Under the pieces are notes generated by a model, which did not search any database, had not been told where the DNA came from, and worked only from the letters and a program-made list of their open reading frames with translations. A program made the translations under genes and the position numbers. A stretch of DNA of 64,000 bases from Sulfurovum sp. NBC37-1 (lineage in GTDB: Bacteria; Campylobacterota; Campylobacteria; Campylobacterales; Sulfurovaceae), in NCBI RefSeq assembly GCF_000010345.1, contig NC_009663.1:1736001-1800000 (forward strand), read 5' to 3'. Below are positions 1 to 64,000 of this stretch, piece by piece (position 1 is the first letter of the stretch; every line of letters begins with the position of its first letter).

Positions 1-268
1 CATTATCATATTTCTTTATATAATAATTTCTATCCCCATCAACTGTAATCGAATTCAAATAAGTATTATTATCTGTAATGCTTTTTTGAATATTTTTTTT
101 TGTAATCTCACTTTTTTTATATTTTTTTTCCGTATATGGCAATAAATAAGCATAAGCAATATAAGCAATGATCCCCGCAATCCCTAGAATGATAAACCAT
201 TTTTCACTCTCTTTCTTAGGTGCGAAATAATTATCTAATTCTTCAAGTTTATCTTCTATAAATTTCAT
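1..268 (-). CDS. partial membrane protein, PilO-like pilus/transformation component
   Basis: Only the first ~89 codons are in the window; the gene runs off the left edge. The product starts MKFIEDKLEELDNYF, has a charged cytoplasmic stretch, one hydrophobic segment at about residues 31-49 (IILGIAGIIAYIAYAYLLP) and then a Lys-rich, probably periplasmic region. This is the layout of a bitopic PilO-type inner-membrane protein. Its ATG overlaps the stop of the upstream PilM/PilN-like gene as ATGA (265-268), so translation is probably coupled. The PilO assignment rests on topology and on following a PilM/PilN-like gene, not on recognised motifs. Confidence 0.6.
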   Translation of the reverse strand, partial: MKFIEDKLEELDNYFAPKKESEKWFIILGIAGIIAYIAYAYLLPYTEKKYKKSEITKKNIQKSITDNNTYLNSITVDGDRNYYIKKYDN

Positions 269-1806
269 CTCAAATCCACCTTTAACAAACCTTTATAATA
301 TGTACTATTAAGATCTTTTTTGATCAATTCAATATCAATGGAATTTAATTCATTGAAGTGTGTGTCAGAGATGTCTTTAATTAACTCTGTTATCTTTCTA
401 TCATCCGAACTTACTAACGAAAGCCACAAAGTATTTTCTTTGCTATAGAGTTGATCCAAATGAACGTCATGTTTTGCAAGATCTTCTGCAATGGTATAGA
501 ATATTTCAGATTTTAGGCGATAGTTCACTTTCTTATCATAAATCGATATCAGCGTTTTTGCCTTTCCATTGTAGATATTAGAAAGAGTAGCTATTCGTTT
601 ATCCAATCCTGAAATAATTTGTTTTTTTTCACCCAAAATCTTTTTATATTTATTTGCTTCTGCAGTTAATTGATCATCTTGTATTTTTAATGCATATATT
701 TTGGCATCATTAGCATATGCGCCTATAAGATAAACCATAGGATAAGCCAGTCCTAGAGAGATGGCTGCAACCGTAGCCACAATGAATTGCCCACTGGCGC
801 GATTCAGGAATGATGGTGGACGAGGGAACATAGTCAGGTTAACGATAGATGTTTCATCTTCAAGGTAATCTAAAGAAGAAAGCAACATCAGGTACTGAAG
901 CTGATCTGTATACCACTCATCAGTATTGACATGATAGTCAAAATTGAAATCTACTGATTGCAATCCCAAATAATTTTCACTGTAATCATCCAATCCTATG
1001 ATTGGTCCCTGTACACTTCCAATAAATATATTCTCTACTGTTTCAAGTTTAAATGCTCTTTTAATATAAATAATAATATCATTAAGCGTAATAAATACTT
1101 CACCAAAAATCTTCATCAGATTTTGCTGATAAATACCATCCGTACTTTTTAAACCTTCTGACTCAAGAACAGAGAAAAACTCTTTTTCATTTACTTTTTC
1201 TCCAACAAGTTCACAATATTTATCATAAATTTGTTCAAGAGAAAATTCAATAGATTTTGAGTATAGATATTCTCCATTATTATAAAACGTTGCCGATGCC
1301 TCATACATATTAAAGTAAATAAAACAATGAACACCATTGTTCTGCAATATCTCTCTTTTATAAATAGTCTTGTATAAAAGTGGGGCAGGGATAATCAGAT
1401 CCAGAAACTTAGTCTGTTCCTTTATTGGGAGAAAAAGAGAATTGAGTGTTTCAGGCTCAGTAATGAAGAGACGAAATTCTCTCATTTCATCTATCGTATT
1501 GACTTCTTCATAAGATATGACATAATCACTAGCCTGATCTAGTCCAACTTCTTCATATGCTTTGATATCTAAAATATCCTGAATATCCTCTTCAGGAATA
1601 CTACGACTCAGTTGAATTGTTGCCGTTATAATATCTTGATTGCTCACAAATGAAGTAACAAAGTTAGATTTATTGTAACTGAGTTTTTTTAGAGAATTAA
1701 ATTTCTCATCTTTAAAAATATACTTTTCATCTGTATATACATCAAGTGTAATGATATTTTTAATATCTAATTTTGACTTTTTTAACGAATTATTTTCCAC
1801 AAACAT
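265..1806 (-). CDS. PilM/PilN-like fusion protein of a type IV pilus, MSHA or DNA-uptake machine
   Basis: A 513-residue protein with two parts. Residues 1 to about 325 are soluble and resemble the actin-like PilM fold in layout. A membrane segment lies near residues 338-360 (IVATVAAISLGLAYPMVYLIG), followed by a coiled-coil stretch and a small C-terminal alpha/beta domain as in PilN. PilM and PilN normally form the inner-membrane platform of type IV pili and related competence systems; a fused form is plausible here. A SD-like AAGGAAG lies 7 bases upstream of the ATG. It follows era in the same direction after 178 bases and is coupled to the next gene by ATGA. No catalytic motif can be named, so the family call is inferential. 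Confidence 0.5.
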   Translation of the reverse strand: MFVENNSLKKSKLDIKNIITLDVYTDEKYIFKDEKFNSLKKLSYNKSNFVTSFVSNQDIITATIQLSRSIPEEDIQDILDIKAYEEVGLDQASDYVISYEEVNTIDEMREFRLFITEPETLNSLFLPIKEQTKFLDLIIPAPLLYKTIYKREILQNNGVHCFIYFNMYEASATFYNNGEYLYSKSIEFSLEQIYDKYCELVGEKVNEKEFFSVLESEGLKSTDGIYQQNLMKIFGEVFITLNDIIIYIKRAFKLETVENIFIGSVQGPIIGLDDYSENYLGLQSVDFNFDYHVNTDEWYTDQLQYLMLLSSLDYLEDETSIVNLTMFPRPPSFLNRASGQFIVATVAAISLGLAYPMVYLIGAYANDAKIYALKIQDDQLTAEANKYKKILGEKKQIISGLDKRIATLSNIYNGKAKTLISIYDKKVNYRLKSEIFYTIAEDLAKHDVHLDQLYSKENTLWLSLVSSDDRKITELIKDISDTHFNELNSIDIELIKKDLNSTYYKGLLKVDLR

Positions 1807-1832
1807 TTATACACTTCCTTGCTTCTTGGCCA

Positions 1833-1838
1833 ATTATA
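1833..1838 (-). promoter_or_regulatory. probable -10 box for the PilM/PilN-like gene
   Basis: On the minus strand TATAAT is followed about 20 bases after the expected transcription start by an AAGGAAG ribosome site and the ATG at 1806. The 178-base gap to era would allow a separate promoter. The surrounding DNA is very AT-rich, so chance matches are possible. Confidence 0.4.
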
Positions 1839-1984
1839 TATGTTATAATATTAAAAGTCTCTTACAAACGCTAATGTTTTCAACAAAAACATAATTTTTA
1901 CTAATCATTCATTATATTAAGTACCAAGAAGAGTATATAATCTAATGTTTCCCTTAAGATATCTGTAAACAGACATACCTTATC

Positions 1985-2887
1985 TTAAATAATATAGCCA
2001 AATTCCTCCAGGCTTTCTCTATTTTTACTCCATCCTTTTTTCACTGCAACATGCAGATCCAGAAAGATCTTCTTGCCCGAAAAGAACTCCATCTGTTCAC
2101 GCGCAAGTTTGCCAACGCGTTTGATACCCGAACCTCTCTGTCCGACGATCATACCTTTCTGTGTCTCTTTTTCCACAACAATGGTCGCATAGACTTTGTC
2201 CATAGTGTCACTCTCTTCTATCTTCTCGATCGTCACATCACTCTCATAGGGTATCTCATCACTGAGGTTCTCAAATATGGATTCACGGATCAACTCTTTA
2301 TAGATATCACGTATATTCTCTGTCGTCAGAATTTCTGTATCATATAGAAAAGGAGATTCCGGTAAATGTTTTGTAATCTCATCAAGTAGTTGTTTTCTGC
2401 CTACCTTTTTATTGACCGAAAAAGGTATGATCGCTTCGAACCTGTCCTGATACTTCTGGTACTCACCCAGTTTTTTAAGTATATCTCCCTGTTTGACATG
2501 GTCCATTTTTGTAAGTACTACAATATGCTTAGTATTCTTGGATTCGTTCAGGGCAAGAAATTTTTCATACTCTGTTATTTTGTCTGTTACAGGGGCGAGG
2601 AAGACGATCAGGTCTGCATCTCCCATCGCTTTAAGGGCTTCATCGAGCATAAACTTATTGAGCAGTCTCTCTTTTTCATGGATACCGGGAGTATCCACAA
2701 AAATGATCTGGGCATTCTCGTGCATCACGATGATATTCATGCGCTTGCGTGTCGCCTGTGCCTTTTTCGAGACCATTGCCAATTTTTCCCCTACCAGATG
2801 GTTCAGCAGTGTACTCTTTCCCGCATTGGGTCTTCCGACCACAGCAACGAATCCCGCTTTGGTATCTTTTTTTCCTTCGTTAAACAT
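1985..2887 (-). CDS. era: GTPase Era, 16S rRNA-binding ribosome assembly factor
   Basis: Era binds the 3' end of 16S rRNA and acts in 30S subunit maturation. The G1 motif GRPNAGKST, G3 DTPG and a G4 variant TKMD are present, and the C-terminal KH domain has the expected GxxG-type loop (VGQRGSGIKRVGKLAR) and ends in GYII. A longer frame reaches 2914, but its start directly abuts a palindrome without a ribosome site. The ATG at 2887 has TGGAG five bases upstream and gives a 300-residue protein of normal Era length, so it is preferred. Era follows hslU in the rplI-hslV-hslU-era operon. Confidence 0.95.
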   Translation of the reverse strand: MFNEGKKDTKAGFVAVVGRPNAGKSTLLNHLVGEKLAMVSKKAQATRKRMNIIVMHENAQIIFVDTPGIHEKERLLNKFMLDEALKAMGDADLIVFLAPVTDKITEYEKFLALNESKNTKHIVVLTKMDHVKQGDILKKLGEYQKYQDRFEAIIPFSVNKKVGRKQLLDEITKHLPESPFLYDTEILTTENIRDIYKELIRESIFENLSDEIPYESDVTIEKIEESDTMDKVYATIVVEKETQKGMIVGQRGSGIKRVGKLAREQMEFFSGKKIFLDLHVAVKKGWSKNRESLEEFGYII

Positions 2888-2914
2888 TGTGCTCCATTTT
2901 TCTGTTTCTTTCAT

Positions 2915-2936
2915 GGTGCGTGAATACGCACCCTAC
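2915..2936. repeat. REP-like palindrome, copy 1
   Basis: GGTGCGT and ACGCACC face each other around four bases, followed by CTAC. It matches the other copies at 8009, 8080, 14634 and 18796. This copy lies between hslU and era inside the operon, so it would form a hairpin in the message shortly before the era ribosome site. Confidence 0.75.
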
Positions 2937-2965
2937 ACTCAACATTCATCATTTAAGATTCAAAA

Positions 2966-4294
2966 TTAAAGAATGTATCTTGTCGTATCTTCATCTTCTA
3001 CGACCTGGCCAATCTTCTCTTTGACCAATGCTTCATCTATGGTCACCTTTTCTCCAACATGTTCGTCGGCCGTAAAGCTGATCTCTTCAAGTATCTTTTC
3101 CATGACCGTATGCAGGCGTCTTGCGCCGATATCTTCCGTTTTTTCATTTGCCATCAGGGAATAATGTGCAATAGCATGCAGTGCACTTTCCTCAAATACC
3201 AGTTCCACACCTTCAACCGCCATCAATGCCTGATACTGCTTGACCAGTGAATGTTTCGGTTCCGTCAAGATACGGTAAAGCGCCTCTTCGTTCAATGAGT
3301 CAAGTTCGACTCTCAACGGGAAACGTCCCTGCAGCTCTGGGATGAGATCACTCGGCTTGCTCAAATGAAATGCCCCTGCCGCAATGAAAAGGATATGGTC
3401 CGTTTTGACCTGTCCCAGCTTGGTCACAACAGTCGAACCTTCCACAATGGGAAGCAGATCTCTCTGTACCCCTTCCTTGCTCGGATCCTGTCGTCCCTGT
3501 GAATTCGAAGGTACGGCGATCTTATCCACTTCATCAAGAAAAACAATACCGCCTTTCTCCACTTTTTCAAGTGCCAGTTCTTTCAGCTGCTCTTCATCCA
3601 GCAGCGTTTCACTCGCTTCCTGTGCCAGTATCTTCTTGGCCTCTTTGACCGTCACCTCTTTTTCCGGCCCTTTTTTTCCCATCCCGCCAAGTACTTTGAC
3701 GATGGACTCCTGCACCTGTATCATTTGCGGCGGCAGTCCCTCTTCAGGCATTTGCGGATTGTTCGGCATGGTCACTTTGATCTTAAGATGGTCCAGTTCC
3801 CCTTTGGCGAACTTCTCCTGCATTCTGGCAAAGGAGGCATCATACTCGGCCTGCTTCTGCTCGCTGGCTCCTGCAGGAAGCGGCGGAAGCAGTTTCTCGA
3901 TGATCTTGTTCTCTATATAATTCTCGATCTTCTCCGCATTCTTCTCATTCTCACTTTCACGCACGATTCCCATCGCCGTTGCCGCAAGATCACGTATCAT
4001 CGACTCAACATCTCTCCCTACAAAGCCCACTTCGGTATATTTGCTCGCTTCTACTTTGATGAAAGGCAGGTTCATCATTTTCGCAAGTCTTCTGGCAATC
4101 TCTGTTTTACCCACACCGGTACTACCGATCATCAAAATATTCTTCGGTGTAACATCCTGCTGCATCTCATGGTCGAGCTGCATACGCCGATAACGGTTTC
4201 TCAATGCCACTGCAATGGTCTTCTTGGCATCATCCTGCCCAATGACATAATTATCGAGATGTACTACGATCTCTTTTGGTGTCAAATTATCCAC
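2966..4294 (-). CDS. hslU: ATP-dependent protease ATPase subunit HslU (ClpY)
   Basis: This AAA+ unfoldase feeds substrates to the HslV peptidase in the cytoplasm. The 442 residues match the family length. Visible are the N-terminal TPKEIVVHLDNYVIGQDDAK, Walker A GSTGVGKT, the GFVGRDVES pore-region motif, Walker B IVFLDEVDK, a sensor region with QGRFPLRVEL, GARRLHTVMEKILEEISF near the end and the C-terminal YIL tail that docks in HslV. The start is GTG at 4294 with AAGGAA six bases upstream. It is downstream of hslV but separated by 123 bases that hold a palindromic element. Confidence 0.97.
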   Translation of the reverse strand: MDNLTPKEIVVHLDNYVIGQDDAKKTIAVALRNRYRRMQLDHEMQQDVTPKNILMIGSTGVGKTEIARRLAKMMNLPFIKVEASKYTEVGFVGRDVESMIRDLAATAMGIVRESENEKNAEKIENYIENKIIEKLLPPLPAGASEQKQAEYDASFARMQEKFAKGELDHLKIKVTMPNNPQMPEEGLPPQMIQVQESIVKVLGGMGKKGPEKEVTVKEAKKILAQEASETLLDEEQLKELALEKVEKGGIVFLDEVDKIAVPSNSQGRQDPSKEGVQRDLLPIVEGSTVVTKLGQVKTDHILFIAAGAFHLSKPSDLIPELQGRFPLRVELDSLNEEALYRILTEPKHSLVKQYQALMAVEGVELVFEESALHAIAHYSLMANEKTEDIGARRLHTVMEKILEEISFTADEHVGEKVTIDEALVKEKIGQVVEDEDTTRYIL

Positions 4295-4321
4295 TTAAAA
4301 TTCCTTTTTTCTTCACTTTGA

Positions 4322-4421
4322 TTGAAAATTTTTATACAAATACGACAAATGATGTACCGTCCTCGTAGAGGCGGCTTTGCCGTTTACATCATGCCAGAGT
4401 GTTTGTATAAAAATTTTTCAA
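4322..4421. repeat. ~100-bp palindromic element between hslV and hslU
   Basis: Near-perfect outer arms (TTGAAAATTTTTATACAAA and its complement with one extra base) enclose a second inverted pair ATGATGTA/TACATCAT and small central hairpins (CGGC-TTT-GCCG and CCTC-TAC-GAGG). The right arm contains the hslV stop codon at 4418-4420. In RNA the whole spacer can fold on itself. The size and nested symmetry resemble a MITE-type insertion or an intercistronic attenuator; no second copy was seen in the window. Confidence 0.7.
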
Positions 4422-4948
4422 AGTTCCAATATCTTTATATTCTTGTTCGTATAGATACAGAGATCACCTGCTACTTCAAGTGACTCCTGTACAAGTTCTC
4501 TTGGCTCAAGATTCGCATGTTTGTCCAGTGCCCGGGCAGCAGAGATAGCATAATTGCCTCCCGACCCTATCGCCGCGATCTTCCCGTCCTGGGGTTCGAC
4601 CACATCGCCGGTTCCCGAGAGGATAAAGATATGCTCTGTATTCAGTACGATCATCATCGCTTCAAGCTGGCGCAAATGTTTGTCTTTCCGCCACATTTTG
4701 GAAAATCCGATCACCGATTTGAAAAGATCCCCTCTCTTCTCTGCCAGTATCCCTTCGAACATATCGAAGAGGTTGAAAGCATCCGCCGTGCTTCCGGCAA
4801 ATCCTGCCAGGATCTTTCCTTCATACAGAGTACGTATCTTGGTAGCATTGCTTTTAAGCACAGTGTCACCGAAAGTCACCTGTCCGTCTCCGCCAATGAC
4901 CGCTTTGCCGTCCGCTTTGTACCCCAGTATCGTAGTAGCGTCAAACAT
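4418..4948 (-). CDS. hslV: ATP-dependent protease subunit HslV (ClpQ)
   Basis: HslV is the proteasome-like N-terminal threonine peptidase that pairs with HslU. After a four-residue propeptide (MFDA) come the conserved TT residues, Thr5 becoming the nucleophile. [24 protein letters not shown] and [15 protein letters not shown] are characteristic blocks, and 176 residues is the usual length. The start lies two bases after the rplI stop, giving the order rplI-hslV-hslU. Confidence 0.97.
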
Positions 4949-4950
4949 GT

Positions 4951-5394
4951 TTAGACACCTACCACTTCCACTTTCAGCGTGGCGTGAATACCGTGTCCGA
5001 GTTTGGCATCCACTTCATGGATTCCTGTGGATTTCAATGCTTTTTTCAGATTGATATGCTTCTTGTCAAGATCGATGTCCAGCTGTTCTTTGATCGCTGC
5101 GGAGATATCGGCATTCCCGACCGAACCTTTGATCCCCACAGGAGCAGACTGTTTCTCAATACGGATCGTATGCGCTTCAAGCATCTTTTTCTCCGCTTCA
5201 AAACGCTCAATTTCCTCTTTGAGTTCTTTTTCCTGTCGGGCCTGTTCCGCTTTCCAGTTCTCTACTACATCCGGTGTCGCCAGTTTTGCAAGACCTTTGT
5301 TAATAAGGAAGTTCTGCCCGTATCCGTCTTTTACCTCTTTGATCTCTCCGGCTTTGCCCAGTGACTTTACATCTTTTATCAATAATACTTTCAT
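4951..5394 (-). CDS. rplI: 50S ribosomal protein L9
   Basis: The N-terminal 23S rRNA-binding domain [30 protein letters not shown] is diagnostic; a long charged helix at about residues 50-75 joins it to the C-terminal domain ([14 protein letters not shown]). Length is 147 residues. AAGGAT eight bases before the ATG serves as ribosome site. It is the first gene of the rplI-hslV-hslU-era operon and is divergent from the oligopeptidase gene. Confidence 0.97.
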
Positions 5395-5427
5395 TCTTTT
5401 TATCCTTAGTAGCGTAATAATCCTATT

Positions 5428-5433
5428 ATTTTA
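5428..5433 (-). promoter_or_regulatory. probable -10 box for the rplI-hslVU-era operon
   Basis: TAAAAT on the minus strand, preceded by GA and about 34 bases before the rplI ATG, is the best -10 candidate in the 66-base divergent spacer. A nearby TAATAG run is an alternative. Confidence 0.35.
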
Positions 5434-5466
5434 TCCAAAGTTTGTTAATACTAACACGCGATGTGC

Positions 5467-5472
5467 TACAAT
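5467..5472 (+). promoter_or_regulatory. -10 box of the M3 oligopeptidase gene
   Basis: TGTGCTACAATCACG is an extended -10 (TACAAT) of the type seen in front of other genes here. It places transcription start near 5479 and therefore excludes the ATG at 5461 as the real start. Confidence 0.55.
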
Positions 5473-5493
5473 CACGAAAATAATAAATTGGAT

Positions 5494-7455
5494 ATGAAAA
5501 CCGTTATGTTTAAAGAATTTAAAATAGACCATTTGGATACCTTTCCCCAGAGACTGGAGACACTGCTCGACAGACAGAGAAGTACAATAGACGAGATCAC
5601 GAAAAACAGCGAGACGAGTTATGAAAAGGTTCTCAAACCCATGCAGGATATGGATGAGGAACTAGGACTCTTCTTTACCCCGCTCTCACACCTCAACTCA
5701 GTTATGAACTCTGACGAGACACAGAAAGCCTATGAATCCTCCATCCCCCTGCTCTCCAAATTCTCTTCCGAGATCGCACAGAACGAAGCACTTTTTCATA
5801 AACTTGAAAAGATAAGAGCCGAAGATGAAGAGGGCAAGACCGTTGTCAAGAACGAAGTAAGGGATTTTGTACTTTCCGGTGCCAAACTTCCCAAAGACAA
5901 AAAGAAAAGAATGGAAGAGATAAGCCTGCACCTCTCTGAACTCTCCAATAGCTTTTCACAGAACCTTCTGGATGCCACCAATGTCTATGAGCTTATTATA
6001 GAAGATGAAAAAGATGTAAAAGGAATGCCGCAGACCGATATCGATGCTGCCAAAGAGGAGCTAGAGGGAAAGACCATCTACAAATTTACCCTGCAGATCC
6101 CGAGCTACATGGCTTACATGACTTACGGGCCGAACCGGGAGTACAGAAAGGAGCTTTACAAAGCTTACAATACACGGGCGCCGGAAAATGCCGAAGTGAT
6201 CGACCAGATCCTTGCACTCAAGCAGGAGAAGGCCCAACTGCTCGGTTTTGAGAACTATGCAAAATATGCACTCGAGACACGTGATGCCAATACGGAAGAA
6301 GAGGTTCTCAGTTTCCTCGATACCCTGGCCGATGCTGCACTGCCTCAGGCAGAAGAAGAACTTAAAGAGCTGAAAGCCTACGCGAAAAAAACAGATGGTA
6401 TCGATGACTTTGCTTCCTATGATGTAGGGTATTACAGTGAAAAGCTCAAAAAAGAGAAATTCGATTTTGACGACACGATGACCAAACCCTATTTTGAACA
6501 GGAAAAAGTCCTCAACGGTATGCTTGACATCGTCTCAGAACTCTTTGACGTAACCTTCAAAATTGCCGATGTTCCAACCTGGCATGCCTGTGTCAAACCC
6601 TTTGATATCTATGAGAACGGTGAGCTGTCGGGACGCATTTACTTTGATCTGGAAGCACGCAAAGAGAAACGCGGTGGCGCATGGATGAATGACTGGGAGA
6701 CCCATTTTACAGACAGTAACGGCAAGCCACACCTCGCTTCGGCCTTTGTCGTATGCAATTTCTCTCCCAAAACAGAAAATACGCCTTCCCTGCTCAGGCA
6801 CGATGATGTCGTCACTCTTTTCCATGAAATGGGACATGCCATCCACCATCTCTTCGGAAAGTGTCATGAGCGTGCGGTCTCCGGCATCAACGGTGTTGCC
6901 TGGGATGTGGTAGAGTTCCCCTCGCAATTTCTGGAGAATTTTGCCTATGAAGCAGCCATACTCAAACGTTTCGGATTCCATTATGAAACTGGGGAACCTA
7001 TTTCTGAGGAGCTAATGCACAAAATCAAGGAGACCAAGAACTTTCAGGCTGCACTGGGCATTCTCAGGCAGGTAGAATTCTCCCTCTTTGACTTCAAACT
7101 GCACCAGAAGCTCTATCAGGGTGAAGAGGTACAGGCATTGCTTGACAGCATCAGGGAGAAAACCTCCCTGCTAAAACCGCCAAGCTACAACAAATTCCAG
7201 CACGGATTTGCGCACATCTTTGCCGGAGGCTATGCTGCAGGGTACTATAGCTACAAATGGGCGGAAGTTCTTTCGGCTGATGCCTTCTTTGAATGCCTTG
7301 ACGAAAAGGAAGGTTTTAACAGGGAACGTGCCAAAGGGTACAAAGAGATCATCCTCGCCAAAGGCGGAAGCAAAGAGATGAGTGAACTTTACAGAGAATG
7401 GCTGGGACGCAAACCGGAAGTCCAGAGCCTTATCAGACTCTACGAGATCGCATAA
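5494..7455 (+). CDS. M3-family zinc oligopeptidase (oligopeptidase A / PrlC type)
   Basis: A cytosolic metallopeptidase that degrades short peptides. The zinc motif HEMGH lies in TLFHEMGHAIHHLFG, followed by the family's downstream block VEFPSQFLENFAYE holding the third ligand Glu, and by a late HxFAGGYAAGYYSYKWAEV block. About 650 residues is normal for PrlC/OpdA. The frame is open from ATG 5461, but a -10 box at 5467-5472 makes ATG 5494 (MKTVMFKEF) or ATG 5506 the more likely start; neither has a strong ribosome site. Confidence 0.93.
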   Translation: MKTVMFKEFKIDHLDTFPQRLETLLDRQRSTIDEITKNSETSYEKVLKPMQDMDEELGLFFTPLSHLNSVMNSDETQKAYESSIPLLSKFSSEIAQNEALFHKLEKIRAEDEEGKTVVKNEVRDFVLSGAKLPKDKKKRMEEISLHLSELSNSFSQNLLDATNVYELIIEDEKDVKGMPQTDIDAAKEELEGKTIYKFTLQIPSYMAYMTYGPNREYRKELYKAYNTRAPENAEVIDQILALKQEKAQLLGFENYAKYALETRDANTEEEVLSFLDTLADAALPQAEEELKELKAYAKKTDGIDDFASYDVGYYSEKLKKEKFDFDDTMTKPYFEQEKVLNGMLDIVSELFDVTFKIADVPTWHACVKPFDIYENGELSGRIYFDLEARKEKRGGAWMNDWETHFTDSNGKPHLASAFVVCNFSPKTENTPSLLRHDDVVTLFHEMGHAIHHLFGKCHERAVSGINGVAWDVVEFPSQFLENFAYEAAILKRFGFHYETGEPISEELMHKIKETKNFQAALGILRQVEFSLFDFKLHQKLYQGEEVQALLDSIREKTSLLKPPSYNKFQHGFAHIFAGGYAAGYYSYKWAEVLSADAFFECLDEKEGFNRERAKGYKEIILAKGGSKEMSELYREWLGRKPEVQSLIRLYEIA

Positions 7456-7490
7456 ATGTATTTCCCTATACCAGTTAACGGAGATTGAAC

Positions 7491-8012
7491 GTGAAAGAAT
7501 ACCGTTCTCTTGCACTGATCATCATCGCCATCTTTGTCATTCTCCTTGCAGGTGCCTGGTTCAGCCCTACCTTCGAAGAACAAAAAAGTTACCTGGAACT
7601 TTTCATTCTGATGGGGGCCCTGCTTTTCATCTTCTCTGTCCTGGTAATCTTCGCTACCATCGGCTTTGGCTCTTTTACCCTCTATATGGCCGTGTTCCTG
7701 GTCATTGTGATGCAAATGTACGGTATCGAGGGGGCAGTGATTGTTGTAGGGATGAGTTATTTCGTATGGGGATCAATCTTCGCTATGGAAGTGCTACTTT
7801 TTTATAACGGTCTTAAAAGCGCCCATGAGTGGTTCAAACAACGATACACGTTCCAATCATTCAAATATGAATATTATGCCTTCTACCCGATGTTGTGGAT
7901 TGCTTCTGTATTTTTGGAATGGATACCAAGCATTTTGTACAAAGAAAGTTTTCTGAAGTTCTCACCCCCCAAAGTTTTAGAAGAGATGAAAGAGATATTG
8001 CCTGAAAGGTAG
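7491..8012 (+). CDS. small inner-membrane protein of unknown function
   Basis: About 173 residues with three to four hydrophobic segments in the first two thirds (LIIIAIFVILLAGAWF, FILMGALLFIFSVLVIFATIG, FTLYMAVFLVIVMQMYG, VVGMSYFVWGSIFAMEVLLF) and a soluble Lys/Glu-rich tail. No family is recognised. A TTG at 7485 is possible, but GGAG at 7480-7483 is correctly spaced for the GTG at 7491. It follows the oligopeptidase gene by 35 bases and may be co-transcribed. Its TAG stop is inside a REP-like palindrome. Confidence 0.8.
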   Translation: MKEYRSLALIIIAIFVILLAGAWFSPTFEEQKSYLELFILMGALLFIFSVLVIFATIGFGSFTLYMAVFLVIVMQMYGIEGAVIVVGMSYFVWGSIFAMEVLLFYNGLKSAHEWFKQRYTFQSFKYEYYAFYPMLWIASVFLEWIPSILYKESFLKFSPPKVLEEMKEILPER

Positions 8013-8030
8013 GGTGCGTAACCACGCACC
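8009..8030. repeat. REP-like palindrome, copy 2
   Basis: GTAGGGTGCGT, four bases, then ACGCACC-type arm. The stop codon of the preceding membrane-protein gene (8010-8012) is part of the left arm. It forms a facing pair with copy 3 at 8080, in opposite orientation, as in BIME-like pairs. Confidence 0.75.
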
Positions 8031-8079
8031 AAAGATAAAATTTGCATAAAATAAAAAGTGTGCCGAAAGGCCTTAAAAA

Positions 8080-8101
8080 GGTGCGCAGTTGCGCACCCTA
8101 C
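8080..8101. repeat. REP-like palindrome, copy 3
   Basis: GGTGCGC and GCGCACC around AGTT, followed by CTAC. The argG stop (TAG on the minus strand, 8098-8100) lies in its right flank. Placed between two convergent genes, the 8009/8080 pair could also terminate transcription from both sides. Confidence 0.75.
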
Positions 8102-9441
8102 GCGTTCTTGTCAGTTTTTTTCCCAAATCCGAAGAAACGTTTGATGCGCTCGCAGATCGTGATGGATCCTGTCTCTATGCGGCAAACCTCTGTTTCTTCA
8201 TAGTCACCAATCAGCGACTTGATACGCTCCGGCTGTTTCTTGCCTTCGATGATGAACCTGAGTGCATTGAGCCTGATGAACCCTTCCGCATCTTTCTGAT
8301 TATAGACATCGTCCGCTTCAAAGGTAGAGTGCTCTTCCGAGTAAAGAGAGACTTCCGATTTTCTTCCGACAACAATGACGTTTCCTTTGTAGAGTTTCAG
8401 TTTGACCGTTCCTTCTACATTCTCCTGAGTCGCATCGATGGCAGCCTGGAGCATTTTACGCTCCGGAGACCACCACATACCGTTGTAGATCAGTTTTGCA
8501 TACTTCGGCATCAGCTCATCTTTCATATGCGCCTCTTCCCTGTCAAGAGTAATGGACTCTATCGCACGGTGCGCTTTGAGCATGATCGTACCGCCTGGTG
8601 TTTCGTAACATCCTCTGGCCTTCATCCCTACCATACGGTTCTCAACGATGTCGATACGGCCGATACCATGCTTCTTGCCATACGTGTTCAGTGTCTCAAG
8701 GATCGTTGCCGGGCTCATCTCTTCACGGTTGATGGCGATCGGGTCACCATTTTTGTAAGAGATAGTAATATACTCCGGCTCATCTGGTGCATTCTCCGGG
8801 CTGACAGACCAGAGCCACATATCTTCTTCCGGTTCGGCATACGGATTTTCAAGATGCTCGCCTTCATAAGAGATGTGAAGCAGGTTCGCATCCATGGAGT
8901 AGGGTTTCGGTTTCCCTTTGTTGTCGATATTAATACCGTGCTCCTGCGCATAGGCAAGCAGTTTCGTACGGGAATTAAGGTCCCACTCCCTCCATGGTGC
9001 GATCACTGCGATATCCGGATCGAGTGCAAGATAGCCCAGTTCGAAACGTACCTGGTCATTTCCTTTACCTGTCGCACCATGAGAGACAGCATCCGCCCCT
9101 GTCTGATGCGCGATTTCGATCTGCTTTTTGGAGATAAGCGGTCTTGCAATGGAGGTCCCGAGCAGATATTCACCTTCATATATGGCATTGGCCCTGAACA
9201 TCGGGAAGACAAAATCCCTGACGAACTCTTCTCTGAGATCGAGAATAAAAATATTCTCCGGCTTGATACCCATGTCGAGCGCTTTCTGACGCGCAGGTTC
9301 CACCTCTTCACCCTGTCCGAGGTCTGCCGTGAAAGTCACTACTTCACATTCATACTCATCCTGAAGCCATTTGAGAATGATACTTGTATCCAATCCGCCG
9401 GAATATGCCAATACCGCTTTACTGATCTTTCTTTTTGCCAT
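8098..9441 (-). CDS. argG: argininosuccinate synthase with C-terminal extension
   Basis: ArgG joins citrulline and aspartate with ATP in arginine biosynthesis. The N-terminal ATP-pyrophosphatase P-loop AYSGGLDTS, the [13 protein letters not shown] block and the citrulline-site [17 protein letters not shown] region are clear. The usual family end (FIRLNALRF) is reached at residue ~396, but the frame continues for about 51 more residues with a basic tail ending [12 protein letters not shown], longer than typical ~400-residue enzymes. An AAAGG-type site precedes the ATG, and an extended -10 box lies upstream. Confidence 0.96.
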
Positions 9442-9471
9442 AATGATAGCCTTTAAAATAATATTGTCGCG

Positions 9472-9477
9472 ATTTTA
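9472..9477 (-). promoter_or_regulatory. -10 box of argG
   Basis: Minus-strand GCTAAAATCGC is an extended -10 (TAAAAT) 31 bases upstream of the argG ATG. Confidence 0.6.
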
Positions 9478-9495
9478 GCGTAATTTTGGTTAATA

Positions 9496-9834
9496 CTACA
9501 CAAAACCGTACTTTTTGAGAATGATATCGAGCACCGGCTTTTTATAAGCTCCCGTATGCCGGAACACTTCATTGCCTGCCGCATCGAAAAACAGCTGTGT
9601 GGGCATTTCCTTTAGCCTGTAGACATCACGGCTGACGATCCGTTCCTTCTGCCCGTCTATGGCATAGATCTGGAATTCCGGATGTTCCTGCAGTACCTGG
9701 GCAAACACTTTTGACATCGCTATGCAGCTGTAGCAGTGGCTCATGCCGAAGGCCAGGATCGTCGGCCTGCCATTGCCGATGTTGTGTTTGATATCAGCAT
9801 ACCGGCTGACAGGAAGCGGTTTTTTTTCTGACAT
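9496..9834 (-). CDS. thioredoxin-fold protein, cytoplasmic
   Basis: About 112 residues with a CxxC redox motif in FGMSHCYSCIAM, an IYAIDGQ strand and a cis-Pro-type MPTQLFFD block, all in thioredoxin order. There is no signal peptide, so a cytoplasmic thiol-disulfide role is likely. The HCYSC active site differs from the WCGPC of classical thioredoxin. The ATG at 9834 is chosen because GGAG lies five bases upstream; a TTG at 9849 is open but overlaps that ribosome site. It is divergent from pdxJ. Confidence 0.85.
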   Translation of the reverse strand: MSEKKPLPVSRYADIKHNIGNGRPTILAFGMSHCYSCIAMSKVFAQVLQEHPEFQIYAIDGQKERIVSRDVYRLKEMPTQLFFDAAGNEVFRHTGAYKKPVLDIILKKYGFV

Positions 9835-9861
9835 CATAACTCCGTACAAGAATTTTTAACG

Positions 9862-9867
9862 ATTATA
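9862..9867 (-). promoter_or_regulatory. -10 box of the thioredoxin-like gene
   Basis: TATAAT on the minus strand about 27 bases before the chosen start, back to back with the pdxJ promoter. Confidence 0.5.
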
Positions 9868-9892
9868 CAAATCCTATCTTAAAAACTTTTGC

Positions 9893-9898
9893 TATAAT
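9893..9898 (+). promoter_or_regulatory. -10 box of pdxJ-pdxA
   Basis: The extended -10 GCTATAATCG is 29 bases upstream of the pdxJ ATG, with AAGG at 9917-9920 as ribosome site. Confidence 0.7.
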
Positions 9899-9927
9899 CG
9901 TTTCAATACAAAACTGAAGGATCTCCT

Positions 9928-10704
9928 ATGTTACTGGGTGTCAATATCGACCATATCGCCGTTCTGAGAGAAGCTCGCAAAGTAGCTGACCCGGACCCGC
10001 TTGACGCACTGGGCATCTGCAAACGTGCAAGAGCAGACCAGATCACCATCCACCTGCGTGAAGACCGCAGACACATGCATGACATGGATGCGAAGAACAT
10101 CATAGAACTTTCTGCCCTGCCGGTCAACCTGGAATGTGCCACGGAACCTTCGATGATAGACATCGCCTGCCGCCTTAGACCCCACCGTGTCACGCTGGTA
10201 CCCGAAAAACGTGAAGAGGTGACCACGGAAGGCGGCCTGGCAGTCACAGGAGAACAGACGAGGCTTCAAGAGGCTATCAAAAGACTGCAGGAAAAGGAGA
10301 TAGAAGTGTCACTATTCATCGACCCGGCCTCTGATGCAGTAAAGGCCTCTTCGGATCTTGGCGTGGAGTGGATCGAGTTCCATACCGGCAAATATGCCAA
10401 CATCTACGCCATGCTTTACAGCAACCTCTCCAAAACACATCACAGCATCCCCGAACTGAAACTTCCCAGAAGTGTACTCAAAAAGATGCTTGAAGAAGAA
10501 CTTGAAAGCCTGAGTGCCCTCTCTGCCGAAGCAAGGGTCCTTGGCCTCAAAGTGGCAGCTGGACACGGACTCAATTACCACAACGTACAGGCAGTTGCCC
10601 AGATAGAAGAGATCGAAGAACTCAACATCGGGCAGAGCATCATTGCGCGTTCAGTCTATACCGGTCTTGAGCAGGCGATTTTGGATATGAAATCCCTGTT
10701 ATGA
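9928..10704 (+). CDS. pdxJ: pyridoxine 5'-phosphate synthase
   Basis: PdxJ condenses 1-deoxyxylulose 5-phosphate with 3-amino-2-oxopropyl phosphate in DXP-dependent vitamin B6 synthesis. The N-terminal LLGVNIDHIAVLREAR, the ITIHLREDRRH block and the late AAGHGLNYHNV and ELNIGQSIIARSV blocks mark the TIM-barrel enzyme. Length is 258 residues. It overlaps pdxA by ATGA. Confidence 0.97.
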   Translation: MLLGVNIDHIAVLREARKVADPDPLDALGICKRARADQITIHLREDRRHMHDMDAKNIIELSALPVNLECATEPSMIDIACRLRPHRVTLVPEKREEVTTEGGLAVTGEQTRLQEAIKRLQEKEIEVSLFIDPASDAVKASSDLGVEWIEFHTGKYANIYAMLYSNLSKTHHSIPELKLPRSVLKKMLEEELESLSALSAEARVLGLKVAAGHGLNYHNVQAVAQIEEIEELNIGQSIIARSVYTGLEQAILDMKSLL

Positions 10705-11633
10705 AAAAAGTTGCAATATCTATCGGTGATCTCAACGGCATTGGTATACAACTTGCCCTGGAGAACCATCAGGTCGTTTCCAGTATCATCGATCCCGTCT
10801 ACTGTATCGACAAGGAGATGCTCCTGCAGGCTGCCGAAAAATTGAACCTTCCCATCCCTGACAATTTTCATACACATCAAACCGTTGCGCCCGCCTTTGA
10901 GATAGAAGAGGGAAAAGTCAGCAGGGAGAGCGGACGATATGCTTACGAGTCATTCAACAAAGCTGTTATCATGGCGGACCTGAAAAAAGTCGATGCCATC
11001 TGTACCCTGCCCATCCATAAAAAAGCCTGGGAACTTGCAGGCATACACTATAAAGGTCATACAGACGCGTTAAGGGATTTCTTTGATGCTGAAGCTATCA
11101 TGATGCTAGGCTGTCCCGAGATGTATGTCGCACTCTTTACAGAGCATATACCCCTTAAAGAAGTAGCCCCAAGCATCAAAGAAAAAGCATTGACCCGTTT
11201 TTTGCTGGATTTTTACAAAACGGCAAAACCGGACAGAACCGTTGCCGTTCTCGGGCTGAATCCCCATGCCGGGGATGACGGCGTGCTTGGAGACGAGGAA
11301 AAAGTCATAACAAAAGCCATAAAGAATGCAAGCAGCATCATCGATCCGCTTGGCGATGCTCCAGAGATATTCACCATGCCGCTGGTACCTGATGTCGCTT
11401 TCACACCAAACGTAAGAGAGCACTATACACACTATGTTGCCATGTACCATGACCAGGGACTGGCACCGCTCAAAGCACTCCATTTCGACGAAGGGATCAA
11501 CGTTTCACTGAATCTGCCGATCCTGCGTACTTCCGTAGACCACGGAACCGCTTTCGACATTGCCTATAAAGGGGTAAAGCTGAACAATCTCAGTTATCTG
11601 AATGCAATCCAGTATATTGTGGACAACGCGTAG
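10701..11633 (+). CDS. pdxA: 4-hydroxythreonine-4-phosphate dehydrogenase
   Basis: PdxA oxidises 4-phosphohydroxy-threonine and makes the PdxJ substrate. The zinc-site histidines are visible in YKGHTD, MYHDQGLAP and SVDHGTAFD, and SIGDLNGIGIQLAL is the N-terminal signature. At 310 residues it is a little shorter than the E. coli enzyme, as usual for this phylum. It is translationally coupled to pdxJ. Confidence 0.96.
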   Translation: MKKVAISIGDLNGIGIQLALENHQVVSSIIDPVYCIDKEMLLQAAEKLNLPIPDNFHTHQTVAPAFEIEEGKVSRESGRYAYESFNKAVIMADLKKVDAICTLPIHKKAWELAGIHYKGHTDALRDFFDAEAIMMLGCPEMYVALFTEHIPLKEVAPSIKEKALTRFLLDFYKTAKPDRTVAVLGLNPHAGDDGVLGDEEKVITKAIKNASSIIDPLGDAPEIFTMPLVPDVAFTPNVREHYTHYVAMYHDQGLAPLKALHFDEGINVSLNLPILRTSVDHGTAFDIAYKGVKLNNLSYLNAIQYIVDNA

Positions 11634-11636
11634 GGG

Positions 11637-11864
11637 TCAGCAGAACAGGCTCGGCTCCGCCTCATCATACACGATCTCGCATTCCTCATTCATCATGGCA
11701 CAGAGCTTTTCCTGACAACAGTTGCACAAAAAGCGGTAATTCTGCGTATCGTAATGGATCGTATCACCCTCATGCAGGTCGGCATAGCACTCTCCGCATA
11801 CATTCGTGACACGCAGAAGTATCTCCTTGGTCGCCTCCTGTGTTACAAAACAGATACTGCTCAT
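11637..11864 (-). CDS. small Cys-rich protein, possible zinc ribbon
   Basis: A 75-residue protein of unknown function. A CGEC pair at about residues 23-26 and a CNCC cluster at about 47-50 are spaced like a four-cysteine zinc-binding unit; the rest is acidic. Its ATG overlaps the stop of the upstream TPR gene as ATGA, so the two are co-translated. It converges on pdxA with three bases between. Confidence 0.7.
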   Translation of the reverse strand: MSSICFVTQEATKEILLRVTNVCGECYADLHEGDTIHYDTQNYRFLCNCCQEKLCAMMNEECEIVYDEAEPSLFC

Positions 11865-12502
11865 GATTCTCCTCCCAACTCTTCGATCATCTTTTTGGCT
11901 TCTTCCAAACTGCTGTCAAGGTCGAACGCCTTTTTGTAATTTGCCAGCGCTTCCTCTTTTCTGCCAAGATCATACAGCGTATTGGCATAATTGTAATAAT
12001 GTGGTGCATACTCCGGATCAAGTTCTATTGCACGCTTGTGATGTGTGATGGCTTTTTCATCCTCTCCGAGTTTGTGCAGAACATTGGCAAGCGAATCGTG
12101 TGCCACGTCATCACTCTCGTCAAGGGAGAGAATCTTCTCGTAACTCTCTTTTGCTTCATCATAATCTTCAAATTCGATCTTGAGGTATCCGTTGCGTCTG
12201 AGGGCTTCAATGTTGTTTTCGTCAAGGATTAGTGCACTCTCGACCGCTTTTCTCGCTTCGAGCATATCCCCTTTTTCCACGGCACTGTCAGCCATTTGCA
12301 GAAGTTCATCGATCCGGTGGGGTTTAATCGCTGGTTTGGAGAAGGTTTTGTCCGGACGGTTGACGCCCCCTATCTGCTCATCGGGGAGCTTGGCTTCGAA
12401 ATCCACCCCTCTTTTTGGGTAGGAACCGGAAAAAAGCTGCTTAAAAAAAAGGTAAAAAACACTCCCTGCCACTATGAGTAAAAAAAGTTGAAATGTTGTC
12501 AT
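11861..12502 (-). CDS. membrane-anchored TPR protein
   Basis: 213 residues. An N-terminal membrane segment (FQLFLLIVAGSVFYLFF) is followed by a linker and at least three tetratricopeptide repeats from about residue 70 (ALILDENNIEALRRNGYLKI, SLDESDDVAHDSLANVLHKL, ELDPEYAPHYYNYANTLYDL). TPR arrays mediate protein-protein contacts; the partner is unknown. GGAG eight bases before the ATG supports the start. It is divergent from msrB and coupled to the downstream Cys-rich gene. Confidence 0.85.
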   Translation of the reverse strand: MTTFQLFLLIVAGSVFYLFFKQLFSGSYPKRGVDFEAKLPDEQIGGVNRPDKTFSKPAIKPHRIDELLQMADSAVEKGDMLEARKAVESALILDENNIEALRRNGYLKIEFEDYDEAKESYEKILSLDESDDVAHDSLANVLHKLGEDEKAITHHKRAIELDPEYAPHYYNYANTLYDLGRKEEALANYKKAFDLDSSLEEAKKMIEELGGES

Positions 12503-12600
12503 GAAATCTCCAAAAATGTAAGACGTTTCTCCAATGTTACAGAGGAACCCCTTTAGACGAAATAATAGGATAATCTAACTTAAATCCAAAGAAATTTGGT

Positions 12601-12606
12601 TATGAT
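12601..12606 (+). promoter_or_regulatory. probable -10 box of msrB
   Basis: TATGAT preceded by GGT, 34 bases before the chosen msrB start. It overlaps the extreme 5' ATG codons of the open frame, which supports the downstream start. Confidence 0.45.
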
Positions 12607-12634
12607 ATTTCAAATGCCAAAACAAAGGATCCCC

Positions 12635-13030
12635 ATGTCTTACAAAATAAAACTTGACAGAGAAAAACTCAAACAGGAACTCACGCCGCTCGAATACAAT
12701 GTCTGCCTCAACCACGGGACGGAACCTCCCTTTCAAAATGAATTCTGGGACAATAAGGCCGAGGGGATCTACAGCTGTAAATGCTGTCATACACCCCTCT
12801 TTAGCTCAGATACGAAGTTCGACTCCGGAACAGGATGGCCCAGCTATTTCAGACCAATAAGCGATGACGTCATCGAAGAGATAGAGGATGCCTCTTTGGG
12901 AATGGTAAGGGTCGAAGTACGCTGTGCGAACTGCGGCTCACATCTGGGGCATGTTTTCCCCGACGGACCGGCACCGACCTACTTACGGTACTGTATTAAT
13001 TCGGCTTCACTGGATTTTGAACCCAAATAG
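12635..13030 (+). CDS. msrB: peptide-methionine (R)-S-oxide reductase
   Basis: MsrB reduces methionine-R-sulfoxide in proteins. Two zinc CxxC pairs are seen ([10 protein letters not shown] and [10 protein letters not shown]), the substrate block SGTGWPSY, and the catalytic cysteine in RYCINSASL. About 131 residues. The frame is open from 12596, but AAAGGAT at 12622-12628 points to ATG 12635 (MSYKIKLD). Confidence 0.95.
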
Positions 13031-13046
13031 CTCTACGGGATGGTTC

Positions 13047-13853
13047 TCACCACCCCTCCGCCATATCAACCATTTCATAGCCTGCTTCCCGACGTTTCTC
13101 GAACACTTTTTCAAAAGCTTCAATGTTCTCTGCCGTTTCAAAGCCCTGGCTTTTGGCATTTTCACGCTTTGAAAAAAGCGTCATCCATCTTCCCAGAGTG
13201 AATTCAATATTGGTGATAGCGTATCCTTCTTTCCATTTGGAGGCTATCACTCTTGCCATATCGTACCACCGTGAGCGTACGGTCAATGCCTGGCCCTTAT
13301 AGGGACTTCCTTTTACAAAGATACCACAGTGGTGCCCCTCCCCATACTCGATATCTATCAGGTCATAACCCATTTTCCATCGTTTGTTCACAACCGCAGT
13401 AAAATCATCAAGGCTCTTTCTTCTCTCGTATGCCTGAGAGGTGAAGGGCGTATTTTTTTCGAAAAACACGATCCATTTTGAAAGGCCGTGCTCCGCATTG
13501 GTCATATAGTACCCTTTCTGCCAATAACTGTCGAGTTCATTGCTTATCGCTTCCCATCGGTCTGATACCAAATAGGTCTGATGGCTATCGGGAGAAGCTT
13601 TTTTAAAAAGAGTGATCCAGTGTCCGTTGCCATATTTGATGTCTGCCACATCATATCCGCTCTTCCACTCTGCCCTGATGATCTTCCGCATGGCATCAAG
13701 CCCCATAGTCGTACGCATTAGCTGGACTGTACTGTTCTTTTCAAATACACCGATGTATTTGTAGTTCGATGCGGCATATTTTGCATTTTTTGCCTGCAGC
13801 ACTCCTGTCATCATCAGGATCGACAACATAATTACCTGTATTGTCATTTTCAT
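13047..13853 (-). CDS. secreted protein of tandem W..GY..T..E...W repeats
   Basis: 268 residues with a signal peptide (IMLSILMMTGVLQA). The mature part is four to five copies of a ~50-residue unit with a pattern like W-x4-GY-x-I/V/T-x-I-x-Y/F-G-x(3)-W-x(3)-F-x-K, for example KSGYDVADIKYGNGHWITLF, QKGYYMTNAEHGLSKWIVFF and KEGYAITNIEFTLGRWMTLF. The pattern resembles the DUF7477-type beta repeats known from some plant kinases and cyanobacteria; that comparison is from memory. A GGAGGG site precedes the ATG. It is 12 bases after the 91-residue gene and may be co-transcribed. Confidence 0.75.
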   Translation of the reverse strand: MKMTIQVIMLSILMMTGVLQAKNAKYAASNYKYIGVFEKNSTVQLMRTTMGLDAMRKIIRAEWKSGYDVADIKYGNGHWITLFKKASPDSHQTYLVSDRWEAISNELDSYWQKGYYMTNAEHGLSKWIVFFEKNTPFTSQAYERRKSLDDFTAVVNKRWKMGYDLIDIEYGEGHHCGIFVKGSPYKGQALTVRSRWYDMARVIASKWKEGYAITNIEFTLGRWMTLFSKRENAKSQGFETAENIEAFEKVFEKRREAGYEMVDMAEGW

Positions 13854-13865
13854 TCCACCCTCCTT

Positions 13866-14141
13866 CTACTGTTCTGCCGTTTGCAACTGGGAAGCGATCC
13901 TGCCTATCTCCTCATCCATATCCTCTTTGGTATCGAACATGAATGTCTGCTTCTCGTTTTCACCCAGATGGATAAAAATACCGTATCCGACTACCTCGAC
14001 CTTTCCCTTTGCTTCCTCATCCAGCCATTGCAGGCTCACCTGAGTCGTTTCATCTTCATATCCCGTTTTGATCACTCCCGCTGGATAGAGCTGGGTGATC
14101 TCTTTTGTATCGAATTCTTTGTCTTGTATTGTAATAATCAT
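13866..14141 (-). CDS. conserved small hypothetical protein
   Basis: A 91-residue acidic protein without recognised motif, starting MIITIQDKEFDTKEI. It has an alternating hydrophobic beta-like pattern and a C-terminal helix rich in Glu. A -10 box on the minus strand at 14148-14153 lies almost on the ATG, so a leaderless or very short leader is implied unless another promoter is used. Confidence 0.65.
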   Translation of the reverse strand: MIITIQDKEFDTKEITQLYPAGVIKTGYEDETTQVSLQWLDEEAKGKVEVVGYGIFIHLGENEKQTFMFDTKEDMDEEIGRIASQLQTAEQ

Positions 14142-14147
14142 ACGTTC

Positions 14148-14160
14148 ATTATAGTATAAT
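14148..14160. promoter_or_regulatory. overlapping divergent -10 boxes
   Basis: ATTATAGTATAAT reads TATAAT on both strands. The plus-strand box (14155-14160) is 27 bases before the GatB/YqeY-type gene; the minus-strand box (14148-14153) faces the 91-residue gene. Confidence 0.5.
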
Positions 14161-14187
14161 CAGATAAAAATATATTGGAGAAATCAG

Positions 14188-14631
14188 ATGGGCTTAAAAG
14201 AACAGATAAAGAATGATATCAAAGAGGCCATGCGTGCCAAAGAGACGGCAAAGAGAGATACGCTTAGAAATATTCAGGCAGCCATCAAGCAGATCGAAGT
14301 GGATGAAAGAAGGGAATTGAGTGATGCCGATGTCGAGGCGATCCTGATGAAATATCTCAAACAGAGAGAAGATGCCAAAGGGCAATTCGCCGATGCCGGC
14401 CGTAACGATCTCGTTGAAAAAGAGGAAGCGGAGATCACCCTCGTCAAGAGCTACCTTCCCGAACCGATGAGCGATGAAGAACTCGAAGGCATCCTCAATG
14501 AGATCATTGCGCAAACCGGTGCCCAGAGCATGAAAGATATGGGAAAAGTGATGGGTGCTGCCAAAAAGAAAGTGGGAAGCCGCGCGGACGGCGGGCGGAT
14601 CAATCAGATCGTGAAAAGATTATTGGGTTAA
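14188..14631 (+). CDS. GatB/YqeY domain protein
   Basis: 147 residues, all of the YqeY family: an N-terminal helical LKEQIKNDIKEAMRAKE, the KQREDAKGQFADAGR block and the C-terminal MKDMGKVMGAAKKKVGSRADGGRIN domain shared with the tail of GatB. Proteins of this family are thought to bind tRNA or act in amidotransferase-related steps; the exact role is not settled. GGAG at 14177-14180 is the ribosome site. Confidence 0.93.
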   Translation: MGLKEQIKNDIKEAMRAKETAKRDTLRNIQAAIKQIEVDERRELSDADVEAILMKYLKQREDAKGQFADAGRNDLVEKEEAEITLVKSYLPEPMSDEELEGILNEIIAQTGAQSMKDMGKVMGAAKKKVGSRADGGRINQIVKRLLG

Positions 14632-14633
14632 AC

Positions 14634-14661
14634 GTACAGGGTGTGTAACACGCACCCTTAC
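14634..14661. repeat. REP-like palindrome, copy 4, at a convergent gene end
   Basis: GGGTGTGT and CACGCACCC face each other with one mismatch relative to the other copies and a final TTAC. It lies between the convergent YqeY-type gene and trpC and is the only hairpin available there as terminator. Confidence 0.65.
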
Positions 14662-14666
14662 AAAGA

Positions 14667-15461
14667 TCATTCTCCGTATTTCACCGCTTTGATCGCCGCG
14701 GTAATATCATCCTGTCTCATGAAGTGTTCACCCACAAGGAATGCATCCGCCCCTATTTTGGAAAGTTCGACCACTGTTTCATGGTCGTTGATACCGCTTT
14801 CGGCGACAATGATCTTTCCGTTGGGAATGAGAGGGATCAGCTTTTCGCTCAGTTTCATATCCATCTCGAATGTTTCCAGGTTCCTGTGATTGATACCGAT
14901 GATATTCGCACCGGCGAACATCGCTTTGACCAGGTCTGTTTTGTCATGTACTTCGACCAGTACATCCAGTCCAAGGTGCAGTGCATAGTCATAGAGCTCT
15001 TTGAGCTCTTTTCTTGAAAGTGCTTTGGCGATCAAAAGGATGTAATCCGCCCCGAATGCCAACGCTTCGACGATCTGGTATTTGTCAACAATGAAATCTT
15101 TTCTGAGCAGCGGAATACTGACATAACGACGCACCATCCCCAGGTACTCTTTGTCACCCTTGAAAAAATGCGGTTCGGTCAAAATGGAAAGTGAATCAGC
15201 ACCGCCCTTTTCATACGCCTGGGCAATGACCACAGGGTCGAAGTCTTCACGGATGATGCCTTTGCTCGGACTTGCCTTTTTCACCTCTGCAATAATACGG
15301 TAGGGGTTCTCTTCCGTAGCACGAAGTGCCGACTGTACATCTTTGGGTACAAAAGGATTGAATGCCAGTGAACGTCCCAACCACTCTACGGGGTAGTCCA
15401 CTTTTCTTTTTTCCAGATCTTCTCTGGTTTTTTTGATGATCTCATCTAAAATCTGTGCCAT
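14667..15461 (-). CDS. trpC: indole-3-glycerol phosphate synthase
   Basis: TrpC closes the indole ring in tryptophan synthesis. The TIM-barrel markers [42 protein letters not shown] and VAESGI are present. Length is 264 residues, monofunctional with no TrpF fusion. A -10 box lies at 15490-15495. No other trp gene is adjacent. Confidence 0.97.
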
Positions 15462-15489
15462 AGACTCTTCTCTTTAAAATTTTTACCGC

Positions 15490-15495
15490 ATTATA
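15490..15495 (-). promoter_or_regulatory. -10 box of trpC
   Basis: GGTATAATGCGG on the minus strand, about 29 bases upstream of the trpC ATG. Confidence 0.55.
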
Positions 15496-15507
15496 CCTGA
15501 ACACTAC

Positions 15508-16776
15508 TTATCGACACTTCTGTATCGTATTCCAGTGTTCGGCAATCTCAGGCTCTTTCAAACCTTCCAGATCTACCACTTTTTCCATCAGGCCATATGC
15601 TTTTTTACATTGGTGCTGCTTGTAGTATCCCCACGCCAGGGAATCAAGGTAGTAGGTATTGTCAGGCTGCTGCACCAAGGCATCTTCGATGATCTTGATC
15701 CCTTTTTTCACATCGATATCTTTGTCGATCAGCGTATAGCCGTAATAGTTGAGATAAATACTGTCATCCACACCCATATCGATGGCTTTTTCAAAGTAGC
15801 TAACTACGTCCTTGATCATTTTTTTATCATTTTTGTCTTTGGATTTTTCGAAAAGCAATATTCCTTTCTCTGCGATCCATCTGGGATCCTTCTGCTCCTT
15901 GTAGAGCTTGTCCGTCAGCAGAAAAGCTTTGTTGAAAAGTTTTTTCTGTTTATAGAGTTCATACAGGATGTAATCCCCGTCCTTGACCTTTTCAAGATAG
16001 GCGATCGCACCGTCAAGGTCTCCCTTGTATGCATAAGCATCAATGATCTTTTTAAGATACTTGTCCTCTTTGTTCTTTTCATACAACGCCTTGTAGGTGC
16101 TGATGAGCCCGTCGACATCCTTCTCTTTGACATAGAGGTCCAGAAGTTTGAAATAGACCTTCTGGGAAGTGAGGATATTCATACGTCTATGTGTCTCGAG
16201 AAGCTGTATCGCCTTTTTTCGCTCCCCTGTATACTCATCCATAATACCGCTCAGGCGCAGCAGGACATTCTCGTTAGAAGTCTCTTTATAAACTTTCTCA
16301 AGAAGCGACACCGCTTTCTTGAAATTGCCGCTGTACAGGTACGGATTGGCCGCGAGGTCAAGGTCTGCGGGCTTGGTGGAACGCTCCAGCAAAATATCCG
16401 CTTCACGCTTTGCATCATCCACCCTGTTGGCTGTCAGATAGAGAGGGATCAGCAGACGTCTGGCCTCCAAAGTATCAGGATGCGCTTCATCCCACGCTTT
16501 CAGCCTCGTAATACTCTCATCGATATAGATCTTTCCCATCAGGGAAGAAGCGACTTCCCTGAAGAGATACGCCGATTCACCCGTTCTGTCATACAGCGTC
16601 TTGAAGACCTCTCTGCTTAGATCATAGGCTTTGTACTCTTCGAACAGAAGCCCCTGAATAATAAGCGTATCATCACTGACAACACGCAATTTCTGGGGCT
16701 GTTCTTTGGCCTGCGCTGCTCCTGCCAACACCATAACAGACAGGATGATGGATTGTATTATACGATTCCAGGACAC
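15508..16776 (-). CDS. secreted or periplasmic TPR-repeat protein
   Basis: 422 residues with a signal peptide ending near AGAAQA. The rest is helical with many TPR-like pairs (for example ESAYLFREVASSLMG, NYYGYTLIDKDIDVKKG, TYYLDSLAWGYYKQHQCKKA). It is Lys-rich and probably periplasmic or outer-membrane associated. Its start overlaps the end of the upstream YkgJ-type gene by 19 bases. Function unknown. Confidence 0.8.
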   Translation of the reverse strand: MSWNRIIQSIILSVMVLAGAAQAKEQPQKLRVVSDDTLIIQGLLFEEYKAYDLSREVFKTLYDRTGESAYLFREVASSLMGKIYIDESITRLKAWDEAHPDTLEARRLLIPLYLTANRVDDAKREADILLERSTKPADLDLAANPYLYSGNFKKAVSLLEKVYKETSNENVLLRLSGIMDEYTGERKKAIQLLETHRRMNILTSQKVYFKLLDLYVKEKDVDGLISTYKALYEKNKEDKYLKKIIDAYAYKGDLDGAIAYLEKVKDGDYILYELYKQKKLFNKAFLLTDKLYKEQKDPRWIAEKGILLFEKSKDKNDKKMIKDVVSYFEKAIDMGVDDSIYLNYYGYTLIDKDIDVKKGIKIIEDALVQQPDNTYYLDSLAWGYYKQHQCKKAYGLMEKVVDLEGLKEPEIAEHWNTIQKCR

Positions 16777-17138
16777 TCTTTTCTTACCTCTTCTTCATCA
16801 TTTTTAAACTGTTCCCAAAAGGGGAAGGTACGGCACTGCAGGGGCCGTACAGGGTATATCGAACACCGCTGTTTCGTTTCGTCAAAGAAGATACAGGCAA
16901 AATTATCTTCTGCCAGTTTCTTTTCGACCAGTGAATACCGGTGTTTCACTTTTTTCAGATACATTGTAGCAAAATCTTCTACGCTAAGGTTAACGAACTG
17001 GGCCATGTTGACGATCTCGTCATATTTCGCCCAGATATAACCACTTTCTCCCGTACAACAGTGCCCGCCACACGCTTCGCAGGCGGAAGGGGCAAACTTG
17101 TAACCATATCCTTCTTTTATCATTAATTTATCTTCCAT
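16758..17138 (-). CDS. YkgJ-family CxxCxxxxCC zinc/iron cluster protein
   Basis: About 126 residues. The family's N-terminal cysteine cluster is seen as CEACGGHCC near residue 16, with a second set C(S)IYPVRPLQCRTFPFW near residue 95. Proteins of this family coordinate a metal through these cysteines; the reaction is unknown. The frame opens at TTG 17144, but GAGG seven bases before ATG 17138 supports the latter. The gap to the methyltransferase stop is two bases. Confidence 0.85.
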   Translation of the reverse strand: MEDKLMIKEGYGYKFAPSACEACGGHCCTGESGYIWAKYDEIVNMAQFVNLSVEDFATMYLKKVKHRYSLVEKKLAEDNFACIFFDETKQRCSIYPVRPLQCRTFPFWEQFKNDEEEVRKECPGIV

Positions 17139-17140
17139 CT

Positions 17141-17848
17141 TCAATCCTCATCATTAAACTCGCCTTTGATACTGTGCGTATCGGCTTTTTCAAATGCACG
17201 CATCGCTTGGGGCGTATAGACATTGTTCTCGTCAAAAACGATCAAAGGCGGTAGGATCTGCGTCATAGACTTCGAATTGTTCCTTGCGGCGATGAACACC
17301 AGTTTCGACTCTCTGTCGATCTTGGAATGCACGAACTGTACCTTCTCGGGGTTTATACCATTTATTTTCAAATGATGCAATAGCAGGTCGATCTGTTTGG
17401 CATCGTAACAGAAAATGAACCAGCCCTTGGGCTTGAGAAAGGTCTTGACCCGCCTGAAAAAAGCTTCAATGGGAAGATGATGCGCGTAACGGGCGATGTT
17501 CAGGTGGCTGTCTTCACTTTGTGTGACCCGGGGATCGTAAAAAGGGGGATTGGAAACGATGTAGTCGAAACGCTTTTCCGTTACCAGTTCGGTAAAATCC
17601 CCCAGATGACTTTTTACATCCAACCCGTTAAGTGAAAAGTTGTATCTGGCATAATTCAGCATCTTCTCCTGCTTGTCGATGATGCTGGTTTCCACTTTGA
17701 AGTCACGGGTCAGTAACAAAGAGATGATCCCCACACCGCAGCCGACATCCAGTAAGGTACCCTTCGGATGAAAAGAGGCAATGAAATCATATAAAAAGAT
17801 GGAATCACTGTTGTAACAGTAACCCGATGTCGGCTGATAGAGGAACAA
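17141..17848 (-). CDS. N6-adenine tRNA methyltransferase, tRNA1(Val) (TrmN6/YfiC) type
   Basis: 235 residues with the SAM motif LLDVGCGVGIISLLL and the catalytic NPPFYDP tetrad typical of N6-adenine methyltransferases. The N-terminal FLYQPTSGYCYNSDSIFLYDF is the TrmN6-like substrate block. The start is TTG at 17848 with AAGG nine bases upstream. It is divergent from bpt. RNA rather than DNA as substrate is inferred from overall resemblance. Confidence 0.85.
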   Translation of the reverse strand: MFLYQPTSGYCYNSDSIFLYDFIASFHPKGTLLDVGCGVGIISLLLTRDFKVETSIIDKQEKMLNYARYNFSLNGLDVKSHLGDFTELVTEKRFDYIVSNPPFYDPRVTQSEDSHLNIARYAHHLPIEAFFRRVKTFLKPKGWFIFCYDAKQIDLLLHHLKINGINPEKVQFVHSKIDRESKLVFIAARNNSKSMTQILPPLIVFDENNVYTPQAMRAFEKADTHSIKGEFNDED

Positions 17849-17870
17849 AACGGAGACCTTGATGCTTTCG

Positions 17871-17876
17871 ATTATA
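17871..17876 (-). promoter_or_regulatory. -10 box of the TrmN6-like gene
   Basis: TATAAT within the palindromic ATTATATAAT, 22 bases before the TTG start. Confidence 0.45.
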
Positions 17877-17896
17877 TAATTTTACAACAATTTGAG

Positions 17897-17902
17897 TATA
17901 AT
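17897..17902 (+). promoter_or_regulatory. -10 box upstream of bpt, implying a leaderless upstream ORF
   Basis: GAGTATAATCGCG is an extended -10. The ATG of the short ORF at 17910 lies only 8 bases later, at the expected transcription start, so that ORF would be leaderless. Confidence 0.6.
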
Positions 17903-17909
17903 CGCGATT

Positions 17910-18047
17910 ATGAACGAAGAACTCGACCTACTCAACCCAAACAACATCAGAACACAAAATGCGCAAAGCCCATTTTACTACGCTAACGCTGAGTTCACTT
18001 CAGCAGTGGGCTCATGCAACTTGTTGCATTGGAGCATAGATACTTGA
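17910..18047 (+). CDS. short upstream ORF duplicating the Bpt N-terminus
   Basis: 45 codons starting MNEELDLLNP, nearly the same peptide that begins the Bpt core (LNEELDLLNP, codons from 18044). The DNA copies at 17911-17938 and 18045-18072 differ mostly at synonymous positions. The ORF overlaps the bpt start region in another frame and stops at 18045-18047. It could be a duplicated and displaced original start or a leader peptide. The segment between the copies folds: AGCCCA/TGGGCT arms at 17967-18012 around an inner hairpin, and TGCAAC-TT-GTTGCA at 18015-18028. Confidence 0.45.
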   Translation: MNEELDLLNPNNIRTQNAQSPFYYANAEFTSAVGSCNLLHWSIDT

Positions 18048-18799
18048 ACGAAGAATTAGACTTACTCAATCCGCCATCGACAGATTTTTCTATGCTGGAT
18101 TATGACTGTGCCTATCTTCCTGGACACAAGGTCCGCATGCATTACAAGTATGTCGAAAAAGCGAACAAACAGTTCGCGACTGCCGTGATCGCCAGGGGGT
18201 GGAGACGTTTCGGGAAGTACTATTTCCATCCCATCTGCAACGGCTGTAACGAATGCAAAAGCATCCGTATCGATGTCAACAATTACCATTACAGCAAATC
18301 CCAGAGACGTGCGATCAAACGGAATAAAGATACACAGATACTGGTACAGGAACCCTCGCTGACCACATCACATCTGGAACTCTACAACAAATACCATGCC
18401 TTCAAACACCAGAAAGACGGCTGGAGCCACCGCAATATCACACAAAGAGAGTACAGTGAGAACTTTGTTGAAGGAGCGCAGGATTTCGGGAAAGAGGTAC
18501 TTTACATCGTGGACGGGAAACTCGTCGGCGTCGACCTCATCGATATCCTCGATGACGGCATTTCTTCGATTTATTTCTACTATGACCCGGACTATGCGCA
18601 TCTCTCGCTGGGAACTTTTTCTCTGCTCTACCAGATCAAACTGGCAAAAATTCTTGAACTCCCCTGGATCTACCTGGGTTACTGGGTGGAGGGATGCAAA
18701 GCCTTTGCCTACAAACCAAAATTCCAGCCCCAAGAGATCCTCGACGGCTTTCCGCATATTTCACAGATACCCGACTGGGAGCCATGGGACAATCCGTAG
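18014..18799 (+). CDS. bpt: aspartate/glutamate leucyltransferase (Bpt)
   Basis: Bpt moves leucine from tRNA to N-terminal Asp or Glu of proteins and feeds the N-degron pathway. Family blocks are visible: CAYLPGHKVRMHYKYVE, GWRRFGKYYFHPICNGCNEC, QRRAIKRNKD, HQKDGWS and YLGYWVEGCKAFAYKPKFQP. The length, 252-261 residues, is normal. ATG 18014 sits at the base of a hairpin and the in-frame TTG 18044 is an alternative start. The TAG stop is part of a perfect REP-like palindrome shared with the convergent gene. Confidence 0.93.
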   Translation: MQLVALEHRYLNEELDLLNPPSTDFSMLDYDCAYLPGHKVRMHYKYVEKANKQFATAVIARGWRRFGKYYFHPICNGCNECKSIRIDVNNYHYSKSQRRAIKRNKDTQILVQEPSLTTSHLELYNKYHAFKHQKDGWSHRNITQREYSENFVEGAQDFGKEVLYIVDGKLVGVDLIDILDDGISSIYFYYDPDYAHLSLGTFSLLYQIKLAKILELPWIYLGYWVEGCKAFAYKPKFQPQEILDGFPHISQIPDWEPWDNP

Positions 18800-18820
18800 G
18801 GTGCGTGGTACGCACCCTAC
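18796..18820. repeat. REP-like palindrome, copy 5, perfect 11-bp arms
   Basis: GTAGGGTGCGT, GGT, ACGCACCCTAC. It contains the stop codons of both convergent genes: TAG of bpt at 18797-18799 and, on the other strand, TAG of the FAD oxidoreductase at 18817-18819. Confidence 0.85.
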
Positions 18821-19938
18821 AGTTTTCTACACCACTTCAAAAACAATCTGTCCGGATTCACTCGTTGATCCATCTCTTTTCCCGTCACGATGGACTCGGC
18901 CAGCCACTCGGCCATCAGAGGGGCAAAGACAAAGCCCCGTCCTCCAAGACCGTTGCAAACATAGAGATTCTCCCTATGTTTCAGCGGAGGTTTTGCTCCC
19001 CGTACGATAGAGGGATAGGCTTCGAACATGAACGGCACATCTATCACTCTGCCGGCCAGGGGAACATAGTCTTTGGAACCTGAACGCATTCCGCAAAAGG
19101 TCTCTTTGAGCCTGAAGTCGCCGGTATTGACCATTCTTGCTGCCTTCTCTTCCAGTGTCCGAAGCGGTTTTCCGTCGCAGAGCCTACAGGGCTCCCTGGA
19201 TTTTACATGTGTCGCCCCGATTTTGATGATGCCGTTTATATTGGCGGAGACGGAGATACTTTTATGCATGCTGACTTTCAGGTCCAGCTTACTCTCATAA
19301 TCCCCGCGCGATCCCCAGGTGCCTCTGACACCCATATAGCGCATATCGAAAAGGGTGTTCTGGTAGCCAGTGGACAAAACTACGTTTTTCGCGTTGAGTG
19401 TTGAGCCCTGAGCGTTGAAAAGTGTCCAGTGGCCGTCAGTATCAATGAGTTGTGCAACATCGAATTGTTTAAAAGGAAGCTGTTGCAATATGGCATTGCA
19501 TAGTTCCGGGGCATCACATACTCCTGCCTCTTCAAAGAAAAAGCTCTCTTTGCAGTTCCGGATACCGAGTTTTTCAAGTTCCTCTTTTGCTACCCATCTG
19601 TATTGTGCTTCGTTGAAAGGTTCATAGAGATGAAATTTTTCCGCATCTTCGGTATCTTTGGGAATGCGGATCACCCCTGTCTGATGAAAATAGTCCGGAA
19701 AGTGTTTAAGATAGAAATCTTTTGAGAAGTAAAAGGCTTCGTTGGTCAGTTTCTGAAGCGGAGAGCCCTTACCGATCTTGGGGGAGACGAACGCTCCTGC
19801 CGCACCCGAACCACCGCTCGCCGCTACCCCGCTGCGATCCACCAAAAGGACCTTCTGGCCCTTCTGCTGTAAAGTGAACGCCGTACAGCACCCCGAGATA
19901 CCCGCTCCTATGACGATAGTATCGTAGATTTGAGACAT
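18817..19938 (-). CDS. FAD-dependent oxidoreductase, like the C-terminal domain of MnmC
   Basis: 373 residues of the DAO fold. The Rossmann motif GAGISGCCTAFTL is at residue 11, and ASGGSGAAGAFVSPKIGKGS and GLGGRGFVFAPLMAEWLAE resemble the FAD domain of the tRNA wobble-uridine enzyme MnmC, which oxidatively removes carboxymethyl from cmnm5s2U. The methyltransferase half of MnmC is not fused. The start is 20 bases after the glyS stop, so it probably belongs to the leuD-to-glyS operon. A plain amino-acid oxidase is the alternative. Confidence 0.75.
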   Translation of the reverse strand: MSQIYDTIVIGAGISGCCTAFTLQQKGQKVLLVDRSGVAASGGSGAAGAFVSPKIGKGSPLQKLTNEAFYFSKDFYLKHFPDYFHQTGVIRIPKDTEDAEKFHLYEPFNEAQYRWVAKEELEKLGIRNCKESFFFEEAGVCDAPELCNAILQQLPFKQFDVAQLIDTDGHWTLFNAQGSTLNAKNVVLSTGYQNTLFDMRYMGVRGTWGSRGDYESKLDLKVSMHKSISVSANINGIIKIGATHVKSREPCRLCDGKPLRTLEEKAARMVNTGDFRLKETFCGMRSGSKDYVPLAGRVIDVPFMFEAYPSIVRGAKPPLKHRENLYVCNGLGGRGFVFAPLMAEWLAESIVTGKEMDQRVNPDRLFLKWCRKL

Positions 19939-19958
19939 TCTATCTCACTTTATTTCAG

Positions 19959-22007
19959 TCAAACAGAAATCTCTTTAATATCTGCAATATCTCTAAAAGT
20001 CTTATAGATAGACCCGATCGTATGTAGTCTGTTTGTCTTCAGTGCTTCATCCTCCGTATTGACCATGACATCGTCAAAATAGGTATCCAACTCACGTTTC
20101 AGGCCAAAAAGTGCTTCAAGACGTGTCTTGTAGTCAGGGAAATCCTGGTGGATCACTTTTTCATAGGCAGTATAGAGTGCCACTTCAGCTTCCTCTTTAA
20201 ATAAGGAGATATCAATGCTCAGGTCACCGTCAAGATCAACATCTTTGGAGATGTTCGCTACACGTTTGAAAGTGGAGAACTGCTCTTTAAATGTATCAGC
20301 AGAAACGATCTCGTTGAGCGCCGCCACTTTCTTGGCGATCTCGTTGATGTCACGTTCACCGCTTGCCAGTACTGCGGCGATGACCGACGGATTGGCATCG
20401 AGTGATTTGTTGATACGCTCGATGATGAAGTCTTTGAGTTCATCCGTATTGAATTCTGCATATTCTGCTTTGAGCAGCTCGATGATATCGTCGATATTGA
20501 AAGTGATATCGTTATCGGTGACGATACGGACGATACCGTTCACTGCACGTCTCAGTGCGAACGGGTCTTTTGAACCCGTCGGGATCTTGCCTACAGAAAA
20601 GAGTCCGAAGAGGGTATCGAGCTTGATACTCATCGCCACTATGGAAGAGAAGAGAGATGTCGGCAGTTCAGCTCCCTCACCCACAGGCATATACTGCTCT
20701 TTGATCGCATTGTAGACCAGAGGGTCCTCTCCCAGAGCCTTGGCGTAGTAGTATCCCATCAGTCCCTGAAGCTCGGTAAACTCGTAGACCATTTCGCTCA
20801 TGAGATCCGCCTTGGCAAGCTCCACTGCCCTGTCCATCAGCCTTTCAAGCTCTGCTGAGTTTTTGCCCGTTCCTGCTTCGAGTCTATCCATATAGAGTGC
20901 AAGCAGTCTGACGGCGATGCTCTTTTCCCTTTTGATCTTGTCTGCAAGAGAACCAAGGCCGTCAATGAACTGAACTTTTTCCAGGCCATCTGTGGAAAGT
21001 CCATTCCTGAGGTCATTTTTATAGAAAAAGAGTCCGTCCGCAAGGCGGGGCTTGAGTACCCTCTCGTTCCCTGCAATCACCTTGGAATAGTCATCGGTAT
21101 AGGCATTGCTGACCACCACGAATTTGTTCGTGATCTTTCCGTTCTCAAATACAGGGAAATAACGCTGATGCTCTTTCATGGAAGTGATGATCACTTCAGG
21201 CGGAAGCTCAAGGAAAAGTTCATCGAAACTTCCTACCAGTGCTTTGGGGTTTTCCGTAATGGCAACGACCTCGGCAAGCAGAGCCCTGTCTCTTTCTATA
21301 AGAATGCCGTGTTCCGCTTCCAGTGCGTCGAATTCAGCCAGAATGACTGCTTCTCTCTCTTTGGGATACAGAAGTACCGCACCCTCTTTCAGGATCGCCT
21401 CATAGGCATCGATATTCGGCACTTCCAACGCATCATAATTCACCATTCTGTGCACATAGGTCTTCGTATCGGACTGCACACCGAAAAGTTCTACAGGAAT
21501 GGACTCATCGCCCATTCTTACCTGAAGCCATCTGATCGGCCGGATGAATTCGTCACTTCTGCTTCCCCAGCGCATCATCTTGCCAAAGGACATAGAGGCA
21601 ATCCACTTTTCAAGCATCTCCTGAAGCAAAGCAGCTGTCTGTGCACCCCTCTCTTCCTTTTTGTAGTAGAGCACTTCCCTGCCGTTGTTGTCGGCACGTC
21701 CGAGTTCCTCAAAAGGCACACCACATTTTCTGGCAAAACCTTCGGCTGCCTTGGTCGGCACACCGTCTTTGATGGCAGCCGCGATCGGAGGCCCCATCAG
21801 TTCGATGGTCTGGTCTTCCTGTTTTTCAGGCATGGCTGCATGTTTGAGTACCAGGCGTCGGGGAGTATAGATAAATTCAAATTCATTGTCGAGTTTGTAA
21901 TTCTTTAGGATATCTTTCCATGATCTTTCAATGTTGGATACGATCTTGAGCAGTGGGATGGCGGGAAGTTCTTCTACGCCGATCTCTATAAGTAGTGGTT
22001 GTGTCAT
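19959..22007 (-). CDS. glyS: glycine-tRNA ligase beta subunit
   Basis: The beta subunit of the bacterial alpha2-beta2 glycyl-tRNA synthetase, needed for tRNA recognition. The N-terminal PLLIEIGVEELPAIPL, RRLVLKH, SMSFGKMMRWGS, KEHQRYFPVFE and the C-terminal PTGSKDPFALRRAVNGIVRI blocks are diagnostic. 682 residues is the family length. The alpha subunit gene is not in the window. Confidence 0.97.
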   Translation of the reverse strand: MTQPLLIEIGVEELPAIPLLKIVSNIERSWKDILKNYKLDNEFEFIYTPRRLVLKHAAMPEKQEDQTIELMGPPIAAAIKDGVPTKAAEGFARKCGVPFEELGRADNNGREVLYYKKEERGAQTAALLQEMLEKWIASMSFGKMMRWGSRSDEFIRPIRWLQVRMGDESIPVELFGVQSDTKTYVHRMVNYDALEVPNIDAYEAILKEGAVLLYPKEREAVILAEFDALEAEHGILIERDRALLAEVVAITENPKALVGSFDELFLELPPEVIITSMKEHQRYFPVFENGKITNKFVVVSNAYTDDYSKVIAGNERVLKPRLADGLFFYKNDLRNGLSTDGLEKVQFIDGLGSLADKIKREKSIAVRLLALYMDRLEAGTGKNSAELERLMDRAVELAKADLMSEMVYEFTELQGLMGYYYAKALGEDPLVYNAIKEQYMPVGEGAELPTSLFSSIVAMSIKLDTLFGLFSVGKIPTGSKDPFALRRAVNGIVRIVTDNDITFNIDDIIELLKAEYAEFNTDELKDFIIERINKSLDANPSVIAAVLASGERDINEIAKKVAALNEIVSADTFKEQFSTFKRVANISKDVDLDGDLSIDISLFKEEAEVALYTAYEKVIHQDFPDYKTRLEALFGLKRELDTYFDDVMVNTEDEALKTNRLHTIGSIYKTFRDIADIKEISV

Positions 22008-22069
22008 ATGGATAATCCTGTACGCATAATAATGGCACTTATTTTATCCAAATGTTGGTAAATAGGGGG

Positions 22070-22231
22070 TTAGTCCTTGTCCTCAGTATAGTCATCTTCA
22101 TACTCATCTACAAGGTCTTTCCGTCTCTGCTCTTCATCGAATTTGGAACGGAAATTGTTTCTGATGATGACAAAGGTCATGTAGGCAAAGAGGATAGCAA
22201 CAACAATATACAGAATATCTCCAAAAGACAT
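22070..22231 (-). CDS. 53-residue single-pass membrane protein
   Basis: Starts MSFGDILYIVVAILFAYMTF, a membrane segment, then an acidic charged tail ending YEDDYTEDKD. The ATG shares one base with the stop of trmL (TAATG), which argues that it is translated. It lies between trmL and glyS. Function unknown. Confidence 0.65.
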   Translation of the reverse strand: MSFGDILYIVVAILFAYMTFVIIRNNFRSKFDEEQRRKDLVDEYEDDYTEDKD

Positions 22232-22725
22232 TAGCTTTCCTTCAAGGTATTGGGGATCGTGATTTTCTCGAATCCCTCATAGTTCTGGCGCAGTGCGTCA
22301 TAGATGACCACTCCCACACTCACACCGAGGTTGAGACTTCTTCCCTTACCGCCCATGGGAATGGTAATGCACTGCTCAGGATGGGCCAGAAGCACTTTTT
22401 CATCTATCCCTTTGGTCTCGGAACCGAAAAGGATGTAATCCCCTTTTTTAAACGGGGCATTGAAGTAGAGATTGTCCGTTTTCGTCGTTGACATGTAGCT
22501 GTGTTCATCAATGGGATGTTCTTTCAGGAATGCCTCGAAACTCTCCCAGACCACCAGGTCAAGATGTTTCCAGTAGTCCAAGCCGGCACGTTTGACCGCC
22601 TTGTCGTCGATATCAAACCCAAGAGGTTTAATAAGATGCAGTGTTGCACCAAGATTGACGCAGAGACGTCCGATTGTCCCGGTATTCTGCGGTATCTGGG
22701 GTTCGACCAGTACTATATTAAACAT
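22231..22725 (-). CDS. trmL: tRNA (cytidine/uridine-34-2'-O)-methyltransferase
   Basis: A SPOUT-family enzyme that methylates the wobble ribose of certain tRNA-Leu. The N-terminal MFNIVLVEPQIPQNTGTIGR, the FGSETKGI block and the knot segment IPMGGKGRSLNLGVSVGVVIYDALRQ are typical. 164 residues is the minimal TrmL length. Confidence 0.93.
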   Translation of the reverse strand: MFNIVLVEPQIPQNTGTIGRLCVNLGATLHLIKPLGFDIDDKAVKRAGLDYWKHLDLVVWESFEAFLKEHPIDEHSYMSTTKTDNLYFNAPFKKGDYILFGSETKGIDEKVLLAHPEQCITIPMGGKGRSLNLGVSVGVVIYDALRQNYEGFEKITIPNTLKES

Positions 22726-22728
22726 GGT

Positions 22729-23565
22729 TTAGAAGATTATCGTTTTGTTTCCGTTGACGAAAACACGGTCATGCAGCACAAGGTTGAGTGCACGGGAGAG
22801 GACCACTTTTTCCACATCGCGTCCGGCACGCTGCATCTCTTTCCAGTCAAAACGGTGGTTCACAGGGATGACATCCTGCGCAATGATGGGTCCTTCATCC
22901 AGGTCGTTCGTAACAAAGTGTGCTGTCGCACCGATGATTTTCACCCCTCGCTCATACGCCTGCTTGTACGGGTTCGCACCGATGAATGCGGGAAGGAAGG
23001 AGTGGTGGATATTGATGATCTGCTTCGGGTAGGCCGCTACGAAAGAAGGGGTCAATATACGCATGTATTTGGCAAGTACGATGAAGTCAAAGTCATGCTC
23101 ATCGATCTTTTCCATAACCCTGGCTTCATGCTCTTCCCTTGCCAGGCCTTCGGCAGGCACATGGAAGAAAGGAATGTTGAAACGCTCTACCAACTCACGA
23201 AGTGTCTCATGGTTGGCAATGACACATTCGATACTCGCACCCAGTTCTCCTGCTGCATTACGGATAAGAATATCTCCCAGAGCATGGGATTCTTTCGTGG
23301 CAAGAAGCACTACTTTCTTGTTTTTGGGAGCGATCACCCGAATATGTGCATCTATGGGTGCCACTTCCCTGAGTGCCACATCGAGTTCATCGATCCCAAA
23401 CGTCCCGGAGACGACCGTACGCATGAAGAATCTTTCTTTCTCTTTGTCGACGAACTCGCGGTTGGAGTCGATATTCAGGTCCCGCTCATAGAAGATCTTG
23501 GAGATCTTGTAGACCAGACCTTTGGCATCGTGACAGTCAATGAGTACGCGTGCTTTAGTTTCCAT
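22729..23565 (-). CDS. purU: formyltetrahydrofolate deformylase
   Basis: PurU hydrolyses 10-formyl-THF to formate and THF, balancing the one-carbon pool. An N-terminal ACT domain (ARVLIDCHDAKGLVYKISKI) is followed by the formyltransferase-type domain with HHSFLPAFIGANPYKQAYERG and GATAHFVTNDLDEGPII; the catalytic His and Asp lie in these blocks. 278 residues. Confidence 0.95.
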   Translation of the reverse strand: METKARVLIDCHDAKGLVYKISKIFYERDLNIDSNREFVDKEKERFFMRTVVSGTFGIDELDVALREVAPIDAHIRVIAPKNKKVVLLATKESHALGDILIRNAAGELGASIECVIANHETLRELVERFNIPFFHVPAEGLAREEHEARVMEKIDEHDFDFIVLAKYMRILTPSFVAAYPKQIINIHHSFLPAFIGANPYKQAYERGVKIIGATAHFVTNDLDEGPIIAQDVIPVNHRFDWKEMQRAGRDVEKVVLSRALNLVLHDRVFVNGNKTIIF

Positions 23566-23571
23566 CAGGTC

Positions 23572-24639
23572 TTATCGGCTCGCATAATCGGCGATGATAT
23601 CACCCATTTCCGTACAGGTACAGATCTCTTTTGCATCGTAGTCACCGATATCCCCGGTTCTGTAACCTTCTGCAAGTGCTTTTCTGATCGCTTCATCGAT
23701 CCTGTCCGCCGCTTCATTCTCATTCAGGGCATAACGCAGCATCATGCTTGCACTCGAAATCGTTGCAAGCGGGTTGGCGATCCCCTGCCCTGCAATATCG
23801 GGTGCAGAGCCGTGGATAGGCTCGAAAAGCCCTACACCCTTACCGGTACTCGCACTCGGAAGCAAGCCAATGGAACCGGAAAGCATGGAGGCTGCATCGG
23901 AAAGGATGTCGCCGAAAATATTTCCTGTCAGGATCACATCGAACTGTTTGGGATCACGGATGAGCTGCATCGCGGCATTGTCCACATACATATGGGTGAG
24001 TTCCACTTCAGGGTAGTCTTTCGCTATCTCTTCAACGATCTCTCTCCAGAACTGGCTGACTTCAAGAACATTAGCCTTGTCAACGGAACAGATACGTTTG
24101 TCACGCTTCATAGCGATATCAAATGCCACGATCGCGATACGTCTGACCTCTTCTTTCGTATAGATCATGGTATTGAACGCTTCGTCCTCATGTAACTCTC
24201 TTGGCTGCCCGAAGTAGATACCACCTGTAAGCTCACGTACCACCATGATGTCCACACCCTGGATCACGGCAGGTTTGAGGCTTGAAGCATTCACCAGTTC
24301 GTCATAGACCATTGCCGGCCTGAGGTTGGCGAAGGTTCCCATCTCTTTTCTGAGTCCCAGAAGGCCTGTTTCCGGTCTCAAATGACGCTCGAGGTTGTCC
24401 CACTTTGGCCCGCCGATCGCACCAAAAAGCACGGCGTCGCATTTTTTGACGCCCTGGATGGTCTCTTCCGGAAGAGGTACGCCTGTCTCATCGATGGCTG
24501 CACCGCCAAGCAGCATTTCATCATATTTGAGGTTGAATCCCTGTGCTACAGAGACCGCGTCGAGTACCTTGATTGCTTCATCTACGATCTCGGGACCGAT
24601 CCCGTCACCTTTGATCACACCTATTTTATATGTTTTCAT
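23572..24639 (-). CDS. leuB: 3-isopropylmalate dehydrogenase
   Basis: LeuB performs the oxidative decarboxylation in leucine synthesis. [17 protein letters not shown], the [14 protein letters not shown] block, [16 protein letters not shown] and the NAD-binding [18 protein letters not shown] are all present. 355 residues. It overlaps leuD by ATGA. leuA and leuC are not adjacent. Confidence 0.97.
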
Positions 24640-25133
24640 TGCTTTGCTCCTTCCTGGATTTCCTGTTTTGCGAATTCGATCAGCCCGCCTGCATTGACAA
24701 GTTCCTGCATGAATTCAGGGATCGGGGTGAATTTGTATGTTTTTGCCTGTGTCACATTGATGATCTCACCGGCATCCATGTCTACCCTGACCACATCACC
24801 CTCATTGATCTCTTCCGCTTCGGGAAGTTCAAAGATAGGCAATCCCATATTGAAGGCGTTTCTGTAAAAGATACGCGCGAACGTAGGTGCGATGACCGCA
24901 TTGATCCCTGCCGCTTTCAGTGCGATAGGTGCATGCTCACGGCTTGAACCGCATCCGAAGTTCTCACCCGCTACAATGATGTCCCCTTCATGCATTTTGG
25001 AAACGAACTCCGGGTCTGCATCTTCCATAACATGCTTTGCCAGTTCAGCCGGCTCACTTGTATTCAAATATCTCGCTGCGATGATCAGATCTGTATCGAT
25101 ATTGTCACCGAATTTCCAAACTTTACCTTGCAA
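24636..25133 (-). CDS. leuD: 3-isopropylmalate dehydratase small subunit
   Basis: The small subunit of isopropylmalate isomerase. [39 protein letters not shown] and the [16 protein letters not shown] block define it. 165 residues is the LeuD2-type short form usual in this phylum. First gene of the leuD-leuB-purU-trmL-orf53-glyS operon. Confidence 0.96.
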
Positions 25134-25177
25134 AGTTCATCCTTTAGCTGGAATTGAATTCCATAAAAATTTTTGCG

Positions 25178-25183
25178 ATTATA
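25178..25183 (-). promoter_or_regulatory. -10 box of the leuD operon
   Basis: GGCTATAATCGC on the minus strand, 45 bases upstream of the leuD ATG. Confidence 0.65.
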
Positions 25184-25236
25184 GCCAAAAAACTGAAATT
25201 TAACAAATTTAACGGTAAAAATGAAGAAAATTTCGG

Positions 25237-25242
25237 TATAAT
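25237..25242 (+). promoter_or_regulatory. -10 box of rpoD
   Basis: CGGTATAATCCACC, an extended -10, with about 43 bases of leader and AAGGAC as ribosome site before the ATG. Confidence 0.65.
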
Positions 25243-25292
25243 CCACCTTAATTAATTTTTAAACCCCATCTCTTTCAAAATCAAGGACAAAA

Positions 25293-27131
25293 ATGGCAGC
25301 AAAAGACAGCATGAAAAACGTAGAGGCATTATTTAAATCTAAAAAGAAAGGCGATGTGGTCACCTTTGAAAACATCGCCAAAGAATTCGGTAAACAAGTT
25401 ACAGCTGCCCAGGCGAAGAAGATCCATAAACTTTCCGAAGAGAACAAAGTCAATATTATTTCTGCTTCCGAATATGCCAGTTACCTCATAGCAAAAGAGA
25501 AAAAACGAAGAGAAGATGCCAGAAAAAAAGGCGGTTCAGAGGAAGATGAGTTCGATCTGCATAAAGAGAAAGAGCTTCTCGAGTGGAGCCGTTCCGACTC
25601 TCCTGTCAGAATGTACCTGCGTGAAATGGGAAAGATCCCGCTACTGACCAAAGAAGAAGAAGTTGACCTCTCCAAGCGTATCGAGGAAGGTGAGGACATC
25701 ATCATTGATGCCATCTGTTCCGTACCGTACCTCATCGGCTACATCCTCAACTACAAAGAACCTCTGCTCAACCGAGAAAGACGTGTCAAGGAGCTTTTCA
25801 AAAGTTTTGAAGATGACAAAAGCGATTCGGACGATGATGCAGCGGAAGGCGAAGACGGCGGAGACGGTACACCAAAGAATGACAAAAGGGTCAAGCAGGT
25901 CGTAGAGAGCTTCAAAAAACTCGAAAAGGCCAAAAAAGAGTGGATGAAAGCACGCGAAGACCTTGAGAAATTCATGGAAACAGAGACCGACCCTGTCAAG
26001 ATCACCCACGAAAGACTCAAGATCGCCTTTAAAAAAGAGCAGCTTAAAGCTGCCCTGCTCGATCTCGGGCCGACATCCAAGCTGATCAACGAACTGGTCA
26101 AAGCTATGGAGACTGCACTCAAAAGTGATGACAGTTTCGACAAAGAGCTCAAGCGTCTCGAGTACAAACTCCCGCTTTTCAACGATACACTCAAAGAAAA
26201 CCACCAAAAGATCCTCGACAATATCATCAATATGGACAAAGAAGATATTATTGATGCCGTACCTGAAACGACTATGGTAAGTACCTATGTGGAGATCAAA
26301 AAACTTTTCGAGACCAGAGAAGCGAGTAAAGGGGGCTTTGATCTCTCCGAAGAAAAACTCCAGGCAATCCTGGAACAGATCCGTCAGGGTAAAGCAAAGA
26401 GTGAAGTGGCCAAGACGCGTATGGCGAAGTCGAACCTCAGACTGGTCGTCTCCATCGCCAAACGTTACACCAACAGAGGCCTTCCCTTCCTCGACCTCAT
26501 CCAGGAGGGGAACATCGGCCTGATGAAAGCGGTCGACAAGTTCGAGTATGAAAAAGGATACAAGTTCTCCACCTATGCGACATGGTGGATCCGCCAGGCG
26601 ATCAGCCGTGCCATTGCGGACCAGGCAAGGACTATCCGTATCCCTATCCATATGATAGAGACGATCAACCGTATCAACAAGATCATCAGAAAGCATCTCC
26701 AGGAGACCGGGAAAGAGCCCGATCTCGAAACGATCGCCAAAGAAGTAGGACTGACCGTGGACAAGGTCAAAAATGTCATCAAGATCACCAAAGAGCCAGT
26801 CTCTCTCGAAACACCTGTGGGTGACGAGGATGACGGCAGATTCGGTGACTTCATCGAGGATAAAACGACATTGTCCCCTACAGATGCCGTCCTCAAGGAC
26901 GACCTTAACAACCAGATTGACGAGGTACTTGACCAGCTCAACGAAAGAGAAAAAGCCGTCATTAGAATGCGTTTTGGACTGCTTGAAGATGAGAGCGACA
27001 GAACACTAGAAGAGATCGGTAAAGAACTCAATGTCACCAGAGAGCGAGTCAGACAGATAGAGTCCTCGGCCATCAAAAAGCTGAAACATCCGAAGGTCGG
27101 ACGTAAGCTTAAGAATTATATCGAAGAGTAA
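25293..27131 (+). CDS. rpoD: primary sigma factor sigma-70
   Basis: 612 residues. Region 1.2 is at about residue 104 ([17 protein letters not shown]); an acidic non-conserved insert follows ([14 protein letters not shown]). Region 2 is at about 375-440 ([51 protein letters not shown]), region 3 follows, and region 4 has the helix-turn-helix ([23 protein letters not shown]). It is the housekeeping sigma factor, consistent with the many TATAAT-type boxes in the window. Confidence 0.98.
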
Positions 27132-27135
27132 TCAC

Positions 27136-27244
27136 AACGTCATCCTGATACCGGATCGGAGTCCGGCATGACGGTTTCAGGATCCCCTTGGAAATTCCAT
27201 ATTCCCGCCCTCAAGAGATTCTGAAATAAATTCAGAATGACGTT
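27136..27244. repeat. ~109-bp MITE-like element with 13-bp terminal inverted repeats
   Basis: The ends AACGTCATCCTGA and TCAGAATGACGTT are inverted with one mismatch. Inside are a CCGGA/TCCGG hairpin and a TGAA-TTCA palindrome. The text type (GTCATCC...GGATGAC-like ends) is common among small dispersed palindromic elements in bacteria. It fills the whole spacer between rpoD and the next gene. No second copy was recognised in the window. Confidence 0.6.
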
Positions 27245-27265
27245 TCCGTCACCAGGAGAAATCAC

Positions 27266-28018
27266 ATGATGTCCCAACCCCAATTCTTCACTCTCATCAT
27301 CGGCACCGAGATCCTCAACCGCAGACGCGAGGATAAGCATTTCGACTTTGTGACAAGAACACTGGCCAATAAAGGTGCAAAGCTCACCGGTTCTTTCATC
27401 ATAGAAGATGACCCTGCCCTCATCGTTCAGACCATAAAGTTCATCGCTTCGCAGCCCAACCCTGTGCTCTTCTCTTTTGGCGGCATAGGCTCCACGCCCG
27501 ACGACCATACACGCAAATGTGCGGCCATCGCACTTCGTAACGGAAAGCTCTATGAACATCCCGAAGCCAAAAAGATCATTGAGGAAAAACTGGGTAAAGA
27601 GGCTTACCCCCACCCCATTAAAATGGCCCAGCTTCCCAAAGGGGCAGAACTCCTTGACAACCCGGTGAACAAGATGCCCGCCTTTTCTCTAGACGAACGC
27701 TACTTCTTCATGCCCGGTTTCCCGGAAATGAGCCATCCCATGGTGGAAGAGATCGTGGCAAAGCTGCTGCCGGAATCAAAACCCTACTACCGCTATACGC
27801 TTACCGCTTTGTGCAAAGAGAACGAGCTCATCGAAGTGATGGAGCAGATGCCCAAAGAGGTGGAGTTCTCCTCTCTCCCCAAACTCTACACCGACGGATG
27901 GAGGGTTTCCATCTCGGTGGCTTCACACGACGAAGAAAAAGCAAAAGAGGCCTTCCAGCGCTACATCGATCTGCTTGAGAAAAAACAGATCCGCTACGGC
28001 CTGAACGACGAAGCCTGA
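27266..28018 (+). CDS. CinA-N/MoaB-type molybdopterin-binding domain protein
   Basis: 250 residues. The GTEILNRR start and the FSFGGIGSTPDDHTRKC block are the MoCF-biosynthesis fold shared by MoaB, MogA and CinA. FFMPGFPEMSHPM and a C-terminal alpha/beta part with PKLYTDGWRVSISV resemble the CinA N-domain. The amidase domain of full CinA is absent. Such stand-alone proteins have been linked to FAD or NMN pyrophosphatase-type activity, so the substrate is open. AGGAG precedes the double ATG. Confidence 0.75.
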   Translation: MMSQPQFFTLIIGTEILNRRREDKHFDFVTRTLANKGAKLTGSFIIEDDPALIVQTIKFIASQPNPVLFSFGGIGSTPDDHTRKCAAIALRNGKLYEHPEAKKIIEEKLGKEAYPHPIKMAQLPKGAELLDNPVNKMPAFSLDERYFFMPGFPEMSHPMVEEIVAKLLPESKPYYRYTLTALCKENELIEVMEQMPKEVEFSSLPKLYTDGWRVSISVASHDEEKAKEAFQRYIDLLEKKQIRYGLNDEA

Positions 28019-28026
28019 ATTGTTTC

Positions 28027-29211
28027 ATGACCTATAGAGAAACCCTCAAACATCCTGTTGTCGCCAGACTTTCGCTCATACAGCTCATCTCCTATTTCGG
28101 TACCTGGTTCTCCCAGGTGGCCATCTTCTCCATGCTCGTCTTTTTCGGGGCCGACGAAATGACCATCGCGCTCACCGCAGCCATGGCGATGCTACCAGCC
28201 GTCGTTCTTGCGCCGCTCATCGGCATTGTCATCGACAGGGTCGATTTCAAAAAGCTGATGCTTGCTATGCTACTTGTCGAGATCGCTGCAACACTGTGTT
28301 TCATCTTCATCGATTCACTTGCCTTTGTCTGGGTGCTTATGATACTCATCTTTCTGCGCTCGGCCGCCGCTTCCTTGCTCTTTTCGGCGGAGATGGCGCT
28401 CTTTCCCAAACTGCTCAAAGGTCAGATGCTCAAGAACACAAACGAGATCCACTCCATCATCTGGTCCTTCACCTACGCTTCGGGCATGGCCGTGGGAGGC
28501 ATCGTAACCTACTACATCGGTTTTGATGCGGCCTTTGTAACAGATGCACTGCTCTACTCCGTAGCCGTACTGCTGCTTCTGGGACTCAGGCTCAAACTTG
28601 AAAAGAGTACGCATGTCAGTTCCGTTCCAAAAATGCTCAAAGAAGGCTTTACCTACCTCAAAAGCGAACGAAAACTGATACACCTCATCGTACTGCATGC
28701 CTCCGTGGGACTGACCAGCTTTGACGCGCTCATCACCCTGCTGGCGGACTTCCGCTACAAAGAGTTCATCGCCGTACCGCTGGCCATCGGGATGATGAAC
28801 GCCACGCGCGCGCTAGGTCTGATGATCGGCCCGTTCTTCATAGGCAAGATCATCTCCAAAGAGAACCTGCACTGGTTCTTTCTGCTTCAGGGAACTGCCA
28901 TAGTGCTCTGGTCACTGCTTGAGCAGCACTTCTACCTCGCACTCATCGGCCTCTTTGTCACCGGCTTTTTTATCACCATACTGTGGTCCTATACTTATCT
29001 GCTCATTCAGGAAGCCACCGAGCCCAAATACATGGGCCGTGTCATCTCCTACAATGACATGGTCTTCATGCTCACCAATGTCGCTACGGCACTTTTCATC
29101 GGGAGCGCTTCAAAATGGGGACTGTCACTGGAATTCATTACCGCCGCTTTGGGTCTGGGGTTTGTCTTTTTTTCACTCTATTACGGATGGTTCAGAAAGA
29201 GATACCTATAA
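28027..29211 (+). CDS. MFS transporter, EntS/MFS_3-like
   Basis: 394 residues with about 12 hydrophobic segments. The family loop between segments 2 and 3 is GIVIDRVDFKKLMLAM. The EntS/MFS_3 subgroup exports small molecules, including siderophores; nothing nearby names a substrate. It starts 8 bases after the CinA-like gene and overlaps the convergent YtfJ-like gene by six bases. Confidence 0.85.
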   Translation: MTYRETLKHPVVARLSLIQLISYFGTWFSQVAIFSMLVFFGADEMTIALTAAMAMLPAVVLAPLIGIVIDRVDFKKLMLAMLLVEIAATLCFIFIDSLAFVWVLMILIFLRSAAASLLFSAEMALFPKLLKGQMLKNTNEIHSIIWSFTYASGMAVGGIVTYYIGFDAAFVTDALLYSVAVLLLLGLRLKLEKSTHVSSVPKMLKEGFTYLKSERKLIHLIVLHASVGLTSFDALITLLADFRYKEFIAVPLAIGMMNATRALGLMIGPFFIGKIISKENLHWFFLLQGTAIVLWSLLEQHFYLALIGLFVTGFFITILWSYTYLLIQEATEPKYMGRVISYNDMVFMLTNVATALFIGSASKWGLSLEFITAALGLGFVFFSLYYGWFRKRYL

Positions 29212-29724
29212 GTTTTTCTCAATGAGCGCAAGTACACTCTTTATCTCTTTATCCGACAGTTTTCCGAACTTTTTATAGATCAGCTTACCACTTTTATCAA
29301 AGATAAGGATATCAGAATTGTCATCTGCAAGGTCCCACTTCTTCAATACTACCTTTTTCTTGTCTTTAACGTAGATCGTATCGGGAAACTCTTTCTGCTT
29401 GGCTTTGAGCTTGGACTCCAGAATGACATTGGGAAGCCAGGTAGCCGCCAGATTGATAACGGCTACGGAAGCATATTTTTTCCTGTCAAAATGGCGTTTT
29501 TTGAGTGCCTGTGTCAAAGCTTTGTTCAGATCACGCTCGTCAGGGTCCACATAAAAAAGGATATGCACTTTACCCTTCAGCATGGAAGAGCTCCAAGCCG
29601 TTCCATCGACCTTTCCGCCGCTTGCACCGCTCAACTCTACACTCGGCGGTACTTTCCCCAATTCGATAGCCATACTGCTTACAGCTGTCAATAGACAACC
29701 CAAGATAATCTTTTTCATAGTCAA
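29206..29724 (-). CDS. periplasmic YtfJ-like thioredoxin-fold protein
   Basis: 172 residues with a signal peptide (IILGCLLTAVSSMA). The KGKVHILFYVDPDERDLNKAL block and YASVAVINLAATWLPN resemble the YtfJ family, a thioredoxin-like fold lacking a CxxC pair. Function unknown. Confidence 0.75.
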   Translation of the reverse strand: MTMKKIILGCLLTAVSSMAIELGKVPPSVELSGASGGKVDGTAWSSSMLKGKVHILFYVDPDERDLNKALTQALKKRHFDRKKYASVAVINLAATWLPNVILESKLKAKQKEFPDTIYVKDKKKVVLKKWDLADDNSDILIFDKSGKLIYKKFGKLSDKEIKSVLALIEKNL

Positions 29725-29764
29725 ACCTTCTCTTTTATTTTATAGTACCATTCTTTCATAAATA

Positions 29765-29965
29765 TTATACCCCGCTGTCCGTTTTTTCGTTGTCCAGGTA
29801 TCTGCTTACCTCTGCTACGGTCCCTTTGGAAATACGTTCTTGATAGTCTGACCGGAAAAGCCTTGCTCTCTCTTTAGAGTTGGTAATAAAATAAACAAAA
29901 ACATTTCGATTCCCTATGATCAACTTTGCAGTACTAGAAGGTTTTATTACCCGCATAAATTTCAT
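29765..29965 (-). pseudogene. C-terminal fragment of an N-acetylmuramoyl-L-alanine amidase
   Basis: The last ~45 codons (ITNSKERARLFRSDYQERIS through VSRYLDNEKTDSGV) match the C-terminus of the amidase at 62830-63603 (ITNSKERKRLFTSDYQERIA and VSRYLDNRKVDIGV). Upstream of this the sequence is unrelated, so the catalytic domain is missing. The remaining frame is coupled by ATGA to kpsS. It marks the left boundary of the capsule locus with the same gene family found at the right boundary. Confidence 0.85.
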
Positions 29966-31152
29966 CTAAACTCTACAGGGAAAAGACCATAAAAACTTCC
30001 ATTCAATTGCGTTGTTTCTATAAGATATCTTTTAAATTTCAAATATAACAGTTTATCTGGTTTTTTACACTGGTGCCAAAATTTTTTGAGAGACATACCT
30101 TTGCTGGTCAATCCCTCTATATCATAAATCGCATTGCCCAGTGTTATTGTCGGTGTATTATGCCCAATAGACGAAAAACCGACTGTACTGTTAATCGTTA
30201 TGGTACCAATAGCATGCTTTAAGCAGGTGGGAAGATGTACATCATGTAAAATAATAATACGTTTTTCTATGTCAAGAAGTTGGGCCTGCTGTCTGATAAA
30301 TACCGTATAGTCCCTGCGGCCTCTATCAACAGGATGATGCTTGAAAAGAAGGTATCGGCCCACTGGTGCATGACGTGCAAACGATTCGAGTACTTCAATA
30401 ATAAATTTTTCGATCGACCTGTAATTTGAGTGCTGAAGTATCTGAAAGTCGTTATATGTCTGAAGGGGCACGAAATAGTAGTATCCGGAAAGACCACCCC
30501 TTATCAAAGAATCATATCTTCTCTCAGTTAACATATATAAGCCTTTTCTCAAAAAACTTCTTATTCCATAAAAGGCCTCTTTTATCGCAGAAAAATCACG
30601 ATGGTGTTCATAAAAGGGGTATCGAAAAAAGAAAATGTTTGCAGCTGCATAATAAAGTGTCGCACTGAGAATCATCTTGAGTTTACTATGCCGAGCATGC
30701 TTTGGACTTTCAATCTCTACATTCGGCAAAGCATGATAAAAAGATGCCTTTCTTGGCATCTGGCTAAAACCGTTTACACCGAATCGTTCCAAGGTAATAT
30801 AGTGTGGCCTGACATACCCTTCTTCAAATACATAAACTTCTATTTTCATTCGGTATGCGACTTTTTTTGCAATCTTCTGGTAAGGCCTGCAATCTCCAAA
30901 AAGGAAAATCTTCTCTATTTTTCTATTTTTCAAAAATTGTTCCAGGAACTTCTCCCATGCAGAGAGTGTTCCTCTATAAGGCATATAATTGTCAGCATAG
31001 GAAAAAAGTCGGTCACCCATATTGAGACCGATACGAAAAGTGACACCACCATTTTTACGGAGAAAACGGTCAAGCTTTTTGAAAAAAAAGCCCATTGGTC
31101 CCTGTAGAAGGAGCACATGTTTACCCTGCATATTTTCTATTTTAGCTTTCAC
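29962..31152 (-). CDS. kpsS: capsule Kdo-linker transferase KpsS
   Basis: KpsS adds the first beta-Kdo to phosphatidylglycerol as start of the poly-Kdo linker of group 2-type capsules. The N-terminal VLLLQGPMGFFFKKLDRFLRK, the KIFLFGDCRPYQKIAK block, FEEGYVRPHYITLE and GTITINSTVGFSSIGHNTP are typical. 396 residues. Its start overlaps the end of kpsC by 11 bases. Confidence 0.93.
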   Translation of the reverse strand: MKAKIENMQGKHVLLLQGPMGFFFKKLDRFLRKNGGVTFRIGLNMGDRLFSYADNYMPYRGTLSAWEKFLEQFLKNRKIEKIFLFGDCRPYQKIAKKVAYRMKIEVYVFEEGYVRPHYITLERFGVNGFSQMPRKASFYHALPNVEIESPKHARHSKLKMILSATLYYAAANIFFFRYPFYEHHRDFSAIKEAFYGIRSFLRKGLYMLTERRYDSLIRGGLSGYYYFVPLQTYNDFQILQHSNYRSIEKFIIEVLESFARHAPVGRYLLFKHHPVDRGRRDYTVFIRQQAQLLDIEKRIIILHDVHLPTCLKHAIGTITINSTVGFSSIGHNTPTITLGNAIYDIEGLTSKGMSLKKFWHQCKKPDKLLYLKFKRYLIETTQLNGSFYGLFPVEFR

Positions 31153-33163
31153 CCAAAACCACCCTCATTGCCAACCGTATTTTACGGGTTATCCAATTTC
31201 TTGTATAAAAATACCAACGGTATGAAAGATCGCTATTATATCTTCTTTTTTCTTTTTCAACAGCTTCAAAAAGCACTTCTGCCTCACAAAAACAACCCGT
31301 TTTAGGATCGATATAACGGGGGTATACAATATATACCGCAGCAATCATCTGTAAAAGTGTTATCTTTTTTGTACGTCTTGCATACTTCCTGGCATCTATG
31401 GTCAGTCCCCATCCTGCATAAAAAGGCATTCCGTAAGTATAAACTTCTTTACTCCTAAGCATTCCCTCAAAACCGCTCAAAGATGTAATGGTATGCACTT
31501 CGTTACACTGATGTAAAAGTGCCGGCAGCGATACATCCTTAATCATAATATCTGCATATTTTTCTATCATACCTTTTGATACTTTTCCTCTTCTATTCCC
31601 TGCCTGAACATCTGGATGCGGCTTGTAAATGATATATGCATCGGGCTTTATTTCTCTTACTTTTCTCAATAATTCAAAATTCGTCATTCCATCTCCACCA
31701 TACACGATCGATGCGTCATCTTCCACCTGTCCTATAACAAGGGCAACAATCTGTTTCGGCTTAAGGGTCGGCAGCAAAACTTCCTTGTCACCTTCTATGT
31801 TGTATTTTGATATATTATTTTCTACAAGATAATTTTGTACCCATTTCGCTCTCTCAAGCAATACTTCATCAAACTCCAGGTTTTGCAGGATATATTCAAG
31901 ATCACTTACCGTTGTCGGGTCGAAATATATCCCTCTTCTGTCAACCACCAGCGAATATGGTCTGGTAAGATCAGAACCCAGCGAAACTGACCTTACAAAA
32001 CCATCCTCTATTCGATACATAGGCAGATTGTTCTTTTTTGCATAAATCACTACCTCGGAAAAATCTTTTTTACCCCATATAAAAACTTTTGAATCTTTGT
32101 CAATTCTTTTCTCTGCGGCACACTTCAGACTATTGCAAAAAAAACACTGGTTACGCTGCAAAGGTTTGAAAAAAAATTTGATGGATCTTTGTTTCCATCG
32201 TGAAAAACCAAAAAAATAAAGCTTTCCGTTATTGTCTTGATATAGAGACCTGTATCGCTGAATCATTTCGATCGTCTCGATAATATCACACTCTTTTTTT
32301 CCATATGGATTGTAATATTCACTATAGAGAATGTACGCTCCCGCAAAAATCTCCTCCATGCTTAACTGTCGTTTTCTCCTTTTGCAAAAAACTCTGTCAT
32401 CCGTAAGCCCCCAGCCGGCATAAAAAGGCATACCGAAACAAACTACCTTTTTGCCCAACAGCAGCGCTTCAAATCCCATTTGTGAGGTCTGAGTATACAC
32501 TTTGTCAAATGCTTCCATTAATACGACCGGATTGATCTCCTCATCTATAATACGACAATGTTTTCCTGCAAAATCTATATCTATACTGGAAGCTTTTCTG
32601 CCCGACAACACATCGGGATGTATTTTCACATAGACTTCACAATCCCTGTTTTCCTCTATCGCACATACGATCATCTCTTTTGCATCAAACTGTTTTGTCA
32701 TACCATAGCACAATGAGGCATCTCCTGCCGTCTGCGCAACGATCAGCACTTTTCTGGCCGGGCTTTCAAGATAATCTGGAAGCTTTGCATAGACATGATT
32801 GTATTTTGAAATTTTGTATGCTTTTATCAATTCGATAGCGCGCTTCGCCGTCTCCATACATTTTGCATCGTTCCCAAAATTATACGTATTAAAAATATTT
32901 TCAAGTCTTGAAGGCCTTGTCGCGTCATAATAGATACCTACATCATCTTTAACAATCGAAAAAGCCTCCCATCTGTCACTGCCGAGTCCGATAGAGCGTA
33001 TGAAACCGTCTTCGGAGAGAGTAAGCTTTCCGCCAAACACATTATGGCACAGAGAAGCAAAACGGCCGGTTCTTTTTCGACCCCATCCCCTAAATTGTTT
33101 TCCATTGAAGATCTGGACAATGTTATAAATATAAGGGAAAATATTTATCTTTTTAAGTAGCAT
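31142..33163 (-). CDS. kpsC: dual-domain beta-Kdo transferase KpsC
   Basis: 673 residues made of two homologous halves that elongate the poly-Kdo linker with alternating linkages. Each half carries DGFIRSIGLGSD / DGFVRSVSLGSD, a YKPHPDV or KIHPDV motif, and PFYAGWGLT. The halves begin near residues 1 and 330. It lies four bases downstream of the GT2 gene and upstream of kpsS. Confidence 0.95.
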   Translation of the reverse strand: MLLKKINIFPYIYNIVQIFNGKQFRGWGRKRTGRFASLCHNVFGGKLTLSEDGFIRSIGLGSDRWEAFSIVKDDVGIYYDATRPSRLENIFNTYNFGNDAKCMETAKRAIELIKAYKISKYNHVYAKLPDYLESPARKVLIVAQTAGDASLCYGMTKQFDAKEMIVCAIEENRDCEVYVKIHPDVLSGRKASSIDIDFAGKHCRIIDEEINPVVLMEAFDKVYTQTSQMGFEALLLGKKVVCFGMPFYAGWGLTDDRVFCKRRKRQLSMEEIFAGAYILYSEYYNPYGKKECDIIETIEMIQRYRSLYQDNNGKLYFFGFSRWKQRSIKFFFKPLQRNQCFFCNSLKCAAEKRIDKDSKVFIWGKKDFSEVVIYAKKNNLPMYRIEDGFVRSVSLGSDLTRPYSLVVDRRGIYFDPTTVSDLEYILQNLEFDEVLLERAKWVQNYLVENNISKYNIEGDKEVLLPTLKPKQIVALVIGQVEDDASIVYGGDGMTNFELLRKVREIKPDAYIIYKPHPDVQAGNRRGKVSKGMIEKYADIMIKDVSLPALLHQCNEVHTITSLSGFEGMLRSKEVYTYGMPFYAGWGLTIDARKYARRTKKITLLQMIAAVYIVYPRYIDPKTGCFCEAEVLFEAVEKEKRRYNSDLSYRWYFYTRNWITRKIRLAMRVVLGES

Positions 33164-33166
33164 GTC

Positions 33167-34117
33167 TTACCTGTACCTATTTGTTAAAAGCAGTTTGAAA
33201 AAAAATTTTATTCTGAACGAAAGATCCCTTTTTAGTAATGAGTATCTCAAAAGATCAACAGATATGGCTATCCTATTTTTTGCAAATTCCAAATATGCAA
33301 GATAGGCACGCAGGATCCTTCTGTCTTTAGGAAGATCAACTTTTTCATAGAGCTCTTTCAGATAGTATTTTCTGTTTGTCTCCATATTTGGAAGCCTGAT
33401 ATCCCTGTTCCACTTAAATTTTTTTGGTAGTAGACTCATACGCGAATTACTTGTATTTGTATCATGTATTCGGTATTGCACTAGAGGCTGCTGCAATGTT
33501 TTTCTAACTCCGAACAGTTCATTGTTTACACCTATCCAATAGTCATGCGAATCCAGTTTGTCCGGGAACGGCAAGACGATCTCTTTGAGTTTTCCGTTTA
33601 TCAGCATCGTGTTCCCCATAATACCGCACGGCCCAAGTATATGCCCTAGATCCTTTCTCTCTTTTAGTCTGTATTTTCTATATCTGAAGTAGGAGTAGTA
33701 CAATACACTCTCATTCCCATCGATCATACAGAGGTCGGAATGCACCAGGCACGGTTTTCCTCTATGCAGAGACTCCAGCTTCATCATTGCATCCATCGAT
33801 ATCGCTATTTTGTTCTTTTGCCATATATCATCTTGGTCACAAAAGAAAATATACTCTTCACATGAGTTTTTCAGCATATGCTCAAAGTGCTTTACAAAAC
33901 CGAGGCATACAGGGTTTTTGGTAGAAAAAATAACATCGGGATATTCTTTTTTGTAAGTGGACAGTATTTTGGGCGTACTGTCTGAGGAATTGTCATCTGA
34001 AATATATATTTTAAAGTTTTTGTATGTCTGTGCAAGTACGGAGTCCAACTGCTGCTTTAAAAACTTTTCACCGTTAAATACGGCAATCAAAACTGCAACC
34101 CTCGGCTTGGAATCCAT
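33167..34117 (-). CDS. GT2-family glycosyltransferase, rhamnosyltransferase-like
   Basis: 316 residues with a GT-A fold: VAVLIAVFNGEKFLKQQLDSVLAQTY, the IYISDDNSSD metal region and FFCDQDDIW as DxD-like block. The DQDDIW version and the RIHDTNTS region are common in rhamnosyl- and related O-chain transferases. It starts one base into the end of the rfbB remnant (TAATG). Confidence 0.85.
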   Translation of the reverse strand: MDSKPRVAVLIAVFNGEKFLKQQLDSVLAQTYKNFKIYISDDNSSDSTPKILSTYKKEYPDVIFSTKNPVCLGFVKHFEHMLKNSCEEYIFFCDQDDIWQKNKIAISMDAMMKLESLHRGKPCLVHSDLCMIDGNESVLYYSYFRYRKYRLKERKDLGHILGPCGIMGNTMLINGKLKEIVLPFPDKLDSHDYWIGVNNELFGVRKTLQQPLVQYRIHDTNTSNSRMSLLPKKFKWNRDIRLPNMETNRKYYLKELYEKVDLPKDRRILRAYLAYLEFAKNRIAISVDLLRYSLLKRDLSFRIKFFFKLLLTNRYR

Positions 34118-34650
34118 TACTTACCGTACTTTTCTAAAGACCACTCAATTGTTTTGACTATACTGCTGTCAAAGTTTTCATCCGCTTTCAAACCCAGTTC
34201 CATCTCTATCTTTATCGTATCAATGGCATGGCGATGGTCATGACCAGTATGATCCTCCACACACGAAATTAGCTCTTTAGAGCTTTTTTTGCCAATATGT
34301 GCCTGTGGCAGTATTTTTTCATCGGTAACCCTCTCGACTATCTGCTGGTTCGTTCTCTCGTTTCGTCTTCCAATATTATAAACACTTTCTGCTTTGTCTG
34401 TATGGTAGTCCAAATCTTTCCCCTTATAATAGTCGGACACATAAAGCCAATCTCTTAAGTTTTTTCCATTATTCCCTTTAATGAAAGTATATTTGGGATC
34501 CACTACGCACTCCCGCAGGTTTGCAGGATCTCCTACATACGTCAGTAGATCCAAATTAACCAGTCTGTAGTCCAAATATTTTTCCAAAAAATAGGGGGCA
34601 AAATTGCTCCCTTTAAAGCCTTCCGTTCCGGTCAGAAAGATCAATTTCAT
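34117..34650 (-). pseudogene. internally deleted dTDP-glucose 4,6-dehydratase
   Basis: About 176 codons remain of a ~345-residue RfbB. The N-terminal Rossmann part (MKLIFLTGTEGFKGSNFAPY) has lost a canonical glycine (usually GGAGFIGSN), runs to YTFIKGN, then jumps directly to NGKNLRDWLYV near residue 190 of the normal enzyme. The YxxxK catalytic segment is missing. The reading frame is still open and coupled by ATGA to rfbD upstream, so it may be translated but cannot be an active dehydratase. Confidence 0.85.
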
Positions 34651-35513
34651 TCTTTTTCCTTTTGTATCTTCTTCAGGCATTCACCCAGGCTTTCTTTCCA
34701 GTACGGAATGCTTATGCCGAATGCCGTTTTGATCTTTGTTTTATTCAGTACACTGTAGTATGGCCTTTTTGCCGGTGTCGGATATGCTTTGGTTTCAATA
34801 GGGGACACTTCGCACTTTACATTCCCCAATTCAAAAATAGCCTTCGCAAGATCAAACCAGGAACAAACCCCCTCGTTTGAAAAATGGTAAACCTCTACAT
34901 TTTCATTTTCGATCTTTGGTACAATCTGTAAAATAGTCTTTGCCAGGTCTCCAGCATATGTCGGCGTCCCGACCTGATCAAAAATCACTCCTAGCTCTTC
35001 CCTCTCCGTACCCAGTCTCAGCATCGTCTTGACGAAGTTATTTCCGAAACTACTGTAAACCCAAGAGGTCCTTATGATGATCGCGTTGTGCGGATTCACC
35101 ATTTTGAGCACCTCTTCTCCCAACAGTTTCGTACTTCCGTAGACTCCGTTCGGGCCGGTTGTATCTTCCTCGACATAAGGCTTGCAGTTTGTCCCATCAA
35201 ATACATAATCGGTAGAGATATGCACCAGTTTCATCTTCCTCATTCTAGCAATCTCGGCCAAATACTTTACGGCAAGATGGTTGACTCTGTCCGCATTTTT
35301 CATCTCCTTTTCCGCTTCATCGACGTCTGTATACGCCGCGCAGTTCAGAATGATGTCGATGGCATTCTCTTCACAGAAACATTCTATAGCATTTCTATCC
35401 GTTATATCGAGCGCATTGGAATCCGTAAAGTAAAAAATGTTCTCCTCCGAAGCTAACGCTCTGATCTCCGAACCCAACTGTCCGTTACTTCCCGTTACCA
35501 GTATATTAGGCAT
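34647..35513 (-). CDS. rfbD: dTDP-4-dehydrorhamnose reductase
   Basis: The last step of dTDP-L-rhamnose synthesis. NILVTGSNGQLGSEI, STDYVFDG, YGSTKLLGE (YxxxK) and RTSWVYS are present. The frame opens further upstream, but MPNILVTG at 35513 overlaps the rfbC end by eight bases and is the family start; about 288 residues. Confidence 0.95.
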   Translation of the reverse strand: MPNILVTGSNGQLGSEIRALASEENIFYFTDSNALDITDRNAIECFCEENAIDIILNCAAYTDVDEAEKEMKNADRVNHLAVKYLAEIARMRKMKLVHISTDYVFDGTNCKPYVEEDTTGPNGVYGSTKLLGEEVLKMVNPHNAIIIRTSWVYSSFGNNFVKTMLRLGTEREELGVIFDQVGTPTYAGDLAKTILQIVPKIENENVEVYHFSNEGVCSWFDLAKAIFELGNVKCEVSPIETKAYPTPAKRPYYSVLNKTKIKTAFGISIPYWKESLGECLKKIQKEKE

Positions 35514-36081
35514 AGTGGTCCACACCGTATTCAAATATTTCATCTGTTTCGTGCAGCTTTGGCTGACTGGTGTCCCTGGTAGAAAGTTTCAGTTCCTCCG
35601 AAGGCAGCGGCCACGATATCGCTAGTTCTTTGTCTGCATAAGAGATACCTCTGTCATATTCCGGAGAGTAGTAACTGTCCACTTTGTAAGCAAAAATTGT
35701 ATTGTCTTCCAGTACGACGAACGCATGGGCAAAACCGCGCGGGACGAGAAGCTGTTTTCTGTTTTCACCGCTTAATTCGACTGCGACATGTTTGCCGAAA
35801 GTAGGACTCCCCTTTCTTATGTCTACCGCAATGTCCAGAACACGGCCAACAACCACACGAACGAGTTTGGTCTGCGCAAAGGGCGGTAACTGATAATGCA
35901 GCCCTCTCAAAACTCCTTTTGAACTTTTCGATTCGTTATCCTGGCAGAAATCTATTTTGTAACCCAAAAAAGATTCAAGTTTGTCCACTCTGAAGGTTTC
36001 AATAAAGTATCCACGCTCATCCTTATGTATTTTGGGTTCTATCACAATGACATCCGAAATTTCCATTCTTGTAAATTTCAT
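35506..36081 (-). CDS. rfbC: dTDP-4-dehydrorhamnose 3,5-epimerase
   Basis: 191 residues. DVIVIEPKIHKDERGYFIETF, GVLRGLHYQ, VDIRKGSPTFG, VPRGFAHAF and FAYKVDSYYSPEYDRGI mark the cupin epimerase RmlC with its catalytic His in LRGLHYQ. Intact, unlike its neighbour rfbB. Confidence 0.95.
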   Translation of the reverse strand: MKFTRMEISDVIVIEPKIHKDERGYFIETFRVDKLESFLGYKIDFCQDNESKSSKGVLRGLHYQLPPFAQTKLVRVVVGRVLDIAVDIRKGSPTFGKHVAVELSGENRKQLLVPRGFAHAFVVLEDNTIFAYKVDSYYSPEYDRGISYADKELAISWPLPSEELKLSTRDTSQPKLHETDEIFEYGVDHYA

Positions 36082-36096
36082 TATTTTACTGCTTTC

Positions 36097-36369
36097 TTAT
36101 TTGTCTGTCTCATCAAAAACCAGAAAAACCGGCTTTTTATTAAGTATTTTTGTATGCTTCAGAAAATCATAGATTGCGGAAGTCCCCAGTATGCTTCCGC
36201 CTATACCGACAACTGCGATGTACTTCTGTCTAACATTTTCTGCATCGTGCCTGAATTCGGAAGTATCCTGGGAAACAAAATTGTAATACCCTATATCCTC
36301 TTTTTCCATGACGATTTCGTCAAAAAGCTTCTCGTCTGCCTTATATGGCATTGAAATTGTCTTTTGCAC
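36097..36369 (-). pseudogene. N-terminal fragment of glucose-6-phosphate isomerase
   Basis: 90 codons ending prematurely. EKEDIGYYNF and YIAVVGIGGSILGTSAIYDFLKH match the start and the GxGGS sugar-isomerase motif of Pgi, followed by FDETDK and a stop where the ~400-residue enzyme would continue. The remainder is absent, since rfbC begins 16 bases later. Start GTG overlaps the cysQ stop (TAGTG). Confidence 0.85.
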
Positions 36370-37118
36370 TATTTAACCACGAACCAGGGGTTCAGAAGGT
36401 CCATCTTGTTGTAGACCAGTGGCATCCCGTTTTCATACTGGTATGTCATCCTGCCGCTCTCCCGTACAATCGCATCTGCCGCAGCCGTATCCCATTCCAT
36501 TGTAGGTGCAAGCCTGGGGTATATATCGGCTTTGCCTTCCGCTACCATGCAAAGCTTCAGAGAAGAACCTTTGGAAACCTGCACAATTTCTTTTGCATTC
36601 AGGGCATCTATAAATGCCTGTGTCTCGTCCGAAAGATGCGATTTGGACGCAACTACAGATATTTTATCCGAAGGCGCAGAATTGCTTTGTAAAGGCATCT
36701 TTTTACCATTCTTGAAAGCACCTTGGCCCTGTTTTGCCGTATACATATCGTTCAAAGCAGGTGCATAGACCACACCAAGTACAGGCATATTGTGATGGAT
36801 AAGCGCAATATTGATGGTAAATTCACCGTTCTTTTTGATGAACTCTTTGGTTCCGTCAATCGGATCAATACACCAGTAGTACTCCCAGGCCTTTCTTCTA
36901 TCATAATCGATCGTCCTGCTCTCTTCTGACATAACATGTATGCCATATTTTTCAAGCCTCTTTACGATCACGTCGTGCGACGCAAGATCCGCTTCGGTCA
37001 ATGGCGACCTGTCATCCTTGTATTCGATGGAAAAATCCCTGTTGTAAATTTCCATAATGATCTTCCCTGCCTCCAGAGCGATTTTCTCGATCTCTTTCAA
37101 ATCAATTTTATCCAGCAC
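36369..37118 (-). CDS. cysQ: 3'(2'),5'-bisphosphate nucleotidase CysQ
   Basis: CysQ hydrolyses PAP, the by-product of sulfotransferases, to AMP. The inositol-phosphatase-fold metal motifs SPLTEADLASH, WCIDPIDGTKEFI and MEWDTAAADAIV are complete. 249 residues. It is the last member of the sulfate activation block and is coupled to cysC by TAATG. Confidence 0.95.
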   Translation of the reverse strand: MLDKIDLKEIEKIALEAGKIIMEIYNRDFSIEYKDDRSPLTEADLASHDVIVKRLEKYGIHVMSEESRTIDYDRRKAWEYYWCIDPIDGTKEFIKKNGEFTINIALIHHNMPVLGVVYAPALNDMYTAKQGQGAFKNGKKMPLQSNSAPSDKISVVASKSHLSDETQAFIDALNAKEIVQVSKGSSLKLCMVAEGKADIYPRLAPTMEWDTAAADAIVRESGRMTYQYENGMPLVYNKMDLLNPWFVVK

Positions 37119-37714
37119 TATATATACCCCTTTTCCTGCAGATACACAACGATCTTCCCGGCAGACGCTTCAATATCAAGGTGCTCCGTTCGCACATGTA
37201 TTTCAGCTTTTTCTGGCGCTTCATACGGCGAAGAGATACCCGTAAAATCTGGAATCTCCCCCATCCGCGCTTTTTCATAGAGTCCCTTGGGATCACGCAG
37301 TTCGCAAATCTTCAGCGGCGTATCCACAAATACTTCGATGAACTCGTCCTTTTCAACCAGCGCACGCACAGCATCTCTCTCTCTCCGAAAAGGGGAGATG
37401 AATGCTGTCAGAACGATGATCCCCGCATCTACGAACAATTTCGAGACTTCACCGATACGCCGGATATTTTCTATCCTGTCCTCTTGTGAAAAAGTCAAAC
37501 CCTTGTTCATTCCCATACGTACATTGTCGCCATCGAGAAGATAAGTATGCTTTTGCAGCAACAGCAGCTTTGCTTCCACTGCATTTGCCACAGTGGATTT
37601 CCCAGAACCACTCAGGCCCGTAAACCAGAGTATACAGGGTTTTTGGCCTTTTATGGCGGCGCGTTCCTCTTTGCCGACCCGGTGGTCATGCCATACAATA
37701 TTTTTATTTGACAT
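37118..37714 (-). CDS. cysC: adenylyl-sulfate kinase CysC
   Basis: Phosphorylates APS to PAPS. Walker [25 protein letters not shown], and [10 protein letters not shown] with the phospho-serine are intact. 198 residues. It overlaps the DUF2061-kinase fusion by 11 bases. This is the canonical APS kinase of the pair. Confidence 0.96.
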
Positions 37715-38429
37715 AATGCTTCTTTACATAGTTTACGATAGTCTCGACAGCTTCATCGACACTCATTTGGTCTGTATCTATGGTTATCTCGGCATACTGG
37801 GGCTCTTCATACACATCGTTAATACCCGAAAAGTTCTGAAGTTCTCCCCTCATCGCCTTGTCGTACACACCTTTGTAATCCCTTTTTTTACAGGTTTCGA
37901 TATCGGCTTTTACATAAACCACAATATTGTTCTTTACCATTTCGCGAATCGCTTTACGAGATTCCGTGTAAGGTGAAACAAAGGTCGCAACAGTAGATAT
38001 GGCGTTTTTTTGCAGCTTCTGAATCAAAAATCCTATGCGGTGCATATGCCTGTTTCTCTCTTTTCGCGTATAGCCGATATGAGGAATGAGATCACGGATA
38101 TCCTTCGAATCAAGCCGCTCTATGGGAATATGGAGTTTTTCCAGTTCAATGTAGACTTTGTCTGCAATGGTGGTTTTGCCCGAAAGTGGCAATCCGGTAA
38201 ACCAAAGATTGAAGGGCTCTATCTTCTCTTCCCCCCAGTGTATCTTAAACCATATCCGCTCATGTGCCCAGTAAAGACCTACTTTCAGTACAGTCTCTAC
38301 CAAGCCTGCGGCAATGGCAAGGTCAAGTCGGTCGAAAAAAACATAAACGATTAGAATCGTCGTTGTCGTCGCAACAATACGCCAAGAAATCCCCTTTACG
38401 ATCGAACGCTGATTGGTCTCCCTGTACAT
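37704..38429 (-). CDS. DUF2061 membrane domain fused to an APS-kinase-like domain
   Basis: 241 residues. Residues 1-70 form a DUF2061-type unit ([24 protein letters not shown] and a second hydrophobic helix, then [14 protein letters not shown]). Residues ~72-241 are CysC-like with [24 protein letters not shown] and a [16 protein letters not shown] block. The GDNVR of true CysC is replaced by SKDIRD, so activity or substrate may differ. It sits between cysN and cysC and overlaps both. A membrane-tethered APS kinase near the sulfotransferases is plausible. Confidence 0.9.
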
Positions 38430-39868
38430 TAGATCACTTTACATTCCCATTCAGGAAAGTTCTCTCTTACATAAAGGTTCAATGCTCTCTCTGCATCCGT
38501 ATACTCTTTTGCGGACAACTTAACGACATCCTCTTCGCGTCTGCTGACACCGACGATCATTCCTGCACCGACCGTATCGTTGCTGATACGGTCTACTACG
38601 ATAAAAGAGCCGGTCAGACGGTTTGTCTCATAGGCGTCTGCAGCAATCGGCTGCGTTAAGACCATCTTGCACGAAGCGATATCATTAAGCCCCAGTCTGT
38701 GTACCTGCTCTCTTTCGTAGGTATTGATATCCACTTTATAGTTGATATGTTCGATGAACCCGGGCACTACGGAAGTGGCTCTTTTGATATCGTAAGTCTT
38801 TCCGGGCTCCATAGGAGTCTCATCCATCCACACCAGCATCACCTTCAGGGAGTTTGAGACTCTTGGAAGATTTTTGGTATGCACAATCATATCCCCGCGC
38901 GAGATATCCACCTCATCTTCCGTCGTAATGGTCACGGCCATTGGAGCATAGGCATATTCGGTCATCGTCTCCCTGTTCTTCTCCGTTATATCGCCGGCAT
39001 TGACAATATTTTTGACTTTTGTGGTTTTTCCCGAAGGAAGCACCGTGATCTCATCACCTGTCCTGACCAGCCCTGCGGCAATCGTACCACAAAAACCCCT
39101 AAAGTCGAGGTTCGGACGGTTCACGTACTGAACGGGGAACCTGAAATCCTCCTCTTTGGGCTCTTTGCTGATATCCATGGAGTCGAGAAGTCCGAGCAGG
39201 GGCTGACCTGAAAACCATGGTGACCTTTTGCTTCTGTCAACAACATTATCACCCTCTAGCGCCGATACGGGAATATAATACGTATTTTTGATCCCCAGTT
39301 CATCCGCCAGTGCACCGTATGCCCCAGATATCTTGTCAAACACCTCTTCGCTGAAGTCCACAAGATCCATTTTGTTGATCGCAACGATAACATGCTCGAT
39401 ACCAAGCAGGTTAACGATGAAACTGTGACGGCGCGTCTGCGTCAAAATGCCTTTACGCGCATCGATCAGGATGATCGCGACATCCGCGGTCGAAGCGCCC
39501 GTGACCATATTGCGCGTATACTGCTCATGACCCGGAGTATCCGCAATAATGAATTTTCGTTTCTCCGTAGCAAAGAATCGGTAAGCGACATCGATAGTGA
39601 TCCCCTGCTCTCTTTCACTCTGAAGTCCGTCAACAAGCAGTGCCATATCTAGTTTCTCGCCGGTTGTACCGTATTTCCTGCTTTCACCTTCCGCAGCGGA
39701 AAGCTGGTCGTCGAAGATCATTTTTGAGTCGTAGAGCATACGCCCAATCAACGTACTTTTACCGTCGTCTACCGACCCGCACGTAAGAAAACGTAGCATA
39801 TCCTTGTTTTCATGTTCTTTGAGGTATCCCTCTATATCCAGTGCTATCTTGCTGTTCTCTTTCGCCAT
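38429..39868 (-). CDS. cysN: sulfate adenylyltransferase GTPase subunit
   Basis: CysN couples GTP hydrolysis to APS formation by CysD. The G motifs GSVDDGKST, DTPGHEQYTRNM and NKMD are present, followed by EF-Tu-like domains 2 and 3. 479 residues, with no fused CysC domain. Starts two bases after the cysD stop. Confidence 0.96.
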   Translation of the reverse strand: MAKENSKIALDIEGYLKEHENKDMLRFLTCGSVDDGKSTLIGRMLYDSKMIFDDQLSAAEGESRKYGTTGEKLDMALLVDGLQSEREQGITIDVAYRFFATEKRKFIIADTPGHEQYTRNMVTGASTADVAIILIDARKGILTQTRRHSFIVNLLGIEHVIVAINKMDLVDFSEEVFDKISGAYGALADELGIKNTYYIPVSALEGDNVVDRSKRSPWFSGQPLLGLLDSMDISKEPKEEDFRFPVQYVNRPNLDFRGFCGTIAAGLVRTGDEITVLPSGKTTKVKNIVNAGDITEKNRETMTEYAYAPMAVTITTEDEVDISRGDMIVHTKNLPRVSNSLKVMLVWMDETPMEPGKTYDIKRATSVVPGFIEHINYKVDINTYEREQVHRLGLNDIASCKMVLTQPIAADAYETNRLTGSFIVVDRISNDTVGAGMIVGVSRREEDVVKLSAKEYTDAERALNLYVRENFPEWECKVI

Positions 39869-39869
39869 G

Positions 39870-40781
39870 TTAAAAATACCCCTCTATTTTTTTCAGCTCC
39901 ATTGCACCTTCCTGGTCTTTGTCTATCAGGCGACCCTCTCTTTCCGAACTCGTGGAAAGAAGCATTTCCTTAATGATCTCTGGCAAAGTGGTTGCCGATG
40001 AATTTATTGCACCGGTCAGAGGATAGCACCCAAGCGTCCTGAAACGCACCATCTCTTTTTGAGCCGTGCTTCTCAGCGTTTCAGGCATTCTGTCGTCATC
40101 GACCATAATCTTCGTACCTTCATATTCGACCACCTCCCTCTCTTTTGCAAAATAGAGTGAGGGAATAGGAATGCCTTCAAGATAAATATACTGCCACACA
40201 TCAAGCTCTGTCCAGTTGCTAATGGGAAAAACGCGTACCGATTCACCTTTCTGGATCGCCGTATTGTAGATATTCCAGAGTTCAGGTCTCTGGTTCTTCG
40301 GATCCCACCGGTGGTGTTTATCGCGAAAAGAGAAAATACGCTCTTTGGCACGCGACTTCTCCTCATCACGGCGTGCACCACCGATGACGGCATCGTAGCC
40401 GCCGGCATTAAGAGCTTGCTTCAACCCCTGGGTTTTCATCACGTCTGTGTGCACTTTTGAACCGTGCTCAAATGGGGAAATATTCATCTTTTCTCCTTCG
40501 GGATTGGAGTAGACCACAAGGTCGAACCCAAGGTCTTTCGCACGCTGGTCGCGAAACTCTATCATCTCTTTGAATTTCCACTTTGTATCTACATGCAGCA
40601 ATGGAAACGGTAACTTGCTTGGCGCAAATGCCTTCATGGCCAGATGTAACATCACAGACGAATCCTTCCCCACAGAGTACATCATCACCGGGTTGGCGAA
40701 TTCTGCCACAACTTCACGCAATATATGTATAGATTCCGCCTCAAGCTGTTTCAGATGGGTTAATCGTTCCCTATTTATCAT
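39870..40781 (-). CDS. cysD: sulfate adenylyltransferase subunit 2
   Basis: CysD adenylylates sulfate to APS. The PP-loop [17 protein letters not shown] and the [15 protein letters not shown] and [10 protein letters not shown] blocks are typical. 303 residues. Its ATG overlaps the galU remnant stop (ATGA). No cysH, cysI or cysJ is nearby. Confidence 0.96.
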
Positions 40782-41008
40782 TTATATTCCTCGTATGTAA
40801 AAATTATTTTCTGTAAAAGATAGTTGGTCACCTCAACAGAGCCGTCTACACTGCCAGTGTCTAGCCCCGCCACCAAAGCCTCTTCTACTGCGTAACGTAT
40901 AAGCGGTTTTGTCCAAAACCGGCAGCATCTCTTTTTCGGAGTCGCCTTTGTGATCAGCAAGGACCTTGTACCATATCCGGTTGCTGGGAATAAACATTTC
41001 CTAATCAC
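40778..41008 (-). pseudogene. frameshifted 5' remnant of galU, now the leader of cysD
   Basis: Starts from GTG with GGAGG six bases upstream and reads MIRKCLFPATGYGTR as in UTP-glucose-1-phosphate uridylyltransferase. Extra bases in the A-runs around 40910-40945 shift the frame and shift it back, turning the expected KxMPKEMLPVLDKPLI into KATPKKRCCRFWTKPLI. After VEEALVAGLDTG the GalU match ends, and a short unrelated tail couples to cysD by ATGA. About 76 codons of ~290 remain. Confidence 0.8.
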
Positions 41009-41062
41009 TTTTATCCTCCCACTCTTACAATTGCAATCGTTTTTATGTATTTACATAGATGT

Positions 41063-41094
41063 ATTCTATCTAAATAGCTCTTATATATTGTCAA
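41063..41094 (-). promoter_or_regulatory. probable promoter of the galU'-cysDNC-rfb-kpsCS operon
   Basis: On the minus strand TTGACA (41089-41094) and TAGAAT (41063-41068) stand 20 bases apart, upstream of the GTG with a strong GGAGG. The spacing is wide, so the -35 may not count; position and downstream overlaps make this the likely operon start. Confidence 0.4.
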
Positions 41095-41394
41095 AAAAAG
41101 TAAACCAAAGAGCCACTTACAAAATCAACAACCCCAACCCAAAGATACGGGATATGAAGCGGTTGTAAATTTATTGGTCATAACTCACGATAAGTTATTA
41201 TACAAGGTCGATATTGGAATCATCCCACAGGATCAGGGAATTATTACCGAGAGGATTCATTGTACTGAAAAATTCTCACAAAAGAGAGAAACAAATCATG
41301 TTTGATACGAAGTATTGTCGATACCTGTTCTGTGGAATCAGTCTTGCTTAACATACTCGATCACAAAATCTTCAAGTTCATTTTTGAATTGATA

Positions 41395-41595
41395 CTTTTA
41401 CGAGGAAAGCATATCTCCGGTACCGCATTGGCACCATATTTTTGATATTTCGGACTGGAGTTACTTTTTAACTCTCTCCTATAGAGTTGAGGGATGTACT
41501 CTTATCTCTTTGGCAATTTTTCTATTTTTAGTGTATCCTGCCTTCTTGTAAACTTCTATATGATACCTTTGCTCCGGGATTAAATGTTTAGACAT
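41395..41595 (-). pseudogene. remnant of an IS30-family transposase, N-terminal part
   Basis: Minus-strand reading starts MSKHLIPEQRYHIEVYKKAG, then KIAKEIRVHPSTL, the helix-turn-helix of IS30-type transposases. A stop/frameshift follows and the next frame continues YRRELKSN. The DDE domain is absent. Confidence 0.7.
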
Positions 41596-41876
41596 ATTCT
41601 TCATTTCTTTGGTCGGATAAAGAAGAGAGTTTAGTATTCAACCTTTTCAAATCCAAAATTACAATTCTTTTTTCTTTTTCAAAAAAATTGCATTTCAGAT
41701 TTAAATTTTGGCAGGAAGGATGGATCTCTATTTCGAGATTTGGGTTAAAGCATAGTTATGGCAAACTACGTAAACACAGATACTTGTCACACACTTTATC
41801 TATCCTTAATGACCAACGAATCAGCGTAAGGGTACAACTTCTTTCGCATGACTACCGACTCGCATAAGCTGTGTGA
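41596..41876. other. non-coding debris without recognised content
   Basis: No open frame of note on either strand. The stretch contains homopolymer runs of A and T and looks like eroded DNA between two gene remnants. Confidence 0.5.
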
Positions 41877-42050
41877 CGATATTTGAACACAGGTTTTACA
41901 ATGCAGGAGGCCATATTGCTTTTAGCGATGATTTTACAAAACTTCAAAGTAGAGCTGAAACCAGGATTCACACCGGATATAGTCAGCCGTCTTACCACAC
42001 ACACGGTCAATAAACTGCAGATTAAGCCCATAAAAAGGAACGTTTGTTGA
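41877..42050 (+). pseudogene. possible cytochrome P450 C-terminal remnant
   Basis: The frame reads TGFTMQEAILLLAMILQNFKV, then ELKPGFTPDIVSRLTTHTVN, ending in RNVC and stop at 42048-42050. This matches the helix L and terminal beta region that follow the heme cysteine in P450s (pattern FAxxEAxLxLAxxLxxF). The heme motif itself is corrupted; the sequence reads RYLNTGF where RxCIGxxF is expected. Resemblance is by eye only. Confidence 0.5.
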
Positions 42051-42415
42051 TAAAACACCTAAATCTCAAAGAGCGCTTTGTGGGAGCCATACTTTTGTGC
42101 GCTATCATCCCCTTATCAGTTGCTGGATATCTGCTCATCGTGTTTTACGGAGTGTTCAGCAATGTCGAAAGAGTACGCCAGGGAGTACGTGCTCTGGATC
42201 ATTTCGTTAACGCGACGATCTTTAACGGTTATGCATGGGAGTCGATCTCATCACATGCATGGCGTGAACGTCACAAGCCGTGGGCAAAATTTATTATTTG
42301 GCTCACAGATAAGTTTCAAAAAGACCATTGCAGACGCGCAAACAAACGTGAACAAGATATCATCAATCTTATGTGGAAAAAGCGGCTGCATCATCAGACA
42401 ATAGGAAGAAAATAA
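42044..42415 (+). CDS. small hypothetical protein with N-terminal membrane segment
   Basis: Up to 123 residues from TTG 42044 or 42047. A membrane segment (AILLCAIIPLSVAGYLLIVFYG) is followed by a soluble part with LDHFVNATIFNGYAWESISSHAW and DHCRRANKREQDIINL. The ISSHAW and DHC..ANKREQ pattern recalls small proteins often found in prophage or mobile regions, but no function is known. Sits among remnants, so it may itself be a passenger. Confidence 0.5.
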   Translation: MLIKHLNLKERFVGAILLCAIIPLSVAGYLLIVFYGVFSNVERVRQGVRALDHFVNATIFNGYAWESISSHAWRERHKPWAKFIIWLTDKFQKDHCRRANKREQDIINLMWKKRLHHQTIGRK

Positions 42416-42479
42416 CAGACATTTTTTATTACTACACTATATCATTATCAAAAGAGCACTATTCCCCACAGTTGTAGAG

Positions 42480-43440
42480 ATTTACAGTTGATCGACAGGC
42501 AGATCGATATAGGTTACATGGGCACTGTAAAAGTATGCAGGCTTATCAAAGAGAAGCTTTCTGCCATTGTTGGGGTATTTTCTGATTCGTTTTTGTACGA
42601 TGAAATAATGTCTTTCCTTACCATTTTTGTAGTTTGAATTAGAGGTTGCCGACATCCAAACCGTCATTGATCTTTACCCATTGCTCTATCGCTCCGATCT
42701 GATATTTGATGTTCTCGTAGAATTTGACCGCAATGATATAGCTGAGTTCTCTTTTCTAAAACCATTCCAGAAAGGCATTGAAGTAAAAACCATTGTCGGC
42801 TCTGACCAGTTCAACTTTCTTCTTTTTAAGTACCTGATCAAAGGTTTCATAGTTATTATGGTCAAAGGTATTACCAGCTCTCATCCAGGCATTGGCGACC
42901 ATTCTTGTCTGTGAAATGAAAGTAATGAGTGAATGATGGGACTTTCTTCCTTTTTTGGAAAGATTGTACCCCATAGCTGCTCTTTCCTGATTGCCGTAGC
43001 GTGTCAGAAGCGAAGAGTCCAGATCGATGGTCAAAGCACCCACATCGATCTGTTTTAAAAACCTGTATCCAAGCTTCGGGAAAACTACATTATTTCTTTC
43101 CTGACTGAATTTATGGAAAAATCTGCTGTAGGTTGCCTGGGAAGGCAGCCTGTTCAGTTCAAAGGTCTTTTGCATTACTATATCGTACTGCACAGCCACT
43201 CTGCATGCACATATCTACTTGCACCCGTAAAAATACTAAGCCCGAGTCACTGTATGATGACAAGAAGATCGTATCCGGCATTAAACTGTAGATCAGGAAG
43301 ATCGATCGCTTTGAGGTCATCCATGACAGTTGTCCCATCCATAAAATATTTCAGGCATGAAGGGCATTTCCTGTGAGTAGTGTCATCCCTCCAAACAGTA
43401 TTACTTTTTTATCCGAATAGACAATCTTGGACTCACCCAT
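42480..43440 (-). pseudogene. degenerate IS1380-family transposase
   Basis: Minus-strand frames read MGESKIVYSDKKVILFGGM, then DDLKAIDLPDLQFNAGYDLL, and after frameshifts the longest intact piece (43199-42756) with LTIDLDSSLLTRYGNQERAA, GYNLSKKGRKSHHSL and LVRADNGFYFNAFLEWF. These are IS1380 DDE-region blocks. Further pieces (KFYENIKYQIGAIEQWVKI) continue to about 42660. Several stops and frameshifts make it inactive. Confidence 0.8.
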
Positions 43441-43529
43441 TTGGTGACCCTTTCAATATAGCGCTCTTCCCGTATTTTAGGAGCTGATGGGGGGGAATGT
43501 CAATTCAGATTGCAAAATTTTAGTTTAAG

Positions 43530-43535
43530 TATAAT
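43530..43535 (+). promoter_or_regulatory. -10 box of the HU-like gene
   Basis: TAAGTATAATTCTAC with AAGGAT before the ATG at 43583; leader about 40 bases. Confidence 0.5.
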
Positions 43536-43582
43536 TCTACTATTATTTTGAATACTTTAATTACAAACAAAAGGATAATAAT

Positions 43583-43840
43583 ATGAAAATTGATGAATTA
43601 TTGAAAGTAATGATGGCTGAAAATGAAAAGCTTTTTAGTAAAATTCCAGAAAAGAAAGCAAAAAAAATAGTGCGTGCTACAATAAAGTCCATTGGAGAAC
43701 AACTGGATGAAAAAGAAGAAGGGAAGATAACCATACAGGGATTAGGCACTTTCAGGAAAAAAATTATTGAAAAAGAGGGCGCAACCAGAGAAAAGATTAT
43801 ATTTAAACAACAAAAGAAAAAAAGCAATCCTGAAAAATAG
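43583..43840 (+). CDS. short HU/IHF-like DNA-binding protein
   Basis: 85 residues. ITIQGLGTFRKKI corresponds to the GFGTF turn of HU-family proteins and the N-terminal helices (AKKIVRATIKSIGEQL) fit the dimerisation part. The long beta arm with the R-N-P motif is not recognisable and the tail is Lys-rich, so this is a divergent member. Nine bases before the next gene. Confidence 0.7.
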   Translation: MKIDELLKVMMAENEKLFSKIPEKKAKKIVRATIKSIGEQLDEKEEGKITIQGLGTFRKKIIEKEGATREKIIFKQQKKKSNPEK

Positions 43841-43849
43841 AAATTATTA

Positions 43850-44983
43850 ATGAAAAGTATTATTTTACTCTTCTTGGTATTTTCATTTACGGTAACATTT
43901 GCTGATTACCCTACAAAAGAGGGGAAAAAAATCTTTGCCGGATCAATCCACTCTCGAGCAGGAGAGAAAAGAAGTGACTTAAAGGGTGGCTTTTATCTGG
44001 GTGAGGAGAGTAAAAATTTTAGAGGGGTACAGATTCTTTCCCAAGGATGCAGTGCCAATGCATACATAAGAGAACGCTCAGAATACGGACAGAGTCTTCT
44101 TGTTACCCTACAGCCAAACCCATTGACGGTTAACTGCAGCAGCATAATTGGTACCAATACCGTCAGGGCAAAAGTGAACAATTTTGACAATAAATTTTTT
44201 TCTGAAGACGCTATCGTCGATTTTGGGCTACAGAGATACAGGATTGTTGAAGTTATTGATCGCAGCACAGTATCATTGTGCAAAGTGGTCAAAAATAGAT
44301 GTGAAGATTTCAAATTTAAAAAAAGTTTTAGTGATAATTTAGTATTACCTGCCTTTTATTATAAATCCAAAGCACGAGTGAAAAACAATGTTGTTACATT
44401 TGTTTCAGGAGATTATCTACCCAGCTTTGCCAAGCGTGCTTTTAGAAAAAGATTACTCTCTGTAGAGATTGATGGAGAATGGTATTTCCTACAAAAAAGG
44501 CTGGATCGGTTCAGCTTCAGCTTTTCTGATAGCAATAGAGCCATCTTCAATGACGAAGAGAGAGATGTTTTAATACGATTTCAACCCACATATACAGTGG
44601 AGCTGGTACTGAAGAGAACTTCAGGCCAAGGATTGGAAGAGAGTTGGATGGTGCGATCAGACTATGATGGCTGGCGATACAAGTCATCTGGCTCAGGTGT
44701 GGCGAAGAACAAACCCCATATCTTTCGCATAGGAAATAAAGATCTACTTACTATATCCCCTCATTCAATATCTTCAAAAAATAAAATTATTGCTCCTGAA
44801 ATTGTTTTTTTAGATGAAAATAAAAATTCAAGTATACGACTCTTATCCGGTATGGGAGATCCTAATGGAAAAATAATTGCCAATATAGGAAGTATATATA
44901 CCAGAAGAGATGGAAAGATAGGAAAAACACTCTATATCAAAGAGTCTGGTAGAGATAGCTATGGCTGGAGAGCAATAGAATAA
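43850..44983 (+). CDS. secreted protein of unknown function
   Basis: 377 residues with a signal peptide (IILLFLVFSFTVTFA). The mature part is beta-rich with four or more cysteines (for example LSQGCSANAYIRE and VNCSSIIG) and an end GKTLYIKESGRDSYGWRAIE. No family recognised. It follows the HU-like gene on the plus strand, against the direction of the capsule locus, and ends next to the IS200-type element. Confidence 0.65.
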   Translation: MKSIILLFLVFSFTVTFADYPTKEGKKIFAGSIHSRAGEKRSDLKGGFYLGEESKNFRGVQILSQGCSANAYIRERSEYGQSLLVTLQPNPLTVNCSSIIGTNTVRAKVNNFDNKFFSEDAIVDFGLQRYRIVEVIDRSTVSLCKVVKNRCEDFKFKKSFSDNLVLPAFYYKSKARVKNNVVTFVSGDYLPSFAKRAFRKRLLSVEIDGEWYFLQKRLDRFSFSFSDSNRAIFNDEERDVLIRFQPTYTVELVLKRTSGQGLEESWMVRSDYDGWRYKSSGSGVAKNKPHIFRIGNKDLLTISPHSISSKNKIIAPEIVFLDENKNSSIRLLSGMGDPNGKIIANIGSIYTRRDGKIGKTLYIKESGRDSYGWRAIE

Positions 44984-44997
44984 AAATCCACCCCAAA

Positions 44998-45041
44998 GGG
45001 CAGGTATTGGTAACCCCTTAAAGGGGTAAGCACTGCCTGCC
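44998..45041. terminator. hairpin at the end of the IS200-type element
   Basis: GGGCAGG pairs with CCTGCC and, inside, ACCCCTT with AAGGGGT. It could be the transposase-recognised end hairpin, a terminator of the flanking genes, or both. Confidence 0.55.
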
Positions 45042-45085
45042 ACCTCAAAGGTGCCAGGATGACAACCTTTTTGGTTCTTCTTGGT

Positions 45086-45517
45086 TTAGAATAGACGCTG
45101 TTGTTCTATTCGCCTCTCATGTTTCTCTTGATATTTTACATACTTCCATATCATATCACCATCAAGCCCTACTGTATCCACACAGTACCCTTTCGCCCAG
45201 AAATTGTTTCCCCAATAGGGTTTCTGTCTCAACTTCTTGAATCGGTTGAGTATCCGTATTGCTGTCCTTCCCTTGATCGCTCCCATATAATCTGAAATTG
45301 ATATCTTCGGTGGTATCATTACCAACAGGTGGACATGATCTATTTGAACATTCAGCTCTATGATCTCACACTTCATCTGGTGAGAAAATGCCCGGATCAG
45401 GTTTTCTACTTCCCGAGCTATCTCTCCATTCAATATTCTATATCTGTATTTTGGTACCCACACAATATGATATTGGCAGTGCCATATTGTTTGGGACAAC
45501 TTTCTGAATCTACTCAT
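45086..45517 (-). CDS. tnpA: IS200-type transposase TnpA (HUH tyrosine transposase)
   Basis: 143 residues. CQYHIVWVPKYRYRIL at the start, the HUH pair in QIDHVHLLVMIPP, and the nucleophile tyrosine in the C-terminal YVKYQEKHE helix are intact. No tnpB follows. Apparently complete, so the element may be mobile. Confidence 0.93.
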   Translation of the reverse strand: MSRFRKLSQTIWHCQYHIVWVPKYRYRILNGEIAREVENLIRAFSHQMKCEIIELNVQIDHVHLLVMIPPKISISDYMGAIKGRTAIRILNRFKKLRQKPYWGNNFWAKGYCVDTVGLDGDMIWKYVKYQEKHERRIEQQRLF

Positions 45518-45682
45518 CTTTTGACTCCTGTTTTACAGTTGTCATCCCGACGGGTTATTCTATCCCGAGTTCAACGGTAGAACCTTTGAACTCTGACCTT
45601 ATCCAGAGGACAGGGGTTTCCATGCTGGACTAAAAAATGTCGATCCGTTTTATCATTGAGACTTTCAAAAGTTAGCTAATAG

Positions 45683-46330
45683 TTACAAATTACTCACAAT
45701 ATTATAGTATAATTCAATATCTTCCTTTAAAAATAATTCTAATTTTCCAGTTAGCTCTGCTGACAAATTCATATCAATTTTTTGTGCAACATTTTTAATT
45801 GGTATCTCAATTTTTTTACCTATTTTATCCTCCAAAAAAGATTTAACAAGATCCATTCTTTCCATAGGAAAAATATTATTTATTCCAATTTTTCCATTAT
45901 CTAACATCAAGAAATCTTTTTGTGTACCTATGCGAACGTATCGACTATCGGATCCTTCAATCATCTCGGTTACAAATTCCTGAAAAGTAATATTACCAGT
46001 ATAGTTGGCATGATTGGGATGCCTCGGATTTTTTAAAGGATCTCTCATCCGAAACCTATACCAAGAATGAACCCAATCAACTGGATCCCTAACTAAACAA
46101 AAAGTTTCTATTTTTTTTCCAGGCAGAACTTTTTGATGAAAAGCAGCAACATAACTATGATAATCTCTAGCATTCATATGCTTTAGAAGTGGATTCTTAT
46201 GATAATTTATACTACAATATTTTGATATTGTCTTTTCAATTGAGGTAGAAGCACATTTAGGCATACATAAAAAAGCAAACCCATATTTAGTTGACAATTG
46301 CATTTTATTCCTTAAATCCTGAAAAATCAA
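45683..46330 (-). CDS. sulfotransferase-family protein
   Basis: 215 residues. The 5'-phosphosulfate loop is FLCMPKCASTSIEKTI and the 3'-phosphate loop is FCLVRDPVDWVHSWYRFR, both in the expected order for PAPS-dependent sulfotransferases. The gene is very AT-rich. First of three adjacent sulfotransferase-like genes read towards the PAPS cassette. The acceptor is unknown; a capsule sugar is likely from context. Confidence 0.8.
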   Translation of the reverse strand: MIFQDLRNKMQLSTKYGFAFLCMPKCASTSIEKTISKYCSINYHKNPLLKHMNARDYHSYVAAFHQKVLPGKKIETFCLVRDPVDWVHSWYRFRMRDPLKNPRHPNHANYTGNITFQEFVTEMIEGSDSRYVRIGTQKDFLMLDNGKIGINNIFPMERMDLVKSFLEDKIGKKIEIPIKNVAQKIDMNLSAELTGKLELFLKEDIELYYNIVSNL

Positions 46331-46398
46331 TAGAGTGCAATCTGTGGTTGTTTTTGTCTTCTGATGAAATTAAAATATACTTTTTCATCTTCTTTATT

Positions 46399-47286
46399 TT
46401 ATAAATCAAAAAAACTCTTCCACGAACCAGGAATGCGAATATGTTCTTGATCTATCTCTTCAACCATACCCCTATATTTTTCTTTAAGATAATTCAATAT
46501 ATCATCATCCATATCAATTTCTTTCGAGACAAGTCTTTTCTTTGATAAATTAGGAAAATATTCGAGAAGAAAATCAATATCTAAAAAATCACATATATCT
46601 TCCATTAATTCATTGGGGCCGCTCTCAATTTGATCAAAAAATAGATATTTGATATTTTCTTTTGGAAAAATTGATTCTACCCTTTTCATTGTTTGTAAAT
46701 AATTGCTTCTATTTTCAACATTTTTTTTACTCAAATAATTATAAATAGTATCTTTGTCTAGATCTGGTGTCTTAATTTTATTTTTATTGTCAGAAAGTTT
46801 TTTATATGTCATAAGATCAAACCTCAGCGACGACCAATCTCTTAATGCAGGATTTCTTATAATAAATATAATTTTAATATTATTATTAAGATTATATATT
46901 TTTTTGTAAGTAGCTCTTGATAGTAGCGCATATGCGGGTGTGCTTTCTCCTACTTTTTTATACATATGCCTACTATCTATAAATAATTCACCATACCATT
47001 TGATATTTCTTTTATTGTTTGGAGTTTGAACAAAATTCAAAGCCCAATCAAGGTTTTTTCTATTAATTGTTTTTCCATTAATAACTTTGGTTGATAAATG
47101 ATGCAAATAATTACTTAACCATCTTTTTCTTTTTTTATCTTCATTTATACGACGTCCAAACTCTAATTCATCGAAAAAATGCAATTCTTTATATAGGGGT
47201 GTCCAAACATCAGGATGCCTTTTTAGATTATCATCTAACCAACTTGTACCACTTTTATGTGCACCAATACACAGAAAATCAACCAT
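46399..47286 (-). CDS. sulfotransferase
   Basis: 295 residues. CIGAHKSGTSWLDDNLKRHPDV is a classical PAPS 5' loop and IIRNPALRDWSSLRFD the 3' loop. The end RIPGSWKSFF resembles the C-terminal GxWK-type segment of cytosolic-type sulfotransferases. AT-rich; eight bases before it lies the end of the next sulfotransferase gene. Confidence 0.88.
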   Translation of the reverse strand: MVDFLCIGAHKSGTSWLDDNLKRHPDVWTPLYKELHFFDELEFGRRINEDKKRKRWLSNYLHHLSTKVINGKTINRKNLDWALNFVQTPNNKRNIKWYGELFIDSRHMYKKVGESTPAYALLSRATYKKIYNLNNNIKIIFIIRNPALRDWSSLRFDLMTYKKLSDNKNKIKTPDLDKDTIYNYLSKKNVENRSNYLQTMKRVESIFPKENIKYLFFDQIESGPNELMEDICDFLDIDFLLEYFPNLSKKRLVSKEIDMDDDILNYLKEKYRGMVEEIDQEHIRIPGSWKSFFDL

Positions 47287-47294
47287 ATTTATCC

Positions 47295-48170
47295 CTAAAA
47301 TTCTATTCCGAAATCTTGTCTTAGTTTATTTTTGCTAGTTTTATAAACATTATTTATTATTGCCAAATCCTGCTCATCCAAGAGAAATTTTGCAGCATTT
47401 TCTTTTGGAAGATTGACTCCGACACGCAGCAATTGTTTTAGTTTTTTTACTTTGACTTTTTCATCTATATCGGATGATGCAATGTCAATATAAGCTTGGA
47501 TGAGCCAAGGATGGACACCCACATTTGATTTATTCATCTTGTCTTTAATTCTTATCTTTATCCCAATAGCATCAAAAAAATCTTCCAAAAGACTGTTATT
47601 GATAAAACTTTTTTTCTCATATTTCCTAACTATTAAAGATTCTTTTCCAAATACTTTTATCCAAGGTTGCAATCTAGCTGGATAAAATGCAGCTGCAAAG
47701 TTATAATTTTCAGCTATATAAGTTTTAAAAGAACAATTTATCTGCCTTGCCCTAATCGCATGACTATAAAGCGAAAGCATGAACTCTACGGGTTCCCTCA
47801 TATAGACAACCAATTTCACCTCATACTCTCTTAAATACTCCTTTATTTTTTCTATAGAAATAATTTGACTATCCAGCAGTACAAAGTCTTCGCTTGAAAT
47901 AATGATATTTTTACACCCCGTACTTAGTAATTGTTTTTTGTAAAAGTCCAATATTTTCTCTCTATTAATCTCATCAACATTCCCCCAGCGAGGTGGATTG
48001 TTGTTGAAAGCCCACGAAAGATCAACATTACCGGGAAAAGCATCATCATGACTTCTTGGATAAAAAATATCTTGTCGTTCCAACTCTTCACGATGGTTAT
48101 CAAGATACTCTTGTAAAGCAGATGTGCCGGTTTTATGAAATCCTATATGTAAAAATAGTTTCTTCTTCAA
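47295..48170 (-). CDS. sulfotransferase-like protein
   Basis: 291 residues. The 5' loop is LFLHIGFHKTGTSALQEYLD and the 3' loop is VVYMREPVEFMLSLYSHAIR. The central region holds SSEDFVLLDS, common in this bacterial subgroup. AT-rich. It begins 21 bases after the end of the 1395-residue glycosyltransferase. Confidence 0.85.
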   Translation of the reverse strand: MKKKLFLHIGFHKTGTSALQEYLDNHREELERQDIFYPRSHDDAFPGNVDLSWAFNNNPPRWGNVDEINREKILDFYKKQLLSTGCKNIIISSEDFVLLDSQIISIEKIKEYLREYEVKLVVYMREPVEFMLSLYSHAIRARQINCSFKTYIAENYNFAAAFYPARLQPWIKVFGKESLIVRKYEKKSFINNSLLEDFFDAIGIKIRIKDKMNKSNVGVHPWLIQAYIDIASSDIDEKVKVKKLKQLLRVGVNLPKENAAKFLLDEQDLAIINNVYKTSKNKLRQDFGIEF

Positions 48171-48191
48171 TTTTATTCCTTCTGTAAATTA

Positions 48192-51100
48192 TTATATTGT
48201 TGCCAATCTTTTCTGCCACGTACAAAACGCCCTCACCTCTTTTCTGTTATCCACCCTAGATATGATGGGTTTCTCGTCGTAATTACACTCGACATCGAAC
48301 CGATCTATTGGCATACCATTCATTACTTTCAGAGCATTGTTCACGAATGTATCCATCTCCCAGTCTAGTGTCCGGGTGGAAGCGAAAACGATACCCGCCT
48401 TTTGCCTTTTTTTAAATTCTTCTTCATCCTTAAATACCTGCAATATCGCTTTGGCTATCGATTCTGGGGATTGATACGCCAATTTGATCGTACCCGTCGG
48501 ATAGTCGATCAGGTTGTTGTATCTGTAGATATCTACAGCCACAACACCCGCTGCCATAAATTCAAATGGAATCCTGGAAGGATTGGTCATACTGATACAG
48601 AGACCGACTTTGCATTTATTATACAAATCATTCAATTTAGAAATATTATAAATAAGTCCGAGATTTTCTACTTCGAAATCCAAATGGAGATCAGCATCTG
48701 AACCATAAACATAGATTTTAATATCAGGGTTTTTTTCTTTGACAATCCTCAATGCCTCAATAGCCATCTGGGGATTACGTCGGAATTTCTCCGGCTGATA
48801 GAGAAAACTGATCGCATCCTCCCTTTCTCCACCTTTGTTGAAATAAACATTCGTATCAATACCGAGACCTGCAGGAACCGCTCGTGCATTGTACTGATGA
48901 TGCAGCAGATGCGTCAGAAAACTTCCAACAGTAAAATGAAGATTTCCAAAAGTATAGCTGTTTTCATTAATAGAATAGATATCCCCCATCGGATTGAACC
49001 AAGCTTCGAAATCCTGCACTAGATAAGCCTTGTGTCTGACATTTTTCAAGCCGGCTACCAATTTTGAAGAGTGTGCGATCGTAGCGACTGCCATATCGAA
49101 CTCGCTATTTTTGGGCCAGCCTACCAACACGTGTGCTCTATTCTCTCTCATATAGTCATAGGCCACCTCCACTCCCGCTCCCTCTTCTTCCAGAAAGCAA
49201 TAGACATCACATCCTGCCTCTACAAATTTGCTAGCCAGATTAAAAAGTGTACGATGACCTCCTGATCCGGCTATGGGAGCCGGTGCATAAATTGCTACCC
49301 TGAAATCCAGCTTTTTGTCATTGAGAAAAAACTTACTGTAAAAGGCCAGCGGCGTGTTGGTCAGATCGGATTTCACTGCGCATATAGCTTTCTGAACTTT
49401 GGGTATATTCAGATACCCCTCTTTCCATCGCACAGAGTCCAGATGGCGACTGACATAGTGATACAGTACCGAACCTTTCTTACTCTTCAGGTTTTTTACA
49501 AAATCCTGATCCACATCCATTGTCTGGTATTTTCCTGTTCCGAATGTTTCGTTGTGTGTCAGTTCGAAAAAAGCTTCTGCAACCTGTACAGGGGGGTTTG
49601 CCAACAACTGTTTCGCAATCTGCCTGGACACATCTTTCAGATCTGACGAAGTCAAGCCATGAATGGCAATATATTCTATGACTTCAGGAATCACTTTTTT
49701 GATCCCACTCTGGAAGTAGGAAGTATATTTGACAAAGACATTATCTTCGGCTCTTTCCTCTTTCTTAACAGCAAGAATTGTTCCGTCTTTCGACTCATAG
49801 CCTATCGTGGATCCCCCCAATGAGTTGAACAACATCTCTATTGGACCGACTTCATGATTCGTCCAGTCATTCTCCTGAATATTATTGTCAAACAACCAAC
49901 CACACTTGCTCACCTCCTCCTGCCGATTCAGATAATTGAACAGACCAAGATAACAGCCATGCACATGCTCGTCAACCAACATCGATATATTGTCCTGGAT
50001 CGTACCCCTCCAGCCCAAATCAACGATCATAGAGACAGATTTACCCTGATTTAGACCTTTTTGCTTGAGGTACTGTTTAATATATCGTCTCTGCACATCG
50101 ATATACTTTTTGACTATATCTTGGAAGGCACTCGACTCGATCAGCTTTACAAATTTTTTGTTTTCCCAGGGATATTTAATTTTTTGAAAATATCGAAATC
50201 CATATTTTTTGAAAACTTTTTTAGACTCCATGTTATCGACATTGAGAGAGGCACAGAATGCTTTCGGTGATTGAATGCTGTATTGGTTCCAAAGCTTCAT
50301 AAGGTTTTCGACATTTACCTTTGCAAGAGAAGGAGCAAATGTAGCCAGCCTGCTCACTTCCAAAAGCTCACTTTTGGGATAGGATAAATAGTAAGGGTCA
50401 GCCTCGACGACAAGATCATAGATCTCTTTGAGAAAGATTCCCTCTCTGGTAAAGAAATAGATAGTTTCCACATTCAAACGCTTTGCCTCTTCGATGATAT
50501 GCAATATATATCCTATAGCAATCGGTGCCAGTTTTGCACCAATTTTCTCACTGGCATTGAATATTGATTTTTTGGATAAAATATTACATAAATTAAAAAC
50601 TCTTTTCCCATGCAGTAGCGTTTCACCACTCAATTTTTCATAAAATGCATCCTCGAACCATTTATGAAGCATTTTTTCATGATTGTCTTCATAATGAAAA
50701 GTTCCAATACCTAGTTTAGATGGCACATCAACATCTGCATGCTTATTATCACCTATATGAAAGAGTTCATTAGGTTCCAGCTGAAATTCTTCAAGTATAT
50801 GTTTATACAATTTCCCTGATCTTTTGTTTTTTATCAGATCACAGGAGACATAACCTTTGGTAAAATGACGAATGACATTGTTCTTTCTTAGAAGTTTTTG
50901 CATAAACGTATTTGGCATATAAAAATCAGAGGCAAAAATTACATTTTTGAATTTCAACTTCTTCAAAAAAATATCCATAGACGCATCTTTTTCGGTGCTT
51001 CTCAACTCCGCCTTGAGTTCATGATTGAGGAGTTTCTTTTTTATTCGTATTAACATTGCACTCTGCACACCTGTTTCAAAAGCTTCTACGAGCCACTTAT

Positions 51101-52379
51101 CGACTGCCTCTTCATATCTAAACTCATAGTCATCTGTCAAAGAGGACAAATCTTCACTCTTTTTCCTAAGATTATACAAGGAATTAATATCACGATATGC
51201 AGGTTTGAGTATTTTAAGATAGTTGATATGGAGATATCTAGCTGCTGAAAGTTTTATCTCGTCAGGATGGCATTTTCTCCGAAGTATTGTATCCCATATA
51301 TCCAAAGAAAGTAATTTAATATTACTGTCAATTTTTACTTTTTTTAGGTTTCCCCTTTTATTACTGTACAAATAGTCAAAAAAATTTTCTTTATGTTCTT
51401 TTTCTGAATCGATATTCAAATCAATAATATTATTTTCTGCTCTCTGAAAATATTTTTTGATTTTTTGATTTAATATTGATCTGTCCTTCTCGTCCACATT
51501 TTGAAATCTTCCTTCTACTTTTCCAAATTGAATAAAATGTACAAATGAATTGAGACTACTCTCTTTAACGTCCGGATACTCATTAAGATACCATTCGACA
51601 TCAAAATCAGGGTTTGGATTTTTACCTTCAAAAGAGCCATAACGTAGAAAATGCTCTATTGGACAAATATCATAAACATTGAACATTTTTTGGTACCATT
51701 CCTTATCGAAGTATGGCTCAATGATTTTTATATTTTCTTGTAGATATTTCTCATCAGGATTTTGGAACTTCCCTTCTGCTTTTCCAAATTGAATAAAATG
51801 TATAAATGGATTGAGACCACTCTCTTTAACGTCCGGATACTCATTAAGATACCATTCGACATCAAAATCAGGGTTTGGATTTTTACCTTCAAAAGAGCCA
51901 TAACGTAGAAAATGCTCTATTGGACAAATATCATAAACGTTGAACATTTTTTGGTACCATTCTTTATCGAAGTATGGCTCAATGGTAAGTTTGTCACTCT
52001 CCTCAATATTTTCACCATCTTTTTCTTCGTACTTGTCAAAATTTACCGATGATACAATATTTTGATAGCCTACTTTACAAAAATGCTCAAAAATAGAAGA
52101 AACTTCTTCATTCTCTAAGGCCACTTTCGCTTCAGGAAAACTATTGAGATAATCAGACTCATTATAAGCATCTAAATCTTTGTGAAATTTGCGCTCACCT
52201 TCTTCGATCTCTTTTAATCCAAAGACTTTTAAATGATGTACTGCATCTTCAAACTGACCCTCCTTTATAGCTTTCCTGACATCCGGGTTTGCCTCAAGAT
52301 ATAACTCAGCATCGAAATCTTTAATTAAAAATGATATTTCATTCTTTCTTTGATTATTTTTCTTTCTAAAGTTAAACAT
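48192..52379 (-). CDS. giant HAD plus GT4 glycosyltransferase with WYLxxYPDV repeats
   Basis: 1395 residues. The N-terminus has repeats of the WYLNEYPDV/HF.QFG type: a degenerate copy near residue 20 (YLEANPDV), one near 77, and two nearly identical 87-residue copies at 134-220 and 221-307. A HAD-like domain follows at ~355-575 (LLSLDIWDTIL, FASDFYMP, HIGDNKHADVD). A middle part (~600-1030) with YFFTREGIFLKEIYDLV is unassigned. The C-terminus (~1050-1370) is a GT-B/GT4 domain of WsaF type (APAPIAGSGGHRTLFNLA, LVQDFEAWFNPMG, ISMTNPSRIPFEFMAAG). A rhamnosyltransferase-like role in chain synthesis is inferred. Confidence 0.85.
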   Translation of the reverse strand: MFNFRKKNNQRKNEISFLIKDFDAELYLEANPDVRKAIKEGQFEDAVHHLKVFGLKEIEEGERKFHKDLDAYNESDYLNSFPEAKVALENEEVSSIFEHFCKVGYQNIVSSVNFDKYEEKDGENIEESDKLTIEPYFDKEWYQKMFNVYDICPIEHFLRYGSFEGKNPNPDFDVEWYLNEYPDVKESGLNPFIHFIQFGKAEGKFQNPDEKYLQENIKIIEPYFDKEWYQKMFNVYDICPIEHFLRYGSFEGKNPNPDFDVEWYLNEYPDVKESSLNSFVHFIQFGKVEGRFQNVDEKDRSILNQKIKKYFQRAENNIIDLNIDSEKEHKENFFDYLYSNKRGNLKKVKIDSNIKLLSLDIWDTILRRKCHPDEIKLSAARYLHINYLKILKPAYRDINSLYNLRKKSEDLSSLTDDYEFRYEEAVDKWLVEAFETGVQSAMLIRIKKKLLNHELKAELRSTEKDASMDIFLKKLKFKNVIFASDFYMPNTFMQKLLRKNNVIRHFTKGYVSCDLIKNKRSGKLYKHILEEFQLEPNELFHIGDNKHADVDVPSKLGIGTFHYEDNHEKMLHKWFEDAFYEKLSGETLLHGKRVFNLCNILSKKSIFNASEKIGAKLAPIAIGYILHIIEEAKRLNVETIYFFTREGIFLKEIYDLVVEADPYYLSYPKSELLEVSRLATFAPSLAKVNVENLMKLWNQYSIQSPKAFCASLNVDNMESKKVFKKYGFRYFQKIKYPWENKKFVKLIESSAFQDIVKKYIDVQRRYIKQYLKQKGLNQGKSVSMIVDLGWRGTIQDNISMLVDEHVHGCYLGLFNYLNRQEEVSKCGWLFDNNIQENDWTNHEVGPIEMLFNSLGGSTIGYESKDGTILAVKKEERAEDNVFVKYTSYFQSGIKKVIPEVIEYIAIHGLTSSDLKDVSRQIAKQLLANPPVQVAEAFFELTHNETFGTGKYQTMDVDQDFVKNLKSKKGSVLYHYVSRHLDSVRWKEGYLNIPKVQKAICAVKSDLTNTPLAFYSKFFLNDKKLDFRVAIYAPAPIAGSGGHRTLFNLASKFVEAGCDVYCFLEEEGAGVEVAYDYMRENRAHVLVGWPKNSEFDMAVATIAHSSKLVAGLKNVRHKAYLVQDFEAWFNPMGDIYSINENSYTFGNLHFTVGSFLTHLLHHQYNARAVPAGLGIDTNVYFNKGGEREDAISFLYQPEKFRRNPQMAIEALRIVKEKNPDIKIYVYGSDADLHLDFEVENLGLIYNISKLNDLYNKCKVGLCISMTNPSRIPFEFMAAGVVAVDIYRYNNLIDYPTGTIKLAYQSPESIAKAILQVFKDEEEFKKRQKAGIVFASTRTLDWEMDTFVNNALKVMNGMPIDRFDVECNYDEKPIISRVDNRKEVRAFCTWQKRLATI
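51480..51980. repeat. in-gene tandem repeat, period 261 bp (87 codons)
   Basis: Two copies of a 261-bp unit; the stretch coding for DFDVEWYLNEYPDVKES and the preceding FLRYGSFEGKNPNP is nearly identical at DNA level, with a few changes toward the edges. It is a recent duplication that extends the repeat domain in frame. Confidence 0.85.
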
Positions 52380-52589
52380 AAAATTATTCCCCTTTTTTTA
52401 ATCAATCCCCCCTGAAAAATCAAAAGAACTTATCTGATTTCAGTTATTATAGCGCCTAAAAAATAAACTCTCCCATTTTTAGCTATTTTTCCCTGAAATA
52501 TCCTCCAATATCGTAATATATTTTACTTTTAAGTACCTATTTCGATACTTTTTATGCCATTTCTATATTTTATCTATAGTAGTCTTCCA
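52380..52589. other. AT-rich spacer upstream of the 1395-residue gene
   Basis: Contains no open frame. Several TATAAT-like and TTTTTA runs could supply a promoter for the minus-strand gene, but no one is convincing. Confidence 0.4.
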
Positions 52590-53045
52590 CCAATCTGATA
52601 CTCTTCGTAAGTTTGCACAGGAACTGTAAGGCTGAAGTGCTCCTGGTTCTTCTATAGTCCCGCATATCTTGCCTGCCTGAAATTCACATAGTGTTTATGA
52701 ATACAAAAGACAGCTCCTGCAAACCTCTAAGCTTTGCAAAGCGTTTGTTGTTTCTTGACTGTTTGGCTCTGAGTTTTATCTGATCTCTTATTCTTCTTTC
52801 CCCAATATCAATTGAAGATACCTTTTGCCTAAATTTTCTTTTTCTCGCTTTTGACATATAGTCACTGTCTGCAAAGACAGTCTTTTCTTCATTTTCAGTA
52901 TGACTGTCAAACTGTAGGAATCAAAAACGCTCTGTATTGATGTCAAGGATATTAGTTTCAATGAAGACATATGTCGTATAAAAACAGAATAGATTCCATT
53001 TGTCGCCACGATACCAAGATCGCTGGCGATAAGTTTTATGAATCA
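52590..53045 (-). pseudogene. degenerate IS5-like transposase, C-terminal part
   Basis: Minus-strand frames contain ATNGIYSVF, SHTENEEKTVFADSDYMSKA, RKRKFRQKVSSIDIGERRIR, LRAKQSRNNKRFAKL and RQARYAGL-KNQEHFSL in collinear order but in different frames with stops. The pattern is that of IS5/IS1182-like DDE transposases (VFADSGY block, then a late RxxGL-KN-H region). No intact gene. Confidence 0.6.
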
Positions 53046-53056
53046 CAATCATAAAA

Positions 53057-54361
53057 TTACTCCAAAAGATTCACATCAAGTATTTCGTTAAGCTCATCAT
53101 ACTGTGAGGGATCCATATCTCTAAGCGCTTTTTTTGCTGTTTCAAACAAATCTTCTTCACAGCCGATTCCCATAGAAACACCCAAGGGTTTTTCTGCAAC
53201 AGAAACTGCCATTCTCTTTTCAATCCACTTGATATCTGATTTATTTTTTTGCAAAACGGTATCAATCAGGCTTTGTCTCAACAGAAATCTGTCACCTATC
53301 TTTTGTAAAAGAAAATTCAAAAGCTTTATTCTGCCTTTTTCATTTTCTGACACTGGTTTTTTTGACAGTAAGCGTTTGTTTGCCAGATAGAAAATGGCTG
53401 TAGCCTGTAGCGACAACGATTCGTTTGCCCTGTGGGAAATCACACAGTCGGCATCCAGACCGATTCTTAACAGAAAATCACAAACCACATCACTGTTTTT
53501 CATTTTTTTTGGATCGAAGTGTATCAGCTGTACATTTTCTTTTCCGAAAACAGTATCGAACTTTTCAAACCTGTTTCTGTAATGGGGGTAGTCGTTTTCA
53601 AAATCAAAAGTATACGCACCCCCCTTGACACGCTCCTGAAAACTGCTTGACATATAACTGGCCGGGGAGCGCACATAGGCGACAATTTCAATTTTCTTAA
53701 AAAAGCGCAGCAGAAAACTACGAAATGTGAGCAGTGAGGGCTTCGGCAGGACGCTGATATCTTCCCCTGACAGAAGAAAAGTACTGCAGTGAGGATTTTC
53801 GGAAAGATGCTTTGCAAAAAGTTCCTTTACCGATCGGTTGTAAGCTTTCACCTGTTCCTTACTTTTCCCTGCTCGACTGTGTATATGATAGTGCTCCGGT
53901 TTTGGCACAAAAAGGCTGTATATAGGGATACTGTGATTTTGCGCATGCAAATTGAAATAGGAGAATGTTTCGTCTGTCAAGCTGCTTAGCGCCTGCTGTA
54001 TGGATGTAGAGCCCGTTTTGTGCATGCCTATATGTACAATACAAAGCTCTTTCTTTGCAAACTCTCCATCGCTGGCAAAACCTTCCTGAACAACAAATTC
54101 AAATTCCTCCTCTTTGCATTTCAGACGCACATCATCCAGTGTATCAATGTCATATTTATATAACAATCCCACATCACCCGTAGGGTGGATGTTGGCAGTG
54201 ACAAGGTCATCTCTTTGTACACTTGCCGACAGGTCAGATACTTTTTTACCGTTGACATAAAGTTCGAAAGAGAGCGGCCTGCTAATCTTTCTTTCGTCGA
54301 AAAACCACCCCTGTATCCGTGTATCGTCGATAATTTGTGCCGTTCCCTTTATTGTATGCAT
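53057..54361 (-). CDS. sulfotransferase-like protein with N-terminal beta domain
   Basis: 434 residues. Residues 1-95 form a beta-rich domain (IQGWFFDERKISRPLSFELYVNGKK, SVQRDD). From ~108 comes a sulfotransferase-type domain: 5' loop IVHIGMHKTGSTSIQQAL, LLSGEDISVL and the 3' loop VAYVRSPASYMSSSFQE. The beta domain resembles the C-terminus of the protein at 58489. It overlaps the end of the large GT2 gene by 13 bases. Confidence 0.8.
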   Translation of the reverse strand: MHTIKGTAQIIDDTRIQGWFFDERKISRPLSFELYVNGKKVSDLSASVQRDDLVTANIHPTGDVGLLYKYDIDTLDDVRLKCKEEEFEFVVQEGFASDGEFAKKELCIVHIGMHKTGSTSIQQALSSLTDETFSYFNLHAQNHSIPIYSLFVPKPEHYHIHSRAGKSKEQVKAYNRSVKELFAKHLSENPHCSTFLLSGEDISVLPKPSLLTFRSFLLRFFKKIEIVAYVRSPASYMSSSFQERVKGGAYTFDFENDYPHYRNRFEKFDTVFGKENVQLIHFDPKKMKNSDVVCDFLLRIGLDADCVISHRANESLSLQATAIFYLANKRLLSKKPVSENEKGRIKLLNFLLQKIGDRFLLRQSLIDTVLQKNKSDIKWIEKRMAVSVAEKPLGVSMGIGCEEDLFETAKKALRDMDPSQYDELNEILDVNLLE

Positions 54362-57300
54362 TCCGTCCCTTCTTTTGTATTGTTTTCAGGAGAAGATCTC
54401 AAAAATATGACTGAAAAATCTTCTCTTTCTAGAGTCAAATTGGGATTATAGTACGGGTCGCCTTCTTTTAAAATTTTACTCCATTTGTTTTTCATGAATT
54501 CCACCTCTTTTTTAAAACGTTCCTGTTTTTCGGGAGTATCCTCCTCTCCCCTGCTTTTAGATTCATGATGGTACGCTTCCACCCATGGAGTAAAAAGATT
54601 TAAATACCCATTCTTTTGCAATTTCAGGCAAAAATCGACATCGTTGAACGCAACTTGCAGGTTTACCTCATCCAGACCGCCCACTTCGTCATAGATGGCT
54701 TTTTTGACCATTAGCAGTGCTGCTGTTACAGATGAAAGGTTCTGGACAATATGCAGCCTGGAAAAATAGCCTGGAACATTCTTTGAGAAATATTTGTGAG
54801 CATGGCCGGCAACACCACCGATCCCGAGAACAATACCGGCATGCTGAATGGTGCCGTTCGGGTAATAGAGTTTGCTTCCAACCGCACTCACATCGTCTCT
54901 TTGAGAGAACATCAGCATCTCCTCGATCCAGTTGGACGTAATAATCTCTATATCGTTATTCATCAGGACTATATGCTTTCCTTTAGCACAGGACGATACA
55001 GCAAAATTGTTGATCTTCGAATAGTTAAAAGTGTCATTGTACTCGCAGAATCTTACCCGGCTATCACGCTTTTCAAGCCTTTTCATCTCTTTGAACGTCT
55101 CCCACTCTTTCGAACGGTTGTTGATGCCAATGATCTCGTAATTTTGATAGCTTGATTTTTTCAGGATGGATTCAATACAGGTTTTTAAAAGTTCAGGCTT
55201 GTCCTTAAAAGGAATAATAATACTTACAAGTGGCTCCTCCTTAAGCTCGTACTTCACCCTATAGGTACCGGGATATTTTCCATTTTTTACATCGGCTTTT
55301 ATAGCCCTTCTCTTCATCGCATTTTCAAGTGCTTTTCTACCTGCTTCCTGTGCATACGATTTAGCGGAATATTCTGCAGCTGTGGAGCCTGGAACTTTTC
55401 TCCAGTGGTACAAAACCTTTGATATATGTGAGATCTTTTCTGTATGTTCAAGCACCTTCAGGTATAGATCGTAATCCTGGCTACCTTCAAGTCCGGCCTC
55501 CCATCCTCCAACTCTGTCAACCAGCTCCTTTTTAATGACAACCAGATGGCTCAGGTAGTTTTGGGAAAGGAACATATCGGGAGAGAAGTCTGGTTTAAAA
55601 TGAGGTTCAGCAAACGTACCGTCCTCTTCTATTTTGTCTTCGTCACTATAGATGAGCTCCGCTGCTTTTGTATTAATGGCTTTGAGAATTTCATAAAGTG
55701 CATCAGGTGTGAGCTCATCATCATTATCCATTAGTGCTATATATTCTCCCTTTGCTAACTTCAGGGCCTCATTAGAGGCTCCACAGATTCCTAAGTTTTT
55801 TTTCAGAAAGCGTATTTTTATTTTGTGATGGTCGATCTTCCGCAAATACGCTTTTGTTTCTTCGCTTGTCGATGCATCGTCGGCAATACACAGTTCCCAC
55901 CTTCCATACCACTGATTTTCAACAGATTCAATAGCCAGTTTGAGCCATTTTGGTACAACATTATAGACCGGCATAACAATGGAGAAGAGAGGCTGTTTTG
56001 AAAATCTTTTAATCTCATAGCGGATCTTGCTTGAGAGTACCGGCCTCTCATAACGATAGGAAAGTGCTTTTGGAAAAGGCCTGATACCCTTGAGCATCTC
56101 TTCGTATCCAAATTCTAGGAAATGCCAAAATAGGGGAAAATCCGGCTGATACTCTTTTGCTTTTTGTAGATCAGGATTGTTTAGTAGATAGATTTGCTCT
56201 TTAAAGTAGGGGAACTCCATACCAATGCGCCTACCGCCATTTTCGACCTCATTGCGGCCGAACCATATAAAGTGGTCTGTCGCATTCAAAAAATCTCCCC
56301 TTTCCACGGCTGTCGCAACATCTGGATTTACTTCCAAATAGTCTGCTTCGTCAAAAATTTCAAAAAATGCATCAGGTATCTTTTTTTGTTTCTTTTTGAA
56401 CTGTTTTACCTTTTTTGACATCAAGATTTTATTTTTCCACCCTTCCGTATAGTATTTGTCAAGCTGTTTTAGTTTTTCTTTGCCCGTGCCACTTTCCGTA
56501 TTGATTGAAAAATTTTCATGCTGTCGCGTCAGATTCCGGTTGTAGTATGGGTCCTTCAGAAGCTGCTTTTTCCACTTTTCAAGCATATATTTTATTTCTC
56601 TTCCAAATCTTTCTGTCTTTTCGGGTGTATCGTCTGACCCGCGGCTTATGGACTCATGGTGATAGAGTTCGGAATAGGGTGTCCAGAGGTTTCGATAGCC
56701 TTTTTGCTGGAGCTTCAAACACAGGTCGACATCATTGAACGCGACTGCGAGATTTTCTTCGTTCAACCCGCCAGCTTCAAGATAGACCGACTTTCGCATT
56801 AATAAGCAGGCCGCAGTAACGGCAGAGTAGTTCTGGATAATTTTGAGCCTTGAGAAGTATCCGTGGTGATTCTGGGGAAAATATTTGTGGGAGTGCCCTG
56901 CGACACCGCCTATACCAAGCACAATACCAGCATGCTGGATCGTGTGGTTGTCGTAGTAAAGTTTAGCACCAACCGCTCCGATCTCTGGACGTATAGCATG
57001 CTGTACCATTTCACTCAACCATCCGCTACTGATGATTTCCACATCGTTGTTTAGTAGCCCGATTATCTCACCCCTGGCATATTGTACTCCGTAATTATTG
57101 ATGGCGGAGTAGTTGAAGGGATGGTGGTACTCCAGAATGCGTATATGCTCATGTTTTTTCAGTATCTCAAAATAGCGCAGCGTTTTCGGGTCTGTTGATT
57201 CATTATCCACGATCAGTATTTCATAGTTTTCATAAAGTGTTTTTTGGAGAATGCTCTCTATGCACTTATGGAGAATATTGTAACTGTCCCTCGTAGGGAC

Positions 57301-58374
57301 TACGAGAGATACCAGGGGCATTTCAACGATAGGATACACAACCTTGTACGTATTTGCCAACAAACCGTTCTCTACGGAAATAGACCTATCTTTTCGTAAA
57401 AAATAATCTTGCAGCCCCCTCAACCCTGCATCATGCGCATAGGCTTTTTCATTTGAGCCGTAGGCGGTAGAACCTTTGATGGCACGCCAGTGGTAGAGTA
57501 TTTTTTCGACTCTGCCTATCTCCTCTTTACCGATATGATCGAGACATCTCAGTACAAGGTCGTAATCCTGGCTGCCTTCGTATCCTTTTCTGAACCCTCC
57601 AACTTTATCAATAATCTCTTTTTTGATTATAAGCAGGTGTGTTATATAGTTCTGGGAAAAGAACATGTCCGGATTCCAGCCAGATTTGAAATGCGGCATG
57701 TACCTATTTGAATTTTCATCGATCTTGTCCTCATCGGAATAGAGTATTTTGAGTTTTCTGTCTTCATTCAGCTTTTTGGCCATCTCGTAGAGTGCATTCG
57801 GAGAAAGGGTGTCGTCATGATCAAGAAAAGCGACATAGTCACCCAATGCAATGGAAAGAGCTGTATTCGATGCTTCCGATATGTGTCCGTTTTTTTTCCT
57901 GTAAACCACTTTGACGGCCGGATGTTTTGTTCTGTAGTATTCCAGCGTATCGATAGTTTCACGGTCTGTCGAAGCATCATCTGCGATACATAGTTCCCAG
58001 TTTCCGTATGTCTGGGAAAGGACAGACTCCAGCATTTCCGTCAAATATCTTTTCTTTGTGTTGTACGTCGGCACAATGATCGAAATAAGAGGAAAAAAGC
58101 CCAAAGGCTCTGTGCGATATATCTCTTTCTCGTTTTTTTCTATCCATATCCTGTATTCGGACTTTTTATAAAAACGGGTATGCTCATAGGAGTGCAGCCT
58201 AGACCAGTCTTTTTCAAGTCTCTCAAGCATTCCCTGCCAACCATGCTTCTTATAACGAACATGCGACTTTCTCACGATGGCAAAAGGATCGTTTGTTCTC
58301 TCCTGCCACATCATGTACATCAAGCTACCTGTGCTTTTTATCAGGGAAAGTATCATTCTTCCAAGGACCTTCAT
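54349..58374 (-). CDS. 1341-residue glycosyltransferase with four GT2 domains
   Basis: Built from two homologous ~500-residue modules, each with two GT-A domains. Module 1: PLISIIVPTYN at ~95 and PLVSLVVPTRD at ~351. Module 2: PLFSIVMPVYN at ~796 and PLVSIIIPFKD at ~1050. Both modules share IADDAST, YSDEDKI, NDVEII/NNDIEII, QHAGIVLGIGGVAGH and YHHES blocks, so all four appear catalytically equipped. Between the modules lies a YLEVNPDV-type repeat (~681) as in the 1395-residue protein. It probably builds the capsule repeat unit. Confidence 0.9.
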   Translation of the reverse strand: MKVLGRMILSLIKSTGSLMYMMWQERTNDPFAIVRKSHVRYKKHGWQGMLERLEKDWSRLHSYEHTRFYKKSEYRIWIEKNEKEIYRTEPLGFFPLISIIVPTYNTKKRYLTEMLESVLSQTYGNWELCIADDASTDRETIDTLEYYRTKHPAVKVVYRKKNGHISEASNTALSIALGDYVAFLDHDDTLSPNALYEMAKKLNEDRKLKILYSDEDKIDENSNRYMPHFKSGWNPDMFFSQNYITHLLIIKKEIIDKVGGFRKGYEGSQDYDLVLRCLDHIGKEEIGRVEKILYHWRAIKGSTAYGSNEKAYAHDAGLRGLQDYFLRKDRSISVENGLLANTYKVVYPIVEMPLVSLVVPTRDSYNILHKCIESILQKTLYENYEILIVDNESTDPKTLRYFEILKKHEHIRILEYHHPFNYSAINNYGVQYARGEIIGLLNNDVEIISSGWLSEMVQHAIRPEIGAVGAKLYYDNHTIQHAGIVLGIGGVAGHSHKYFPQNHHGYFSRLKIIQNYSAVTAACLLMRKSVYLEAGGLNEENLAVAFNDVDLCLKLQQKGYRNLWTPYSELYHHESISRGSDDTPEKTERFGREIKYMLEKWKKQLLKDPYYNRNLTRQHENFSINTESGTGKEKLKQLDKYYTEGWKNKILMSKKVKQFKKKQKKIPDAFFEIFDEADYLEVNPDVATAVERGDFLNATDHFIWFGRNEVENGGRRIGMEFPYFKEQIYLLNNPDLQKAKEYQPDFPLFWHFLEFGYEEMLKGIRPFPKALSYRYERPVLSSKIRYEIKRFSKQPLFSIVMPVYNVVPKWLKLAIESVENQWYGRWELCIADDASTSEETKAYLRKIDHHKIKIRFLKKNLGICGASNEALKLAKGEYIALMDNDDELTPDALYEILKAINTKAAELIYSDEDKIEEDGTFAEPHFKPDFSPDMFLSQNYLSHLVVIKKELVDRVGGWEAGLEGSQDYDLYLKVLEHTEKISHISKVLYHWRKVPGSTAAEYSAKSYAQEAGRKALENAMKRRAIKADVKNGKYPGTYRVKYELKEEPLVSIIIPFKDKPELLKTCIESILKKSSYQNYEIIGINNRSKEWETFKEMKRLEKRDSRVRFCEYNDTFNYSKINNFAVSSCAKGKHIVLMNNDIEIITSNWIEEMLMFSQRDDVSAVGSKLYYPNGTIQHAGIVLGIGGVAGHAHKYFSKNVPGYFSRLHIVQNLSSVTAALLMVKKAIYDEVGGLDEVNLQVAFNDVDFCLKLQKNGYLNLFTPWVEAYHHESKSRGEEDTPEKQERFKKEVEFMKNKWSKILKEGDPYYNPNLTLEREDFSVIFLRSSPENNTKEGTECIQ

Positions 58375-58437
58375 AGTTTCGGCTGGCTAAGCATAGAGTC
58401 ATAAATATACTCAAGCTTATGTTTATTAATTATACAC

Positions 58438-58443
58438 TATACT
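58438..58443 (+). promoter_or_regulatory. possible -10 box for the plus-strand sulfotransferase-like gene
   Basis: CACTATACTCAC gives TATACT, 46 bases before the ATG at 58489, with AAAGGAG at about 58468-58474. Confidence 0.4.
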
Positions 58444-58488
58444 CACTTAATTACCGAATTAAACAGAAAAGGAGTTCTGTCACGAACT

Positions 58489-59400
58489 ATGTACACTATG
58501 GAGATTTTTCACTTTCAGCATTATGGGATCAAGAATGCCAAAACTATACAAAAACCTTTAATAGAGAGAATGGAATGTAAAGAAGGAGTGTTTTCACTAG
58601 CTGTAGTGCGCGATCCGTATGATTACTTTGCTGCAATGCTGGATACTGTATCTGAAAATAGTACGCTCTTTTCGCAAGATATCGACACAGCTCTGTCAGA
58701 AAAAAGTACCGATGATTTTTTGGCATGGCTCGATACCCTAAATTTTATACCACTATACGATCCCCAAACATTTTATCTAGATGCAAAAAAAAGAGTGTAT
58801 GTAGCCTTGGAAAATCTGGAAAGTTTTGATTATGTAGTTCCCTATGAAGAATTAGGTATCTTTTTGGAACATTTTCCAAATGTATTTGCCATAGAGAAAA
58901 GTCAAGAAAGTTCTCTACGGTTTTCAGCATCAAAACTGAAGAAATCTTCTCTGATAGAGAAGTTCCTCAAAAAAGACAGGATACTTTACAGTAAAACTAT
59001 CGAACTGTGGCAGAACATAAAAGAGAATGACTTCAAGCCTCTTATTACAGAAGTAATGTACATACCAGCTTTTATTCCACTTGAACAAGTTGACGGTTTC
59101 AAGGCTGCTTGCGGTAACATGAATGAGAAGATGATACAAGGATTTGCCGTAAATTTGGAGCATGAAACGGTTTTGGAGATTGAAATATACCGGAACGAAA
59201 AATTTCTGTGCAAGCTTTTGGCCAATATGCCAAGACCAGATATTCAGCAAAAATTTAAGCTCTCGTCCGGACAATGCGGTTTTCAAATGAATTTTGATAC
59301 CCCTATTTTCAGGAAAGGGGATTTTGTCGAGCTTGTAATATTACCTCATAATATACTCATTCCCATTGTAGGGAATGCAAAAGCATTTCTATCGGCATAA
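58489..59400 (+). CDS. sulfotransferase-like protein lacking the N-terminal P-loop
   Basis: 303 residues. FHFQHYGIKNAKTI and SLAVVRDPYDYFAAMLD correspond to the middle and the 3'-phosphate loop of sulfotransferases, but the 5'-phosphosulfate loop that should lie ~60 residues earlier is missing. The C-terminus (from ~205: IQGFAVNLEHETVLEIEIYRNEKF, CGFQMNF) resembles the beta domain of the protein at 53057. It is read against the rest of the locus and ends three bases from kpsE. It may be a truncated gene or a partner with no catalysis. Confidence 0.65.
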   Translation: MYTMEIFHFQHYGIKNAKTIQKPLIERMECKEGVFSLAVVRDPYDYFAAMLDTVSENSTLFSQDIDTALSEKSTDDFLAWLDTLNFIPLYDPQTFYLDAKKRVYVALENLESFDYVVPYEELGIFLEHFPNVFAIEKSQESSLRFSASKLKKSSLIEKFLKKDRILYSKTIELWQNIKENDFKPLITEVMYIPAFIPLEQVDGFKAACGNMNEKMIQGFAVNLEHETVLEIEIYRNEKFLCKLLANMPRPDIQQKFKLSSGQCGFQMNFDTPIFRKGDFVELVILPHNILIPIVGNAKAFLSA

Positions 59401-59403
59401 AAA

Positions 59404-60498
59404 CTAATCTTTATGGTTTTCGACAATAGCCATCATGGCAACGATGATACTGTAGATAAAGAAGAAAACCATCAAAAGGGTAAAGATATCCCAAGGTTTG
59501 TTCGGATAGTCATAGTCATCCGGCAGTGTCGGGCGGGACACTACGATAAGATGTTTAGATTTTTGGGCTACTTCTATTTTCATCTCTTCCTGATTTATAA
59601 GCGTTTGCCGGTAAACCTCTTTGGCAAACTCCATATCGCTCTTAAGCAGTTTAAATTCAAATACGTTGGCATTGAGCTCTGCACCCTTTGTGTTGCCAGC
59701 AAGCTCTTTGTCTACACGCTTGATTGAATGCCTGAGATTGCCAATGGTGGACTGAAGAAGTTTCATTTCACGGCTGTTTGGGTTGAAGGTCCTTATCTTT
59801 GTATTGTATTCCACTTCGCTTTTGACAAGTTCGGTCTCAAGTTCGGCCAAAATAGTAATTTTTCGTTCTACATCCAATGAAGGGTCTATGGTGGAATGCT
59901 TGTTCTGGTAAATAATCAGATTTTTGATGGCATCCATAAAACTCTTTCTTTTCTCTTCCCTCTGCTTTTCAATAAATGACAACGCAATCTTGGCATTTTC
60001 GCGTACAAAATAATTAATGATCTCTTCTGCCCTACGAATAATACTTCGCAAAATACGCTGGGCGGTCTCCGGATCGGTATGGATGAATGTCAGCTCTAGT
60101 GTGCCGGAAGGGTCATCGTAAAAAACGATCAGATCTTCGTTGTATTTGTTGATAATGTTTTTCTTGTTGGCACGATAGATTGGTATGGATGAATCTTTGT
60201 AGAGACGCTGGGCAAAGTCAAGCTCATCGCTGACGTAGTGCTTGCTCAGGTTATATTCGCTATCGATATAATTGAACATTTCAGGGGAACGGATATAGAG
60301 TTCGAGGACTTTTGAGTCCTGCATGGTACTGGATATCTGCCCTAAAAACATATTACTCATTTCAATTGTCTGTTTTTTTGAAATATCTTTTAAAAGTGTA
60401 ATGCTTGTGGACTCATAACGCTCCGTTTCAACAGATACAATATAGTAGCTGACTGAAAGAAATACGAGTACAAATATAGTTCTGATAAATATTTTCAT
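59404..60498 (-). CDS. kpsE: capsule export inner-membrane/periplasmic protein KpsE
   Basis: 364 residues with a membrane segment near each end (FIRTIFVLVFLSVSYYIVSV and FTLLMVFFFIYSIIVAMMAIVE), and a long periplasmic coiled coil (~165-300). This is the polysaccharide co-polymerase layout of KpsE, bridging the KpsMT transporter to the outer-membrane channel. AAGGAT precedes the ATG. Confidence 0.9.
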   Translation of the reverse strand: MKIFIRTIFVLVFLSVSYYIVSVETERYESTSITLLKDISKKQTIEMSNMFLGQISSTMQDSKVLELYIRSPEMFNYIDSEYNLSKHYVSDELDFAQRLYKDSSIPIYRANKKNIINKYNEDLIVFYDDPSGTLELTFIHTDPETAQRILRSIIRRAEEIINYFVRENAKIALSFIEKQREEKRKSFMDAIKNLIIYQNKHSTIDPSLDVERKITILAELETELVKSEVEYNTKIRTFNPNSREMKLLQSTIGNLRHSIKRVDKELAGNTKGAELNANVFEFKLLKSDMEFAKEVYRQTLINQEEMKIEVAQKSKHLIVVSRPTLPDDYDYPNKPWDIFTLLMVFFFIYSIIVAMMAIVENHKD

Positions 60499-60500
60499 TG

Positions 60501-61166
60501 TTATCCTTTGGTGTTCAGTCTATTATAGTGTGCAACTGCATCATCAATATTGTCATAAAAAAAAAGTTCTCCCTCATGCAACAGCAACCCGTTCTGACAC
60601 ATTTCTTTCAGAGTTCTCATGTCATGGCTGACAAGAATGATATTGTGGCTTTCTATTTTTTTTCGTAAAGCGGTTTTTGCCTTTTCCTTAAAACGGGTGT
60701 CTCCAACAGAAAGCGTCTCGTCGATAAGCATATAGTCAAAATCGAAAGCAAGACTAAGCCCAAACCCTATCCTGCCCCTCATTCCCGAAGAATACTTTTT
60801 GATCGGCATATCAAAATAGCTCTCTAGTTCGCTGAACTCTTTGACATACGCGACAATACGTCTGGTCTCCTCCTTGCTTTTTCCATACAGATTACATACA
60901 AACTTGACATTCGCATGCCCCGTCATGTTTCCCACAAAACCACCTGACAAACCTAGAGGCCACGAAAAGGTTCTGTCGGAAAAAATATAGCCGCTGTTTG
61001 GAAACTCAATACCACCGAGCATTCTCATGAGCGTCGATTTTCCCATGCCGTTTCTACCGAGAATACCAATATTGGTATCGGGAAGTACCATCGTAATATC
61101 TTTGAGAATATACTTTGTCTCATCATTTGCCTGAAAAAACTTGCTTACATTTTTCATTTCGATCAT
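60501..61166 (-). CDS. kpsT: capsule ABC transporter ATPase KpsT
   Basis: 221 residues. Walker A LGRNGMGKST, the signature YSSGMRGRIGFGLSLAF, Walker B YMLIDETLSVGD and the H-loop ILVSHDMRTL are complete. It powers export of the lipid-linked capsule. ATGA overlap with kpsM. Confidence 0.96.
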   Translation of the reverse strand: MIEMKNVSKFFQANDETKYILKDITMVLPDTNIGILGRNGMGKSTLMRMLGGIEFPNSGYIFSDRTFSWPLGLSGGFVGNMTGHANVKFVCNLYGKSKEETRRIVAYVKEFSELESYFDMPIKKYSSGMRGRIGFGLSLAFDFDYMLIDETLSVGDTRFKEKAKTALRKKIESHNIILVSHDMRTLKEMCQNGLLLHEGELFFYDNIDDAVAHYNRLNTKG

Positions 61167-61939
61167 TCGGAAACGATCCTTTTTTCCAATATTCGGTACA
61201 GCCAGAAAGCCATAAAATAGACTGAAAGCGTCCAGAGCATCACATAGCGGTAGTCAACAAAACGGTCGTCAAGACTGTCAAGATAAAAACCGTGTATCAT
61301 CTCCATGAAATGGGTCAGCGGATTATAAAGTAAAATTTTCTGCACCAAAGGAGGCAGTGAAATAATCGGATAGAAAACTGCAGAGGAAACAAGCAATACA
61401 AAAGATGAAACTGCGACTATTTTTCCGATACTGACAAAAAACGTACTGCCTACCGCTACAAGTAGAGAGATACCGATAGTAAAGATCCACAACCAGACCA
61501 CCGACAGAAACACCATCAAAGTATTTTCAGGAAGAAAATTTTTATATTCCATAAAAAAGCCGATGGTAAAAAACATAACTGAAACCATACCTGTCAAAAA
61601 AAGTTCTACCAAAGCTCTGGCCACCAGTGCATCAACTGGTTTAACCTGCCTATAGACAAAAAGGCCTCTATTTGCAACAAAGGCATTACTCGAAGAACCC
61701 AGCACATGCCGGAACATATTGAAAGGAATGAACCCTGAAGCCATAAAAACTGCGAGATCATAACTAGTGTCTCCCCCCCTGCTAAAAGCACGGATAGCAA
61801 GGAGAATGGAGACTTGTAAAAAAGGCTCGAAAAAGAGCCAGAAAAGCCCACTCTTCCCAATACTGATACGCATTTCGACTTCCCGCAGAAAAAGCGCTTT
61901 TATCACGGAAAAAAAGACCAAAAATGGTTTACGCCGCAT
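61163..61939 (-). CDS. kpsM: capsule ABC transporter permease KpsM
   Basis: 258 residues with about six membrane segments (LFWLFFEPFLQVSILLAI, SVVWLWIFTIGISLLVAVG, KIVAVSSFVLLVSSAVFYPII). ABC2-type permease with the KpsM-style PLTHFMEMIHGFY block. Partner of KpsT. Confidence 0.95.
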   Translation of the reverse strand: MRRKPFLVFFSVIKALFLREVEMRISIGKSGLFWLFFEPFLQVSILLAIRAFSRGGDTSYDLAVFMASGFIPFNMFRHVLGSSSNAFVANRGLFVYRQVKPVDALVARALVELFLTGMVSVMFFTIGFFMEYKNFLPENTLMVFLSVVWLWIFTIGISLLVAVGSTFFVSIGKIVAVSSFVLLVSSAVFYPIISLPPLVQKILLYNPLTHFMEMIHGFYLDSLDDRFVDYRYVMLWTLSVYFMAFWLYRILEKRIVSE

Positions 61940-61946
61940 CTGTATG

Positions 61947-62699
61947 CTACTCGGAAAGATATTTCAGCGTCACGAACGGCGCAGCTATGGCAGTCAATGT
62001 TTTAAATGGTGAAGTATAATTATCGGATGCCACTTTGAACTTTTTCCACTCATCTGGCTGTACATAGACGATATCATTGGGACGAAGCATCAGACTGGCG
62101 TAATTCATGGTATCATAATTCGTTAGATCAACCTTGCGGATACTCATACCCTTCTGTGCATCATGGGAAACGATGACAACGCTGTTTCGGACCGCATCGT
62201 CCGTAAGACCACCGGAAAAAGCAATGGCTTCAAAAAGAGTCATCTTCTCTTTGTCAAGTTTGACAACACCCTGCTTATTGACCTCGCCAAGCACGTAAAC
62301 CCTCTTGTTCATGATCTCCACATAGACGGATGGATCTGTCAATTCTTTGCGATAGAGTGCTTCTATACGGTTTGCAGCCTGTGTTTGCGTAAGGCCGACT
62401 ACTTTTACTTTGCCGATAAGTGGAAGCTTTACATAGCCTGTAGCATTTACAAGTACACCTTCCGGGTTTATGTTTTCTGTAAATTTCTGCATCACTTCCG
62501 CTGAGATCTGTCCGGGATCTTTATAAAGCAGAATCCTCAGTCTGTCTTGCGGCAGAATTTTATACTCGATACTTGCAGCGCTGACCCGCTTTTTTTCCAC
62601 AGCTTTTTCGGTCTGCAAAAGCTGATACTGCGACCTACCCGTACATCCATGAATAAATATAACAAAAAAAACTGCTATTATATAATATATAATTTTCAC
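61947..62699 (-). CDS. kpsD: outer-membrane polysaccharide export lipoprotein, short KpsD/OPX
   Basis: About 250 residues. The frame opens at TTG 62720, but GGAGGAGGAG lies just before GTG 62699, which is preferred. The lipobox is VIFIHGC. A polysaccharide-export domain (YKILPQDRLRILLYKDPG, YVKLPLIGKVKV) and an SLBB domain (KRVYVLGEVNKQGVVKL) follow. Much shorter than the ~560-residue E. coli KpsD. Confidence 0.9.
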   Translation of the reverse strand: MKIIYYIIAVFFVIFIHGCTGRSQYQLLQTEKAVEKKRVSAASIEYKILPQDRLRILLYKDPGQISAEVMQKFTENINPEGVLVNATGYVKLPLIGKVKVVGLTQTQAANRIEALYRKELTDPSVYVEIMNKRVYVLGEVNKQGVVKLDKEKMTLFEAIAFSGGLTDDAVRNSVVIVSHDAQKGMSIRKVDLTNYDTMNYASLMLRPNDIVYVQPDEWKKFKVASDNYTSPFKTLTAIAAPFVTLKYLSE

Positions 62700-62829
62700 C
62701 GATCTCCTCCTCCACGTCAAGCTGACATCGGGCTTTGTGTAGTATTATACCCAAACCATATTAAGGGAAATTATCAATATTTTGAGAATCAACAACCCCT
62801 ACTCGGTCAGGGAATTATTCCCAACAAGA

Positions 62830-63603
62830 TTAAACCCCTATATCCACTTTTCGGTTATCCAGGTATCTGCTCACGCCTTCGACGATCCCTTCGGCAATGC
62901 GTTCCTGGTAGTCGGAAGTGAAAAGCCTTTTCCTCTCTTTGGAGTTGGTAATGTACCCTACTTCCACAAGGATAGAAGGCCGGCTCGCACCTACAAGTAC
63001 GTAGAAAGGTGCCGGTTTGGCTCCGCCGTTGCGTGCATCTTTGTAACGACTCTGTACCCGCCTCATGATGCCGTTCTGCACATCGATAGCCAGTTTGTTC
63101 GATTCCACGATCTTGGGACCGTTCAGCACCGAATCGATGATGACATCCTTACTGAGCGCATCCGCCCCCTGCAATACAGCGGTATTTTCTCTTGCCGCTA
63201 TTCTTTGGGAACGTGCATCCCGTGTTTTCTGAAGGAAATAGGTCTCTATGCCTTCCACCGCTTCAAATCTGCTTTTATCCGCTATCGCGTTTGCATGGAT
63301 GGAGATGAAGACCTTCGCATCCATCTTGTCGGCGATTCGGGTTCTCTCTCCGAGTTTCAGGAATTTATCTTTTCCTCTGGTCAGATAAACCCTGTATCCC
63401 TTGCGCTTGAACTCTTTTGCCAGTTTTTTGGTGATCTGAAGTACAAGGTCCTTCTCCTGCTTTCCGTTGCAGAGCGCACCGCAGTCATGCCCTCCATGCC
63501 CCGCATCGATGACCACAAGATCATCTGACCTGTCCGGACCGACACATCCAGTGACCGTCAGCATGACTGCCATTCCCAGTAAAAAATATTTCAGATATTG
63601 CAT
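62830..63603 (-). CDS. N-acetylmuramoyl-L-alanine amidase, lipoprotein
   Basis: 257 residues. Lipobox VMLTVTGC. The Amidase_3 zinc site is seen as VIDAGHGGHDCGA (His), the RGKDKFLKLGERTRIADKM block, SIHANAIAD (His) and ILVEVGYITNSKER (Glu). It cleaves the amide bond of peptidoglycan stem peptides. It is followed in the same direction by the kps genes and has a paralogue directly upstream. Confidence 0.95.
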   Translation of the reverse strand: MQYLKYFLLGMAVMLTVTGCVGPDRSDDLVVIDAGHGGHDCGALCNGKQEKDLVLQITKKLAKEFKRKGYRVYLTRGKDKFLKLGERTRIADKMDAKVFISIHANAIADKSRFEAVEGIETYFLQKTRDARSQRIAARENTAVLQGADALSKDVIIDSVLNGPKIVESNKLAIDVQNGIMRRVQSRYKDARNGGAKPAPFYVLVGASRPSILVEVGYITNSKERKRLFTSDYQERIAEGIVEGVSRYLDNRKVDIGV

Positions 63604-63640
63604 TGTTCTTCCTTTTATTTTAGGGTCTTAGAGGTACCCT

Positions 63641-64000
63641 TTAATCAAAATCGATCTCTTTTCTTCGGTTGTCGAGATAATTGTTTATCCCCTCGGCGAT
63701 CCCTTTGGCAATGAGCTCCTGATATTTTGGCGTAAAAAGCCTTTTACGCTCCCTTGGGTTGGAAATATATCCTACTTCTACCAGTATGGAAGGTCTGCTC
63801 GCTCCAACCAGTACCCAGAATGGTGCATATCTGACCCCACCGTCTTTCACACCCCTGTAATTGGCACGGAGGTTGGTTATGATACGGCGCTGAACATCGA
63901 TGGCAAGCTTGTTGGACTGAACAATCTTCGGTCCGTTCAGTACCGAATCGATGATCACGTGCTTGCTCAATTTGTCACCCGCACCCTTCAGAACTGCCTT
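63641..64000 (-). CDS. second N-acetylmuramoyl-L-alanine amidase, partial
   Basis: The C-terminal ~119 codons are in the window; the gene continues past the right edge. AVLKGAGDKLSKHVIIDS, ILVEVGYISNPRERKRLF and YQELIAKGIAEGINNYLDN align with the neighbour at 62830. This copy ends with ..KEIDFD. Tandem paralogues. Confidence 0.9.
   Translation of the reverse strand, partial: KAVLKGAGDKLSKHVIIDSVLNGPKIVQSNKLAIDVQRRIITNLRANYRGVKDGGVRYAPFWVLVGASRPSILVEVGYISNPRERKRLFTPKYQELIAKGIAEGINNYLDNRRKEIDFD

Follow-up and report, generated by a model that had tools for sequence, protein, structure and literature searches.

A probable fusion of two neighbouring dual-glycosyltransferase genes in a capsule locus of Sulfurovum sp. 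NBC37-1

Described systems and their relation to the protein

K4 chondroitin polymerase and heparosan synthase play a role in ABC-exported capsules. K4 chondroitin polymerase (2z86/2z87) and heparosan synthase 2 (8vh7/8viw) both carry a pair of GT-A domains in a single chain that polymerises a capsule, and are the best PDB matches, by sequence profile as well as by fold, to the protein described here. They have two sites, however, where our protein has four, and they share only 13–19% identity with it.

A different parallel is provided by ORF6-C, the C-terminal half of ORF6 of Klebsiella pneumoniae O7, whose two GT2 domains are proven to depend on dTDP-Rha and together add three Rha residues: the first domain adds two α-1,2-Rha and the second one α-1,3-Rha (PMC11231755). 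Like ORF6-C, the protein described here has a DXDD motif followed by NXD, with a spacing of 257 residues (185–442) and 256 residues (883–1139) in its two halves against 255 (975–1230) in ORF6-C, and as in O7 the glycan is predicted to be exported by an ABC transporter and rml genes lie in the cluster. O7 ORF6 has only one such module, joined via a coiled coil to a methyltransferase-kinase, whereas our protein has two, and the O7 product is an O antigen rather than the capsule expected here; the likeness is one of motif layout and spacing (PMC11231755). In PBCV-1 A111/114R, several GT domains of different function likewise occur in one chain, but that protein has three domains, acts on a viral N-glycan and is not a repeat of one module (PMC7826918). 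The capsule of Vibrio sp. KMM 8419, a product with 3-O-sulfated L-Rha, resembles our locus in its KpsDMET transport, dTDP-Rha, PAPS genes and sulfotransferases, although the part of its GT table that was covered holds no four-domain protein (PMC11641403). Finally, single-module A-B proteins of Campylobacterota and Proteobacteria (for example L009, L013, L094, L095) have the same module with the same motifs, but one module each.

The window analysed is a stretch of 64,000 nucleotides from Sulfurovum sp. NBC37-1 (NC_009663.1, positions 1,736,001 to 1,800,000), and all features below lie on its minus strand unless stated otherwise. We judge it reasonably probable that two adjoining capsule-operon genes in this window have fused, and that the product is a synthase with four sites, probably adding rhamnose, for a capsule that is sulfated and exported by an ABC transporter. 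The fused protein is a new arrangement of already known parts. Our literature search, which had most subscription papers outside its reach, found no title or abstract on this protein or on a bacterial four-GT2 capsule synthase. The protein offers a clear case of how a multi-site polysaccharide synthase can originate, from adjacent dual-transferase genes to one chain, and relatives still show the unfused state. Should all four sites be active, it would also be well suited to testing whether a repeat has its order and length set by the joining of sites in one chain.

Anatomy of the four-domain protein

The fused gene occupies 54349..58374 as a single uninterrupted frame of 1341 residues, matched by PF00535 in four separate places (E 1.6e-93; 311.7 bits, cut-off 23.3). 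The original prediction, of four GT2 domains in one polypeptide at exactly this position with no strand given, is therefore borne out, as is the repetition of one order of motifs in two modules of two domains each (A-B-A-B). The modules were predicted to be about 500 residues long; there are indeed two, but they measure approximately 535 residues, and some 160 residues of linker lie between them. Module 1 (residues 45–630) and module 2 (755–1336) are 49% identical over 598 columns, far above chance. By domain, identity is 49% for 1A–2A, 56% for 1B–2B and 24–29% for A–B pairs.

An N-terminal segment (residues 1–94; 58093..58374) is typical of one family of single-module genes, here called type 1, with matches of 32–64% in type-1 loci. 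The four domains are supported by Pfam, motifs and structural models. Domain 1A spans residues ~95–335 (57370..58092) and contains D185-H-D-D, QDYD at 269–272 and YHWR at 294, while domain 1B spans residues ~350–628 (56491..57327) and contains N442-N-D, FNDVD at 546 and YHHES at 571. The fusion junction and linker follow (residues 629–790; 56005..56490), with NPDV-type repeats at 674–719 and 724–768. Domain 2A (residues ~791–1037; 55264..56004) has D883-N-D-D, QDYD at 966–969 and YHWR at 989; domain 2B (residues ~1044–1326; 54397..55245) has N1139-N-D, FNDVD at 1243 and YHHES at 1268.

Inspection of the DxD-type motifs thus found one in every domain, with none lost: D185HDD in 1A, N442ND in 1B, D883NDD in 2A and N1139ND in 2B. 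The downstream motif that holds the Asp expected to act as base is also kept four times (QDYD in 1A and 2A, FNDVD in 1B and 2B), and so is the His motif (YHWR and YHHES respectively). Since all four metal-binding and base motifs are kept, four working transferases are the most likely outcome, and the expectation that one chain could add several sugars is consistent with these motif sets. Among the 57 aligned modules, D-x-D-D is present in 52 A domains (missing in L032, L034, L059, L063 and L064) and N-x-D in 56 B domains (missing in L089). L032 and L034 are single-module relatives in which an A domain without DxDD is accompanied by a B domain with NxD. These two A domains indicate that members of the family can do without one of their sites, which would suit a protein in which only some of the four sites work and the rest hold acceptor chains or are relics; given that DxDD or NxD, the base Asp and the His motif are kept at all four sites of the window protein, we regard this as unlikely.

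Structures were predicted module by module using AlphaFold2, module 1 from an alignment of 8 rows and the linker with module 2 from 9 rows. The mean pLDDT was 67.7 and 64.6 respectively, which represents modest confidence. In both models the GT-A cores are predicted with confidence and the C-terminal parts and linker poorly, so that the proposed GT-A fold is supported for each module; the models are too poor to show how the two domains of a module are placed relative to each other. For both models, two dual GT-A polymerases, K4 chondroitin polymerase and heparosan synthase 2, head the PDB matches; single GT-A enzymes come next, among them the TDP-rhamnose enzyme RmlT. The rmsd over the full chain against the two dual polymerases is 17–24, at the low identity given above, and the likeness to them therefore holds domain by domain only.

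Origin of the two modules

A tree of 57 rows of A-B modules was constructed using IQ-TREE. Module 1 of the window protein falls among type-1 single-module genes, in a set of seven rows (support 99/98); its module 2 groups with two genes of genome G177 (100/99) within a second family, type 2. Single modules of alpha-, beta- and gammaproteobacteria lie on the same side of the tree as module 1 (100/97). The best single-module relatives are up to 71% identical to module 1 and 74% to module 2, compared to 49% between the modules. Forcing modules 1 and 2 to be sisters is rejected for whole modules (dlnL 325, p-AU 4e-55), and also by domain (p 3e-86 for A, 5e-7 for B) in tests on 50 of the 57 rows, the other seven being left out for long branches or degenerate motifs.

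The protein had been described as made by module duplication, with a phylogeny against single-module homologues proposed as a check. In that phylogeny each module belongs to a different single-module family and the two are not sisters; since sisterhood is rejected, the protein is not an internal duplication. The tree and AU tests lead us to reject this origin, the modules not being each other's closest relatives. What stands of the original prediction is that the modules are old and diverged: they are paralogues of old origin, but it was a gene fusion, rather than an old duplication, that would have built the protein. A remaining form of the duplication idea is that the module was duplicated within one gene and that the single-module genes found elsewhere are later splits. 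The shared domain order and the 49% identity between modules would fit this, and G177 provides an example, within the family, of a module copied recently from one neighbour to another. Against it stand the rejected sisterhood, both whole and by domain, the closer identity of each module to single-module genes than to the other, the proteobacterial single modules on module 1's side, and the many separate splits that would be needed. We therefore consider it very improbable.

The unfused state is seen in two related genomes. In G177 (L080) the gene order is KpsM, KpsT, KpsE, one ORF, a 611-aa gene, 20 bp, and an 819-aa gene, followed by a homologue of the gene next to the fused gene in the window (sulfotransferase-like, 45%), CysD (80%) and CysN (53%). 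The 611-aa gene has an N-terminus of type 1 (34% over 50 residues), and the 819-aa gene has the linker repeats (45%) and module 2 (74%). The two A-B modules of this pair (L080 11353–15662) are, however, both of type 2 and 94.7% identical over 585 residues, and their N-terminal parts differ despite the near-identical modules. A recent copy has thus replaced or made the first module, and in their modules the two G177 genes do not represent one gene of each type. In G494 (L081), a type-1 gene (67%), one 512-aa ORF and a type-2 gene (68%) with linker repeats are followed by RmlC and RmlD, and by genes whose opening residues alone mark them as RmlA- and RmlB-like. The halves therefore exist as separate genes in one operon, which argues for gene fusion.

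A KpsE homologue lies near 11 of the 17 loci whose type-1 slot is occupied, on the same strand in ten and divergent in L036; it was not found near L039, L041, L043, L055, L016 or L024, most of which have little upstream sequence. None of the six loci with only a type-2 gene (L048, L049, L053, L083, L084, L090) shows KpsE, and five of these six show only a KpsT-like gene, at 29–33%.

At the junction in the window protein, the usual end of a type-1 gene runs on into the usual start of a type-2 gene, and the residues on either side agree with the ends of the G177 pair. The fused gene was also searched for a start of module 2 that might have been kept; Met652 has a purine-rich stretch, but one lying too far upstream of it to convince. 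We conclude that the fused protein is, as far as sequence can tell, a fusion of two neighbouring paralogous genes and not a copy of one half. In the proposed sequence of events, the ancestor would have had two neighbouring genes in an ABC-exported capsule operon, each encoding one dual GT2 (A-B) module. The first would be the type-1 gene, which lies behind kpsE in related genomes, and the second the type-2 gene, whose repeat-bearing N-terminal part would now be the linker. The stop of the first gene and a short spacer would have been lost at around residues 625–665.

Relatives were searched for in two overlapping sets, one of 175 genomes from the family and one of 397 from the phylum. The close relatives with frames examined are single A-B modules, apart from the window protein and L043 (G133 contig 46). 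The latter has the same A-B-A-B order and a longer linker, but two frame changes split it into three frames. Holding the two fusions together in the tree, as for a single origin, gave p values of 0.011 and 0.020 for whole modules and, by domain, 0.0004 for module 1 A and 0.28, 0.73 and 0.41 for the others, so that one of the four domain tests rejects a single origin. That the only other full-order copy in Campylobacterota is frame-broken might raise the suspicion of an assembly or annotation artefact in the window protein. We find this hardly credible, because the genome is a single contig of 2,562,277 bases with 100% completeness, the 1341 codons contain no stop, and the sequence on both flanks of the junction corresponds to the gene ends of the G177 pair.

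In a tblastn search of 72,556 plasmid records, 832 matched, and in 26 of these a single place covers 80% or more of the query; none of the matches listed is A-B-A-B, all 40 places being of approximately 1.3–2.0 kb and thus single modules. Among the 160 collected ORFs with at least one domain, 56 have one, 87 two, nine three, seven four and one five. Eight (the window protein included) therefore have at least four, most of them in other orders. Because similarity to the window protein and long frames guided the choice of loci, these counts are not population rates. A search for the A-B-A-B order among the 160 ORFs and in 369 genomes from the class to which Allopusillimonas soli belongs yielded one more case, L149, a protein of 1107 aa with a weak first B domain (41 bits) and modules only 28% identical to each other. 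The domain counts, and the presence of this order there only in the window protein and L149, thus indicate that many-domain GT2 proteins are not unique and that the A-B-A-B arrangement is uncommon. L159, L087 and L154 (2219, 1821 and 1491 aa) have four or five GT2-like domains in other orders.

The capsule locus and its probable product

Upstream of the fused gene are genes for KpsE-like (59404–60498), KpsT (60501–61166), KpsM (61163–61939) and KpsD/Wza-like (61947–62720) proteins, and KpsC-like and KpsS-like genes (Capsule_synth) lie at 29962..33163. KpsM, KpsT, the KpsD-like protein, KpsC and KpsS pass Pfam cut-offs, while the NCBIfam scores of KpsE, KpsM and KpsS are below cut-off. With a KpsMTED exporter and KpsC/KpsS present, the locus is, judged from its gene content, of the ABC-dependent (Kps) capsule type.

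The locus also contains the gene set for a sulfated polysaccharide, comprising PAPS synthesis and sulfotransferases. A sulfotransferase-like gene (53057..54361), below the Pfam cut-off, has a start that overlaps the end of the fused gene, and three more lie at 45683..48170; two of the four pass the cut-off (46399–47286 and 45683–46330) and two are below it. Genes for CysD, CysN, two APS kinases and CysQ are found at 36369..40781. The two APS kinases (37118–38429) are different and adjoin, the second having an extra N-terminal stretch. By analogy with Vibrio sp. KMM 8419, a sulfated capsule is the likely product, and the locus points to such a capsule in a deep-sea vent chemolithoautotroph.

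RmlD and RmlC, for dTDP-L-rhamnose, are encoded at 34647..36081, both above curated cut-offs. Intact RmlA and RmlB genes occur at 1.606–1.609 Mb in the same genome. Next to RmlD and RmlC is a 187-aa RmlB remnant (34117–34680) which matches only profile positions 2–58 and 210–313, its middle being missing. In Azospirillum argentinense and S. fredii NGR234, too, A-B modules have rfb/rml genes as neighbours. On the basis of the motif layout of O7 ORF6-C, the rml genes and these two neighbourhoods, we take rhamnose to be the likeliest donor, with roughly an even chance of being correct. Enrichment of rml genes near A-B modules is weak across the 42 loci of at least 9 kb: a homologue of the window's RmlC occurs in only four of these (L042, L048, L081, L085), which makes the neighbourhood link to rhamnose a weak one.

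Alternatively, the donors might not include rhamnose, the four domains forming a synthase of a glycosaminoglycan-like polymer of uronic acid and hexosamine that is later sulfated. The nearest solved structures, K4 chondroitin polymerase and heparosan synthase, are glycosaminoglycan-making enzymes rather than rhamnosyltransferases and would fit such a product, as would the sulfation genes; yet those matches are domain-wise, at fold level and of 13–19% identity, the O7 ORF6-C enzyme with the same DXDD/NXD layout uses dTDP-Rha (PMC11231755), and rml genes are present in the locus. We consider this alternative improbable. On the preferred reading, of a rhamnose-adding synthase, the four GT-A sites would extend the capsule chain one after another, L-rhamnose from dTDP-L-rhamnose being the most likely sugar; the neighbouring sulfotransferases would then sulfate the chain, and KpsMTED would export it.

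The linker repeats may connect the fused protein to a second transferase. The repeat occurs twice in the linker (674–719 and 724–768), and repeats of the same NPDV type occur six times at the start of a neighbouring 1395-aa protein (48192..52379), which continues with a HAD-like part and a C-terminal GT4 domain (WsaF_C). We count this WsaF_C domain among the points in favour of the preferred reading. A profile of the repeat matches 34 ORFs of the collected loci, the window's own among them, and a comparison of the repeat linker with Pfam gave no match. We suggest that the repeats are a docking or scaffold part. A more speculative extension, which we think doubtful, is that one polypeptide holds all or nearly all of the transferase sites for a sulfated rhamnose-rich capsule repeat, with the linker docking the 1395-aa GT4 partner in a two-protein assembly line and the fusion fixing the order of addition.

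One further gene, at 58489–59400 on the plus strand, is opposite in strand to the capsule operon and is without a Pfam match. Its homologues (34–35%) are likewise opposite in strand inside the kps loci L044 and L051.
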